Shown piece after piece: positions 1 through 64,000 of a DNA stretch of 64,000 bases. Source of the stretch: Thozetella sp. PMI_491 (lineage: Eukaryota; Ascomycota; Sordariomycetes; Chaetosphaeriales; Chaetosphaeriaceae); contig MU270042.1 in assembly GCA_021432635.1 (NCBI GenBank), forward strand, positions 121,577 through 185,576, written 5' to 3'. The notes under the pieces are model-generated. The model worked only from the letters and a program-made list of their open reading frames with translations. It searched no databases and was not told the DNA's origin. Numbering within the stretch: the stretch's first letter is position 1; every line of letters starts with the position of its first letter. A program made the position numbers and the translations under genes.

Positions 1-260
1 CATGGCACTTGCACCCCGCGTTCCTAGAGACCATGGCATCCACATCCCCCGTTCCTAGAGACCTGGAACCAAGGTGCCCACACGCCCCGTTCCCAGAGGC
101 CACGGCGCCCACTGCGGCTCCCCGTGTGTGTATCTAGTAATACGGCTCAGCATGTACAGCGTGTCTAGTAACGCGGCTCCACGAAGCCGCGGCACACAGC
201 ACCTTGCGTCACAGAAACCATAGCACCCGCGCCCCGCGTTAGAGACCTTGGCGCCCACAC
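1..260. repeat. degenerate minisatellite at window start
   Basis: A unit of roughly 30 bp, built around cgttcctagagacc followed by tggcgcccacac-like sequence, recurs at about 20, 50, 88 and 235 with substitutions. A variant spacer (tctagtaacgcggctc) is itself repeated near 132 and 163. No gene is supported between 1 and 995. Confidence 0.55.
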
Positions 261-995
261 CTCGAATTATTAGATGGAAGACCCGCGGCCTAAGCGGCCC
301 GCCAATGCCTTGAGGAACGCGGTGGCCTTCTGCGCAATCGAGACTTGAGAAGCATGGCGCGTAGAACGGAGTCAGGAGACAATTCTCGTGCGAGAAGTTG
401 GGATTCATTTTCGACCCCATCCCGAAATAGAACGGGTGGGCTAAACACGAATTCCGGCCACGCTGCGCCATCTGCAAAAGTGCCAGCGGGGATCCCCTAA
501 GGATTAGGGAGGCGCCCACACATGTACAAAGTATCGCAGCTAAGGTCTACTGTACTTCGTACAGTAATCCTCCTGGGCCTTTCAAGTTCGTTCATCCAAA
601 GGATGCATTTGTCGTTCCATGGATGTGTTAGGGCCGTTTTGCGGTTCCCCAGATCTGCTCGCCGCTGCCTCAACTCACAAGAGTTGTTTTAGGCCCCAGC
701 TAAAAATAGCCAGATGCAAGCGGCTAGGGAATGGCCGTCCAGCCGGTAGCCATCCAACCCTCCTAAATCAGCTTTGCGCCAGAATTTGCCACCGCATGCA
801 GCTTGTGGCTCTGGTGTCCAAGAACCCGGCTCACGCGCTGGCTAGGCTGGCTTATTTTGACTTATTTATTCGCGACTAATGGTGCAGCTGAAGTCCTTCG
901 CTCACCCATTTCCAGACCCATCTAGAATATCCATCATCCACAAGATACCATCTCTCCAAACTAGGCCAGACAATATTATCCTTAGGGACCTCTAG

Positions 996-1253
996 ATGGA
1001 TAGAGATGACCACCGACACAGCCGAGGGTCACCCCCGGCAAGGAATGCTGACGCGCGAGCCATAACTAGTACTCGCCGAGATAGAAGTGGCGAGAACTTT
1101 AAGAAGAGATGGGACACCCTCGTAAATACGCTAAGTGAGCTTCACTATGACTATGGGGCTGAGTTCCACTTCTCAATGATTCGGAAGCGGCAAAGCTACG
1201 TCTGTCGCTCTAAGAGAGGCTTTTTGCCGCTGGAAGCGGACGATATTGTATGA
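996..1253 (+). CDS. small MADS-box-like protein (85 aa)
   Basis: Single-exon ORF from ATG 996 to TGA 1251-1253. Residues about 33-85 fit the layout of a divergent SRF-type MADS domain: a basic stretch ending FKKR, then DTLVNTLSEL as the amphipathic helix, YGAEFHFSMI as the first beta strand, RKRQSYVCRS as the second strand, and a short tail FLPLEADDI. MADS domains bind CArG-like DNA as dimers in the nucleus. This one is short and lacks any C-terminal activation region, so it may be a partial regulator or the remnant of a larger gene. The match is by pattern only. An ordinary hypothetical ORF remains possible. Confidence 0.45.
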   Translation: MDRDDHRHSRGSPPARNADARAITSTRRDRSGENFKKRWDTLVNTLSELHYDYGAEFHFSMIRKRQSYVCRSKRGFLPLEADDIV

Positions 1254-1487
1254 GCCCCTCCCCTGCCTTTTCGTCTTCAACTGCTAAGGAGAAGGAGGGT
1301 GTGTATTACCCGCCACAGGTCTTAGTCACTGTAGCAGAAAGAGCAAGGAGAAGCAGGAGGCCACGACGGAAAGAGAACCGGGATTGACCATAAGGCGTGT
1401 ATTTACAAGAGACATCACATCCAGCTCGAATGCATGGCTTGAAGCACCCCGCCTTCCCTTGTAGAAAGTAGAAACAAAAAGTTGACC

Positions 1488-3143
1488 CTATGGTTTGTGA
1501 GATTGCCACTTCTTTCCGCAACTTCCGCAATCCTGGTTGCCGCTCTCTTCTCGCCTTAACGCCTGCTTGGCTTCTGCGAAGATAGCAGTTTTCCCCGCCG
1601 CGCCCGTTATCTTTGGGTACATGACGCAAAAGAACTTCGCAGCCTTGTCCTTCGTATCTTCGGAACGAGCGGCCATTATGATCGATTCGAGGAAGGGCCT
1701 GCTGGAATCTTCATCCGAGCCAAATACACGAAGGTCTACCTGGAGAACCGGAAACGTATAATTGATGCACTCCTTGGTGGTGTATTCAATGCCTGAGGTA
1801 GGGCCACCTTGCAATGTGTAGGTGGCATGGAGACAGCCCGCAGTAAGGTAAAGGGCTTCTCCGTCTTCCGTAAGTGGGAATTCGCCATGCTCAAGAAGCG
1901 TGTGCAGTCTGATGAACATGTCATGTTCACCTGCATGCTTCTCGTAAACCTTCCTGTTGTGGTTCGTCCAGGGATAGAGAGCCCAAAGCTTCACACAGCC
2001 ACCGTGAACGGCAGTTACAACATGCTTCCCGTGGTCTAACCTATCGGGTTAACGGTGATTGTCTCTAAGGTGTCTGCAGAACGTACCAACGTGAAGATCC
2101 ACGAATGTGCACTGTGGAGTGAGGTTTGTCGTTACCATGAGATCATCGGAATAAGCCGTAGATCCACGCAGTCTCTCCGGGATTTGCATCTGACTCTGGC
2201 CGCCTACTAGATTTGTGGCGTAAAAGGTCTCGGTCGGGTTTGGCACGCTGAGTTGCTTTATCACTGTGTAGAGTGTTGCGGACGTATTAGGAGTGTGAGG
2301 CTGGCCCCTACGATAGATGTTCGTTGTCCCCCGTTCGTACTTTTCGATGAGATCGTCCATAAATTCGTCATCTTGAGCTTTTTCGGTCCACAGCTCCTTC
2401 GCACTCAAGGCCATCGGTGGCTTCAGTCCAAACTCTCCCCAGATGGAACTTGTAGATGTCGAGATGCCCGAATTACAAGCGTTGGCTCGACGTATAGCTT
2501 CCTTAAAGGCCAATGCAAGGGGTCGGAGTGGTCCATCGGCTCCATCGGCCATCCCTAGAAAGGCATCAAGAAGATCTCGCGGCGTGTTCTGTTTTGGGCG
2601 TTTGCTGCTCGGTTCGGTCTCGTAGGTAGTTGAGGTAGCATCATCCTGCGACTCGTCGTGTCGACGCTTTCGTAGCGCTATACAACAAATATTAACTTAA
2701 AATAAATGCTGAGGTGAATTTTAGGTGAATTTACCTGCCCCCAAGTTCTTTATCGTCTTTTCAAAGATAGAGGGAGCTTTCCCGCCATGCTTCTCTAGAT
2801 ACAGAGACAACCGTCGCTGAAGGTCGTTCTTGTGAAGGCAAAGGATCCTGTGCTTACGTATGAGATACCGGAAATAATCCAACTCCCCTTCAATCAACTG
2901 TTCTAATAGGGTCCTGGTCATTGATATAGAGAGGAATGTGAACTCGTTCGAATCCAGCTTTTCCAACCGGTCCGCATTTCGCAGCGAGTTGACGTTTTTA
3001 ATGAAGTCTTCACATTTGTCGAGGACCCAGTTTGGTATCTTTTGGTTAATCCGGACCTTCCCATCGAGGACAGCCTTTTCAAGCTTTGCCCTGAACTTGC
3101 TTGAATTGAGCTGGGGCTGTGGGGAGGCTGGATTTTCAGACAT
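1488..3143 (-). CDS. JmjC-like (cupin) domain protein, 515 aa, three exons
   Basis: Exons on the minus strand are 3143-2735, 2677-2087 and 2035-1488. The introns are 57 and 51 nt, both GT-AG, and the joined frame is open from ATG 3143. The N-terminal third is helical and charged, followed by a basic linker. The C-terminal part carries a JmjC-like metal-binding pattern: VDLHVDHGKH gives the H-x-D pair, and AGCLHATY about 70 residues later gives the distal His, with GGCVKLWALYPW between them. JmjC proteins are Fe(II)/2-oxoglutarate oxygenases, many of them histone demethylases. The substrate cannot be inferred here. The H-x-D motif is split by the second intron and is restored only after splicing, which supports the gene model. 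The domain call is by motif, so another cupin is possible. Confidence 0.7.
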
Positions 3144-3342
3144 GGCGTGTAGGGACAGGATGAGGTTTGACTTTGAAGAGGTTTGACTTTGAGAATGGAA
3201 GTGGGAGCCACGGGGCTTTAAGAAATTCGGTGCGAGGTACGGCAGTGGTATAGACAGGCTTTCAGACTATAAGCTGGCTCCAAGGGGATTTCGGTTTTTT
3301 GGGCCAGTCTGCCGTGGCACACGCTGGCGTGCCACGCACTGG

Positions 3343-3519
3343 TTTTCCGTCTCCCTCACTGGCTCTGTCCCCCTGACCGGTTCTCTGTCCCCCTGACCGG
3401 TTCTCTCCCCCTGGCCGATTCTCTGTCCCACTGACAGGTTCTCTGTCCCCCTGACTGGTTCTCTGCCCCCCTGACTGGTTCTCTCCAACTGGTTCTCCGT
3501 CCTCCTGACTGGTTCTTAT
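3343..3519. repeat. minisatellite, about 21-bp unit
   Basis: Eight or so imperfect tandem copies of ggttctctgtccccctgact with small length changes. Open frames cross it on the minus strand only because the repeat lacks stops. The rest of 3144-4322 shows no gene I can support. Confidence 0.8.
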
Positions 3520-4322
3520 TGACAGGGACAGGCTGTCATACGAACCGCAAATCCCCACCACGGCCCTCTCCAAAGCACCCACCCTCGTTCCTATTCGCTA
3601 TCTTACGGGCTGCACCTCTCCCCCTCCCCATATATATCAGGGATCCAGAGTGTTTCCACCCTGATCACGTTAGAGGCGCATCAGGGAGAGACGCCAAGTA
3701 CCATGCATAGCCAGTCTAGCGTCCTCGATGTTGGCTCCCTCAAGGGGCCTCAAACTTTATAGGTAAGGGAGCCGGTGCCAGCCGAAGACTGGCCGTGGGT
3801 AAAGCCGTCCACCCTCAGCAGATACCACCCCTGATGTAAAGCAGCCTTCGCCTGAATTAGTGGAGCGTCCTATGAGAAGCTCACAGCTGTCTAAACCCCA
3901 GTCTGTGCATTTGTGCTTAGCATCTGCCTGACAGCATCAGGTCTTGCAACGCGCTACATGACTTCTTCGGTCGTGAAAAGAGATCTGATCCCACCAGTAC
4001 TAAATTTCGGTAGTTTGATTGGCACAGATGCGAGACAGCTCGAATACCTCTGCAGACGCCGCGGACAGACTCCCAGCTTCGCCCCTCAGGAGGATCGAGG
4101 CAGAGACCAGCCAGCGCCTTACAGACAGGACTGCCGACGGCGGCTTGTTCCATAACACCGATGTCGGGGTCGATGATGGCGGCCGACGTCCTCAAGCCGT
4201 TTTCGGCTGGCTGCCTCACAGACTAGGGACCTGTAGATAGGAGCTGTAGGAGGCAGGAGAAGCGAGGGGCATAATTATGGGAGCCAATACGGTTCGGATA
4301 GTAGAAACAATGCAAATAGTTT

Positions 4323-4748
4323 CTATAACAAATAATACTTGCCAGCCTCGCGCTTCGCTTCTTCATACTTCTGCCTGGCTTTAACCGCTTTGTTCGCTTT
4401 TTCGTCGTGTAGGTCCGTGAGGTGCTTGACGCTCCTTTCCTGGAAGTTGACCTCAATCTCCCACCGAGAGTTTCGTTCCTCCGGCGGAATCTTGCGCAGT
4501 TTGGCCAATATAAGTGATGCACTTTCTAACTCTTTCCAGACAACATTGACCCTCTCGTCGGCTTCCTGAACATATAGCTTAGCCCTTCTCTCTGCGCCAA
4601 TCGCCTCGAGAGCTTGTTCAAGTATAGAGATAAGCTGTTCGTCTTCGCTTTCGCCGCTTTCATCACACCTGGGAGGGTTTTCGGGAGTTGGTGGTCTAGC
4701 CTCATGGTGGCGCCTCGCGCCCTGGCCAGGAGATGTAGCTGCGCGCAT
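4323..4748 (-). CDS. hypothetical coiled-coil protein, 141 aa
   Basis: ORF from ATG 4748 with a proline-rich, acidic N-terminus (about residues 1-40). A long, strongly charged helical stretch follows (about 45-135), rich in Glu, Lys and Arg with heptad-like spacing, and is likely a coiled coil. A TATA box (TATAAATA) lies 155 bp upstream of the ATG. The final codons include a possible GT donor (AAGTATTATT), so the true C-terminus may lie in a further short exon. No family recognised. Confidence 0.5.
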   Translation of the reverse strand: MRAATSPGQGARRHHEARPPTPENPPRCDESGESEDEQLISILEQALEAIGAERRAKLYVQEADERVNVVWKELESASLILAKLRKIPPEERNSRWEIEVNFQERSVKHLTDLHDEKANKAVKARQKYEEAKREAGKYYLL

Positions 4749-4902
4749 ACAGAGGGGAGTTGGTTGATTGAGGAGTAGTCTGCTATTGCGAACGATTCTA
4801 TGCCGATAAAGATAGATTGAGGTCTGGAAAGCGATGAGTAAAATGGTGGATCAGGTGGGACAGGACGAGAAGCTCGGCACGGGAAGACGAGGCCTTTGAG
4901 CT

Positions 4903-4910
4903 TATTTATA
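4903..4910 (-). promoter_or_regulatory. TATA box (TATAAATA)
   Basis: Perfect TATAAATA read on the minus strand, about 155 bp upstream of the 141-aa coiled-coil ORF. The rest of 4749-5401 contains nothing else I recognise. Confidence 0.4.
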
Positions 4911-5401
4911 CTTTCTGCCCGCTCTATCCTAGCATCTCTCCAGTCCTTGCGACCTGCTGATACTCCTTTTGTACTGGAAGAGCGGGGCAGCGTATCAGTG
5001 CTCTGCGAGGCCGCCAGGCGACGACTCCCGCCCCGTGCCACGTACGAGAGAAGGCCGACTCGCTCCTGTCTTGTCTTGCCCAGGCGACAGCGATGAAGAG
5101 GCATATAAAACCACGGTTCTCAGAAAGTATTGGCTCCCTCGCGGATTCGGAGGCATTGCAAGACAACGATTATGGCTGCAACGGCATGAGCGCGACCAAG
5201 TCAAAGAAAAGAGCCAGCGCATATGGAAACGGTGTTGCCCCTTTTATTCTAGGCGATTCTTTCCGACCACATGATCGCTGGCTAGCTAGGTATCTTGTAT
5301 CCCCTGTTCCCTTGCCGACGTCGGCGGACTCGACGCATACCTTTCGCTCGCTTTGATAACTTCCTGTGTTGCCTGCTGACCCCGGGTGCGTCTTGGTTGT
5401 C

Positions 5402-6106
5402 CTAACGGTTTAAATGCAATGACCACCCGAATGTGACGGCTGCTGAGTCCGGTAGTGGCAACGTAATTTCTTCTCTCAGATCGTGAGGGTTCAGGTTAAG
5501 AGTCCCTCTTCGAATAAAACTGGAGTCCACCCTGTCTGTTAAAGGGCCAAACTGAAGTGTGAGGGTATAAGGTATAGCGACAGAAGGCCTGCCTTGAACG
5601 CGAGAGAAGCTGCTTGGTACACGGTTTTCTTTATCCCAATCGTGGTTGGGAGGTTCCTCATTATCTTGATGTACAAGGACGTCCTCGGAATATTTGCTGG
5701 GAAAGATGCCCCTATTGTCATAAAATCCATCGAACGTCGGCTGGTGGTGCTGCGGCAGAGGCGAGCATGGATCGTCGGTGCGAACAGAGAGGGTGTTGCT
5801 TTGCGGCCACGATTCCACCGTGTCGGCATTTCCTGTCGATGTCTCCGTAGGGCCACCTGGAAATAATTTTTTTAATCCAGCCATCCCATAAAACGCCCTT
5901 GAATATGGTTCCGCTTTGGTTCCTCCAACTGACCGTACTCTACGATTGTTTCTCAACCACTCTTCGTCGTCGTGGGTAGGCTGAACCGGTGAACTCGGAT
6001 CCTGGGATTCCACGATGGGCTGTATATCTCTGGAACCTGAAAGAGCGCACTTGAGAAGTGCATCTAGAGCTGTCTCGTGAGCTGCCTGGGGGTGGACATT
6101 AGACAT
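5402..6106 (-). CDS. hypothetical protein, 234 aa
   Basis: Uninterrupted ORF from ATG 6106. The protein is Ser/Pro/Asp/Asn rich and looks largely disordered, with an Arg-rich patch near residue 53 (RNNRRVRSVGG) and a short ordered-looking tail (SLHLNR). No domain, signal peptide or membrane segment is visible. It is a lone gene between the coiled-coil ORF and a stretch with no gene. I do not recognise it. Support is length, a good ATG and the lack of a longer competing frame. Confidence 0.5.
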   Translation of the reverse strand: MSNVHPQAAHETALDALLKCALSGSRDIQPIVESQDPSSPVQPTHDDEEWLRNNRRVRSVGGTKAEPYSRAFYGMAGLKKLFPGGPTETSTGNADTVESWPQSNTLSVRTDDPCSPLPQHHQPTFDGFYDNRGIFPSKYSEDVLVHQDNEEPPNHDWDKENRVPSSFSRVQGRPSVAIPYTLTLQFGPLTDRVDSSFIRRGTLNLNPHDLREEITLPLPDSAAVTFGWSLHLNR

Positions 6107-7103
6107 GATGTTCCTGGAGTTGTCGACCTGTCCGACGGAGTAGTTCAGGAACGTGTTATCGTGCTCAGCGTGAATACGGAAGGTGGAAAGTTCTGTGGGC
6201 CACTGAGCGGGGGCATCTCCCCTTTATTCCTGTCTCCGCCTGGTCGGAGGCCTTCGATCTGTGCTGCCTTTGGGACTGTGACACCGTCTGTTGCGGAGGT
6301 AATCCACCACCAGCAGCCAGTGCAGCCAGCCGCCCGCGGTGCTAGGACTGGTTACGACTTAATCCGGTATTCATGCCATGCTCCGACCTAACCGCTCAGC
6401 TGAAGCGCTGTCGGTGTGATCGCAACCCCACCCACACACCCTTCTCGCCCGAGTTATGCCGGTAACGCCGGTGTCGACCAAGACAAGCTCCTGTGAGTGC
6501 CACTATGACGCCAGCCGCACCGGCAAGCCCGTAGATTGGTTACTCGTTGCCGCTTGATGCCTATTTTCATCCGTTTCGCCGGGCAGATACTACCCAAGGC
6601 AGGCCCCTGATGGCCCACAGTACGGCCGACATGTCTGCAGGAAGACCTCGGCCAGTAATGAGAGAATACGCTACTTCACTCTCACTGTACTGCTACAAGT
6701 TGGTGCGGAGAATGGCGATGGTTGGTCATGCTTCAAGAGCTGTACCAGGATAAGAGGTATAATGGTGAGCATATGGTCATGGAGCAGGATATGGGGCAAG
6801 GAGCATAGATGACGAGGCGTGCGAAGGTTGGACGCGAGTCTACCCATCCGGGTCTTGGTCCAGGACGGAAGTCCCCGGGCTTCGGTTTGGCTTGGTACGT
6901 CGATGAGCATGTGAACAAGCAGCTGCATTGTACCTATTGCATTTGAAGGCGTATGCGCTAGCTCGCTCCCCGAAGGACTGACGCAAGTCCTGCCACTCGG
7001 AAGACGCCCGCCGGCCTCCAACCTACCTCTCGACGTGGGATAGACACGGCTCGCCAAGGGTGCCTCTACTTACAGGCGTTCAGAGGCACCTTTATATTGC
7101 CTT
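6107..7103. other. no gene seen
   Basis: About 1 kb with only short overlapping frames on both strands and no motif, repeat or RNA gene I could identify. Confidence 0.5.
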
Positions 7104-8225
7104 GTGATCACTAGAAAGGGAGAAAGCTCTGACTCTCACCACCCCCTAGGTGCTCCCCTCATATATATAGCCCATAGAATAGAGATATTCAATGCGAGGA
7201 GCAGTATAGCAATCATACCCAATAACAACAACCTTCGGCAATCTCTATTGCATTACGCCACAACGTCGTGGATACCGCATGCAAAAGAAAGCGACACAAG
7301 AGGCGTTTCACAAGATGATCTCCTCGGCTATTTCACCGGGACATCGAACACACTTATGCAACTATGGGTGCAAATTTACTGGATCATAGAGCTATACTCT
7401 GACGACTGTCCACCAAAAGGGACACTGTTGATACACGTGGTATCGCGGTATCAACTGTTGGGACCGTTACAGAGAATCCTGCAAAGCGAACGCCAGGCCA
7501 TCGACATCGAGACGAAAGATGGCGATGGCCGGACGCCGCTGTCGTGGGCCGCACGGAAAGGCCACGGGGCCACGGTGCAGCTCTTACTCGAGAACGGCGC
7601 CGACATCGAGAGGAAAGATCGCTTTGGCCGGACGCCGCTGTGGTGGGCCGCGCAGAGTGGCCATAGGGCCACCGTGCAACTCTTGCTCGAGAATGGCGCC
7701 AACGTTGAGACGAAAGATAGCGATGGCCGGACGCCGCTGTCGCGGGCCGCGGGGAACGGCCACGATGCAACCGTGCAGCTCTTGCTCGAGAAGGGCGCCG
7801 ACGCCAAGACGAAAAGTAGCACTGGCCGGACGCCGCTGTCGTGGGCCGCAGGAAACGGCCACGAGGCCACCGTACAGCTCTTGCTCGAGAAGGGCGCTGA
7901 CATCGAGACGAGAAATAACTATGGCCGGACGCCGCTGTCGTGGGCCGCGGGGAACGGCCACGATGCAACCGTGCAGCTCTTGCTCGAGAAGGGCGCCGAC
8001 GCCGAGACGAGAAATAACAGTGGCCGGACGCCGCTGTCGTGGGCCGCGGAGAAAGGCCATGAGGCCATCGTGAAGCTCTTGCTCGAGAAGGGGGCCGACA
8101 TCGAGACGAAAGATCACAATGGCGCCAGACGCGGCTGTCGTGGGCCGCGCAAGAAGACCACGAGGCCGTCGTGCGGCAGCTGCAAACACACGCTGACACT
8201 GCTACTCCATCAGCGGCCTCTGTGA
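7104..8225 (+). pseudogene. ankyrin-repeat C-terminal part of a NACHT/ANK-type protein, 5'-truncated and frameshifted
   Basis: The open frame starts at GTG 7104, and the first in-frame ATG is only at 7355. The segment before the repeats (SLLHYATTSWIPHA, then a Trp-rich stretch) resembles the region just ahead of the ankyrins in fungal NACHT-ankyrin proteins, so the real N-terminus appears lost. One degenerate repeat (LLIHVVSRYQLLGPLQRIL) is followed by six nearly identical 33-residue repeats of the form GRTPLSWAAxxGHxATVQLL. At about 8125 the DNA has two extra bases relative to the other repeat units. After that the ankyrin frame (TRLSWAAQEDHEAVVRQLQ) continues one frame over and stops near 8240. 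Such proteins are typically STAND receptors in fungal self/non-self recognition. Confidence 0.7.
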
Positions 8226-8331
8226 TTCCCTATAAGGTCTGATCATGATTGGTCTGTCGAGCTGGTGGGTGGCGTAGCTTTGCGAATTTCCTTCCGAAAA
8301 GCTCGCCAGAAGAGTGCCGCCGGTGGTCGTG

Positions 8332-8748
8332 ATGGAGCAACCTTCGTTTGAGGACCTGCCCGATAGAGCGATGGCACTCCTACTTAACTTAGTCCAGCCG
8401 CAGTACTGGGGCGCCCCGAATGCTGAAGTCCCAGACATCCTGAAGAAGGTATTCTCAAACGACGAGACACGAGCCACGCTGGACACAAGTGACGATGTAC
8501 ACGAGAAGCTGACCAACAAAATCATCAATGTGCTGCATGTTTACTGCTTTATGGTCTACTTCGGCTCAGAGATCTGGATAGCCAAGCATCTGGCGGAGAT
8601 CCTGGAGGGTTTCAACATGTGTTTCATATCTAAGAAACACGAGGTGACAGAACAACTTCGCGCAGCCACAGAGTTCAATATTTTTCCACAAGGTCCACAG
8701 AGTATTGGAGAGTCAAACCTTGACCATTTCGATCAAGGAAAAGACTGA
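8332..8748 (+). CDS. hypothetical protein, 138 aa
   Basis: ORF from ATG 8332. The open frame begins 18 bp upstream at a GTG. The sequence looks like an ordinary folded helical protein, with hydrophobic helices around residues 60-95 and no low complexity. It starts about 100 bp after the ankyrin relic and may be a remnant or neighbour of it. No family recognised. Spliced continuation is possible because the downstream region has no clear terminator. Confidence 0.35.
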   Translation: MEQPSFEDLPDRAMALLLNLVQPQYWGAPNAEVPDILKKVFSNDETRATLDTSDDVHEKLTNKIINVLHVYCFMVYFGSEIWIAKHLAEILEGFNMCFISKKHEVTEQLRAATEFNIFPQGPQSIGESNLDHFDQGKD

Positions 8749-9124
8749 GGAGGGCAGCAAGCCTCCAGAGGCCTGGGGGCTCATAAGATTCATCCTGGGG
8801 CTGTTCTGGCCTCGGTGGATGAAGCCTGCCAAGCGTGAAGGTCGATCGCAAGGTTTGGAAACGAGTTGCGAAAAGCTCCCGATTTCCGAATGAATACTGC
8901 CCTCAGCTCACGACATCCCGCCTGGGATGATCAAGGTTTCTGCCTCGCCTCTCCTCCCGGACAGCCGAGGCAGCCCATGACGAATCAGACTGTGCTGATG
9001 TGGAACTTGGCTGGACGGGCACACTCGGCTCCCATTGGCCTCACGAAGGGATCAGAGGCGTGCAGGAAAGACGCCTGGCAGCGAGGCGGTAATGGAGGGT
9101 TGCAAGGCAGGGGACTCGCAGAAG

Positions 9125-9130
9125 TATAAA
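9125..9130 (+). promoter_or_regulatory. TATA-like box (TATAAA)
   Basis: TATAAA about 140 bp upstream of the ATG at 9268, followed by a pyrimidine-rich leader typical of fungal 5' UTRs. Confidence 0.35.
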
Positions 9131-9267
9131 GCAGCGGCTCCCTCGTCGCTATCTCTGCCCTGTTCTTCCCTCTTTCAACCTCCTTTCTGGTACTTCCTAG
9201 CGTGAGGCTATCACACAACGGCGCCCTCTTTTACCTTCAACAAATCCCCCACTGCACACTGCACAAT

Positions 9268-9756
9268 ATGGCCAAGCGAAGAAGGAATGGGATTTCCACC
9301 GGTGGGAAAGCCCCCGATCCCCGGAAAGTGAGTCACCAAAGGCGGTTGCTTCCAGATGGCACTAAATACCGATAGTAACAATAGTTAAACTCTTTACTAA
9401 CCCATTTCAAGGGGAGAGATCTTCTCAAGCTAGCCAAGTCGTTCGACCCACACGACCGAACCTGGTTACTAGCCACCATTCGACAATGGAACAAAGAACT
9501 TGACGCGCCTTTGGAAGGCCATGTTGTCAACTGGGAGCCCTTTAAAAAGAATCTTCGGTCACGACTTGGAGAAGAGACGACCAAAAGGCTACTTCCTCAT
9601 CTGAGCTGTGGCATATACGGGCTACAAGTTTTTATAACTGTGCTAGAGAACTGCCTGGGCAAACCCCCGAGGTGCACTACTACGCGCCACACCGCCTCAG
9701 CGAAATCTGCTCGGCAATCTCGCCGCGTGCTGGGCCTTCCTCCCGACTTGTCTTAG
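9268..9756 (+). CDS. small basic hypothetical protein, 134 aa, two exons
   Basis: Exon 1 is 9268-9327 and exon 2 is 9412-9756. The 84-nt intron has a GTGAGT donor, a perfect TACTAAC branch site at about 9395-9401 and a CAAG acceptor. The joined frame starts MAKRRRNG, with a basic patch that may be nuclear. A helical middle follows (RDLLKLAKSFD, then a Trp-containing stretch). The tail is Ser/Arg rich and looks less constrained. A TATA-like box lies upstream. No family recognised. The textbook intron is the main evidence that this is a real gene. Confidence 0.5.
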
Positions 9757-11894
9757 TTATCCTTATAAGCTGGGCCCTCTTTTTCGCCACCCTTTCCTTG
9801 TCCAATTTCACACTGAGAAATACGGGCGGCACCTTTCTGAACGGCATTGACCCTCCTGTGAGCCTCCCGCCCCGGCTGACCGACTCCCTTCTGTGTATTT
9901 CTTGTCCAATAGGTGCTTTTGTATCTTAGAGGTTCTGCTCGTAAATTGGATTCTCGAGTGAATTCTACCTGAAAGATGTAAAATATTGCGTGAGAAGATC
10001 AGCCTGAGCGGCCCCCGGCCCCCGCCCCGGCCCCCGTCCTACCGATCTTAATCGGCAGAGCCAATGCAGAGACGCAATTGCACGCAAGTGCAACCTGGCG
10101 CGAGCGGTGCGCGCGGCGATGCAGCGATGCGAAGAGGTGGCCTGGTCCTGGTGTGGAATTTCGAAGTCGCGCGAAAATTTTCCACACGCGCCGCACCGAA
10201 CCACACCGCTGCAAAATCGACGCGACAGTGAATCAAGACCAAATGAATCGACAATGCTCCCATCAGCAGGTCTGCCTGACTACTAATGGAGGAAGCCAAG
10301 ACCTGCCCCAAGGAGTGAGGAGCAAGACGCGCTGAGGCGTTGAGCGCGACGCGCCTTCTGCCTCCTCACTGGTCAACGACGACGACAAAGAATAGCTAAG
10401 GTTTTGTCGGGCCTTACCACGCTATAATCGACAACTTCAAAGACCATCGAGTCGTCGTGTGAGGGACGACTAGGCCTCCAGGCTCTGGGGCCTACCGTGT
10501 TGTCATCATCGAGACAGTCGCACAACCGTTGTCACAAACACCGTCCACTACTCCCGCCCACCAGCCTCGACGCGTCGAAAATCGAACCTCTGAACCTCAC
10601 GAAACACCAAACATTACAGAACAGTACAGCAAAGGAAGTCGTGTCCCCTTTCAAGTACGCCCATTGATGGACAACGGACTTGGGTGCCCCGTTTTCCTGC
10701 CCGACAACGGTTTACGGTTTTCGAGGTTGACGAGCACGCGCGGAGGCCGGACGCGAGAGGACGCGATCGAGCCATTCATTGTCCCCAAACTTCAAAGTCC
10801 CATAACAAGCGAGTCTCCTTCACACAACAACACCACACACAGCTCAGAACTTACATTCTATACGCGACACATTTTACAGAACACACAGTTCACCCGTGCC
10901 CTAGTAGACAGCTACCTCAAGCGACGCACCCCTGGCGCGTCAGCCCGATGTAGCAACGTCTCAATGGCCTCAAGGAAACATCGACCTGGAACACATCAAC
11001 GAGCAAGCCACCAACACTCCCACTTCCACAATATTATACTACATTGAATATGAGCCATTTCAAGTCTTAGGCAACAAGTTGAAGCACCATGAGTGTCCCC
11101 AGCTGTGTCCCCAGCTCTGATGCATCTGAAGTCGCTTTCTGGCAGCCGCCGCGGAACTGCAGGGGGCAGCTTGGCGCCATCATGTGGTCTGATTAATTGG
11201 GGGTTGATTGGTCCGTTCTACTCCACTATCTGAGCGCCGTGAGTCATTTAACTTGTTGGTACTTCATAGCCAATCATTTTTACCTACTCCATTTAACCGA
11301 AGCTTTTTTCCTTCTCGCGGCGCAGCGCGCGCCAAACACTGGACATAACACCACCTTCAGCACTTCTTTAGCAAAGTCCTCCCTCCGTGACACTCCAGCC
11401 AACAACTGCCCTGTAGCAGCAGTTAGCCAATCATTTTTAGCCGCCCCCAACTTTTGATGATTCAGTTTAAATAGAAAAGTTTGGTGAACATGCGAGCGCT
11501 CGGTCCTCAGCCAGTAGCGAATAGGAGGCCAGGACGCCGACTTTGCGACGACCCCGCACGTACACGAGATGCTCGATGACCAATCATTCTAGGCAGCCCC
11601 ACAAGTTGCTTTCTAAACATAGTGGATTTTCGTGCCGCCGAGTCTAAAATCACCTCGACCAAAACAACTTTTGCGCCTTGCTTGTGACAAAACGAACGAC
11701 CTTCCGGCCCACAGCAGGCCTTTCTATCGACCAGCCTAAGCGCCGATAAACCCCTGCACGCATTAGCACGTCCCTCGTCATGAAGGGAGGAGTTTCCAAG
11801 GCGTGGACTCGCCGCTGTCGTGTGCGACTCTCCAAGGCCTTGCGAAAAACGCTGCTGGACGCCATTGCAGGTAAAATTTCAGGTGCGCATATCG
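9757..11894 (+). other. long stretch without a supported gene
   Basis: It contains a GC-rich block of CCCCGGCCCC-like repeats near 10010-10040 and low-complexity Thr/His/Ser frames at 10529-11047. The 75 bp directly before the next gene's ATG contain a possible 5'-UTR intron acceptor (TTGCAG). I see no domain, RNA or mobile element. Confidence 0.45.
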
Positions 11895-13821
11895 ATGTCG
11901 CCGGGATCGGGAGGATTGGTTAACCCATCAAGTACAGACCCTCCGCGGAGCCACCGAGAGCAGTCTCCAGAGAGCGGAGATCCCGCCGGAGACGCGACAC
12001 CCGTGCAGGCTCGGAAGAGGCGACTCGACGCGACAGATAGCGATCTGGCTCCCGCGAAGAGAACTCGATTAACACGGACGGAAACGCCACAGCCTGGAGT
12101 TGAGGAAGAGAAAGCAGAGCAGGCGGACGAGGTATGACCAACTCTGCCCATGTCGAGTCCACGAACTAATTGGAAACTTTATGCAGACGACTCTACAACA
12201 GCCACAGCCCAGGCCTTTCAAGCATCCATACGCTTCGTTTCTCGAGGACTTCGTCGACCCCGTCCATCCAAATCCCATATCTATCCATACCTTTGTTTCT
12301 GAGTGGCTCGAGTCGGTCGGATCAGACCGCGAGAAACTGTGCCGGTCGGACAGCCATCTACAACGTTCTGACGGTGATTCCATATCGAGGCAGCTCACAA
12401 GATCGGCGCCGGAGATGGGTTGCACACGGGATGCCGATGGTTTCGCGGTGCCGCCGACGCCTGCTTCTGTCAGGTCCCGTTCATACCATTCATACCAGGC
12501 AACGGAGTATTCTACTTCCAGCACTGCCAGCGTTCGACATCCGTCCTATCGTCGGAACAACCTAACCTCAAATGGTATTCATATTCGACTTGCCGATACT
12601 CAGCTTCCTGATCATATCTCCAGTCACGTCGAGGGATTACGGGCAGAGCGGGACTCGCCTGGTCCGACCTCCCAACAAATCGATGGATATATCCATGGGC
12701 TAGAAATTCTTGCAGAGGGATGTAATGAGGCCGATGTGGAGGGGTTTCTCGAAGACGCAGTATTCCCAAAGCCCTTGGACCTCATCTATGGGCGCGCGGC
12801 AGGCTTGGAGAGCTCCAAGTCATCACTGATGTCTGCTCATCTCATTCCTAACAACTCTGAAAGCCAGTTTAGGGTTTCCGGTCCGAAACCCGATCTACTC
12901 TACGGATACTCCGGCGCTCTCAGGGATGGGGCTTTCACCCAAGCACAATTCTTAGCCCAAGAGGGTCTACATCCTCGAAATCCACGGTTTGCGGAAGCGA
13001 CGACTCAGGGCCTGAGGTTTCCCTTCTTTGCCATCGAAATCAAAGCTGCTGGAGGCACTCGAGGCGATCTCTGGGTTGCTACAAATCAGTGTGCAGGTGC
13101 TTCATCAGCCTGCCTCAACGCCATCGACCAGCTGAATGCCTTGCTTCGAGACCACCAGAGTGGGCAACATGTCGACAGCTTATCTTACTCCATTGCTGTG
13201 GACAACAATATTGCCCAGCTCTATATATCGTGGAAGGAAGATGATTTGAACTATTACCTCCAACGGGTTGATGCTTTCCTGCTATCGAGGCCAGAGGATT
13301 TTAAGAGCTTCCGCAAGCAGGTCCGAAACATTCTCGATTGGGGAAAGGACACACGCTTGACGCAGATTAAGTGTGCATTAGATACCATCCTTGAAGAAAA
13401 CAGGAAGAAGGCTACGGAACAGGCGAGGTCCCGCCAACCACCATCCGATGGTTCTGCCACCACCACCAGCAAGAAGCGCAAATCTTCATCGTCGCGCGGA
13501 AACAGCAGCAGATCCAACAGCTTAGAAGGACCGAGCGGTGGAGCAAGTGGAGCGTATTTGGAATGGGATGAGACGAACTCACGACTCGCTGCGGAGCAAT
13601 CTTACCCACCTCGGCAACTGCAAGGCTTCGTTGATGCTGGCGACTACACTACACCCCAAGATACCGCCGCGGGACTTGCTCTCCCCGAGTATTATCCAGA
13701 GGACGAGCAGCAAGAGTACGGTCCGGCACTTGCATCGTTTGGCTTGGCCACAGAACCACCGGGAAGCTTTGTGACGGATCCATCAACCGAAGAGCCGACG
13801 GCTGCCACAGATGGTTACTAG
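11895..13821 (+). CDS. DUF7924-like protein with a nuclease-fold motif, 623 aa
   Basis: Exon 1 is 11895-12131 and exon 2 is 12187-13821. The 55-nt GT-AG intron contains an ACTAAT branch site. The N-terminal 80 residues are disordered with a bipartite basic signal (RKRRL and AKRTRLTR), so nuclear location is likely. The folded core (about residues 200-480) has the layout I associate with the fungal DUF7924 group: KPDLLYGYSGAL, then FPFFAIEIKAAGGTRGDLW and ATNQCAGASSACL. The D...EIK arrangement resembles a PD-(D/E)XK nuclease-like core. The C-terminus is disordered with a Ser/Lys patch (KKRKSSSSRG). The family name is from memory and activity is inferred only from motif spacing. This is the best-supported large gene in 9-14 kb. 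Confidence 0.75.
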
Positions 13822-14889
13822 CCAGTCGGGGGTTTCTACCAGGTCGGCCCGTTCCTCTTCCCAGTTAAGGCATACAAGCAGCTCGCCCGGCCCACCAGCA
13901 TCCAGTTCGGGTGGGGCGATCACCGAGCTGATACATGGGGTTCCATAGCGGACTCCCAGAAAATGGCCGAGATCATCAACAGCTACGGCGGCGATGCCGA
14001 GGTGGTGAGCGTATTCCTCATAGAGGCATATCACTCCCGCTTCATCATCCGCGCCCCCTCAGTCCTTGGGCTAGTCCGATAGGAGGCCCACCCACAGCCC
14101 TCCCCGATGTCCTGACTCATAGGTTGGACCCACGGATCGCTATGGTCGAGAGAACATGGCAGGTCTCGGGGCAAGTCTCGTTAGCTATTGGCGGGGAGTT
14201 ATCAAGGCTGACCGACAAGCTTTCTGCCTGACCACCCCTCACTACGTTCATCATGAGGCCGTCCTGTTTTGATGCAAGGTATTCGCTGGAAGAGCTGGCG
14301 TGGGGTGATTGGAACCGCGGACCGGTTATCCCTAACCACACTAGTAGTTCAACCTTCGCTCCTCTATGGCTGTAGCTATCTTTATTGATATAGACAGCTT
14401 AAAACTCATAGAGCTAGAAGACAAAGCCCTCAAGTTATATCTCTCGATCACGAACCATCAGACCAAGCAACTAGGGTACATCCTTCCCCATCCGTTCAAT
14501 CCATACCGCCACGAACCGCAACTGAGCCCCTTTTGCGCGAGTAAACAAAGCAGCAAACACTTTCACTGACGACTGGGAGTCACGGACATATGACTGGCAT
14601 TGGTTCAGACTAAATCAAGAAGCAAAGCATAACTCGAATAACGAAGGAGAAACGTGCTCCCAAGCTGGATATGGCATTCTAATACGTCGTGAACTCGCAA
14701 AGAAACCGGGTGTAAATCATCCAGGCCTACGCGGGATGTCCTAAGCTGAGGTGAACTGAGATATCGGGACGTTGAGCGGTGTATAAAGCAGGAGTTCTTC
14801 ATTCTGTTTCCCGATATAAGACTCGACACTAGAGTATTGGGTTGCCCCCTCTAACCCGTGTTACTCCCCTCGTGAAATCCCCAGGATAA
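13822..14889. other. no gene seen
   Basis: Short frames only. I find no motif, repeat or RNA gene. Confidence 0.45.
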
Positions 14890-16490
14890 TTATTTCCAAA
14901 GGTACTTCTGCGCGCGGGAAAGAACCCGCTTGTCGGTTGCCAGAATTCCCTCAGACTTGGCATAGGTGCCGCACAGCTTAATCGTGGATAAAAAGAAGGT
15001 TTTCAGTACGGCCTCATTAATATGGCCCGCAAACTGATGGTTATGAGAGGCCGCAGCTAGCATTAGAAGGTGTCCAAATTGCCTGATCTGGGTTTAGCCT
15101 GTGACAGTAAAGACTGGAGGATGGCCATACGCATGTGCGAGTGCGAATGAGTTTATCACGGTAAGATTGTCCAAACTTAAACATTTAATGATCAACTTGA
15201 TGCATGCAACTCCGTGGACAACCAGAGAACCACCGGTACAGGCATCGAGTATCACATAAAGAAATGGGCGATGTAGGGCGATAGCCGTCCTGTAATATCT
15301 GTACTCCAAAGCTCTTGAGCAGCCTTCGGGGAAGTGAAACTGGTCCACAGATGGTCTCAACTCGTTAAATTCCGTCAATAATGTCGGCAATAATTGGGGC
15401 TTTGGTTGGTATAGCCTCTCGTATATAGAATCGGCCACTTTGCGTAGATATGTATGTGCAAGATGTTCGTAAACTGCAGCGATAGAGTGGCCACTGGCTT
15501 TGGCAAGTTTTGCGGAAGGATATACCATCTTAGCGGAGAGACGTGGCGTGTCCTCCAGGGGCAACTCGTCAAGCGCATCACTAGATTCCGTTAGACCATT
15601 GAAAGGAAGTGGAACGCGCAGAAATACCGTTCAATTTGGAAACAAGTCCAGAACATAAACAAAACCTGGTTCTCGAGCTCTGTTTCAGGACCTTTCTCTC
15701 GTAAACTGGGAAACTCGCTACAACGGTCAGTAAGGCCTAAACTTATGGGGAAGTTACCATGCCTGTCAATGATATAGATCAAGGCAGCTGCTGCCTTCTG
15801 AATGTAACCGAAGCTGTCCATGGGCTCTCCAGACATGGCGAAGTAGATCCCTGTAAGCAAATGGAGCCGAGCCCCATCAAGTGACGTGGGAGAATAGTTG
15901 GCGCTCGTGTTGGCCTGACTACATGCGTGAAATCCCCCCTGCAATGCTTCAAGTCTGTTGCCGGTGAGTGCCAAGCTGAGTCCTCCAAGGGCCAGGATCA
16001 TGAGGCCGACGGGGAGCAATGAGCTCTCTTTAGCACCCTCGACTAAAAGCGTCTGCATCGAATCCAGCTCGGATGGAGAAACAAATAGAATTGCATCCTG
16101 AAGTTTGGCTTTATATACCTTGAAACACAGCTGTATATCTTCTTGACGAAACTCTATCGGCGATATGAGTCGCGAAAAAGGGTTACCGCTCCAGGCACGA
16201 TCGAAGGAGAGTATTTTGTACGCGTAGGTCATGTCGGCCAACCTCCGAGTAGATCGCCAACTCGTTATAGAGGACGAAAAGCGGTGGCCAGGAGGGAAGG
16301 GTTCAAAACCGAGCATCCTCGACGAATTTCGGAGAACGGTCGTTCTCGGCAATGGGAGACTGCATGTCTGACTCGGAGAAAGATCACGGTAGTCGCAAGC
16401 GGCAGTATTTATATGTCTCCCGCCCAAAGTGCGCTGGCTCCTCGGCGACTCATATCTGCCAGCTCCCGTGCTGATTGCGTAGGCCCCCAC
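14890..16490 (-). CDS. fungal transcription factor, MHR domain, 5' end uncertain
   Basis: Three exons can be joined on the minus strand: from about 16490 (open frame; first in-frame ATG 16316) to 15628, 15580-15131 and 15082-14890. The introns are 47 and 48 nt, GT-AG, and phases agree at both. The protein has the fungal MHR layout: ALGGLSLALTGN, then GARLHLLTGIYFAMSG, a helix with VLFMFWTCFQIERDAL, YYRTAIALHRPFLY, and a helical C-terminus rich in Ala and Lys. MHR proteins usually follow an N-terminal Zn2Cys6 domain and act as nuclear regulators. None is attached here. A possible cluster lies 1.1 kb upstream but could not be joined. It may be a truncated regulator. Confidence 0.65.
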
Positions 16491-17132
16491 GACGGGGCAA
16501 TATTCCCTTTGTCCATAAGAGTACTATAACTCTGAACAGGGGTTGCCATGGCCAGGAGTGTGTTGAATTCTCATAGGGTGTACATAGTCTCCTTAGTTGT
16601 GTAGGTGCTCACTTGTTGACCAATAAATACCCTTCAGGAAGCGCACAATGGGGTGGTGACAGGTCCGAGCTCAAGAGTGGGGCGTTACCCCACACCCCAC
16701 CGGAATTGGTGAGAAGCAGTTGTCGAATTAGTCAAGCCCGTGCGAGGATAGACGGGGAAGCTATCGATCATCTGCATATATTGAGGCTTGAATTTGCTGA
16801 CGTCGGGAACCCCCAGCAGTGACAATCTATCGAAGATATCGGTATAAGCAGCTTCCATCGCAGGTATGGGAGACCTGACCCAAGGCTCGGAAATATTGAG
16901 CACGGGCACCATCCCCCCAGATGCAGTCCTTTCGATAGCATTCTCGTCCGCACAGGATAAAGTCCCCGTGACGCCGCCAGGGGGATGTGCATCCTAGTCA
17001 GGTCAGATCGCAGCAACGGGGTGCTTTGGTACGAATTCGCCATTGAACTTGCCTTGTTGCGTGAAGTACCTGGTCCCTTGGCAGGGGCATCTCCCTAGCG
17101 TACCCTACAGGGGCATGGGTACTACTCCCCGG

Positions 17133-17215
17133 GGTGTATCGATCGTATACTGATCCCAGACAGGAATTGTGGGGTTGTACCGCTAATTCCAACCCGGGGT
17201 GTATCTGTCGCAGAA
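17133..17215 (+). repeat. dispersed degenerate repeat (gaattgtgggg / ggggtgtatc units)
   Basis: Two ggggtgtatc boxes (about 17140 and 17200) flank a gaattgtggggtt box. The same boxes in the same order occur reverse-complemented at 39430-39620. Confidence 0.5.
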
Positions 17216-17540
17216 AGCTTGCACTGCCACTTACGTTTAGGACGAGCGTCGCTAAGGAGCTGACCAGGACACAAGCAACAATCACACCGGCTAGTCTTAG
17301 GGGTCGCAGGAAAGTCCGACAACGTAAATGGTAGCAGGGCCTTAGACATTGACTTACCTTCTCCAGCTCTCTGAGCTTTTTTTTCGTAACGCGGGAAACA
17401 GAGCCCCCATGGGGAGGAAAATACCACTTCGAGCGGCTCTTGTTCACCGCCTGGGCGCGGTGACAGCTCACACCAGCCCGGGCAATTTAGGGCGAAGAGA
17501 CGAGCCTAATGCGAGTGTGCACCACGGTCCAGGTATGCAA

Positions 17541-17726
17541 TCAAAGTCGCTTGCAACTTTCACATTGGGTTTCTGGGCCACATACCCGTTTCGGCTGTCT
17601 GCAGCTCACGCATGCATTTGTTTCACTCCTCCGTATCGGTTTGTTCTTCGTAACCCTCTGTCTCAGTTTGTTCTTCGGCTTCTTCACGATACGCCCAGGG
17701 GCGATACTGCTAAGTCGATTCGTCAT
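17541..17726 (-). pseudogene. possible isolated Zn2Cys6-like segment
   Basis: The minus frame holds CVSCRQPKRVCGPETQCESC, which gives five of the six cysteines of a Zn2Cys6 cluster with correct spacing (C-x2-C-x6-C-x5-C-x2-C), preceded by a basic RRSE. A stop follows within four residues, so the sixth cysteine and linker are missing unless an intron follows. It is on the same strand as, and upstream of, the MHR gene, and could be its detached DNA-binding end or a chance match. Confidence 0.25.
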
Positions 17727-20020
17727 GAATTGCCTGGACGAAAAGCGGTTCTAAGGGGTCAAAACGGAGAGAGAGAAAGGGGGAGCGTGAACTTTGCGGC
17801 CCTGGCGTTCGTGAGGGAAATCACTATTGAGTCGGGTTCGCCAACGGTTCGCCAATATATTCGTACACTGGCGAACCACGAGTCACAAATCCTTATGAAG
17901 GTACGTATTTACTCCCCTGGGCTCGACTCAAAGTAGCTGGGTAGGCTACTTAACCCAATGTACCTCAATGCGCACATGTAGCCTGGGCGACTTTCGAACC
18001 CTTGCACGAGAAGTAGCTACCGTGTCCAGTAATGCTCCCTGAGGTGGCATTTGCCATTCTCGCCACAGCCCTGAAAGGTGAGTGGTCCGCAGAAGGTCAA
18101 GGGACAAAAGGCCGCCAGCCCTGCAGCCCGAACCTTACTCATCTTTTGTTCTCGGCCATACGTTGGGTAGGCGAACTCGGGTGTTGAAATTTGGCTCGGA
18201 GGGGCTTAGTGGAAGCTAGAGTTTCCAACGCCTGTGGCCTATCCTCTCGCCTACATCGTTCGCTCTAAGAGGGGCGTATTCGTGTCCTGGAACACACCCT
18301 GTCGGGTGGAGAAAGCCGGGGAGAGCGGCTCGGCTCTCGCCCCCTAACCCAGCCACCACTTTGTTGGTCCGACGCCGCTGTTGACGGGTTGACTCATGAA
18401 GTTTGGCGCTGCTTCGTGGGAGCTCAAAGAAGTGCTTAGCGGGGGGTCTGCGAAAGCTTGGTCTGGGACGTATATTTTATGCTGCCGTACTGTCCCTTTG
18501 GCAAAGACAGTGGTATCCTCATCACTCTTTCCAACACTATTCAGCATTTCATCGCACAGCTATGCCGCTTCGAGTATGGACGTCGCTAACTCTGGCACTT
18601 GTGGTCAGTACACTGTCGCTCTTCAAACTATTCAGTAAGAACATCAATCCAAATATCAGCTTCAACTAACTTTAGGCCAGTCCAGCTGTGTATTAAGCTG
18701 CTCCGTCGCCGTTTTGTCATCTGCAAAATGTAAGGGAATGACGAGGATGATGATAGAGAGCGGTGATAGGAGGGGTGGGGGCTGGTCTGACTGCTTCACG
18801 GTGAAGAGGTTTCTGTTGGCTGTCGGCAGGGTCTTGTATGCTATCTCCACTTTCCACCCGAAGCGGAGCCCGTCTAGCTATGTGCGCCCTGGGTGGCAAA
18901 TCAAGCCTCAAATTCTGCGTCGAAAATCCCGGCCCGTACCCTGTCGCTCAGTACGACCCGTCCATAGCAGTCAGGGAGTCTCATTTCAGTCGCCCCCAAG
19001 TTGTAGGGCTATCCCGAGACCTTCCACTGAACCGTGGTACCATTTATCCTTCCTCAACTTAAGGCTAGATAGCCTTCCGATTTTATCCCATGGGAGCAAA
19101 CTTGCCTTTACTCTATAATTTCCGCGAAAGTGTGCACCAATATATACCCCCAGTACTTTCTGATGCAGGCCGACTGCTTGAAGAATCTGGGCTCTCGGGG
19201 AAGGGAACGAAGGAGTTCTAGGCAGATGATGCAAATATCCAAGGCCTAAGTGTAATTACCACTAGGTATAGGGTCAGAGCGCTTCTTAGTTATTATTTAC
19301 GATGAATTCCTAGTCGAGGGACGCCTTCCGCCATTTGCATACGCGCGTAGGCAGGAGATTAGGTGTGCCATACAGTGCTATCTAACAGCTGCCTTACCGC
19401 AGCCGGGCGTCTCCTAGCCACAGATACGTGGCCGATGGCATTCCAGCTCAGACGTGGCAATTTATCCTTGGCACTGGAAGCCCGCTGGCAAGGTAGATCA
19501 TTCGTAGTGCAGCCAATGCTCTGTCGAGGCACGAGCCTTGACTAGAACATTATTCACGCACCTACTCGGTAGAGGGCTTTGCTGCACGGAACTTGAGACT
19601 TGGACGGTGCCTAGCGGTATGTGATGGCCGGCATGTTCCGAATTGTACTCCGCCCCCTTCGTAGGGGGAGGATGTAGAGGTCGGAGGGGGTATGAAAGAG
19701 TCGTTCGCCGTACCCCTCCCGTAGGCGGCCAAAGGGGTTTGGAGGCGGCAGAGTCTTCGTGGAGGGCCAGAAGGTCATGGCGCTGTTGGCTGGCAGTTTA
19801 GCGCAGCGGTTAGCAGTGTACCACCCCTGTCTGCCATCCGTCATTCCATCAGACTGGCTGTCCTCGTCGCTGGTTGTCGAAAACTAACACACTTAGGCAG
19901 TTCCTCGTTGCAAATCTGGCTCCAATCAAGCCCTAATCAAGCCCTCTATCTCTCCATCCTTGAGCCACAAGAGACGCGCACCAACCCTACCCGACTCCCC
20001 TGTCACTGCACTGTGCAACC
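17727..20020. other. no gene seen
   Basis: Short overlapping frames and no convincing intron-exon structure. It contains one copy of a 15-bp motif (ccgcagccgggcgtc at about 19396) shared with 31267 and 40062. Confidence 0.4.
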
Positions 20021-20359
20021 ATGGCAGACACAAGCACAAAGCGGCAGCGTACCGACACCTCGGACTCCGTGCCGGATACCAATCCTCCCCAGACTGGCTC
20101 CTACCAAGGCCTTCCGATCATCGTCCGCGAAGCTCGTTCGGTCAACTTCGGTATACCGTTTGAGCCTACTTTGTGCATCCTAAAATTGCATGGAGAGAAT
20201 GTTCTGCACGGTTTCGCAATTCAGGCGACATGGGGGAATAATTGGCTGATCTCGTTAGCGACAAGCCGCACATTTCTATCTTGTAGCAAAGGAAGTTTAT
20301 CGACTCACGGGCCGGACACTTTGAAGATGGTCGGTCTCCACGCCGAATGTCCAGATTAG
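20021..20359 (+). CDS. small hypothetical protein, 112 aa, first half of a tandem duplication
   Basis: ORF from ATG 20021. The N-terminus is hydrophilic (MADTSTKRQRTD), followed by a folded-looking part around LPIIVREARS and PTLCILKLHG. The DNA of the second half is duplicated just downstream, where the matching frame (PDPCILKLEDGSYILHGL) runs 20384-20599 without its own N-terminus. Either one gene with two divergent domains is split by a stop and a frame change, or a relic copy follows a small gene. No family recognised. Confidence 0.4.
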   Translation: MADTSTKRQRTDTSDSVPDTNPPQTGSYQGLPIIVREARSVNFGIPFEPTLCILKLHGENVLHGFAIQATWGNNWLISLATSRTFLSCSKGSLSTHGPDTLKMVGLHAECPD

Positions 20360-20640
20360 CGTCGACATCTGCGAAGCCAGTATTTGGAAATTAAGCCGGT
20401 TGAGATTGTTTCAACCGCAGATCCTGATCCGTGCATCCTAAAGTTGGAGGATGGGAGTTACATTCTTCACGGCCTTCGCAACTCGAGCAACATGCTGGAA
20501 GAACTGGTTAATGTCAGTGGCAAACCCGACGCGATTTTTTCTCTTGTTGCAAAGGACATAGCTTATCCACTCACGAGCGGATTGCTTATAGCACTTTGAA
20601 GGCGGTAAGTCTCCGAGCCGGATGTCCAAAGTTATTGCCT
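20150..20640 (+). repeat. diverged tandem duplication, period about 260 bp
   Basis: gtgcatcctaaa at 20173 recurs at 20431. caaaggaag at 20287 recurs as caaaggaca at 20550, and a gaatgtccaga-like end recurs near 20620. Offsets of 258-275 bp show one old tandem copy with later indels. Confidence 0.65.
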
Positions 20641-20960
20641 CTTGTGATCACCGTGGAAAACGAGGAGGATGTCGTTAAAAAGGAACATCCAGCGGGGAAG
20701 TTTAGTTATGCAACAGGTATTATCGCAATTGAAGATTAGTTTTCTAGGAACGCCTGCAATTTTTTTTTCCATTCTCGCCCGTAATACTTGCACGTTCATC
20801 TTTTGAGTATAAGTTGAACTAAAACCCGCCAGTCTAGCGCTCGGCGACGTGACAAGCACTGCTCCATTATTGCTTCTAGAACCTAAACATACGAGCTGCG
20901 AACCAGCTAACACTATATCCTCGTTGCCGCCGTTGCCCCTAGCTGCCATTGCCGCTGTAC

Positions 20961-23742
20961 TTATGCCGCCGTTTGCTCTTCGGTCTCGCAAAATTTTAGA
21001 TTCGGCGTACTTTCCACCCGCGTGAGTGTCTTCGGTGTCGTAAAAGCTTGCTTAGACCATAGGTCGGCATATTTGCCGCCCGCTCTGATCAATGATGCGT
21101 GGTTACCCTCCTCGATCACCTCCCCTCCAGAGATGACGACAATCAGGTCAGCATTCATAATCGTCGACAGACGGTGGCTGCATTCTGTTTAGCCTCAGAG
21201 TCTCCCGTGGATATGTGATTACTCACGCCACTATAAAAGTCGTACGGTGGTAGCATAGTCTTGTGAGGGCCTCCTGGATCTTCTGCTCTGTCTCAGTATC
21301 GACAGCGCTGGTCGCCTCATCTAGAAGCACGATAGCAGGCTTCTTAAGGATAGCACGGGCGATGGCTATGCGCTGCAACTCGCCGCCTGAGAGCTTTCTG
21401 CCTCGCTCACCGACGTAAGTCTGATAACCTAAAAATGCTGGTTAGAAGTGGCCTGTAAACCAGTAATGGGGGCTATACCGTTGGTAAATGTTAATATATG
21501 CTCATGGATACTTGCTGCCTTACACGCTTCGAAGACTTCATCGTCTGTAGCATCCAGTTTTGCATAGCGAATATTGTTTATAATTGTATCGTCAAAGAAA
21601 ATAGGGTTTTGTGGGACAATTCCAATGTGGGCACGTAGGCTATGCTGTAGGTTAATAAAATATAGAGGGAAAGACCTAAGGCGCTTACCTAGAGACATCT
21701 ACATCGCGGATATCCTGGCCGTCGATCTCAATAGAACCCTGTCCGACGTCATAAAAACGATCGAGCAACTTAAGAATAGTCGACTTGCCCGCGCCAGTCG
21801 TACCGACAAAGGCAATTGTTGTTCCTGGAGCGACATCGAGGTTGATATCTTTAAGTATCTCATGCTTCTTATCGTATGAAAAGAAGACATGCTTGAAACA
21901 TACTTTCCCACTCGTGAGTTTAAGTGGCTTGGTACCCTCCTTAGAATAGACAGACGGCTTTGCCAACAAGATCTCTAGCAATCGCTCGGCCTCAACAAGA
22001 CCTTGACTAATTTTCTTGCCTAGACTCGCGTAGAACTGCATAGGGCTGGAGACCTGGGCCCAGTATGTAATGAGCATGGAAAAATCACCAGGTGTGGCCT
22101 TCCCAATATTGATACGGTAGGCGGCGAGGAAGGCACTACAATAGAGACCAAACAGGAATGCTAAGGTCTGAAATGTAGAGGTAAAAAGAGCATATCGGTG
22201 GAGCTTCTGCGACTTAGCTATTCGCTTCAAAACGGCTGTTGAGTATCGTAGCACTTCGTGGGAGACCTGGTTAAAGCTGACAACAGTAATCCAGCCTTGG
22301 ATTCCGGCCTGGCAGGCGTGTCTCTCCTCGAAGTGGGCGCGAATCTCTTCTCTTTGGACTTCCCGGAGCGTTGGGAGCATGCAAGTAGAAACCGCCCAGA
22401 AAATAACAGCAGTGGTGGTGATGATTAGATACTCGTAGGGTCCCAGGATAATCAAGAGGTAGGTAAAGGCCGTAACCACATTGATAAGCATCGGGATAGC
22501 TGTGAAGCAGATTGTCTCCAGTAGATTGCTGATACTCTGGCCGTACTGGATGGCAGTCTCAAGATCTGAAGATCGGATATTATCGTGGAAATCAGATGAG
22601 AGCTCAAGAATATGTTTATATGCCCCTTCACTTATAGCGCTAGCTGTAAAGTAGTTCAAAGGCATCCAAAGCCACTGGTATAGGAAGGATAGGCCGGCGC
22701 TAGAAGCTAGCAGACGGAGTATTATATAGACAGTGATTTGAGCCCATGGGTTAAGATTGTTGAAACCGCTCAGTGAGTCTATAGTGATACCGATCTGTCG
22801 AGGGAGTAAAAAGGCGACGGCCGTCTTAGCAAAGAGGCATAGACCTGCAAGGACCATCCGTAGCTGTAGATGGCGGTTATGGATGGGCCAGATGTAATCA
22901 CAGAAGACCTATAAGAGCAGGGTGTCAGTAACTATATAGCAGCATGGAGAATGAGGGCGGTATACTGTAAATCTCTTGAGGTAAGTGAACCAGTTCCCAG
23001 ATTCTTTCAGCTTTTGGGCCATCCTATCCCCCGACTCTCGCTTGTACCTCTCCCAGTCCGACTCGTCCGACTCGTCCGACTCATTAGGCTGGGCAAGAGA
23101 GGAATTTTTAGCACCATTGCTCTCTTCGGTCCCTGGACCCGATGTCGCGCCGTAGCCCGCCACCCCACCGGTTTGTTCTTTTGAGACGAGAAGACTATGA
23201 CGCTCGGGTTCAGTTCCGTCCTCGTTCGTAGGCGCGGCGGTAAAGTAGATTGTAACGGCGACGAGCAGGCAGAAAAGTCTCCCAGCAACAATGGCTCTGT
23301 CGATAATCTCATATAACGTAAAGCTCTCATTGACTGCTCGAGTAAGGTATAATACGGCCTGGATAGCTAGGTCGAACAGCACTCCTAGCCCGAAGGAGCC
23401 GATGTAGGGATACCAGACCGGACTTTCTCTCCGCAGGAGACTGATAAACTCGACACCGAAGACAAGAGTGCACAATAGGAGGCAAATGATAGTATCTGCA
23501 TCGCCGATAAACCTCCACTCGATCATGGAGTGAATTATGAGCGTCAGGAATTGGCCCAAATAGCTGATTACCACCGGGAAGAGCAGCGCTGCAATGAGAC
23601 AGCGATGTTTATTCGGGGCTGCTTCGACTTTTAGAGTCACGATGGTAATCAGAGTGGTGATAATGTAATAAATGAATATGACAATGGGATAAAGATAGTG
23701 GAGGGTAGCCAGGACGGCCGCTTTGCCCGTCAATGTAAACAT
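20961..23742 (-). CDS. HMT1-type ABC half transporter (vacuolar heavy-metal/thiol conjugate), 858 aa
   Basis: Five exons on the minus strand: 23742-22966, 22908-21689, 21639-21479, 21428-21227 and 21177-20961. The four introns (49-57 nt) are all GT-AG and phases close. The start is ATG 23742, since the open frame begins at a TTG seven codons earlier. The order is a five-helix TMD0 (residues about 1-175), a Ser/Asp linker to about 259, a six-helix ABC membrane domain ([20 protein letters not shown] onward), then one nucleotide-binding domain. That domain shows Walker [11 protein letters not shown]-loop [10 protein letters not shown], signature LSGGE, Walker B AIVLLDEA and switch His in AHRLST. 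This layout matches HMT1/ABCB6-like half transporters, which dimerise and move phytochelatin- or glutathione-linked metals into the vacuole. The substrate is inferred by family. Confidence 0.9.
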
Positions 23743-24364
23743 GATGTCCGGTGAGATGACCAAGTAGGGAAGCTTCCGTGGGAGAGCTACTGGAGATCGA
23801 CTTTCTTATTATAGTGTACTCTATCCAGTTCTTATTTCCATTACTTGTTAGCCACCTATGGCCATCCTGATAGTTTGGCTAGAAGCTAGCTCCGACCAAA
23901 CCATGAGCTGGCATGGACCCCCGTCGCTCGTCTTAAGAGGGTGTATAGGGAGTGTGTTTAAACGGCTCATCCCTTCCCCCTCCTCCCTAATAGCGGAAGG
24001 TGACACGCCATTCAAATATAGCGTCAAGGGGGTGCATTAGCAGCGCGCCAGTGTCTACCGCCGAGTCGCGGTGCGTATAGGCGGTGAAGTGTTGAGTGGC
24101 CAATGCCAAGTTGGTGGGGTAAGCCGCTTTTACCGAATGTGCATGCTCATACGACCTGCAAGGCAACACTCCCGGAGAGCGCGGTTTGGGTTCCGCTGAT
24201 GCCCTGTAGCTGCTTGAACAGTGGGAAATCTGATTTGCCTACTCGATTAAACCTTATATAGTACAGCAATCTATCCAGCGCCCTCGTGGCGAAAGAGACT
24301 GGACCGAGGTTGGTAATGTACAGTCTGCCACTTCAATCTTATCGACAAGTCGAAGGAGGAAGAG
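23743..24364. other. upstream region of the ABC gene; no other gene
   Basis: CTATAATA read on the minus strand at about 23808-23815 lies 65-75 bp before the ABC start and could serve as a TATA element. The rest shows no gene I can support. Confidence 0.4.
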
Positions 24365-25357
24365 TCAAACATACGTAGCTTGGAAACCATGTACCGTTAG
24401 CATGTAGCTCTTGACTTCCGAGAGCTTTCGCCCTTCCTCAAGGTACAGGCTTCTGATGATCTTCTTGTAAATATCCCCAAATATAGCTGGTTCGCTGCCC
24501 GTAGGCTCTGACTCCAGCTGCGGGCTGTCCTTGTCGGCCGGACCCTGGATCGGAAGCCAGAGGTCACCAGCGTCAGGATGCGTAACGTCGCCGAGCGCTT
24601 GTTGGCTTTGCTGCCATATGTTCGAGGAGAGCCGCTGGGCGGGTGAATACAGCTCTGTGGAGAAAGGTTTCAAGAGAAAGGGCTCTGAGAGGAAGTATTC
24701 TGAGACGAAGGGCTTCGAGAGGAACGGCTCCGAGGGGAGCAATGGCTCCGAAGGGAAGGTTTCTTGGATGAAGGGCTCCGAGACGGAGGGCGCCGAGGGG
24801 AGGAATGGCTCCGAAGGGAAGGGTTCTTGGACAAAGGGCTCCTCAACGGAAGGCTCCTCAACGGAGGGCGCCGAGACGAAGGGCCGGAAGGGTTCCGAGA
24901 GGAATGGATATAGCTTCAAGGGGAAGGGCTCTAGGACGAAGGGTTTCGGGATGAAAGGCTGCTGGGCGAGTAAATCATCAAGGGAGCTATCCTGACGTGG
25001 ATTTGTGCCAAGGGGAGCGGCTCTTTCTTGGCCGTCAGCGGGTTTCTCGTCATAAACGTTGTCAGTTAGAGAGATGAGTCGGTAGCGCTGGCTCAGACTT
25101 ACCTGGAGCTCCCGTGGCCTGTCCTTTTTTTCCCTCCCGGATGGGCGACGTAGGATTCCGCGACCGTGTGCATAGTTTAAATTTCCCAGTATGGGATCGA
25201 ATTGCCCGCAGCTGCTCACGGCGTGTCGCCGCAGGATCGATGAATCGTAAATGAGCTTCAGTAGGCAAATCCCGACCTCCTTCCCCTGAAAGTGCCAAGT
25301 ACTATTTCTAATGTAGCCCTCCGATCTGTATGAAACAAGCTGCCGATCAAAACACAA
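24365..25357 (-). CDS. Clr5-domain-type protein with EPF repeats, partial model
   Basis: The open frame starts at a TTG, so upstream exon(s) must exist. A possible first exon is the ATG frame at 25491-25258 (MPWRITVHGAFANLL). A GTAAGT after GAGCTCCAG at about 25103 suggests a further intron. The middle is a long run of degenerate five-residue repeats (PSEPF, LEPFP and similar, about 20 copies). The last 30 residues (YKKIIRSLYLEEGRKLSEVKS, then HGFQA) match the first two helices of a Clr5 domain. The frame ends at a GTATGT donor, so the rest of the domain should be in a following exon that I could not join with confidence. Clr5 proteins are fungal nuclear factors, and the low-complexity region could be an activation segment. 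Confidence 0.45.
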   Translation of the reverse strand: MCFDRQLVSYRSEGYIRNSTWHFQGKEVGICLLKLIYDSSILRRHAVSSCGQFDPILGNLNYAHGRGILRRPSGREKKDRPRELQVSLSQRYRLISLTDNVYDEKPADGQERAAPLGTNPRQDSSLDDLLAQQPFIPKPFVLEPFPLKLYPFLSEPFRPFVSAPSVEEPSVEEPFVQEPFPSEPFLPSAPSVSEPFIQETFPSEPLLPSEPFLSKPFVSEYFLSEPFLLKPFSTELYSPAQRLSSNIWQQSQQALGDVTHPDAGDLWLPIQGPADKDSPQLESEPTGSEPAIFGDIYKKIIRSLYLEEGRKLSEVKSYMLTVHGFQATYV

Positions 25358-25571
25358 TGGTGGCTACGCTCAGCTTCCAACTTAATTTTCCCCCTGGGGC
25401 ACACGTGTAGGCTCTCTTTGGCCAGCCACTTTGGGTCCGGTGAGACAAGGAGATTTGCGAACGCCCCATGAACCGTGATTCGCCAGGGCATGTCGGCGAA
25501 TTACGATCAGGCATGATAACTTATGGAGCTACGGTGAGTGTCGCTTTCCTTTTCTCTACCTCAGGTTGGAA

Positions 25572-25614
25572 GAGCAAGGAGGAGAGCAAGGAGGAGAGCA
25601 AGGAGGAGGCCGAG
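25572..25614 (+). repeat. short gagcaaggagga tandem repeat
   Basis: About four copies of a 12-bp purine-rich unit. Confidence 0.6.
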
Positions 25615-25809
25615 GAGGTTGATAGGTTTGTAATTGTGGCGTATATCTGAGGGCTTGCTACAAGGAACTTGAGGTTTGGCGAAGTCTACAGTTAGCGCAG
25701 CGACAGCAGCGCTGCAACATAACAGCGGCGCACTCGATATCATCCTAGCCTCGGTTCCCGGCTCCACTTAGAGCCTCAATGCAGTACCAGTCATTCAGCC
25801 ATTCCTTGG

Positions 25810-26000
25810 CTAGGGGTGGGGGAATCGTTCCCATACGAGTAGGGTGCAGGAATCATGACCGTACGGGCGAGGTGCGGGAATCGCTCCCATACGGAAGGGG
25901 TGGGGGAATCGTTTCCCCAGTAGGCGGGAATTGTTCCCATACGGGTAGGGTGCGGGAATCGCTCCCATACGAGAGGGGTGCGTGAATCGTTTCCAAGTGC
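25810..26000 (+). repeat. minisatellite, about 29-bp unit
   Basis: Six or seven imperfect copies of ggggtgcgggaatcgctccc plus atacgggta. Units alternate between atcgttccc and atcgctccc. No gene is supported in 25492-26463 otherwise. Confidence 0.8.
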
Positions 26001-26463
26001 TACATATAGGGTTACATTGTTTCATTTCTGGGCGTGCTTTGTAGATGCAATTATCCAGTTATTACCAAAAACAAGATATTCTCTAACCGAGCCTAAAGCT
26101 CCTCGATAATTAAGGCTTACTAGTGAGAAACACCGATATTGGCCTATGCTTACGGTGGACAGTCAGCGTTGAGCGCAGTCCTTAGCTAGTTCTGGGATAC
26201 AGAGTAGAGTAGCTGCACCGGAAGTGCATTTTCGTCACCGATGTAAAGCACCAGGTTCCCAAGCCACTTGGGCCAAGTGGCCATGAAGTTAGGCACAAAG
26301 ACTCAGCCAGTGCATCTATTGGTCAAGATTCTAGCACTTCTCTGGCCGTCGAGGTATCATCGTGAGGCGGGTGTTCTTTCCCGGGCAGGCTCTACAGATC
26401 CGAGCTGGTTCCTCCTCTCTACGCTACCTGTCGTCGATACTTTCTATGCGTCCGGCCGGGCAT

Positions 26464-28610
26464 TTATATTCGCTTATCTCCAAGCCAGCCGTCAAGCATC
26501 TTTGGCCAAACTGAACCCAGGCCGACGAAATGGTATTGTTGGCCAGTGCTCTGATATAGACCCGCCGCATAAGATCGCAATTTATCCCCATCTGCCGTTC
26601 GACCCAGCCTATACGCGAGCTCGGCTTTAGAGTAGGCAATGATCAAATCACTGTGCCCTTCCGGCCAGTTACAGGCACGAGACGCCACCAAGGCCTCATC
26701 CCAGCATGCCCAGGCAGTCTGCGGATTGCTTTGAACATGACTGAGAATAGCAATGCCACAAAGAGTTCTGAACAACTGCATTTTGCCCACTCTTCCTAGC
26801 ACGCCCTTTTTGCGTTCGCGAAAATGCTGCTTCAATTCTCCGAAGACTGTCTGTGCTGATGTGAAAGACTCTGGTGTCTGGAGAGTAAGAGCTTCCATGA
26901 GGTGAGCTTCGGCCAAAGAAAGTTTCAGCATGGTCGCATTGATGCCATCCATAGGCTGGCACGACTCCTTCAACGCTTCTAGCTCGGCTCTCATCAATGT
27001 GATTGCAGAGACGGCATTGCCTTGTTCGCACTTGACAGCACTGAGTTGGGACATCACCTTCCCAAGCAATCCGCTCCGTGGGCTATCCTTTATAAGTTGC
27101 TGAAAGTACCCCTCGGCCTCAGCGAAAGCACCCTGGTAACGACGAATCTTTCCCATGTGAAGTAGCTTCTCCTCTATGAGAATCTGCTCCAGCGTTGATA
27201 CATGATGCGAATGTCGGGGCTCAATTCTCGAGACTATGTCGAATGCTCTTGTAAGCTCATGGCGGTCCATGCAAAGGTGCGTGTGGAGTAAGGCTAATTC
27301 TCCTAAGCAGGCGTTTGAACGGTGGTCAGATCCGGAAAGATAGAGCTCGAGCTGGTCCAACTGATCATCCACATCGTGTGGAACGTTTCCACATATTCGT
27401 GACAGCTCTAATTTCCTAAGCCTGATCCTGGCTAGTAGCCTAGCTATATTCGATAGCAGCTTTTCGGCACGGGCAAGTACTTCGGCTTTCCAGTTTTTAT
27501 CGAGAAAGATCGAGGCTGACAAACATGTCTCTGCGACTTGAAAGATGTGGGAAACATGGAGCTTGTCGACGAGAGCGGCATCCTCCAAGGAGGGAAGCGT
27601 ATGCTGAAGCGCTGGGACCATCGACCTGGCTATTGAGATGAAGCTGTCCCGACATTAGTCAACTGTTCAGCACAACTGAACCTGGTTGCTCACTAGAGGG
27701 GTTCAAAATGCCTATGCTTCGGGAAGCTGTGGAGGACAGTTTTGAGAGCTTCAAGCCTCCAGGTCCGTGATCCTCCTTGCTGTTGTTCGACATGCTGGCG
27801 AAACGAGGGAGGGACCAAGAAAAATCGGCGGCCGAATTGGTCTGAGGAGTGAAGCACAAGTTTTTCCTCGAGGAGACGGTGTATCGCAGCCTCATACCTA
27901 GCCCTGTCCCTGAGGACTGGAAGTAGATCGGGGTGGTGTTTCATCCGCTCGCCATTGTTTCCCCAAGTGATCGAGTCCCAGCTTGCGCGTTGCAGAAGCT
28001 GCTCTGCGATTTCATTTCCGCCCAGAAAAACGATGACGTGCAACAACTCCCGGGAGTCGTCGTCAAGGCTGTCAAACAAGGTGCCGATTGACGGCGTGTG
28101 TAGGGCAACCGCGGCTGATCCATGTATCAGCTGTTCGAGATCGGTACAGTAGAGGGCACTTTCGTTCTCTTTCAGGAAGGAGATGAACCGAGACTTGTCA
28201 TGTCTGTTGCTCTTTTCCAGATCTCGTTGGGTGAAAGCAGTCATCAATAGGCAAGCGTGTGCCGGGGTTGTGACAACAGATGCCAACCAGATTAGCTCAC
28301 AATAGGCGGTGCGGCCCCACGTTGCTAGATTTGCCTTTATTGGGGCAAGACCGACTCTGAGAACATCAATTCCAAGGGCATTGCTGTCCACGAAATCGTC
28401 TGGGACCCCCCAGCGCCGGATTTTTTTCGCCGCTCCTCGGAGTTTGTCTTCGTACTTCACATCTCTTGATTTGCTTTCTTGGCGCGCAGAAAGCTCAAAA
28501 GTCAGTAAATCGAGTAGATGACGGCTCTCGATAATAAGACCTTCGATTTCCTGGTCAGCGAGGTTCTTGTAATCGACCCAAAGAGGGTTCGGTCTCCTCA
28601 ATGTAGCCAT
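26464..28610 (-). CDS. winged-helix/TPR protein like the C-terminal half of a STAND (NB-ARC/TPR) protein, 698 aa
   Basis: Exons are 28610-27694 and 27643-26464, with a 50-nt GT-AG intron and ATG at 28610. Residues about 170-285 resemble the winged-helix module that follows the nucleotide-binding domain in fungal NB-ARC/TPR proteins: SIGTLFDSLDDDSRELLHVIVF, a nearby ASWDSITWG, then an Arg/Tyr-rich helix and the LVLHSSDQFGRRFFLVPPSFR segment. From about residue 310 the sequence is all-helical with TPR-like alternation (YQGAFAEAEGYFQQLIKD). No P-loop, RNBS or NACHT motif is visible, so the switch domain is absent or lies elsewhere. The module assignment is by pattern. The gene faces away from the methyltransferase and lies just past the FPGS relic. 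An unrelated helical protein is possible. Confidence 0.6.
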
Positions 28611-28689
28611 ATTGTCAAAGCGCCTGAGGTTGAAGCCGAGCTGGCAGCTCCACTTTCGTGATGCCGCTGATGCCCCTCACAGCTTCGTA

Positions 28690-29118
28690 GGTAGAGGTTT
28701 GTCAGCCGGCAAATACCTATTCCGTTCCGGTATCGTCTGAACGAAAAAGAAAATCGGGCGGCAATCCAACATCAAGCATGCCTAATCACGTAACCCGAAA
28801 TAAAATGACGAAGCTACCCAACGTCGACAGAACGTTCTCTGTAAGTGCTTGTGACGAAACAGCTTCAACACTGCTAATTCGTGAAGAACGCTAAAGCTCT
28901 CCTAGAGAGTATTAGGCGCGTGAAGGTACGCGAGATATCGACTGCCAGCAACAGGAATGGCACTCTTCTCTTTCTCCCATCATAGAACGTGCTAGCAATC
29001 ATCTTACTTGGTACCTAGGGCATGCAACTCGAGAAGTTGAACATCCACGTTGCAGGTACAAGGGGAAAGGGCGGCACATGCGCCTTCATCGAATCATGCT
29101 GCGAGCTCGGATTACAGG
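28690..29118 (+). pseudogene. decayed copy of a folylpolyglutamate synthase 5' end
   Basis: The DNA matches the 5' region of the FPGS gene at 32735-34290 in the opposite orientation: promoter sequence (gtcagccggcaaatacctattcc), the first exon (ATG 28805, then an NVDRTFS-like stretch and GTAAGTGC), the start of exon 2 (NAKALLESIRRV) and exon 3 (LEKLNIHVAGTRGKGGTCAF). Most of exon 2 is missing and replaced by unrelated sequence. One codon (atc) is lost before the P-loop, and similarity ends near 29118. It lacks the catalytic body, so it is a relic. Confidence 0.8.
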
Positions 29119-29494
29119 TATTTTTATTCTTCTACCCGATTAAAAGTGGAAACCTATTTTGCCTCGCTAATTGACTGGGGTCGGAAACCAAAGGGGGCCG
29201 GCACCCCTTCGCCAACTTATTACAGGGCTGAAATCGAAGGCAACAGGTGGGGCATTACGGCTACTACATAGCTCTTCCCACCCCTTTGGCAGGGCACTGG
29301 CAGGGGTACCGGAAACTCATGCCACCCCTCTCGCAGGGGGGCCTCGCAGGGGTGCACCGAACGATACTGCCCAAGGCTGTCACGGGCGGAATTTCCACCT
29401 GTGGGCCTACCATATATTGGTTAGCCTGCTAGATATTTTCAAACTGCGTAACGCTGCAACTTGCAAAACTTGCCGACCTGCTTTCAATACCATT

Positions 29495-30809
29495 ATGTCG
29501 ACAGAAGCTCTTCCACTGCGCCAGGACGACAATGACTCTGCCATCGACGAGCTTGATGACTCGCAAGACGACACGACGTCTATCAGCTCTTCTATTTTGA
29601 TGCACCAGGTGGAAAATGGCCGAACTTACCACGCGTTCGAACCTAAGATCTGCTATTGGTAGAGATCCCCCTCTGTCCTCTTGATCCAGGGCTTACCAGT
29701 TTAGGGCACCCAACGACAAGCAGCAACAGGAGGCAGAAGAATACGCGTAATTTATCTCCGCACTCATTCTCTAGTGATTGCTAACGGAGTCTAGTCATTT
29801 GTTATACTTCTTGGTTCTAGGGCAGGCTTTGCTTCTTGCTCCAGTTTGCAGCCCACAGGTACGTTTCCAAGAATTCCGAGCCTTCAGACATAGAGTTAAT
29901 ACAAAGCCAGAAAGTTCTTGACGTTGGGTGCGGTACTGGTTCTTGGGCTATGTCAGTGGACTGCTCTAGCTCTATATTGTGGGTGCTAACTTCTTGTAGT
30001 GAATTCGCAGACGAGTATCCATCCGCTGCTGTTCTCGGTGTCGACCTGTCACCCATTCAGCCAAGCCTTGTACCGCCAAACTGCATGTTTCTCGTGGATG
30101 ATGTCACTGGCCCATGGCTCGACATGTATGACTATGTTCATATCCGCAATATGACTGGCTCGATAGACAACTGGCCTGATTTCTATAGTGTGGTATTCAA
30201 GTAAGTAACCAAACCCAGCGCACCCTCTGAACTATTGATACTCATCTACATCGTTGCTACAGGCATCTCAAATCGGGCGGTTGGGTCGAACACATGGAGA
30301 TGTCTGGTCAAATAATGTCAGAGAACAACACTTTATCCAAGACCTCCAGTCTTGCTCAGTGGCGAGATCTGTTCCAGGAGATAGGGGCGAAAACCGGCAA
30401 GACATTTGCCGTGTGCGAGGAGATGCGTGAATATCTGGAGGAGGCTGGCTTCAAGGAGATCAGCGAACAAGTCTACAAAGTCCCTATTGGTACATGGCCA
30501 AAGGACAGGGAGGAAAAGCTCAAAGGAGCTTACACGCTCGAATATCTCTTGGCTGGTTTAGAAGGATTCGCGTTAAGAGGATTTGTAACTCATCTGGGGG
30601 TAAGCGCAATCAATTACCGATCGAGGACGGGGCTAATCGAGTCTAGTGGGAGAAAGAGGCAGTCCAGGTATATCTGGCCTTAGTACGGAAGGAAATACAG
30701 CGTGCCAAAAGCGCTCAGCTTTATGTCACTCTGTAAGTATCTCGTCTTCTGTGTTTGTTGAGGAGCTAACCCTGGTAGGAGAGTTGTCTTTGGGCAGAAG
30801 CCAGTTTGA
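29495..30809 (+). CDS. LaeA-like SAM-dependent methyltransferase, 321 aa, eight exons
   Basis: Exons are 29495-29658, 29705-29746, 29795-29858, 29911-29951, 30000-30200, 30263-30599, 30647-30732 and 30779-30809. Every junction is GT-AG and the frame closes to 966 nt. The order is a Ser/Asp-rich N-terminus, GRTYHAF, a short PND-like segment after the first intron, the helix HLLYFLVLGQALLLAPV, motif I VLDVGCGTGSWAI, acidic motif II VLGVDLSPIQP, a VDDVTGPWL segment, KSGGWVEHMEM and a conserved end LYVTLRVVFGQKP. This is the LaeA/TAM-like fungal methyltransferase family, whose members often influence secondary metabolism. No secondary-metabolite cluster is visible nearby. The dense small introns make the model easy to mis-splice, but the conserved blocks fit. 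Confidence 0.85.
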
Positions 30810-31518
30810 GATTATCGGGGTTGTACCTTTCGACGATTTCGTGTTAGAACCTTGCATTCTCATCAAGCCCCGCTTGGTCTATATAATTAATAATGAGCGG
30901 TAGATGGGTTTCTGTGGTGAAAAAGTCTCTCGTGCATTTCCATCATAACAAGCGTGTCTCTTTCTAGATTTTGGTAAAATGGAGTGGAATTCGCGAAGAA
31001 CTTAATTGTTGCTGTGAAATCAGTCAGCCTTGAGGTCTCGCCGCCGGTTGGTGAGCGACAGTTGGTCGGACGAGGCACTGTGTGAGGCATTGTGCTTGCA
31101 CTAAGCCGGCCTTGCTATCCCTGTCGTCCTAAGCAATCGCCAAGTAGAGCCCCTATGTGCGCATGGCTGGCGAGAGAAGGTCTCAGCAACACGCGGGGCT
31201 GCCTCAAAGTGCGAGCGGACTAGCTCTAGTAGAGCGCTAGGGGATCTTACAGCACGCGAGCGGCTACCGCAGCCGGGCGTCCCTCCCATAGAACATGGTG
31301 TTGGTGGTATTTTGCCAGAAGAGCGCAGCGCCTCTGCGTAGGAACATTGTTTGCCACTTAAACTCTCCTACGGCCAGCTCCCTAACCCTGAGTTATGTGT
31401 CCCATGGTGATAGTGACTGAGAACCGGCAGGGTAGCGCTGTTGTTTTAGCGCCGTCAGTGATCTAACCCCTGAAACTTTAGGCTATGGTGTGTGCTGCAA
31501 AAGCGATGAGAACATATA

Positions 31519-31769
31519 ATTACCCAAGTCGGAGTTCACTCCCACTCCCTTCAACTCTCTACCGATTCTTGGTCGCGAAAACCAGGAACTGGGTCGTCAG
31601 ATCGAGACATTGCGTCGCGAGAATGAGGAACTGCGCAGAGAAAACGAAGGACTACGTGAGCGAAACATAGAACTGCTGGAGGGTGAGAGTATGATGAAAC
31701 TTGTCATTGCGAACCTCATCTTAGAATCTCACGGGAAGTACCATGCCGGTTTGGGTAAATATATATGAG
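31519..31769 (+). pseudogene. coiled-coil segment without start
   Basis: This frame has no ATG until late (31692) and a stop just before 31519. It encodes ELGRQIETLRRENEELRREN followed by EGLRERN, a clean Leu/Glu heptad pattern, then SMMKLVIANLILESHGKYH. It looks like the last exon or remnant of a coiled-coil or bZIP-like protein. Two repeat motifs lie just upstream (31267, 31455). Confidence 0.3.
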
Positions 31770-31865
31770 CTCTTCCTACCTATAGCGTCAACCATCTGAT
31801 GACTATCTCTGACCTCACGTCGGCACTACTAAACCATGCTTCCTCATTGGAAAAAAATGAGTTTC

Positions 31866-31885
31866 ATAGTTCTCTAGAGAACTAT
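31866..31885. repeat. perfect 20-bp palindrome
   Basis: atagttctctagagaactat reads the same on both strands. It lies in an AT-rich stretch with no gene, about 850 bp from the FPGS stop. Confidence 0.6.
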
Positions 31886-32734
31886 AATTTTTAGTGGCCA
31901 ATAGTCGCGCTAATGTCCTTACCAGCCGGATAGGTACTGGTAACGTACCCCAGGGGTCTATCCATGCGTATTCACGTAGTCTACGCCGCTGAGCTGCAGG
32001 CTCTCTAGAAACTATGCTTGCTTCACATCTTTGTCGAATTATATATAAACCAGAGTGTTCAGACTTTCCGCTTCCGGCGCCGTACCCCTGAGAGCATCTT
32101 TATTCGGTTTCTCAAGCAGCCAAGCATAGCGATCCACCTCTATCAGCCAACCTTATCCCATGGCTATTTCGCACTGCGCCCACAAATTCAATATGATCAA
32201 GGCAGACAATACTTTGATCCAATGGAGCTGTCAGCTTTGCCACTCGGGGCCACATTGGTGAATCTTTGAATGCAAGTACTGCAAACGCCACACTTGCCGG
32301 GCTTGTACGGAGACTGCTTAGCTATGGGGAGCTTCAGCTTCAATCAGTTGGTCGAGACATTTATCACCGAGACATCCACTCGACTGATGCTTTATTACAG
32401 TTCTTCACTCAGCTGCATCGTCCAAACGCGTCGACTATCCTACCCTCCGTCGGCATCAGAACATTGCCATGAATTTGAGCAGCGGCGTTAATGGCACTTG
32501 CCCTGTGTCGGGTCATCTTCCTCTCCCGATCCCCCTGCACTTCTATTATCTCGGGGAGCAAAGCGTTCCGCCATGGGCCTTTCTAACGAAGGATTGAATA
32601 TATAAGAGAGCAATGAAGCATCTTGCAGTTAAGGAATAGCTAAAGAATCGTGCAAAACTCAAATCGATGAGAGAGACAAAGAAGTGACATCTGTGGGAGA
32701 GGCGGGTCCAGAATGATTTACCACACAAGAGGTT

Positions 32735-34290
32735 TTAAAAAGTCGAGCCTCCTAGGAGATGAAGCGCACGGCCGACCAGGAATAAACTTCCGGTAATCAA
32801 CACGTGGGTTCTGCTTCCTTGGCCAAGGATCCTTGCCCAATCTATTGCTTCATCGGCTGTTTGTTTGCGCCATACCTCTGCGCCCGGCAAAAGTTCCTTA
32901 CAAGCTCGAACATAACGATCTAGAACTGCTTCCTCCTTATCACCAGGGTAACCTTTTTACGTCAGTCAGAAGGAACTGTGGAGAGTCACTGGTACGGTAC
33001 CTGTTAGGTTCTCGTAATTCGTCACTATTACGTGCTGCAGAGGTGTCCGTAAAGAGCTAGCCAGACACCTCAAGACGTCCTCGCCATCTCGGTAATTGGA
33101 CATCTGGGCAAAGATGAGAATTCGCTTAATCGGCGTATGGCTTGAAGCTGTTAGTAAATCTACGATGAACTAGCGGCGAGATACGTACCTCTCCGCACTC
33201 AAAGACTGCGCATGAAACCAACTCCCGGCTTCGGGCACACTCAGCTCATTGTGCGCTCCATCCAAAAACCAGGAGTAATCCCCATCAACAATGGTTTGAA
33301 AACGTCCTGGCCAGTAACACCGGCGGATAGCATTGACGAGATCCTGTTCGGAGATTTGCTTTCCTAGGGGGAAAGCATCACAGACTGCCCGAGCCACAGA
33401 ATAGTTGATCCGATTGACATTGGTCAAGGCGACTGGAGGATTAGGGTCGACCTCTACCATCTTCAACGATGTACCCTTTTCAGCCGCTCGACGCTGGAGT
33501 ATCTCCACAAGCGACGGCTCTTGTGGGGCTGAAAGTGCAAATGCTCCGCGTTTAAATATCCCTCCTTTGTGCCAGGCAATGTCCTGAATGGTCGGCCCGA
33601 GCTGGTCGACATGGTCCATGCCTAGCGTTGTGATCGCGGTGATCTTAGGATGTGGAATCACATTTGTAGCGTCGAATTGGCCACCATGGTGAGTCTCGTA
33701 AATCGCTACATCCACACCCTGTTCAAGGAAGGCACGAAAAGAGACAAGCAGGAGCATCTGAAGGTAGCGAGGACTCGGATTGCTTGTACATAGACATTCG
33801 TAAATGTCGAAGACGTACTTGGTGAAGAGCTCCTTGGACAGTGGAATGAAATTGATTCGAATCCTTTCGGTCAGGTCGATCAGATGCGGTCCAGTATATA
33901 GGCCAGTTTTGAGTCCTCGAGCTCGCAGGATAGATTCAATGAAAGCACAGGTACTGCCCTTTCCCTTTGTACCTGCAACGTGGATGATGTTCAAGTTATC
34001 GAGTTGCACGTCCTATATTATAAGTAAGATTGGCTGGCTATTGTAGGATAAGGAAAGATGGCTTGCCGAATAGCCAAGCAGCTCGAGCCATTCTTTCATT
34101 CCTGTCAAGCTCGATCTACCCCTAGTAAGCCTGCCATCCCATTTGGGATTGGCAACGAGTGGCGGTAGCTGCACACGCCGAATGCTGTCCAGAAGAGCTT
34201 TGGCGTTCTTCACAAGTTAGCATTATAGAAGTTGTTTATGCTATAGGCACTTACAGAAAACGTTCTCTCGACGTTGGCTAGCCTCGTCAT
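32735..34290 (-). CDS. folylpolyglutamate synthase (FPGS), 452 aa, five exons
   Basis: Exons are 34290-34255, 34207-34067, 34012-33189, 33140-33001 and 32952-32735. The frame closes to 1359 nt. Intron 2 is GC-AG (TCG then GCAAGC) and the other three are GT-AG. Motifs in order are the P-loop HVAGTKGKGSTCAF, GLYTGPHLIDLTERIRI, a helix with EQGVDVAIYETHHGG, ITTLGMDHVDQLG, KGGIFKRGAF, a FLDGAHNELS segment, and a C-terminal part with RILIFAQM and LLPGAEVWRKQTADEAIDWA ending VLITGSLFLVGRALHLLG. The enzyme adds glutamates to folates in cytosol and mitochondria. No clear mitochondrial signal is visible at this start. It is inverted relative to its decayed copy 3.6 kb away. Confidence 0.9.
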
Positions 34291-35162
34291 TTTTATGACC
34301 GGATTGATATGCTTGATGCTAGATTGCAGCCCGAAATTTTTTTGGGTGCACAGTACCGGAACGTTCCGTTATGACCGGAGCGGAATAGATATTTACCGGC
34401 TGACAAAAGTGGTCCTTCCGGAAGTTATGAAAGAATCACGAAAGCGGAGTTGCCAATTGATCGGCTAGCTTTCTATGCGCAAACAGTAACTAAACCCTGA
34501 TACCTGTACAAGCTGTGGCCACTCTACAAAGGCCTTCGATGACTTTTTCGGCGCCAGTTGGACAAGGCGCTAAGGCACTGGCCTGAGTGCACCGCCAGAC
34601 GGCTCTTTAAGTCTAGAATAACCCGCGCCACGGTGGCTATGCCTGATGGTTTTTTTTTTTTTTGGTTTAATACGTTTTAGACGTGTTCCGTTTTAAACCG
34701 GGGTTTGTAATAAAATACGGCCTTTTTTGCCATTCCTACCGGGGGTTGGATCGCATTGCCGTGCTAATGCACACTCATTCAAGTTGGCGGTAAGGCGGCA
34801 TCTCAAATTCCAGCCAAAATTTCAGCCACAGCCCCACCTTATCACCCTCCCACCTCTCCAGCCCCTCCCCACGGGACAGGTCATATTTAGCTGCCCCCCG
34901 GCGTGGATTGCAGTCTGGTACGCACCGCCACTTGATGAAACTATCTGCCCCGCCAAGGTCTCCCGCTCGGAGCCTGATCACAGTCTCTTGCCAGAACCAC
35001 CACTCCGTTACAATCCAAGAGAGGGGACAAACCTTATCTCTATCTTGAATGGCGCATTATTTCTAGCTCTCTTGAAGTGTCATCACCATATCTTCTGCGC
35101 AGGTAAACGCCGCGCCGCTCAAGGCTGAGATTCACCCGAAACGGGAGACTGCCGATGTTAAC
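34291..35162. other. no gene seen; ankyrin-like frame begins at the far end
   Basis: It includes a T-run near 34652-34663. The in-frame codons directly before the ankyrin ATG read like a repeat tail (ETADVN), which suggests the ORF once extended further upstream. Confidence 0.4.
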
Positions 35163-36272
35163 ATGAAAGACGACGAGAGTCGGACGCTGCTGCGGCAGGC
35201 CGCCGCTAACGGGTACGAGGCTATGGTGCAGCAACTGCTCGAGAAGGGCGCCGATGTCGAGGCGAGGGGCGACTACGGCAGGACACCGCTACGGCAGGCC
35301 GCCGCCAACGGGTACGAGGCCACGGTGCAGCAACTGCTCGAGAAGGGCGCCGACGTCGAGGCAAGGGACGATTACGGCCGGACACCGCTGCGGCAGGCCG
35401 CCGCCAACGGGTACGAGGCTACGGTGCAGCAACTGCTCGAGAAGGGCGCCGATGTCGAGGCGAGGGACGACACCGGCTGGACGCCGCTGTGGTGGGCAGC
35501 CGGCGGCGGGCACGAGGCCGTCGTGCAGCAGCTGCTCGAGAAAGGCGCTGACGTCGAGGCGAGGGATAACTTCAGCCGGACGCCGCTGTGGCAGGCCGCC
35601 GCTAACGGGCACGAGGCTGTCGTGCGCCAGCTGCTCGAGAAGGGCGCCAGCATCGAGGCAAGGGACAACTCCGGCTGGACACCACTGCGGCAGGCCGTCG
35701 CCAGCGGGCATGAGGCTATGGTACAGCGGCTGCTCGAGAAGGGCGCCGACGTCAACGCGAAGGATAAGGACGATCGAACGCCGCTGTGGTGGGCAGCCGG
35801 CGGCGGGCACGAGGCCGTCATGCAGCAGCTGCTCGAGAAAGGCGCTGACATCGAGGCGAGGGACAAGGACGGTCGGACGCCGCTGTGGCAAGCCGCCGCC
35901 AACGGGCACGAGGCCGTCGTGCAGCAGCTGCTCGAGAAGGGCGCTGACGTCGAGGCGAGGGACAAGGACGGCCGGACGCCGCTGTGGCAGGCCGCTGCCA
36001 CCGGCCACGAGGCCGTCGTACAGCAGCTGCTTGAGAAAGGCGCTGACGTAGAGGCGAGGGATAACTCCGGCTGGACGCCGCTGTGGTGGGCAGCTGGCGG
36101 CGGCCACGAGGCCGTCGTGCAGCAGCTGCTCGAGAGAGGCGCTGATGTCGAGGTGAGGGACAAGGATGGCCAGACGCCGCTGTGGCGGGCCGCCGCTAAC
36201 GGGCACGAGGTCATCGTGCGGCAGCTCTATACACACGCTGGTCTCAGCGGCTCTGTGATGCTCACTAATTAA
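35163..36272 (+). CDS. ankyrin-repeat protein, 369 aa, eleven repeats
   Basis: Continuous ORF from ATG 35163 made almost wholly of eleven 33-residue ankyrin repeats with the core RTPLWQAAANGHEAVVQQLL and EKGADVEARD. Neighbouring units differ by a few residues (WWAAGGG, RQAAANG, WQAAATG), so this is a 99-bp DNA-level tandem array. It ends with a non-repeat tail (QLYTHAGLSGSV). In-frame codons before the ATG still look like ankyrin sequence, so the true protein may begin further upstream as part of a larger receptor. The C-terminal TLxTHA-like end resembles the shifted end of the 7-8 kb relic, indicating paralogy. Minus-strand frames across the array are shadows. Confidence 0.75.
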   Translation: MKDDESRTLLRQAAANGYEAMVQQLLEKGADVEARGDYGRTPLRQAAANGYEATVQQLLEKGADVEARDDYGRTPLRQAAANGYEATVQQLLEKGADVEARDDTGWTPLWWAAGGGHEAVVQQLLEKGADVEARDNFSRTPLWQAAANGHEAVVRQLLEKGASIEARDNSGWTPLRQAVASGHEAMVQRLLEKGADVNAKDKDDRTPLWWAAGGGHEAVMQQLLEKGADIEARDKDGRTPLWQAAANGHEAVVQQLLEKGADVEARDKDGRTPLWQAAATGHEAVVQQLLEKGADVEARDNSGWTPLWWAAGGGHEAVVQQLLERGADVEVRDKDGQTPLWRAAANGHEVIVRQLYTHAGLSGSVMLTN

Positions 36273-37995
36273 TTCTGAATTGGATTTGTCCATTCCGATT
36301 TTCTTCATTTTGCCTGACCTTCACCTTGGCTTCCTTGGACTTCGTCGTGATCGAACACCACCCTCGTCTTCTCCTCCGACGCGACCGTGATCGCGTCGCG
36401 CATCGCTAAATCCACCGCCAATCGCCAGTATCACCCACGCTGCATGTTGCTCTGCTCCCGAGGCACCGCATCTATGGAGGATCCGACGCGTCAAGTGCGG
36501 TGAAAGGCCATCTTGCCGCCGCTGCCTTATACGTGGCAGCGTGTGCCCATGCTATGATAAGAAACCCGCCGACAGCCAATCTATTACGGCGAGATGTCGG
36601 GCACCTCTAGATGACCGTGTTAATGTTTCTGCTGGGCATGAGCAGGCTATGAATCGCCTTGATTGGGGAAAACAGAACGGCTTCAGTCTATCGGCTCATA
36701 GAAAGGCATATCCTCTCGTCGATACCCATTCTTCGATCATTTCACCAGGTCTGGAATTCCTCGTTACCTCATTCTTTCCAACGACTTAGGCCGACTAGAC
36801 ACTAGTGCTCTGGCTCGGACTCAAGTATATGATACTGCGTGCTACCCAAAGTCATAAACCAAGCTAAGAGCTGGCTGAAGCATCCCTCCCGCACTGCCAC
36901 CCGCTCGCTTGTTTCCAGTGTTCGCCCGCTCTCCAAGGTCGTCTCGCATGAGGCGTACTGCGCCGCATCTGGCAGCGTAACCGTCTCGAAAGCGCATGCC
37001 GAACAGTAGTCGTGACTGCACTTCGGGCACTGAATAATAGATGCTAGCGCCGGGCCGTTGCCACACCTACACTAGTCATAGGTCAGTCTGATATCATCCA
37101 AATCTGGGCGCTACTGACGCAATAATTATAAAAGCAAGCCGGCATTGGGGCAGGATCTTTGAGTAGTACGAGGAATATGACGCAGCTGGTCGCTAGAGTT
37201 TGTCAAAACTGTGTAGACAATAGAATTGGGAGCAGGCTGTCCACCAATGTAGAAGACCCCTCACTTGGTGCGGCTGTGCCTCTTAGCGCGGGCGCGAAGG
37301 GACGCCATAGATCCTTGTTGGTACAAATGTGCATTACCGCCCCACTGAATGTACTGTTTGCTTGAGCTACGCCCAGTTGTTCTGGCCTAACGCCCTGCCC
37401 CAGCAGGGTGATGTCTTGTTCCGGCCTACTCGGTGCTGGCTCTGTGGAGGCACCCACCCAAGTACTTCCGTGAAATAGCTCAAACGGCGGGCGGAGTGGG
37501 TGTCGGGGGGGTGTCGGGCACCATCGCCATGCCCCCAATAACCACCGCATACATGACATGGGACTTGGGCGAGGTAAGGAGGTGGTCCTAGCCGTCGGCA
37601 CTCACCGAGAGACCTCGATTAACCTGGTTCGTACCCCTACCTCATAAAGTGGTAAACTCCACATGCCCAAGTTCTATGCATGGTACCGGTGAAGCATGTA
37701 CCCCTCTCACGACCCTAAACCAGCCCAGGCGCCACAATGGCGATGCACAAGGCCGCATAAACCGTGGTTCGCTGGGGTACGAAGCATTGCGCCCACGACC
37801 TAGCCTGATAGCCTAATGGAGAAAGTGCGATGATTGTTTCCCTCACGTTCGCCATGACGTACCTAAGGGGTCCTTCGACTGTCTCGTCCACCCTCTCCCT
37901 CGGCGCATTTGAACCACAATCGATCGAGGAATTCGCCTAGCTGTTTGAGCAACACATCACTTATTCTCGCGCTATAAACAAACGACGATATCGTT
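36273..37995. other. no gene seen
   Basis: About 1.7 kb with short overlapping frames and no clear motif or repeat. Confidence 0.45.
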
Positions 37996-38552
37996 ATGGG
38001 CACGAACTCATCTGGGCAGGTGCCTAAGAGGCAGTCAAAAGTGTGCCTGAACTGCAGGCGTCGGAAACGAAGATGCAATCAAGAACTACCATGTCGGACG
38101 TGCCTACAACACGGCGATCCTTGTTCCTACCCACAGAAAACTCGGAAGCGTCCCGTCAATGCTGCTGGCAACTCCATGGGTAGGCTTTCTTCACGACCTT
38201 GGCGCCTAAAATGCTAACCACTGAAGTAGCTACGGTCAATCCTCAACAGGATACAGGTGACCCGGAAAGCAGCACGCCCGCCGACGTCGCCGAAGACATA
38301 TCTGTTGATTGTAAATCCGAGACCACGACAGCTAAGCCGGAGCACAAATTCAGTCTCATTCGTTACCTTCTATACAGCAAAACATCCGACGGAAGGTCTG
38401 TTTGGAGTATCCTCGAGACAGTGAATGTCGTTAAAGCATTGTCAGCGCATGCCAATAGCGAGAGGCTTCTCGCTGCGTACAGGGATCTACCAAGGGAGAG
38501 GAAGCTTCTAGCAGTCGTCTTGATACACATTGCTCAGGGTACACGAATATAG
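37996..38552 (+). CDS. short Zn2Cys6 transcription factor, 169 aa, two exons
   Basis: Exon 1 is 37996-38179 and exon 2 is 38227-38552, with a 47-nt GT-AG intron. Residues 17-43 form a complete Zn2Cys6 cluster (C17-x2-C20-x6-C27-x5-C33-x2-C36-x6-C43, [18 protein letters not shown] and so on) flanked by basic linkers. A Thr/Lys linker and a helical part follow ([14 protein letters not shown], then a basic [11 protein letters not shown] helix), but there is no MHR domain. With only 169 residues it is far shorter than typical members, so it is a minimal factor or a truncated gene. A GT at the end (CAG GTACACG) leaves room for a further exon. Confidence 0.75.
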
Positions 38553-39429
38553 CACGTTCGAGATGCTCGTCTTTCCATGGCCAAGAGTTGCCAAGGGAGA
38601 TGCAGGACCTGATGGTTTGTGCTGCTACATACTGTTAGAGGCTCGGTAGCTAAGATACTCATGGTTAGACAATTGAGCGAGACATGCGGTGACTGGTTTC
38701 AAATGACTTCAACCACTCCAGAAATCTGTAAATCCGCCACTCTTTTCTTCTCTTCCTCCCTCTTCTCTGTTCCACTGCTTCTCCTCCTTGACCACTAGAC
38801 TGTCCCGGACGGTGTTTCACTCCCTCCTTGCCTCCTTCATCCGGCGAGGTATCAGACGAGGTATGCGGCGCGACATGGGCGAGGGAATCTTTAGGCGTGA
38901 GACTATTGCGACGTGTGTGGTCACATTGGCCGCGCAACGACACAGACGAGCTACATAGCTCAACGTTAACCCACCAACTTCGATCCGCGAGAGTAGCAAT
39001 GGCCTAGGGTTTCTTAGTAGAGTAGGGCATTTGTTGGCCGCAATCGCATACCTGGATAGTGATGCACACTCGCACTGGACTTTTCTCTTCGCCCTCAATG
39101 GACCGGGTTGGTCTCAACTTTGTTACCACGCTCAGGCGACCAAGAGCCGCTCGCGCACTGCGTATGTTGTGCATCTTTAACGTGCTGTTTACCGCGTTAT
39201 AAAGTGAACGATCAGAGCCAGAGGAGCAGAAATCATCTAAACAAGGCGATTAGCATGAACTCGCCAGGTATCCTACAAAAATAACGAGTTGCGTGAGAAG
39301 GTGTGTGCGTTGGGCTTTCCTGCAACCCCTAAACGTCGGCGGCCATAGCCTTGTTTGTGTCCACACAGCTAGCCCCCCTGACGACGCTAGTGGGGACAAT
39401 CCACTAACCGGCGGGTGTGCAGACATTGC

Positions 39430-39620
39430 AACACAATCGATACACCCCGGTATAACCCCACAAATCCTCAGGATACTTCTGATGAGCACACCCCAGCGGG
39501 GGATTAGAAAACTATAGCCCCACAATTCCTATTTAGGACGCGATTGGCCGCATGATAAGTACACCCTAGGGAGAAATTGGACAACCTCAGCCCCCAACCC
39601 CCACCCAGGAGACAATTTCC
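39430..39620 (-). repeat. dispersed degenerate repeat (gaattgtgggg / ggggtgtatcgat units)
   Basis: Read on the minus strand, three units of a gaattgtggggcta- or gatttgtggggtta-like box followed by a gggtgt box occur at roughly 60-80 bp spacing. The same boxes occur at 17133-17215. Confidence 0.5.
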
Positions 39621-39884
39621 GATATAACGGGCGAGTAAGGTCATAGTGTGCGCCGACGCGGCCCTTGTGGTTGCAAACAGGAGCGCTGCGGCAGCTGGCT
39701 GCGACGGAACCTGCTGCTGCCAGCATCTCTGATGTCAACATCGGAATCTGCAAGAGTCAGACTTCCCACCGCAAACTGCCACACATCTCCAGCCAGCTGC
39801 AAGACCCCACTAATCTCTTTCCGGGAAGGGGTACGGCGGACGATTTTCACGACTCCTTCCTGTGAATTTGCGAGCGCTATCGCT

Positions 39885-39955
39885 AAAACTTTTTTTAAAG
39901 CGTCATTAGTGGCCTAATCCCCTGAAACTTTAGCGATACCAGTAGACCTGCGCCC
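39885..39955. repeat. short inverted-repeat element (tatcgctaaaactt / aaactttagcgata)
   Basis: ctatcgctaaaactttt at about 39887 faces cctgaaactttagcgatacc at about 39930. The inner sequence cccctgaaactttag also occurs at 31455-31485 next to the coiled-coil relic. It resembles a small DNA-element end or MITE. Confidence 0.45.
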
Positions 39956-40767
39956 ACACGCCGAGGCATTACATAGGAGAGCTGGTCATAAGAGGCAGGA
40001 TAATAATACGTCCTCGGTGCGGTACATTTGACAATCTGGCAGCTTCTGGCCGTTTGCGTTGCCGCAGCCGGGCGTCCCCCCCTCTCCCTCCCCACAGAAT
40101 ATGGTCGCGTGTTGGTGAGACCTTCTCGCACATATCTCGGTCAGCGTGTCAACTAATTGTGGTTATGCTGCTCGTTCCCTAAGCGAAAACATCTCCTGAT
40201 TAGACTAAAAGGTGCCAGCACGCAGCTGCCTAGCGTGGACACCCTAGCGTGGACACCCTATGGACGTGGCGGCCCGTAAGACGGCCTGGCTGGTGGCCCA
40301 GCCCGCAACCATGTGGGATGGTCGTGCCCAGGTAACTTCTTGCCGGAGAGTTATTAGGCTTTCCTCAGACGGTGTAAGCAGGTAACAGACAACCGTTCGA
40401 TTTTACAGCATATCAGACTCCGTAATATGTGACATAAAAGTGTCTTGGTAAGAAAGTAAGTTATCTTGAGCGTTGTGTTGTGCCGTGCGTGTTATGCTTG
40501 CTGAAAGCATAGGAAAATGGAAGAACAGCGCCATTTACATGTAAAAAGGAGGGTTCACCCATGATTACGGCCAGGGAGCAATCTGGGGGCTCTACCAACT
40601 AAAAGAAAAAACTAGTGGTGCTTTGGGATCTCCCTCGTTATCGACGCTGTCTCTTCGCGGAATCCCGTGTTCTGAGCCTTTCACGAATGCTCCCTACCCT
40701 TATCACCCGCAGCCATCAAGAAGGTGTGGGTGCCCGGAGGAACCTGTGGTAAGCCTCATGAACTTGA

Positions 40768-41187
40768 TTAGTAGCTATCCAGCTCAGATGTTATAAATAC
40801 ACATACGTACAATCTTAGCTTAGCCAGATGAGTAACCCGAATCGTGACAGTTGCCACAAACGTTTGCCGAAAATAGCGGTGCTGCGGTGTTGGCCTCGGT
40901 TTGTCGATGGGGAGCTCTTGGACGCGGCTTTGAACTGCATCGTCTGTACTCTGTACCCATGGTCGTGTAACATCGAGGGCACAGCGTAACCGTATAAGTG
41001 CACATTGATGATAGAGAACAGGACGATAGAGAACAGGACGATAGAGAACAGGACGATAGAGAACAGGACGATAGAGAACAGGACGATAGAGAACAGGACG
41101 ATAGAGAACAGGATTCTTCATGGGAAAGTAGCTGTTATATAAGTTCAGAGCGTCGAGGCTCGAGCTGCCGGAGTCAATCAGAGCCAT
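40768..41187 (-). CDS. possible ORF across a 15-bp minisatellite
   Basis: ATG 41187 opens a 139-aa frame with seven copies of PVLYR encoded by the repeat, then a mildly basic tail. The opposite strand is also open (DREQD repeats), so openness is explained by the 15-bp unit. Kept with low confidence. Confidence 0.25.
   Translation of the reverse strand: MALIDSGSSSLDALNLYNSYFPMKNPVLYRPVLYRPVLYRPVLYRPVLYRPVLYRPVLYHQCALIRLRCALDVTRPWVQSTDDAVQSRVQELPIDKPRPTPQHRYFRQTFVATVTIRVTHLAKLRLYVCVFITSELDSY
41007..41112. repeat. perfect 15-bp minisatellite (gatagagaacaggac)
   Basis: Seven nearly identical tandem copies. Confidence 0.9.
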
Positions 41188-41677
41188 CTCGGGCGCACGT
41201 TGCGACTCGGCGTCTTTCGTATAGTCGTGGCTGTGTGGTCATGTTGGCCGCCATACCGGCCGGTTCTCGGTGTGCCTAGCAGCTGCGGCATACCGACAAT
41301 TGGGGGCTAGATGTGACTCATTGTTTCTTGGGAGGGCAAGGAAGGTTCGTTGTGGTTGTGTGAGGTGTGAAGCAATCCAGAATAATACCCGCACTCAAAG
41401 GCTCCAGTCAGGCTCTGACTAACCGGATTGGCCGCTAAACAGCCTTGTGTGACCATGCGTCTTTTTTAATCCTTTTATTGCATGCTATTCTTTTATTCAA
41501 TAAATTTTACCCTGGTTGCATTACGGAGTACCCCTCGATTAAACTGTCTTCCCCCAAACCACTCCAACCCTTCCAACCCCACCATCCCCTCCATTCCTAC
41601 TCGAACTCATTCATGCCTGGTCTTCTCTCGACCGAAGATTTCCGCATTCTCCAACTCGCCACCCCAAGCACATTACA

Positions 41678-42172
41678 ATGGCACATGAACTTGATCCTAA
41701 AATTCTTCGACATCTCATGGTCAATCGCACATTGCGATGCCTTCTTAAAACAAAGTACACACCTGAATCTCGGCACTCTTCCGTGGCTATTGCCTTCGCC
41801 GAAAGCCAGGCAACCATGGCCACAGAAGCCTTGGTTAAACACATTCCCAACGCAGAACCAGGTTCTATCCGTGTATTGGCAAATATGGTGAAGATAATGC
41901 GTGGGGATCGCATTTTCGTTTGCTATGACGTGTTCCTCCCGGAGTTTACAGGGGCGTACGACGACATAATAAATGCCGAGCAACCTGTTCATATGGTAAA
42001 GTTTAATTCTGATGGAACCTATCATCTACACAGAGATGTCCAGATGGATAAAATGGTCATGTTGGAATATACGCGACTTAAGAAGGTTGATAAAGGTTCA
42101 CTACCTTATTTTGTCGACACCAAAAACCCGCCTTTTTATGATGAGGGGGAGCGCGTTGAATCTCCGGCGTGA
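41678..42172 (+). CDS. hypothetical protein, 164 aa
   Basis: Single-exon ORF from ATG 41678. The sequence looks folded, without low complexity: a helical N-terminus (LDPKILRHLMVNRTLRCLL), a central Ala-rich part, and an acidic/aromatic C-terminal half (FLPEFTGAYDDII, MVMLEYTRLKKV). I see no catalytic pattern, membrane segment or family resemblance. The preceding 200 bp are C/T-rich, like a fungal leader. Coding is likely and function is unknown. Confidence 0.5.
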   Translation: MAHELDPKILRHLMVNRTLRCLLKTKYTPESRHSSVAIAFAESQATMATEALVKHIPNAEPGSIRVLANMVKIMRGDRIFVCYDVFLPEFTGAYDDIINAEQPVHMVKFNSDGTYHLHRDVQMDKMVMLEYTRLKKVDKGSLPYFVDTKNPPFYDEGERVESPA

Positions 42173-42874
42173 GGCTATTCATTCTTTGGCAGTACCAGTA
42201 ATACCATCATTATTGATTCTACATTTATGGCACTAACCACCATAACTTCGAATAATACTGACACTTTGGACCTCTGTAGTGAGTAGGCTATCTGACCTCT
42301 TTGTATCGCAGCTCAACGAGAAATTTGCTATGCACCTCTAGCCTCGCGGCAGGCTGAAACCCGCGCGGTCTGGCGCTCGGCGACGTCAGCTCCGTCACTG
42401 GAGATGCTCGGGCTGTTACCCTCGCCAACACGCATGGCGCGGCCAGCATTGATGGTATCGTCTCACTTGGGTGGGGGCTGCGTTCGCCCCAACCGAGATG
42501 AGCAATATGATCACTGATGGCGCCAATCCTGGGCCACGTTATGGGCGTTGGTGACTTTGTGATGCCAGCCAGCGACGCTCGAATCCCACCTGCCAATGTC
42601 ACAAGTGCCGGAAATGACACAGGGGTACTTGTTATACGGACACCCCAGGGCCAAGGGACCGTCGGGTTTGGGCTTCAAGGCTGACGGCAGAAGAAACACA
42701 CGAAAGCGTCCAAATCCCTGTCATGTTGCAGCGCCATAGCTCGACTCTGGGGACTACCTTAGACGTAGTGCTGCCTACTAGCGGCCCCGACTGTGCTGTG
42801 ATAGCTGCTCGACTTGGCATTAGATAGAGCGCCAGTCCGAGAGGTACCTGTCATGTACTAGTAAATGAAATGCC

Positions 42875-42888
42875 GGGGGGGGGGGGGG
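42875..42888 (+). repeat. 14-G homopolymer
   Basis: Run of 14 G between the 164-aa ORF and the QAPVLE-repeat gene. The rest of 42173-43035 shows no gene. Confidence 0.7.
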
Positions 42889-43035
42889 AGAAGGCTGATC
42901 TTTCAGGCCCGAAGCCAACGATAATTTCTCCCTCACTTAACCTCTCATTAGGATGCTGTAACTTCGCCATCTTTCCTTCTTTACTCTACTTATTGATTCG
43001 TCGCTCATTATTGTGGACTACCGGCTCGCGTAGAG

Positions 43036-43578
43036 ATGACTACTCAGCAATACTTGGATTTGATACGGCTCCACCGGAAGGAAATCGATAATTTCCATCA
43101 TTTGGAGCAGATCAGCATCCAACAATGGGACGACACTCTAGCGGAGCTCGAGAGCAAGATAAATGACAAACAATTACATAACGACCTTCTACAGCAACTC
43201 GACATTCTGAATCAAGAGGCCCAAATACAGTTTCCTTATTTACAGTGTGCTTGGGCCAATATAAACAGAATCACGACCAAATTAGAGAAAAAGCTCAAGC
43301 AGGCGCCGGTCCTCGAGCAGGCGCCGGTCCTCGAGCAGGCGCCGGTCCTCGAGCAGGCACCGGTCCTCGAGCAGGCACCGGTCCTTGAGCAGGCGTCGGG
43401 CTTCGAGCAAGAGTCGGTCCGCGGGCAGGAGCCGGTCTTCAAACAGGAGTCGGGCGACTCTGGTCAAAGAGGTAATCCTGTTAGGTGAGTGTATGCTTCT
43501 TCTCTGACTATGTCTAAGTGCTGACCCTCTGCACCTAGATTTGGACATGCCACCGAGGTTATCAATCTCGATCCGTAA
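43036..43578 (+). CDS. hypothetical protein with QAPVLE repeats, 162 aa, two exons
   Basis: Exon 1 is 43036-43484 and exon 2 is 43539-43578. The 54-nt intron has a GTGAGT donor, a CTGAC branch and a CTAG acceptor, and the frame closes to 489 nt. The first 85 residues are helical and coiled-coil-like (QYLDLIRLHRKEIDNF, then LAELESKINDK). Five copies of QAPVLE follow, encoded by an 18-bp minisatellite, and then variants grading into QESVRGQEPVFKQE. Copy number would change protein length without changing frame. No family recognised. Confidence 0.6.
43300..43389 (+). repeat. 18-bp coding minisatellite (caggcgccggtcctcgag)
   Basis: Five near-identical copies, then decaying copies to about 43440, inside the QAPVLE ORF. 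Because 18 is a multiple of 3, copy changes stay in frame. Confidence 0.9.
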
Positions 43579-45055
43579 TCTCCCGAAAGGCACGACGCAA
43601 TGCGAGGATACGATCCGGCGAAGAGAGATTAAAGGAAGAGTAAGGATGTAGTATGCCTTTCAAAACTGCAAGAACGAGCAGAGGCCAATATGACGAGGAT
43701 GGTAAGGCAGGGAATGTCGCTGCCGCATCACGCTCGTCATCCGCCATTGGGCAGCAAGTCTCTGCGTTTATGGTCCTGGCTGTTGTCCTCTCTGTGCCTT
43801 CACTATCATCCAATGGCTCCGAACACAGTTTGCTGGCTGAATTCAGTTGTTATTCAATTCGACTAGATGAGTGGATAGGCTACTATCGAACTGAATACAA
43901 TGACCGTCCACGCCTTGGGAGGAGGACTCGGGACGGGGCGCGTGAACCCAGGTTCCCGAACGTAGCTGCGAGGTGTTCGATGCTTTCCTGATAATCGACT
44001 CGCTCTAAGTTTTCGATAGACCTTTTTAGTGCCTTAATTTTCGTGCATAGTTTTCTGTTATCATTGAGAAATCTCGCGATTTCCCTGCACAGTACCTTCA
44101 CGATACCGTTGAGCAGTGCTTTAGCTCTCTGTCTTCGTCTCTCGCCTGCTGTGTTCACGTGCTGTGGGATTGGCCCGTGGGTCGGTAGCTCAGAGAGGTT
44201 CATTGAGAAGCTTGCCTGTGATAGTGTTCGTAAAGATTGTGAGGGAGTCGGTTGGCCACTCCTGCTGTGATTAAATGCCGCTGAAAGAACGGATCGACTC
44301 TGTACGATGATGTGTTGGGTTACTATGTCCCCCTCCGGTGCAAGCGTCGTCCTCGCATAGTAAGGGTCGCTCTTGGTTCTATAGACCTGTAAAGCAGCCA
44401 ACAGCTATCTCACAGAGCCAGTCAATCTCTGAGGTCCATCGTTGCTTGCCAGCCCCGGTCCATTAATTAGGGCAAGCGGCTAGGTGACGGGTTCGCATAT
44501 CCACACCTTCCCAACGACCTACGTCGCTCAAAGTTCCTACCCGGCATAGACACTGGTACATCGAGGGTACCGTTTGAACTACCCCTATGTGTGGGCACAT
44601 CATTGGAAGGTATGAGAGAGTCAGGGGCTAGGCCATCGCTACTGTGTGGCATGGATTGGCTCTGGCGGCCTGTTACCCTGAGCGAGATGATGCTCCATTG
44701 GTGTGACATTGTGACAGCCACCTGCATGGAACTTGAGGGTTACAGCGACATGGATGACCGTTGGGTCTATAGCAAAAGCGTCGCGGTGACTCAGTTCCAG
44801 TCTCTCGTAATGAAGAGGTCCCCTGCGCATGGATCCTTGAGAGTCACTCGCCACACCCTTTCCCAGCGGTGGTGGAGAAGGGTTGACGGAGGGGGCCGTG
44901 TTGGCTGTGTCCTCGTTGCAGGAGGGTGACAAGTTCCACATCTGCTTGAGTGCGGGCTGCCTTGACGGTTGGAGATGGGCTGAACTAGCCGGGCGCGAGC
45001 GAGAACACGGTCTGGTAATATGCGGCCAGCTTTGGCTCGTACCGATGACGTGTTG
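43579..45055. other. no gene I can support
   Basis: A helical minus frame (43883-44401) starts at a TTG with no upstream exon in view. It may be a relic. Confidence 0.35.
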
Positions 45056-45059
45056 ATCA

Positions 45060-45210
45060 GCTGCCTAAATTCACTTGGTGGCCAAGATTCCCTGTCGGCT
45101 GGGCGATGCACTGGGGGTTTATTGTACCTAGCTGGAATTAGTATATTGTAGCTCGGCTGCAGAATTACCATATCGGACCATTCGCTCGTGCGAACCGGAG
45201 GAGTCGGACC
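45060..45210 (-). pseudogene. weak MADS-like beta-hairpin remnant
   Basis: The minus frame contains DMVILQPSYNILIPARYNK followed by PADRESWPPSEF. The DRESWPPS-type end is the tail pattern of small fungal MADS-like proteins. There is no start and no basic helix in view. Confidence 0.25.
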
Positions 45211-45214
45211 GGAG

Positions 45215-46115
45215 GTCAGGCAAAAGGGCCTCGATTTTTGCGATGAGTGTGCTGCGACTATATGATGGAGTTTACCGCCATTGGGCAGATGCTTATTTGC
45301 CCATTCTCCGTAACCTAACCACGGTCGCCCGGGAAATTGGATGGCCCTAAGCCAGTACAGCGCCAGATCCCGGTGAGCAGTAGCAGCACATTCCTCAGCG
45401 CTAGGCAACCGTGGGGATTCTCTCTGTGACGTCTGCGAGATGTGCGTGAAATGCCTCTGGTGTCGCTGTTGTCCCTTCGACTAGCCCGGTGACAGCCTGC
45501 CCGTCCTTCCGACTCCATGTGCCTAGGCTGCGCGGGCCTTCTGGGACCGAATTGACTTTGTCCATCACGTCCGGCATTGTGCTTCGGCTCAGCTGTGGCA
45601 AGTCAGCGGGAAGTTTACATGACACGGTGGAGTGGCAGACCTGGAAGGCTTTGGGGAGAAAAGGTATGATGGTTCCCCTGCTGGCTCTCGGTAATCCCGT
45701 TCGAGTATTCAGGTTATCTATACATGGGGATGCCCTGGACTTAGCTGTGCCGTGGGTCGTCAGCGAGGGACGGCGCTACCTCCCACGGAGAGCAGAACGC
45801 CCTTCAGCCCGACATCATCGCAGAACCAACAGTATCTCGCGGATTGCGTGACTCGTAATAGTCGGTGGGTCGTTAACAATGTGGCCGCAGGTTGGGGAGC
45901 CCGCGCGGTATCTAGCCGCCCACACCATAATTGCACCAACGCCTGATGTCCAATCATTTGTAATGGGTAACATCCGATATCCTTTACAGTACCAACAGGA
46001 GAAATGATTGGATATACAGAATTCTCGTCCAAACATTAGGCATGGCTGCCTGGAACGGACCCTCATGACTCTGAATCCCGAGAGCGAAACCAGCCGCCTC
46101 TAGACAACGCTGGCA
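45215..46115. other. no gene seen
   Basis: Only short frames with no coherent exon structure. Confidence 0.4.
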
Positions 46116-48118
46116 TCAGGCTATTTCCAGTGCCTGAATCTCTTGTGCCTTGTGTATGCTTTTCGAGCTAGCCTGGCGCCTTCTTGAGGTTCTTTTTGGT
46201 ACCCCTCCGGGTTGAGACGGTGCCTGTGGCTGGCTCTGCGATGACCGGTTACGCTTGTGGCCGGTCTGCCTTCCATCTGTAGACTTTGCCGACTTGATGG
46301 ACCTCCCACGCCCGGCCCCTAGCTGCGCCGGTCGACTGGGAGGCACGTTTGGCGATGGAATTACCACCGGGTTTGGCTGCGATGGCTGCATACTCCCATG
46401 CGTGGGCTGAGGATTTCCTTGTAAGAACGCCGTAGCTGCCGTTTTCGTCCAATCCATGGGAGTAGGTGCTGCCGAGTATGTCGATGTTGCTCCGTTTGCC
46501 TGGCTCGCCAGCAATGATACTTCCAGACCCGCTAAGGCGGCATTAGTCGTCGGGTTTTGCATGTTGAGCAGGTCGTAAGCCGTTGGACGCCGATCGATAT
46601 CGAAGGCGACCATAGATGCAAAGGGACGTGCTTGTTGGTGCCGGTTTAGACATGTCTGGAGGTACTCATACCACTGCTCCCACTCTCTAAATTCCACTCG
46701 CCTCTCGTTTTCGGGCTTGAGTTTCACCAAACACTCCACGACGGTCACGCCAAGTCCCCATATGTCTACCTTTGGCGTCTGCTCTCTGTTCTCCCGGACT
46801 TCGGGCGCCATGTACCATTCTGTTCCAACGATAGTATTTGTTGTATCGACGACCTTGGCGATCCCGAAGTCCGTCAAAAGGAACTCAGCGCCTCGGTAGA
46901 GGATATTCGCAGGCTTTATGTCTCGATGGATGATTGGCGGATCGCGAGTGTGGACGAAGTATAGCGCGGATAACATCTGCGACAGCATTATGTCGGTCAT
47001 GCCCAGCAGCGCCTCTGGTGCTACATTTCTAAGCTGCTGCAGCAAATCGTGGAGGTTACCTTCATAAATAGGCATGAAGATTTTAATGTCCTGTCCGATC
47101 TTGAATCCCTGGGTGTGTGTGTACGGCACGATGTGACGCTGATATAATTAGCGTGAGGCCAGCAGATCTATAACAGGGAGCTTACATGCTTCAATTCCTG
47201 GACCAAGTTCACCTCTTTTTCCACTCGTTTCCTGAAATCCCTCTCCGAATAGATCTTCCATTGAGGTACCTCTGCCTTGACGGCGACGATTTTGCAAGCG
47301 TGGTGCGCGCCGGTATACATGTCAACCACCCTGTGCACCTCACCTTGGCCCCCTCTTCCAAGCGGTCTGAGCTTCGTGATTTTGATCTCATCGTCCTCCT
47401 CAGGCTCAAGTGGGGTCCTGAACCGAGTATTATGGGGGTTGAAGGTGATCGTTGATGCAGACTTGTAGGTGGTTGTCAATCCTTGGGATTGGAGAGACTG
47501 CAAGCCTAGGGTGAAGATTCGCTGCAGGGTCCCTTCGATTGTCCGATCAGGGTCGGGTTGGCCCGCGAATGCCAACTTCTCTTTGGTGAGTGTCGCTTCA
47601 CCTTGACCATGCGTTCGTGGGATGAGGCGAAACTCGGCGTCACGCATTATGAAGATCCATTGGCGTTCGGCGGCAGGGCCTTTGGGGTCGGCATAGGGGT
47701 CAGGGCTGAGGACCACGACGCACTGCCGAGGGGTCTTCCATATCTGGGGAGCCCCCGGCCTCTCCGTTTTGTTGCCGTATTTGTCGGTCACGATGATAAT
47801 GTCGCAGAGTTCGGTGTCATTTTTCTCAGATATGTCGTGTAGGAGCAGCTCTCCGGTGTCTTTATTAAAGTCGAAGTAGCACTGGTCGTTTCTCGAGAAG
47901 CGTTTATTGAGAATTACATCGTTGTGTTCGCGCCGGCCGAAGCGTACGAGGTATGGTGGGCTTTTGGGCTGCTGGTCCAGTCCGATTCTCAAGACTGGCA
48001 CGTCTGAGTCGATGTGGGGGGCCCTGCGTACTCGGTCGCGGTTCGCGGGATCTTGAACGATCGCTGTGGCATATTTATTGTTTGGGACAAGGTAAAACAC
48101 CGTCCCTGGAGCGTCCAT
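46116..48118 (-). CDS. FHA-domain Ser/Thr protein kinase, 651 aa, two exons
   Basis: Exons are 48118-47186 and 47138-46116, joined by a 47-nt GT-AG intron, with ATG 48118. The FHA domain spans about residues 56-105 (YLVRFGRREHNDVIL, then SRNDQCYFDF), the phosphothreonine-binding fold. The kinase spans about 248-500: glycine loop GRGGQGEV, Lys in ACKIV, HRDIKPANIL, DFG in LLTDFGIAKV, an activation loop with VGTEWYMAPE, and DIWGLG. The intron falls just before HIVPY. A Pro/Ser-rich, basic tail (SRRRQASSKS) may direct nuclear entry. FHA kinases of the Rad53/CHK2 type act in DNA-damage signalling, but this arrangement looks like a divergent accessory family. It is divergently transcribed from a 683-aa charged protein. 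Confidence 0.85.
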
Positions 48119-48478
48119 CTTTGGGAAAGCATGTTTAAATGAGAAAAAGCCTCGAGCGGGCTGACCACGGGCCCAAGTGTATGTATCTATCTGGTGGCAT
48201 TAGACGAAGCGAGGGGAGGGGGCAGGAGGGGAAGTGAGGGGACTTGATTGGAAGAAGCTTAGCGCTGTGAAAGGATTGGCTGAGACGGAACATGGGGAAA
48301 GCAGGCAACCGTCGCCCGCGTTTTGCAGAAAAACTACCGAGCCAGAAAACAGTCCCTTGCTCATCAACATCCTTAATTATACCCTTCACCATCGTCCCAA
48401 CATACTTAATCTCGCCGGCCACGAGCCTTTGTACCATAATACATATCCTCAATCAATTCCTCCGTCATTGTCACTTCG
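48119..48478. promoter_or_regulatory. bidirectional intergenic region of FHA-kinase pair 1
   Basis: 360 bp between the two divergent ATGs. It holds a purine-rich block (gaggggagggggcaggaggg) and a CCAAT-type box (ttgattgg, about 48244). It likely serves both genes, which suggests coordinated expression. Confidence 0.5.
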
Positions 48479-50530
48479 ATGGCTCCACACACGCGCGCAA
48501 AGCGCAGACCCAACATCGCGTCAACAGCCGCCTCCAACGATGTATATCCTTCATCCAACGGCGACAACCTCAACGGCAACCACGAGCCCAAGAGTCTCGG
48601 TCACGAGACCGGTGATCCGAAAAGCCAGGAAACAGAGATACCGGCACCTTACTTGATCCCAGTGGAGGGTCCCGATGGGCGAATAATTGGGCGAATACCG
48701 TTACCCTCGCCCCCGCCAGAGCCATATGATCCCGAAACCTATGCTACTTGGTATCGGAAGCATTATGGCGAGGAGGCGTACGCAATGGTAGAGGGCGAGC
48801 AGATGCTAGTACCACAAACCTACGATCCTGATACGTACGATCTCGATGGCCGAATGCCATGGACGCCCGAACCGGAGCCATATGATCCCGAAACTTATGC
48901 GGCATGGGGTCGGAAGCGCTTTGGCGAAGAGTGGTACGAATTGCGAAAAACCATGCTTGAGGAAAGGAACATTTATCTTCAGTATGATGGGGTCTACAAG
49001 GAACGCCAGAAAGCCTTGCGGATAATGGAACACGAGGTCGAAAGGCGGCCGTTTGAGCCAGGACAAAGAGCTGGGCGGATGCGTGACGCAGGCTGGAAAC
49101 GATTGTGGTCTCGACTTTCGAAGGAGCTAGGCATCACCAGCAATTCCGCATCTCCAACGCCGTCAAAGGACAACGACGACAGCGACACCGACCTCAGCGG
49201 GTACAACACATACGCCCCAACCCCCGAGCCTCGCGAACCGACGCCTCTACCCGACGATCCATGGGAACGGTTGGAGTACGACCGAAGACGTTTCCACTGG
49301 GATGAGGAGCGGTATCACTTCGAGAGGGTCTTCCTCAAGGAGGCCCTCATCGACGGGGCCAGGACGCGACGTGAAGACGAGGACGGCGACAGGCAAGCCT
49401 GCGAGAAGCGCGAGGTAATGGAAAGCTTTCGCTACGTGGATCCCTCTCGGTTCTCCCTTGAACAGCGCCACTTTCAAGATCACATCGACCTCCCCAAGAA
49501 GGGCTGGACGCGGGAGGAGATTGTTGCCAAGTATGAAGCTGATGTGGCCCTGCATGAATGGCGAAAGAACAACCCTTCACCCAAACGATCTGGTGGTTTC
49601 GGCGAGGCAGAGACCCCGGAAGAGAAAGCCGCATCGGCTAGCTGGCGCCAGGAGTTCGATAACGCCTGGGTTCGCTTCTACGGATCGCACACCCCCAAAT
49701 TGCCGGAGCATACCGAGGACTACGGTGTAACGGAACTCTGGCGCAAAGGTACCCACGCTCGCGTCTCCCGCCAGCAACAGCGAGAGGCCCTGCTGTCTGA
49801 CGCCACGGGCGATGCTTCATCACGTGCAGAATCGTTGCAGAGGATTCAGGACGAAGAACGAAGAGACCGTGAGGCCCTAGAGAGGGCCGTTGAAAAGGCA
49901 GGAGAATTGACAGAAAAGGCAGAAAAAACGCGCCGCCTGCCGCCACCACAAACTCAGGAGGAAATGAATCATAGATTCCGTGTGTGGGATGAACTCGATG
50001 TACCTCTCAAGATCCAGAATGACCTGGCTCGCTTGTATGGTTTCGGCGAAAGACCTGCTGAGCGCGAAGCAGTGCCGCAGCCGCCAGCAACAGCGCCTCG
50101 ACCAGCGAAAGACACTTCTCACAAAACTCGCAGCGGTCGAATCAGTAAGCAAGCACCAACGCACGAGAAAGCCTCACCATCAGATCGAAGGTGTCGCGCT
50201 CCCGAACGTGACATGCCCGAGGGGCTCAGAGACAACACACGGACGGCACCCCAGCGTCAAAGGAGGCAACGCAAGACCTACGAGAAGGAGCGCTCAAGCC
50301 GAAGGCAAGCGGGGAAAGCACCTGAGTATGGGATGCTAGGAGGAGGTGAAACACGACCCTCCATACGACAGCCCTCGAACACACGCCGAACGAGTAGCTC
50401 AGGCCCTCGTAGCGGCAGGCTGTCTAAGAAGCCAACGGCTGCTAGGAACGTGAAACCCCAAGGGATTGTGAAGTCCAGGCAGACAGGGCCGGGCCGTCCA
50501 AAGAGGCCGGCGAAGGGATCGAAGGGCTGA
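48479..50530 (+). CDS. charged, Trp/Tyr-rich hypothetical protein, 683 aa (partner of FHA kinase 1)
   Basis: Single-exon ORF from ATG 48479. The N-terminus is basic (THRAKRRPN), then two copies of an EPYDPETYATWYRKHYGEE-type block (about residues 78-105 and 130-155) give an internal duplication. A long helical acidic/basic region follows (FHWDEERYHFERVF, then WTREEIVAKYEAD). The C-terminal 150 residues are Arg/Lys rich (GPGRPKRPAKG is AT-hook-like), suggesting DNA or chromatin binding. No enzyme signature is visible. It begins 360 bp from the divergent kinase. The combination suggests a kinase substrate or regulator, which is an inference from context. Confidence 0.75.
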   Translation: MAPHTRAKRRPNIASTAASNDVYPSSNGDNLNGNHEPKSLGHETGDPKSQETEIPAPYLIPVEGPDGRIIGRIPLPSPPPEPYDPETYATWYRKHYGEEAYAMVEGEQMLVPQTYDPDTYDLDGRMPWTPEPEPYDPETYAAWGRKRFGEEWYELRKTMLEERNIYLQYDGVYKERQKALRIMEHEVERRPFEPGQRAGRMRDAGWKRLWSRLSKELGITSNSASPTPSKDNDDSDTDLSGYNTYAPTPEPREPTPLPDDPWERLEYDRRRFHWDEERYHFERVFLKEALIDGARTRREDEDGDRQACEKREVMESFRYVDPSRFSLEQRHFQDHIDLPKKGWTREEIVAKYEADVALHEWRKNNPSPKRSGGFGEAETPEEKAASASWRQEFDNAWVRFYGSHTPKLPEHTEDYGVTELWRKGTHARVSRQQQREALLSDATGDASSRAESLQRIQDEERRDREALERAVEKAGELTEKAEKTRRLPPPQTQEEMNHRFRVWDELDVPLKIQNDLARLYGFGERPAEREAVPQPPATAPRPAKDTSHKTRSGRISKQAPTHEKASPSDRRCRAPERDMPEGLRDNTRTAPQRQRRQRKTYEKERSSRRQAGKAPEYGMLGGGETRPSIRQPSNTRRTSSSGPRSGRLSKKPTAARNVKPQGIVKSRQTGPGRPKRPAKGSKG

Positions 50531-52918
50531 GCACCATCAACACCAGAGTGGCAGAGCCGGGAATAGGGAGTGGGATGGCATGATCAACCTACAGCAGATC
50601 ATCCGACTTACGCTCCGGAACCCCGCAGACCTCTCCCCAGCTGACGGGCATCTCTGCGACCCCCCCGCTCACACTCCACCCCTCCCTCTCACCTCTGGCA
50701 GACCCTAAAAATCAACTTACCAACTACTGATCAAACGTTGTTCTCTCCTCCAACGGCCAGATCGCGCGCCAGCCAGCCACCCTCTCGATCCTTACCGAGA
50801 TCCGCCTGGACCCCTGGGTTAGTTCTGAGTTCTGAGCAGCCTCCCGCCCTCTCTCGTCGCGCCTCGTCGCGCCTCGCCGCACCTCCATCCCGGCCGGCGC
50901 CCTCCTGCCGTGGCCTTCACCCCGCCTTCACCCCGCTTCTGACACACCCAGGAGCCAAAGACGAGACATTTGCTGACACTGCCCTCCTGGCCAGATCGCA
51001 AAACCCCATCCACCGCGACGGCCCGACGGCGCGACAGCGCGACCACCCGCCCAACGCTCCCACGCCCGCCGCAGACAAGGACGCGAAGATGGAGCCCCCC
51101 GGTTCCCGCCCCCCCGGCAAGAACGGAAAGCTTCTGGGCAGCGAGAGCGGCTCCGGCGTAGGCATGCCCGCGCGCCGGCGGCCCCTCGGCGCCGTGACGC
51201 TCGATGTGAAGAGAATTGGTACCCCGTTTTGCGCGAGCCCTGGCAGCGGCTTCTCCAACATCCTCACCCACTAGAAGCAGGCCGACGACACCGCGGTACA
51301 GCGGCGGGGACAGGACCTGCTGCCTGAGGACATCAACTACGAGCAGCCGCTGTACGACCTCCGCGACAAGTTCGGTATCGGACGGCACGAGGCGCTCTCC
51401 GCGCAAGCCAGCGGTGGCGCCTATGACGAACCGATCCGCGAGGCCGGCACCTCCGCACCCTCCTGCTGCAGATCTACACGGGGACCGTCCACCTCCCAGG
51501 CTATGACCTGCCGGCCCTGAAGCTTGGCGTGATGGAGCTCGCCGCTGCCCGACCAGGCGCCGACGAGGCCACCGACGAAGCGGCTTACGCCATCCCCGGG
51601 GTGAGCAGCGCCAGCGCCATGGCCGAACCCCAGGAGGAAGTCCCAAGCCCGCAGGCGCGCTCGTCCACGACGCCCACCCCATCAACGCCCACCCTCCCAG
51701 CAGCCAGCAAGCGTCGCCCGGCCCTCCGTCGCCCAACCCTTCGTCGTCCGACCCTTGGTCGCCCCTTCGGCCCGCAGCAACAGCAGCGACGAGTACGTGC
51801 AGTTTCTAGGCAGCCGGCCGGCCAGCAGCGCCGGAGATGATAGTACCGCGCCAGACGCCATGGTCGACCGCCGCCACAACCCCACTCACTGGTGAGCAAC
51901 CCTGACTTGTCACGGAGCGACCTAATCCTGACAAAGTTGCCTAGATAGCGAAGAGAGAATTTTACACTGGGTGCGATGTGTGGTTGAGGAAGCGTGCAAA
52001 ACTGCCGAATTCGACGGCGACGAAACTGATTCCCAGCCATCGGAACGAGACCCGGCTGCACTTAGCCTGGATGTGCTTCGATACATGGGGATACATGTAC
52101 ATACACACTGTACATACCGATTGAAAAGTTCCAGCACAGCACAAAGTGTCTGTCCAGTGAACAGCACATCATCTACAACTACTACTTCCACGCCTTCAAA
52201 ATTATATCACATCCATCTCAACTCTTTTCTCTCTTAAATCATTTAATATTAAAGATAAAATATATAATGGATAACTGATGATAGAAACGGTTGGCAAGGG
52301 CAGTCATGGATTAATGCTAAAAGTATGTAGCTTTGCGCTAAGGTTGATACCGCAGGGGAATTGCGAACTCTATGTTGTCCAGGAACCTGGCTCCCATGTT
52401 GACGCGACCAGAACGTCAAGGGCGCGCGACAAGTATGCGACTGCACTCGCACCGTGCCTCGAGCTGGGCGCGACCGTGTCCATCCCTAGATGGTGTCTAG
52501 GATGGATAAGATCCAAGGAACCTCTGTCGTCTTCTGGCCAGCCGACATGGCAGGCCGTGACAATGCCGCAGTCCGGCCTGGCAGCCGGAAACGATTGGAT
52601 GTGCACGTGCCGTGACGCAGTGTGGCTTGCTCCCGGCTTGTACAACCTAGCAGAGCATCGCCACTGACACAAGCGTCGCTCCCGTGCAGCTCTCGGCATT
52701 CCATCTCTGTCAATCCAGCACGTCTCTCTTCGCACTTCTTTCAGTCAGAAGGGAGCACTGCGCAGTCAAAACACCCCTCCGAGCCCCTTACTGCAGACCG
52801 ACAGCCTTTGCCGAAGCCCTTTACCCCCGACGCCTGTGGCCCCCGCAGGATTAACCATCGCGAAGTTTCCACAAGCACCTCGGCATCGCAAACAGATACA
52901 ATCTTTACGCAAACGAAA
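50531..52918 (+). other. GC-rich stretch with only degenerate frames
   Basis: Both strands are open for hundreds of bases because of GC bias. I see no motif or intron that would pick one. A separate entry covers 51089-51840. Confidence 0.4.
51089..51840 (+). pseudogene. possible broken gene in GC-rich sequence
   Basis: From ATG 51089 a frame reads MEPPGSRPPGKNGKLLG and on to a stop at 51272-51274. In the same frame a folded-looking segment follows (LLPEDINYEQPLYDLRDKFGI), and then a shifted frame reads LLLQIYTGTVHLPGYDLPAL. This could be one gene with a stop and a frameshift. I do not recognise the family. GC bias alone could also open the frames. Confidence 0.2.
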
Positions 52919-53431
52919 ATGGCGGGCAAACGCCCTTCCAACCAAAAGCGAAAGCCAACGACCTCTTATATGTTCCCGTGGCTTCAAAGCGACATCTCGA
53001 AGGCAGTCTCTGCTGCTAACATTCGCTCGAGGTGGATCAACACAGAAAAAGACCGCAAAGATTCCAACAACGAATACTCGACCAACGTGATGGGTACGTT
53101 TACATGCAGCAACGTTGGCTGTCCTACACGTGGCTGGAGCAGCAAGACGGTGTCAATATTGATCAGGGGATATCCCGAGAATGGGTACAACGCCGTTATA
53201 TTCAACCAACGCTGCAAATCCTGCAATGAGCTCGGCAACCTGACACTTGACAAGGACTCGTATGTCGAACGAGTTGCGTACCGGCTTAAGAAGTGGGCAG
53301 GCGTTCGGATGGAGCAGCAACACTACGCCGGCAAGGCCGGCCGCCCACATATGCGTGAGCTATGCGAAGGTTGTAAGCGAGGTTATTGTCGAGCAGGAGG
53401 CACAGCTAGGACGACGAACTGTATGAACTGA
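52919..53431 (+). CDS. 3CxxC-type zinc-binding protein, 170 aa
   Basis: ORF from ATG 52919, preceded by a long in-frame but low-quality extension. Three CxxC-type pairs mark the fungal zf-3CxxC domain: FTCSNVGCPTRGW, RCKSCNELGNL and LCEGCKRGYCRAG, covering about residues 58-160. The conserved SSKTVSILIRGY and YNAVIFNQRCKSC blocks between them fit the family. Its exact role is unknown, but it is a zinc fold probably used for protein or nucleic-acid contact. The N-terminal 55 residues are basic. The 3' end is tandemly duplicated (see the next entry). The domain call is strong and the function is not known. Confidence 0.8.
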   Translation: MAGKRPSNQKRKPTTSYMFPWLQSDISKAVSAANIRSRWINTEKDRKDSNNEYSTNVMGTFTCSNVGCPTRGWSSKTVSILIRGYPENGYNAVIFNQRCKSCNELGNLTLDKDSYVERVAYRLKKWAGVRMEQQHYAGKAGRPHMRELCEGCKRGYCRAGGTARTTNCMN

Positions 53432-53613
53432 AGGTTGGGAAGGGGAATCTTCTCGACGTTATGGAACGAGGACAAGCGGAGGCTCAGTAAGTGAGGTTAT
53501 TGTCGGAAGGAGGCACAGCTGAGATGACGAGTTAGGATGACAAACTATATGAGCTGAAGGTTGCGAAGGGGGAATTTGCTCGACGTTATGGAAATGAACA
53601 TGGACAAGCGGAG
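53377..53613 (+). repeat. tandem duplication of the 3CxxC gene's 3' end
   Basis: The segment from gaggttattgtcgagcagga to acaagcggaggctcag repeats once more with substitutions and small indels, ending acaagcggaggttg near 53613. Unit about 110-125 bp. The second copy is non-coding. Confidence 0.75.
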
Positions 53614-53849
53614 GTTGTACGAAATTGTCAAGACAAATTTCCAATCAAGTGTGCGGAGCCTTTTCCTTAACCAACGCATTTGCCCGCATTCGTCAGTTCA
53701 CTCTGGTATTTGATAATTACTTGCGTTGCCTACTGAACCCCAGTAGGTCTTGGTTGTCCCAGCAAAGCCAATTCTCCGGTGATAAGATCTCCCTTCGCCG
53801 CGGCCAGTCTTATCAACCTCAAATCTACTATAAGCAAGTTATAAGCAGA

Positions 53850-54195
53850 AGATAGGGCTATGCTTTTGCCACCCTATCGAACTAAGTCTAGCCTTGTTAA
53901 TCAGCCTTAACTAGCTACTATTAATAGAATTCCAGGTATAGAGATAATGCCTTAGTTTAAGGAAAAACCTATAAAGACACTCTAGGTTATCTTCTATTTA
54001 AATAGGTAGGTAACAGTCTTAATCTTATTTAATACATACATACAAAAGATAAAATAATATCTTAAGGCTAGAGCTAAAGGGGTTAACAACAAAGGTCCCT
54101 CTAATAAATAAGAATGTATTCTCCCTCTACTGCCAGGACCTTCTCAATCCTCCAGCTGCTTGCCATAATAGCTACAGTATATAAACCCCTTATTA
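53850..54195. other. AT-rich, RIP-like tract
   Basis: Base composition drops sharply (taactagctac, aataatatcttaagg and similar) compared with the GC-rich genes on both sides. TpA-rich sequence of this type is what RIP-mutated repeats look like in ascomycetes. No coding element can be read in it. Confidence 0.5.
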
Positions 54196-54200
54196 CGTAG

Positions 54201-54436
54201 TAAACGCCTACTACAGCTTCCTTCTCCGGGGAACCAACATCAAGTACGAGTATGTCTCCGGGAACACGGACATCAGGGAGGACATTGAGCTAGTGGGCGA
54301 GATGCTGGCCCGTAGACAGATCCGAGGCGTCTTCACCGAGGTTAGCTTTGACGACGTGGATAAAGTGAGGGCCGAGAGCCAGAAGGCTGCCACTGGTAAG
54401 GGAGGCATCGGGAAGATAGTCTTTACCTTCCCTTAG
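54201..54436 (+). pseudogene. C-terminal fragment of a zinc-type alcohol dehydrogenase/quinone oxidoreductase
   Basis: About 75 residues in one frame (LLRGTNIKYEYVSGN, then an EDIELVGEML segment, ending KGGIGKIVFTFP and a stop) match the C-terminus of medium-chain NAD(P)H oxidoreductases. There is no upstream catalytic region, because AT-rich sequence replaces it. It is a relic of a host-type gene carried in or damaged with a repeat. Confidence 0.5.
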
Positions 54437-54949
54437 GAAGAGGACTTGGAAGGGAATGCTGGTCTGTTTTGAAAGGGGGAAGGCGGCTAATTCTGTAAAA
54501 GTTACCGCTTAGTTCTTACCAACTAGACTTTAGGGGATTATGAGAAGCAATATCGGGAGCAGCCTTATACTCTCTCTTAGAAACGGCAAACTATAAGACG
54601 ATGTCCCTGCTGCTGTATTAGGCTGGCATCTGGCGGCCTAATTTTTCGATCTAACAGTCTGCATATGTGTATTATCAGACCACACAGCAAAGGGTGCATT
54701 CGGATTTAGTAGGACAAGTACTGTAACACGTCCCCATTATAGTCGATATTGTGAATGTCCATGCTCTCAAACTGCATGTTGGTGTAGGGATACTCACTAC
54801 CTTGTCTGTGCGCACAAAAAGGGCATTATAGTGGCTGGTATAAAATGGATAATAGGGCCGATATCCACCAAATCCTGGCCATTTCCGTGCACTGCTGTGG
54901 CTAGGACTGAATAGTATACAGATTAGTCCACCAAGTACTAGCCACAGTA

Positions 54950-55045
54950 GTGGCTAGAATACAAAGCGGCTAGAAGTGGCTAGAATATAAAGTGGTTAGA
55001 ACAGAAAGTGGCTAGGACACAAAGTGGCTAGTACACAGATTGGTT
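54950..55045 (+). repeat. short tandem repeat (agtggctagaa-like, about 19 bp)
   Basis: About five imperfect copies of a gtggctag plus a/g-rich unit. Gene-free sequence continues to 56132 except for the palindromes described separately. Confidence 0.6.
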
Positions 55046-55967
55046 AGGTAGATAAAGGCGTTTTAGCCCCGCGGGGAAGCAGTGGACGCGTTTTGGTGCC
55101 TACCGGGAGCCAGGTGGTGTGGTGGGGCAACGTCGCGGCGAACAGCGACGAAGGGCCGCCAGAAACAGCGGCAAAGGGCCCGCGATGCACAACGCAGAGA
55201 GAGCCGGAATTCTCCATAAGACGTGTATTTACAAGAGACATCGCATCAAGCTAGAGAACTCAATGTCCTTGACGAGAACTAAAGCTCGGGCGATCTCTCG
55301 ATGCGGAATGCCCTCCTCTTCGGTATTGATCTCCGAATCAAGCTCGGCGACTTTGTCGGTTCTCTCCAGGGTGTCTACGATAATATACTATACTTAGGGG
55401 ACCGGTCTCCGGTCCTCGCGGCCAGGGACAAGTAGCTCTGAACAGCCTCCTGCGTATCACTGTCATAGCCATTCTTCTAGGCCAAGCCATTCACCTTGAA
55501 TTTGACGTATATTCTCACGGCCGCAGAGGGGCTTCTCCAGGGAGGCTTCTCCTTAGGGCATGTGTGCTTATGGATCACTTTCTGTAGAGAGAAATAGCCG
55601 CTGTGGGTGCATCAATTTGCGGACGAACGCCCGGAGTCTCCGGCGGATATCACGCGGGGCGTTACGCCGGTAAGGCCCGGCCAATCGCCCATCGAAGCCG
55701 ATCAGAACTAGCCCCGCGGCCGGACCGCACCACACGATTGGCACACCTTATGCAATGGAAGTGATAGAACTGACACCTAGAGGCTGTGCAGTGGCGCTTA
55801 GCGGTGGAGTTCTTGCCACTGGCAGTTGGCAGCCTTTTCTACTTCGGGGGTTTCATTTGCCTTCAGCACTAGAGCTACTTGCACGTACAATACGAATGAA
55901 TTGTTAGCGACAGTGGCAGACAAGACTTAAAATAGATAATTTGAGCCCCCTCCGCCGGGCGTGCTGG

Positions 55968-56063
55968 GGCTCCCTAATCATTAGGGAGCCACGGTCCTTT
56001 TTAATTAACAGCCCCACTGCTCCACCATCTGGTGGCTTCCATGGGTCCCTAATCATTAGGGAG
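55968..56063. repeat. paired palindromic elements (ctccctaatcattagggag)
   Basis: ggctccctaatcattagggag at 55968 and gtccctaatcattagggag at 56045 are near-perfect inverted repeats about 76 bp apart. A close relative (tcccctaaggattagggagg) occurs at about 492. They could be hairpin-forming MITE ends or binding sites. Confidence 0.6.
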
Positions 56064-56132
56064 TGAGCTCTATATCCACCTCTGCCCCCCCCCACCATCT
56101 GCGAATCCTTCTTTTCCTCAATTCATTTCACA

Positions 56133-57522
56133 ATGGACGCCGCACGCCTGCCACCCGCAGCGGCCTACGGCCAGGAACCGCAGACAGCCCCGATCCCAAC
56201 CCTCGATTCCCTACTAGAGCTAGACAAGCTGACTTTGCGCGAAAAAGACAAGGCGAGTGGGCTCTTCTAATTTCTCTGCATTATCTAATCGGCCCAGGTC
56301 TTCGATTGCCTTCTCCGACTTCTAGCGAATCCCAACGTCGCTCAATTACTCGAAAGCGACCCTGGCGCTCAGGACCGGTTCCTGAGAGCCGTCCAGACAC
56401 TTCCATGTACGACTTATCTAACCCCAGCGGCAACACCTACCAGCGCGGCGTGTTATTCTCCAGAGCGAACTTCATCGCCTGACAGAGTGAGTCACGTTGC
56501 CGAACACGGGACAGACATTATTGAAGGAGTTTGCGAAGGCGGACAGGATGAAGGGGATCTCCACGGCAGTCCGTTGAAGCGCAAGCAATCTGACAGGACA
56601 TCGCCTGAGGTGCTCGCGACCGGAGCTGCCAAGAAACGACGCAGGTCCAGACGGGAGCACGCTATCGCGCCAGACTTCGGCCAGGAAATATTTGCCAAGC
56701 TTCCTCCCTTCCTACGTGCAGCATTCTGGAGGATGAAGGATGAGGGCGCCCGCAACGCTTGGCTCTTCTTCCGTTCTCGCAGGGAGACCTGCGAACTGCG
56801 TCTCGCCACAGCATCTGATCCAAGGCCCAGGCAGCTCCGAGACCTCATCGAAAACTGGATCGATATGGAAAAATCGCTTCAAGGCTCCGCTCTCGTCTAT
56901 CGAGTCTCCAAACGCGTTCATCTAGTCGAGCTGGCTGCCGCGAAAGAGGCCATGCAAGGGAAGCCAGAGATCATCCATGAGCAGCTGACTGACCTCGTCT
57001 TCCCAGAGCTCATCACTTACAAAAGGCCGACCAAGAGAGGATCGAGCCCATACTACCAAGCAAAGCGCAAGTTGGAGTACTGGCTACGCCTAGGGACGCC
57101 GCTGCTCCGACTCGTCGAGTGCTACGGCTACGCCATCCTCCTACTCTTCCCAGACGTTCTGACGGATACAGTGTAAGTATCACCCTATCGCTGCACCGCT
57201 CCTCGATAGGCTCATTATCAGGTTTCATAAAATGCGTCGTGAGCACATTGCTCCCATTGTAGACTACATCCGAACGTGCTATCCAGAGCTTAAAGAGCAG
57301 CTCAGCGGGCTGTCTGCTCACTTTCCCGGTATTGTAGAGCAAGAACCGCCGCCACAACTTCTCGTACTCGAGACATTCCCATCCATTGAGCAGCTCGCGA
57401 GTCGTTCTTTAGAAGAGCTCTTTCGATTCTCTGACTGTTTCCGACTACCTGGCTGTGATGGTCGGCAACTAGAGCCGCCCCACGCGACGCTCGTCAGTGA
57501 CAAGCTCGCACTTCCATCGTAG
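56133..57522 (+). CDS. hypothetical protein, 431 aa, three exons, GC-AG intron
   Basis: Exons are 56133-56252, 56298-57172 and 57222-57522, with a frame of 1296 nt. Intron 1 is 45 nt with a GC donor (AAG then GCGAGT), and intron 2 is 49 nt, GT-AG. The N-terminus is disordered to about residue 30, then a helical block reads KVFDCLLRLLANPNVAQLL. A Ser/Arg-rich linker with a basic signal (KKRRRSRREH) follows. A large folded domain (about residues 170-400) has LPPFLRAAFWRMKDEGARNA, a Tyr/Arg-rich stretch and helices to IEQLASRSLEELFRF. No family recognised. It sits about 570 bp before a LINE. Confidence 0.65.
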
Positions 57523-58097
57523 ACTGTCCAGGAACTGCCCGGATTGCAGTGCACTCTAGCATACCTCGTCGCAGGAGGTCACTGCGATCAGCTTCGCTCC
57601 CCGCTTAGGATATACTGAGGGCTTCAAAGTTTCATTAAGGCTGTTATATGGACTCGTTACATGGAGTATAATTATATTTGAAAGAGCAAAGAAAATGCCC
57701 TGAGTGAGGCTTCAGAGAAAGAGGAAGATGAGCAACTGCGGATTAAGCTTGAGGATGAGCGACAGAAGATTTAAATTGAGACGATGGAAGCGCTCAGAAA
57801 GATCCTGTAGATTGATATGCCCTCACTTGACTTTATAGTATATAGTTGAATCTCAGGCGGAACCGTTCTCCCAGGCGGCAACCCCCTACCAGCGAACTCA
57901 CCTTACCAGGCGAACTCACCCTACCAGGCAAATTCACCCTACCAGGCGAACTCACCCAGGCGACCCCTTCCTCCCAGGCGAGCCCCTCCACTAGGCGACG
58001 GGCGCTATTGCGTGCTAGGACGGCGGCTATCTCCTAGCTCAGAAGTTATGACGTGCTAGGACGGCGGATATCTGTCTTAGAATCTACATACTAGGAG
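57523..58097 (+). other. gene-free lead-in to the LINE with relics and an 18-bp repeat
   Basis: A Lys/Glu-rich fragment (EEDEQLRIKLEDERQKI) with no start lies at about 57718. At 57891-57979 about five imperfect 18-bp copies of ggcgaactcaccctacca occur. LINE sequence begins near 58098. Confidence 0.45.
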
Positions 58098-60820
58098 GGC
58101 GTCCCCGAACAAGGCGCCTGGGACAGACGGGATCCCGAACGCGATCCTACACCAGACACTCGACATCTTGCTTCCCAGTCTCTGCGCCCTATTTAATGCT
58201 TGCCTTCGCCTAGGATACTGCCCTGCGCATTTCAAAGAGGCCATCACGGTCGTCCTCCGGAAACCAGGAAAAGACGACTATACCCAGCCCAAATCCTATC
58301 GGCCGATCGCTCTCCTCAACACGCTGGGGAAAGCACTGGAATCCATAGTGGCGAACCGACTCGCCTACCTCGCGGACGCTCACGGACTCCTCCCCAGCCG
58401 CCACACCGGGGGTAGGAAACTCGCATCAACCGACCATGCAATCCACTTCCTCCTCCAGCGGATCCACCAGGCGTGGGAGGACGACAAGGTGGCCTCCCTA
58501 CTACTGCTCGACGTATCTGGAGCCTACGACAACGTGTCGCGAGAGCGGCTGCTCCACAACCTCCGAAAGCGCCGGGTCTGCCCGGCGATCGTAGGCTGGG
58601 TACCGTCGTTCCTCAGCGACCGCTCCACCACGCTCAAGCTGCAAGAATACACAGCACCGTCTACGCCCATCCAGACAGGCATCCCGCAAGGATCCCCCGT
58701 CTCGCCGATCCTCTACCTCTTCTACAACGCCGACCTCATCGAGGCCAGCAAGACAGAAGACATAGAGGCGGTGAGATACATTGACGACGTTTCCATCCTC
58801 GCCGTAGGAACGACCGCCCAGCATAACTACAAGACCCTGAAGGGCCTCCACCGGAAGGCAGAGGAGTGGGCGAAGAAGCACGGTTCCCAGTTTGCACCGG
58901 CAAAGTACGAGCTGGTTTATTTTACACGGGACCCCAAGGCGAACAGCATACACGCACTCCGCCTACCACACGCCACGATCCAAGTATCTCCCTCCTGCCG
59001 CTACCTGGGGGTCCAGATAGATACCAAACTCCGGTGGGACTACCACCGTGAGAAGGTAGAGGCAGCGGCAACAAAACGACTCTTGGCCCCCTCGGCCCTG
59101 GCGTCCTCCACATGGGGCACAGGTTTGGTCAACCTCCGGCACGTATACCGCGCGATGATCGTGCCTCAGATGCTCTATAGATACTCAGCGTGGTACGCTG
59201 CCGGCAACGGCCCGAAAAGCAGAGGCAGCTCGATGACCAATACTATCCGAAAGATCCAACAGCACGCCGCCCAGATCGTCACCGGCGCGTTCCAGACCAC
59301 AGCAGGGGCTGCGGTAGATGTCGAAGCCAACCTGCTTCCGGTGCAACAGCAGCTCGAGCAGACGGCACTGGAAGCCACCATACGCATCCGGACCAGCCCG
59401 CTATACAACGACATGGCGCCGACAACACGCGATAGGGATAGGCTAGCACGGGATACCCAGAGCCCACTGGACCGTTTCTCGACCATCCTAGAACACAAGC
59501 AGGGCCTCCAGCTCGATCGGCTGGAGAAACGACAACCACACGTGGTGCCGCCATGGTGGACGCCGCCATCCGTCCGGATAAACGACTCTGCGATCGAAGC
59601 CATCCAGGAGCACGACGCCACGGACCCAGGAACATTCTGGATCTACACCGACGGCAGCGGGATCAACGATCATGTAGGCGCGGCGGCGGTGGCGCCAATG
59701 CTGTGCAACAGCGACATCCCGCCCAAACGCCTTCAGTACATAGGCACCTCTAACACCTCCACAGTGTACGCAGCGGAGCTCAAGGGCCTTGTGCTGGCGC
59801 TGTAGATAGTACAGGATATACATGCCGAAACTAACAGCCCCGGCTGGTGCGCCATCTTCACCGACAACCAGGCCGCCATCCAGGCGCTGCGGAACCCGAA
59901 ATGCCCATCTGGACAATACATCCTCGCGGAGGCAATCCAGGTCCTGGACGAGATCCGGAGCCAAGGATGGAACCTCTAATTCCGGTGGATACCCGCACAT
60001 GTCGGAGTGCCTGGTAACGAAGCGGCTGACCGAGCAGCTAAGGAAGCGGCCGGCCTGGGCTTGAGCGGGCAACTAATGACCGTACGGACCCTGATAGCCA
60101 CCACGAAGACCAACATCTGCGCGAGGATGAAGGACGAGTGGGATATGGCCTGGGAGTACGTGTAACACGGCTGGGAGCTCTATAAGCTTGGCGTCTAGCC
60201 CGGGAAGGATATCCTGAAGATCTATAAAGGAACACACCGAGTGATCAGCTTAGTGATCACATAGATGCGCACCGGCAAGATCGGCCTGCGTGCGTACCTC
60301 CACGCCATCAACAAAGCGGACACCGACCAGTGCGAGTGCGGCTACGGACCGCAGACAGTGCGACACATCATTCTGGAATGCTGGAAATGGACGGAAGAAA
60401 GACACTGGATGTGGGCAGGCAAGGCTCCATGTGTGGATATCAAGCGCATTCTCTGTAGCTCGTCAATGGCGGTACAGGCAGCCAAGATGCTCCTTTGCAT
60501 AGGGCTCTTGAAGTAATTCAGGGCGGTTCTGTCCACAGTACTTCAATACTCAGCGTAGACGAGTGATATTAGCAAACAGAAGGCGAGGAGGGCCAGGAAA
60601 GGCCTGACGAGTGCATAGAGATAGAACAGTTAGAATGATTGTCAGTAGAGAGCCAAAGTTGAAGCAGACGGGAACCCACTCCAGCGAGAAGAGCCAAGTT
60701 TGACAGCAACGCAACTCTCGCTGGAGTGTTGGACCTCCCCGAAGCCAGAAACAGAGGCGCCTGTATTGGTAGTTGTACGCTGCATAGCCGCCCCAGGGCG
60801 GCTGGGACAGTCTATGAATT

Positions 60821-60858
<38 letters not shown>
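58098..60858 (+). mobile_element. 5'-truncated LINE (non-LTR retrotransposon) with RT and RNase H
   Basis: Similarity begins inside the reverse transcriptase ([14 protein letters not shown], then [20 protein letters not shown]). It continues through [33 protein letters not shown], the catalytic box [10 protein letters not shown], a thumb region, an RNase H domain ([19 protein letters not shown] and [19 protein letters not shown]) and a C-terminal CxC-type zinc motif ([18 protein letters not shown]). The RNase H and layout suggest the Tad/I group. The endonuclease part is missing, so it cannot be autonomous. Stops at 59803, 59977, 60163, 60196 and 60262 are TAG or TAA, several in contexts that read naturally as CAG or CAA. 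It ends in an (AATC)n tail. Confidence 0.85.
60820..60858 (+). repeat. (AATC)n LINE tail
   Basis: About ten tandem copies of the tetranucleotide at the 3' end of the LINE, typical of non-LTR elements with simple-repeat tails. Confidence 0.85.
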
Positions 60859-60902
60859 GCCTGCGTCCTGGGGAAAAAACACCACACAAAGCTCAGAACA
60901 CA

Positions 60903-60912
60903 NNNNNNNNNN
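60903..60912. other. 10-N assembly gap
   Basis: Ten Ns split the LINE flank from the 3' end of FHA kinase 2, so neither boundary can be read. Confidence 0.99.
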
Positions 60913-62389
60913 TGGCTGTCGACAGGAACTGAAGTACCTCGTTGGGTCTCTTCCCCAGGTCTTCTCGGAGTTTCTTGATGATCTTTTTACCCCAAAAGGT
61001 CCCTTCGTCTCGGTACTCTTGTTTATGTCGTGGAAGTCCGCAGAGCAGCTTAAACACAACCACGCCAAGAGACCAAATATCCACAGCAGCCGTGTACCTC
61101 TTTTTCTCTCTCCCGCCGGATCGAAGGTATTTCTTCATCTCCAATATTTCCGGTGCGGCATACTTCCAAGTGCCGCAGATGGTTTTCCAGTTGCCACTTT
61201 CTCGTCTCTCCCTCGACAGACCGAAATCACCAAATTTAACATGGATGTCGCCAGCATGTCGATACTGGACAAGAACGTTCTCCAATTTGATGTCTCGGTG
61301 CACAATTGGCGGATCGCGTCCGTGGAGGTACACCAGCGCCGAGAGAAGCTGGCGCAGGATCTGTACGCACTCCTCGGCTGATATGTACTCTTGGTCGTGG
61401 AGAGACCCACTAGGAACATATTCCAAGTACAGCTTTGGCCATGGGTCATTCTTCGCGTCCAGGAGCCTCACGATGTGCTCCTGGTGACCTATCAGATTGC
61501 GAACTGCGAAGGAGGGGATGTGTAAGCTTACGTGAGTGATTCGTCTCATAATATCAGCTTCGCTCCTCCACGCACCAATATCGACGTCCTTATCCTTAAT
61601 AGCTCTCTGGGAGGGTTGCTTAAGGGCATACTCCTCCCCGGTACTGACATTCCAGAAATGAGTCACGACCCCGAAGCTACCTTCGCCGAGCTTCTTCCGG
61701 AGGAAGATTGCACCTGTGCCGGGCGTATGTGTTCCAGTAGGACGTTCCGTCTCCGGCGGGAGGTCCAGTCGGCCGAAGAGATTTTCAGTATCCACTGTAC
61801 CCTGTCTGAACTGGTCGACATTGTCCATGTACAGCTGTGAATTCACGTCGTGGTGGGAGACGACGATCTGGAACTTGAGGTCTTTGACGACTTCAATAAC
61901 GATTGTCATCTTCTTCTCAGGAACTCCATGCCCGCCGACGATCCAGCGGAAATCGCGTCGCCGCCCTCCTTCATTGTCGTATATGACCTCGGTTCCACAG
62001 AGCGAGCCTAGATCCTTCACGATGGGGCGGTACTGTTCGTCGAGCGTCAAGGCAAAATGATGGGAGCTGATGCCGCGCATCCCAGGTAAGACAACGTCAC
62101 TATTCTCGTCACATCCAAACACAAAGCCATAGGGAGTTTTTGGGCCATTGCTGAACCTCAGTTCAAGACGTGGAAGATGGTCAAAGGGACCGCCTCCGCG
62201 CTGCTCCGGTTCTTCTGTCGGTGCCCTGTCGCGACGGCCAATCTCCGGCTCGGAATACTTCGGAGGAACGTGGTTCTTGATATCTTCAATCGCACTCTTT
62301 GCTGCAGATCCCCCACGACCGTCCTTGCCATAGAAGGGATACAGGCAAGCAATCAGGTCTGGGTCTGCCATCATGGGAGGTAACTCCAT
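60913..62389 (-). CDS. FHA-domain Ser/Thr protein kinase 2, partial (475 aa seen)
   Basis: Exons are 62389-61532 and 61480 to the gap at 60912. The start is ATG 62389, although the open frame runs 147 codons further upstream without a good start. The FHA domain spans about residues 83-150 (PYGFVFGCDENSDVVL, ISSHHFALTL, then DLGSLCGTEVI). The kinase spans from about 230: GEGSFGVV, Lys in YALKQP, HRDIKLENVL, DFGLSR, CGTWKYAAPE and DIWSLGVVVFKLL. The sequence runs into the gap after KRPNEVLQFLST, so the end of the kinase domain is missing. The 51-nt intron lies just before HIVRLL, the same place as in kinase 1. It is divergent from a charged partner gene. Confidence 0.8.
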
Positions 62390-62734
62390 TGAGGTGAAAG
62401 TAGGGAAGAGAAGAGGAGTCGAGACATATGAGCGGCTGCGCCTAGTCTTTATTGGAATAACAACGCAGGCAGGCCACCAAGGAGGTCGGCGTACGCTCAA
62501 CCATATCCAATGATGCCGCATGCTTGCCAGGCAGCCAAGGCTGTTTGAGCGCCTGGCTGATCTGATTGGTGGTTGATCGGCCAGGCGTCTTTCCTTCCCC
62601 GCTCCCAAAATTTGGAGAGTGGAACGCTCCGTTCTTGCCTCAGGCTGCCCCCAATATTTCAAATGAAAGGCCGAGCTGCCCCGCCCAAGCTCAATAACAT
62701 CTATCTTCCAACTTTCCTCTGCTTTCGCGACGAC
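62390..62734. promoter_or_regulatory. bidirectional intergenic region of FHA-kinase pair 2
   Basis: 345 bp between the two divergent ATGs, almost the same spacing as in pair 1. It contains a CCAAT-type box (ctgattggtgg, about 62568). Confidence 0.5.
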
Positions 62735-64000
62735 ATGCCGTCCTCGGAGCCTACAACCCCGAAATTGTCCGTTGACGACATCCTCGCGTTTAGCGAGGCA
62801 GAGCTTGTCCAGTATATGAAGCAAAACCACTATCCCGACCGCGGTTTCGACCTTGACTTCGCAGGTTGGGAAAATCTGCCGAAAGACCAGCGAGACCAGC
62901 TGGCTGAGAGATTGAGGTGATTATATGCCTTGTTATATTTCGTCCACCGCTAATACCTGGATAGGACAGGAGCGCAGAAAGCGAACGACGCGGCCGCATC
63001 CCGCCAAGTTGATCCTGGCCAACTCGCCGCACAATTGCAGGAAATCGCCGACAACCTAGACGCGCTACCAAAAGCTCTATCTCGACCGTCGCGCCGTTCG
63101 AGATCTCCCACTGTCGAAGTTGATTGGGACGAAGAGGGGAGGAAGTCCGAGATCGTAGCTTACAATACCCTCGTCAATGACGGCGGCCAGCCAGGGTACC
63201 CGATCAATCTCCTGGAAGACGTCTCCAAGAACCCAGTTGAGCATCGTGAAATACTGCGCCCTTGGCAGGACTACCCCGATGCAAGCACACCTCACTGGAG
63301 TGTGTTCCAGACACAACTGCGGAGATGGCAAGATTTCCGCATGTGGCAGGAAGACAACAGAGAGATGTTTAATGAGGAAGAGGAGTTTGCCGCGTTTGTC
63401 GAGAAGGAGAAGCGCCGAGATGCTGAGGACAGAGCTACGATATGGCGCCACATACAGATGACGGAGAATCAGTGGCTCAAGAAACTTGAGGCTGAGTTTA
63501 AGAGGCAAAGCCAAACCAATACTGATGGTGGGGTTGAAGGATTTTCTGCCTTTGTGAAGGAGACGAAGCAAAAGCGCCTGAAGAGTGGGCTCGCGTGGCC
63601 AGGGATGACAGAGGATGAATATCTAAAAACGCTTCGGAACCGGTTTAATCTGCAGCAGGCTCGTCGCTTTTGGGAGAATTTTCACTGGTTACGGGAAGAC
63701 AACGGCCGTGGCGGGTTTCCTGAATACCTCGACGAAGTCAAGCGTCGCTTCGCAAAACACGGCTTCACACGAACATTCCAGCTCGACGAAGACCCGAAGC
63801 GACAAGACAAATTAACGACATGGATCGAATACCTCAACTACGAGTACTCGTGGTACGACAAATACTCTAGAGACGTCATACGCCTGCAACCACAGTACGA
63901 CGAGGCCTGGCAGAAGCTCGTGGACTCGGGGGTGTTGAGGCCTTCAGAGACGGACGAGTATCTACGCAGTGACGAATCTGGATTTAGGGATGAGAGTGAA
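62735..64000 (+). CDS. charged, Trp-rich hypothetical protein (partner of FHA kinase 2), runs off the window
   Basis: Exon 1 is 62735-62916, followed by a 48-nt intron (GTGATT donor, GCTAATAC branch, ATAG acceptor). Exon 2 starts at 62965 and stays open to the window end. The N-terminus is a short helical block (SVDDILAFSEAELVQYMKQN). The rest is highly charged and aromatic (WDEEGRKSEIVAYN, WQDFRMWQEDNREMF, LARFWENF-like and WYDKYSRDVIRLQ segments), similar in style to the partner of kinase 1, with no enzyme motif visible. The shared Trp/Glu/Arg bias and the divergent position suggest an equivalent role. Sequence similarity between the two partners is not obvious by eye, and the C-terminus is not in view. 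Confidence 0.7.

Follow-up and report, generated by a model that had tools for sequence, protein, structure and literature searches.

Matched pairings of FHA-domain kinases and partner proteins in Thozetella sp. PMI_491 suggest a candidate two-gene signalling module

Two divergent gene pairs, each composed of an FHA-domain kinase gene and a gene for a partner protein, were found in a window of 64,000 nucleotides (C28:121577-185576) in the genome of Thozetella sp. PMI_491 (72.3 Mb, 157 contigs), which we take to be a Sordariomycete. The two pairings, K1-B1 and K2-B2, are inherited together across Pezizomycotina, and their matched nature suggests a candidate, undescribed two-gene signalling module. 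Judging from the sequences, each cassette is predicted to encode a Chk2-like accessory kinase, with an N-terminal FHA domain and a C-terminal kinase domain, and its dedicated client or adaptor. We assign this reading a probability of roughly 0.58 and take it as the first choice, with roles in genetic conflict as the second. An earlier note had described the two head-to-head cassettes, and its coordinates and spacings were right; its bounds of 46116-64000 also take in unrelated DNA between the pairs, including a 3CxxC zinc-ribbon ORF (52622-53431) and a reverse-transcriptase ORF.

The K1/B1 pair lies at 46116-50530, with 360 bp between the genes (48119-48478). The FHA-kinase gene K1 (46116-48118, minus strand) consists of the exons 48118-47186 and 47138-46116, separated by a single 47-nt intron, and encodes 651 amino acid residues that match the deposited protein P0182 end to end (651/651 residues). 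Its FHA domain (47813-47947, minus strand) was weak, scoring 15.9 bits and short of the Pfam cut-off of 20.7, and contains the conserved pair G61-R62; G61, R62, and D67 did not vary across 20 aligned K1-type sequences. The protein kinase domain (46566-47374, minus strand), detected with Pfam, is interrupted by the intron and retains the K, HRD, and DFG elements. The partner B1 (48479-50530, plus strand) is a protein of 683 residues without a Pfam family, containing a helical core and a disordered basic tail (residues 529-683; 50063-50527, plus strand) that is common to some B2-family proteins. Family conservation and the predicted structure placed its linker Thr-Pro sites, T248 and T255 (49220-49243, plus strand), in a low-confidence loop. 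The deposited P0001 (B1), P0182 (K1), and P0183 (K2) were all from one contig of 887,635 bases, compared with 815,779 bases for C28, which indicates that the assemblies differ, and P0001 and P0183 are shorter gene models than B1 and K2.

The K2/B2 pair extends from 60913 to 64000 and beyond, with 345 bp between the genes (62390-62734). K2 (60913-62389, minus strand, start at 62389) is an open frame until a gap of ten Ns (60903-60912), and its C-terminus lies outside the window sequence because these Ns cut the frame. The K2 FHA domain (61985-62122, minus strand) passed the Pfam cut-off with 27.9 bits and carries Cys at the position of the phosphate-binding Arg, and part of the kinase domain was located by Pfam at 61007-61696 (minus strand). 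With their pieces combined, the kinase domains of both K1 and K2 scored far over the Pfam cut-off. B2 (62735-64000, plus strand), 787 residues in full, has an intron at 62917-62964, and its last 1146 bp lie beyond the window; family conservation identified T110 (63110-63112, plus strand) in its linker. Pfam yielded no domain above the cut-off in B1 and the window part of B2. A reverse-transcriptase (RVT_1) ORF and an (ATTG)n-type repeat were observed at 58168-60870, just past the N gap, and what looks like a LINE remnant abuts the missing 3′ end of K2. Another C-terminal piece of K2 was observed beside Ns at C28:15852-18995, with 98% DNA identity to the K2 end in the window (151 bp); it runs on into a 265-aa ORF resembling, by eye, the tail of K2 relatives.

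The shared layout, the nearly equal spacing, and the related tails would be accounted for if both cassettes had arisen by recent block duplication and subsequent divergence, and the earlier note had taken the repetition as a sign of a unit that duplicates as a block. However, DNA comparison of the cassettes gave a single 40-bp matching stretch, and the words that the two intergenic regions have in common were not above chance. No blastp match below E 2.6 was obtained between B1 and B2, and hhalign of 45 B1 against 60 B2 family members aligned the tails alone (probability 84.7); the profile comparison of the partners that the note had advised thus related the basic disordered tails and detected no similarity between the cores. 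The kinase domains of K1 and K2 share 30.6% identity. A tree of 74 kinase domains placed the 28 K1 rows and the 19 K2 rows each in a single clade, without clear support for a sister relation between the two, and the branch separating K1 and K2 from most kinases of their own genome had support of 58/81. Recent block duplication is therefore very improbable for these two cassettes, which, as far as sequence comparison can tell, are two old pairings with kinases in two separate clades. Elsewhere, cassettes do seem to have been copied as a block, as in Chaetomium strumarium, in which two K2-B2 pairs were found on different contigs.

Like the Rad53/Chk2 family (an FHA domain joined to a CAMK-type kinase, with PRD-4 as the Neurospora member), K1 and K2 have an N-terminal FHA domain followed by a kinase domain, and the match of P0183 (K2) to Rad53 (5xzv) covers both parts (residues 84-428). 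Unlike that family, K1 and K2 group separately from the other FHA kinases of the genome, each in a clade of its own and with weak deep support, and they are patchy in distribution and linked to a partner gene. By eye, K1, K2, and the FHA kinases on contigs C59 and C13 all have an intron following the same His.

The predicted structures of both partners showed high-confidence helical cores followed by the disordered tails, that of B2 starting at about residue 537; the tails are basic and the cores are near neutral. Comparison of the B1 and B2 predictions with PDB structures gave no trusted relative. A B1-type tail was present on 6 of the 120 listed B2-family proteins (P0063, P0134, P0138, P0142, P0163, and P0179), and tails were therefore either exchanged between the families or lost from other B2 members.

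Protein searches yielded 61 relatives of B1 and 207 of B2, 120 of the latter being listed, and a kinase query made of the N-terminal halves of K1 and K2 matched 106 proteins, among which those with contig data comprised 65 K1-type and 40 K2-type proteins (P0286 was left out). Sharing of a contig was inferred from an equal size of the longest reported contig, which was used as a fingerprint. A K1-type match shared the contig with 24 of the 61 B1 matches, including the merged model P0030, and true two-protein K1-B1 pairs accounted for 23 of the 61 (22 outside the Thozetella genome). Similarly, a K2-type kinase was on the same contig for 14 of the 120 listed B2 matches, 13 of them outside the Thozetella genome. 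In the control, wrong pairings were found for 1/61 and 1/120, both being the window's own contig, where all four genes are located. The recurrence of both pairings in other fungi indicates more than a chance association. The search of other fungi for FHA kinases with similar partners, which the earlier note had proposed, thus recovered both pairings at the level of shared contigs, and its view of the repeated pair as a unit was borne out, in the sense of a conserved pairing, by the matching of kinase type to partner type and by the mirror trees described below.

Six of the pairs were on contigs of at most 11.9 kb. Both locus tags were visible for 10 species and were consecutive in six: Anthostomella pinea (094020/094030, numbered in tens), Fusarium musae (008166/008167), F. 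fujikuroi (10060/10061), Emmonsiellopsis (003021/003020), Hirsutella minnesotensis (11466/11467), and Phialemonium thermophilum (7838/7839). In F. oxysporum f. sp. cepae, Colletotrichum abscissum, and Beauveria thailandica, the two genes shared a contig with tags 6-16 apart; in Colletotrichum asianum, they were on different contigs. In P0030 from F. xylarioides, K1 residues 1-207 are joined to B1 residues 102-620 in one gene model; if this model is right, both genes are on one strand, which argues against a universal head-to-head layout. Deposited models joining a B2-family protein to a JmjC domain (P0145, Fusarium sp. NRRL 66182) and to ankyrin repeats (P0135, Zalerion maritima) were also observed and are possibly merged neighbours.

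Many partners were found without a kinase. Among single-sequence B1 clusters on contigs of at least 8 kb, K1 was present in 18/36 and absent in 18/36, and 106 of the 120 listed B2 matches had no K2; K2-paired B2 matches numbered 10 in the first 30 listed and 0 in the last 30. These pairless cases may be real, or the kinases may be unannotated, odd in length, or too diverged for a word-based search. The earlier note had regarded related kinases without such a partner as evidence against the unit, and one such kinase was found: a third, divergent FHA-like kinase (L065, C83:119037-122690), which grouped with K1 at 99/92 on a long branch; the 6.5 kb read at this locus contained neither a match to B1 or B2 nor a B-like ORF. 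The genes upstream of it are presumably SDHAF4-like and Rxt3-like. The FHA kinases on C55, C59, and C13 likewise had no B1 or B2 match nearby.

Mirror trees were compared for 24 K1-B1 pairs, 23 of which were defined by a shared contig and one, from F. fujikuroi, by tags, with P0030 left out. The distances in the K1 and B1 trees correlated with r of 0.77, compared with 0.50 for the top of 2000 permutations, and 9 of 21 splits were common to both trees. One common split, supported at 99/99 for K1 and 100/100 for B1, separated Thozetella, Fusarium, Metarhizium rileyi, Anthostomella, and Xylaria venustula from the rest, including two other Xylaria; some other K1 and B1 splits were in conflict and well supported on one side. 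For K2 and B2 (14 pairs), r was 0.84 against a permutation maximum of 0.65, with 6 of 11 splits in common. In these comparisons, kinase and partner behave as one inherited unit, in the sense of a common history and not of contact, because linked genes share their history whether or not their products meet. For the same reason, the mirror trees are not decisive on the alternative that the genes are merely linked, by a shared two-way promoter or by residence on the same mobile segment, with no action of either protein on the other. The intergenic regions of 360 and 345 bp and the B1 histories, which ignore the species tree, are in line with mere linkage, but kinase type and partner type correspond in two partner families whose cores showed no similarity in sequence comparison, and we consider this alternative unlikely.

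The catalytic residues were mostly kept: K276, D384, and D401 in 60/63, 34/50, and 35/37 of K1 relatives, and K257, D366, and D388 in 38/38, 19/21, and 20/22 of K2 relatives, respectively, some rows being partial proteins. The two classes differed in FHA residues that we take to be phosphate- or phosphothreonine-binding, with Arg in 59/62 K1 relatives versus 7/38 K2 relatives and Ser in 42/59 versus 37/38. A Thr site, in most cases Thr-Pro, is conserved in both partner families within a poorly ordered linker before a core helix; T110 of B2 was kept in 54/57, T248 of B1 in 37/38, and T255 of B1 was Thr in 28 or Ser in 11 of 41. The tails contained RxxS/T sites no more commonly than shuffled sequences, and proline-directed sites were likewise unenriched. 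The earlier suggestion that the FHA domain reads phosphothreonine, with the partner as a phosphorylation target, fared differently in the two cassettes: reading of phosphothreonine is plausible for the K1 FHA domain, where the conserved linker Thr fits docking, and doubtful for that of K2, where the Arg is mostly lost; the basophilic tail sites lend the suggestion no weight.

In the client-adaptor reading, each kinase would bind its own partner. In the K1 class, the FHA domain may bind the partner through its conserved linker Thr-Pro once this site is phosphorylated, and in the K2 class, the FHA fold would be kept with binding probably not via phosphothreonine. The helical core of the partner would act as a scaffold, and its basic disordered tail may direct the complex to a target, possibly nucleic acid or chromatin. 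This reading is favoured by the matched pairings, with wrong ones confined to the window's own contig, by short shared contigs, consecutive tags, and mirror trees, by the retention of most catalytic residues, of the K1 FHA Arg, and of the linker Thr in both partners, and by the confident helical cores and the basic disordered tails, including the B1-type tails on listed B2 proteins. Against it stand the frequent loss of the K2 FHA Arg, tail RxxS/T sites at the level of shuffles, the many partners without a kinase, P0030, and the fact that linkage alone can produce mirror trees.

The B1 tree was made from the 39 of 61 matches with placeable names, with orders and classes assigned to the species and the assignment of Trematosphaeria checked. 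It rejected one Sordariomycetes clade (p-AU 3e-51) and one Xylariales clade (p-AU 1e-48), and the B1 of the Dothideomycete Trematosphaeria pertusa was nested among Sordariomycetes (97/82). This protein, P0010, shared 70% identity with Thozetella B1 across 484 columns, and no K1 match was found on its contig. Either horizontal transfer or old duplication and loss would explain the conflict. Four F. oxysporum K1-type clusters (P0226, P0229, P0252, and P0267), which are alleles or paralogues, differed by 12-20% in protein sequence, with the other clusters of the species 96-99.5% alike. Partial or decayed pieces were found elsewhere in the Thozetella genome: K1-type on C110 (93.8% DNA identity over 601 bp) and C71, K2-type on C42 and at C28:17352, B1 tails at C28:11790 and on C19, and B2 at C28:193049. 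These pieces suggest that the modules have been gained and lost.

Such an accessory distribution, the tree conflict, and the F. oxysporum spread would suit a conflict module in non-self recognition, immunity, or killer-protector systems, in which one protein harms or triggers and the other restrains, or the kinase is a decoy or guarded target. Parallels are described: at vic loci of filamentous fungi, genes that lie together also interact (PMC7849911), and CHK2-like kinase domains in 12 Sordariales NLRs have been discussed as integrated decoys (PMC12258605). The cassettes resemble vic/het gene pairs in having linked genes at one locus and differ in that Pfam found no NACHT, NB-ARC, or HET domain in K1, K2, B1, the window part of B2, and the 45 B1 and 60 B2 family members, and no nuclease or other known effector domain in the partners. 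Spok spore killers have a kinase domain in an accessory family crossing species (PMC6660238) and combine nuclease and kinase-like parts in one protein, whereas K and B are two genes, with a kinase of the protein-kinase type and no nuclease domain found by Pfam. Moreover, paralogy could account both for the discordant B1 tree and for the divergence among the F. oxysporum clusters. We therefore regard a conflict role as possible and hold it tentatively. A broader proposal, that Pezizomycotina harbour mobile two-gene modules in which a Chk2-derived FHA kinase has been paired repeatedly with swappable helical partners sharing an exchangeable basic tail, and which serve self/non-self recognition, immunity, or selfish inheritance, is speculative and, taken as a whole, unlikely.

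With the client-adaptor reading, fungal signalling would gain a kinase-based two-gene module that is passed on as a block and whose history departs from the species tree, together with two partner families without a Pfam domain. From the matched pairing, it can be predicted which proteins bind each other, and this provides testable kinase-client pairs. If the conflict reading were true, fungal immunity and allorecognition would extend beyond HET and NLR genes. The window also contains two ankyrin-repeat ORFs (7104-8222 and 35163-36269), a DUF7924 ORF (12100-13818), and a Clr5 ORF (24368-25357).
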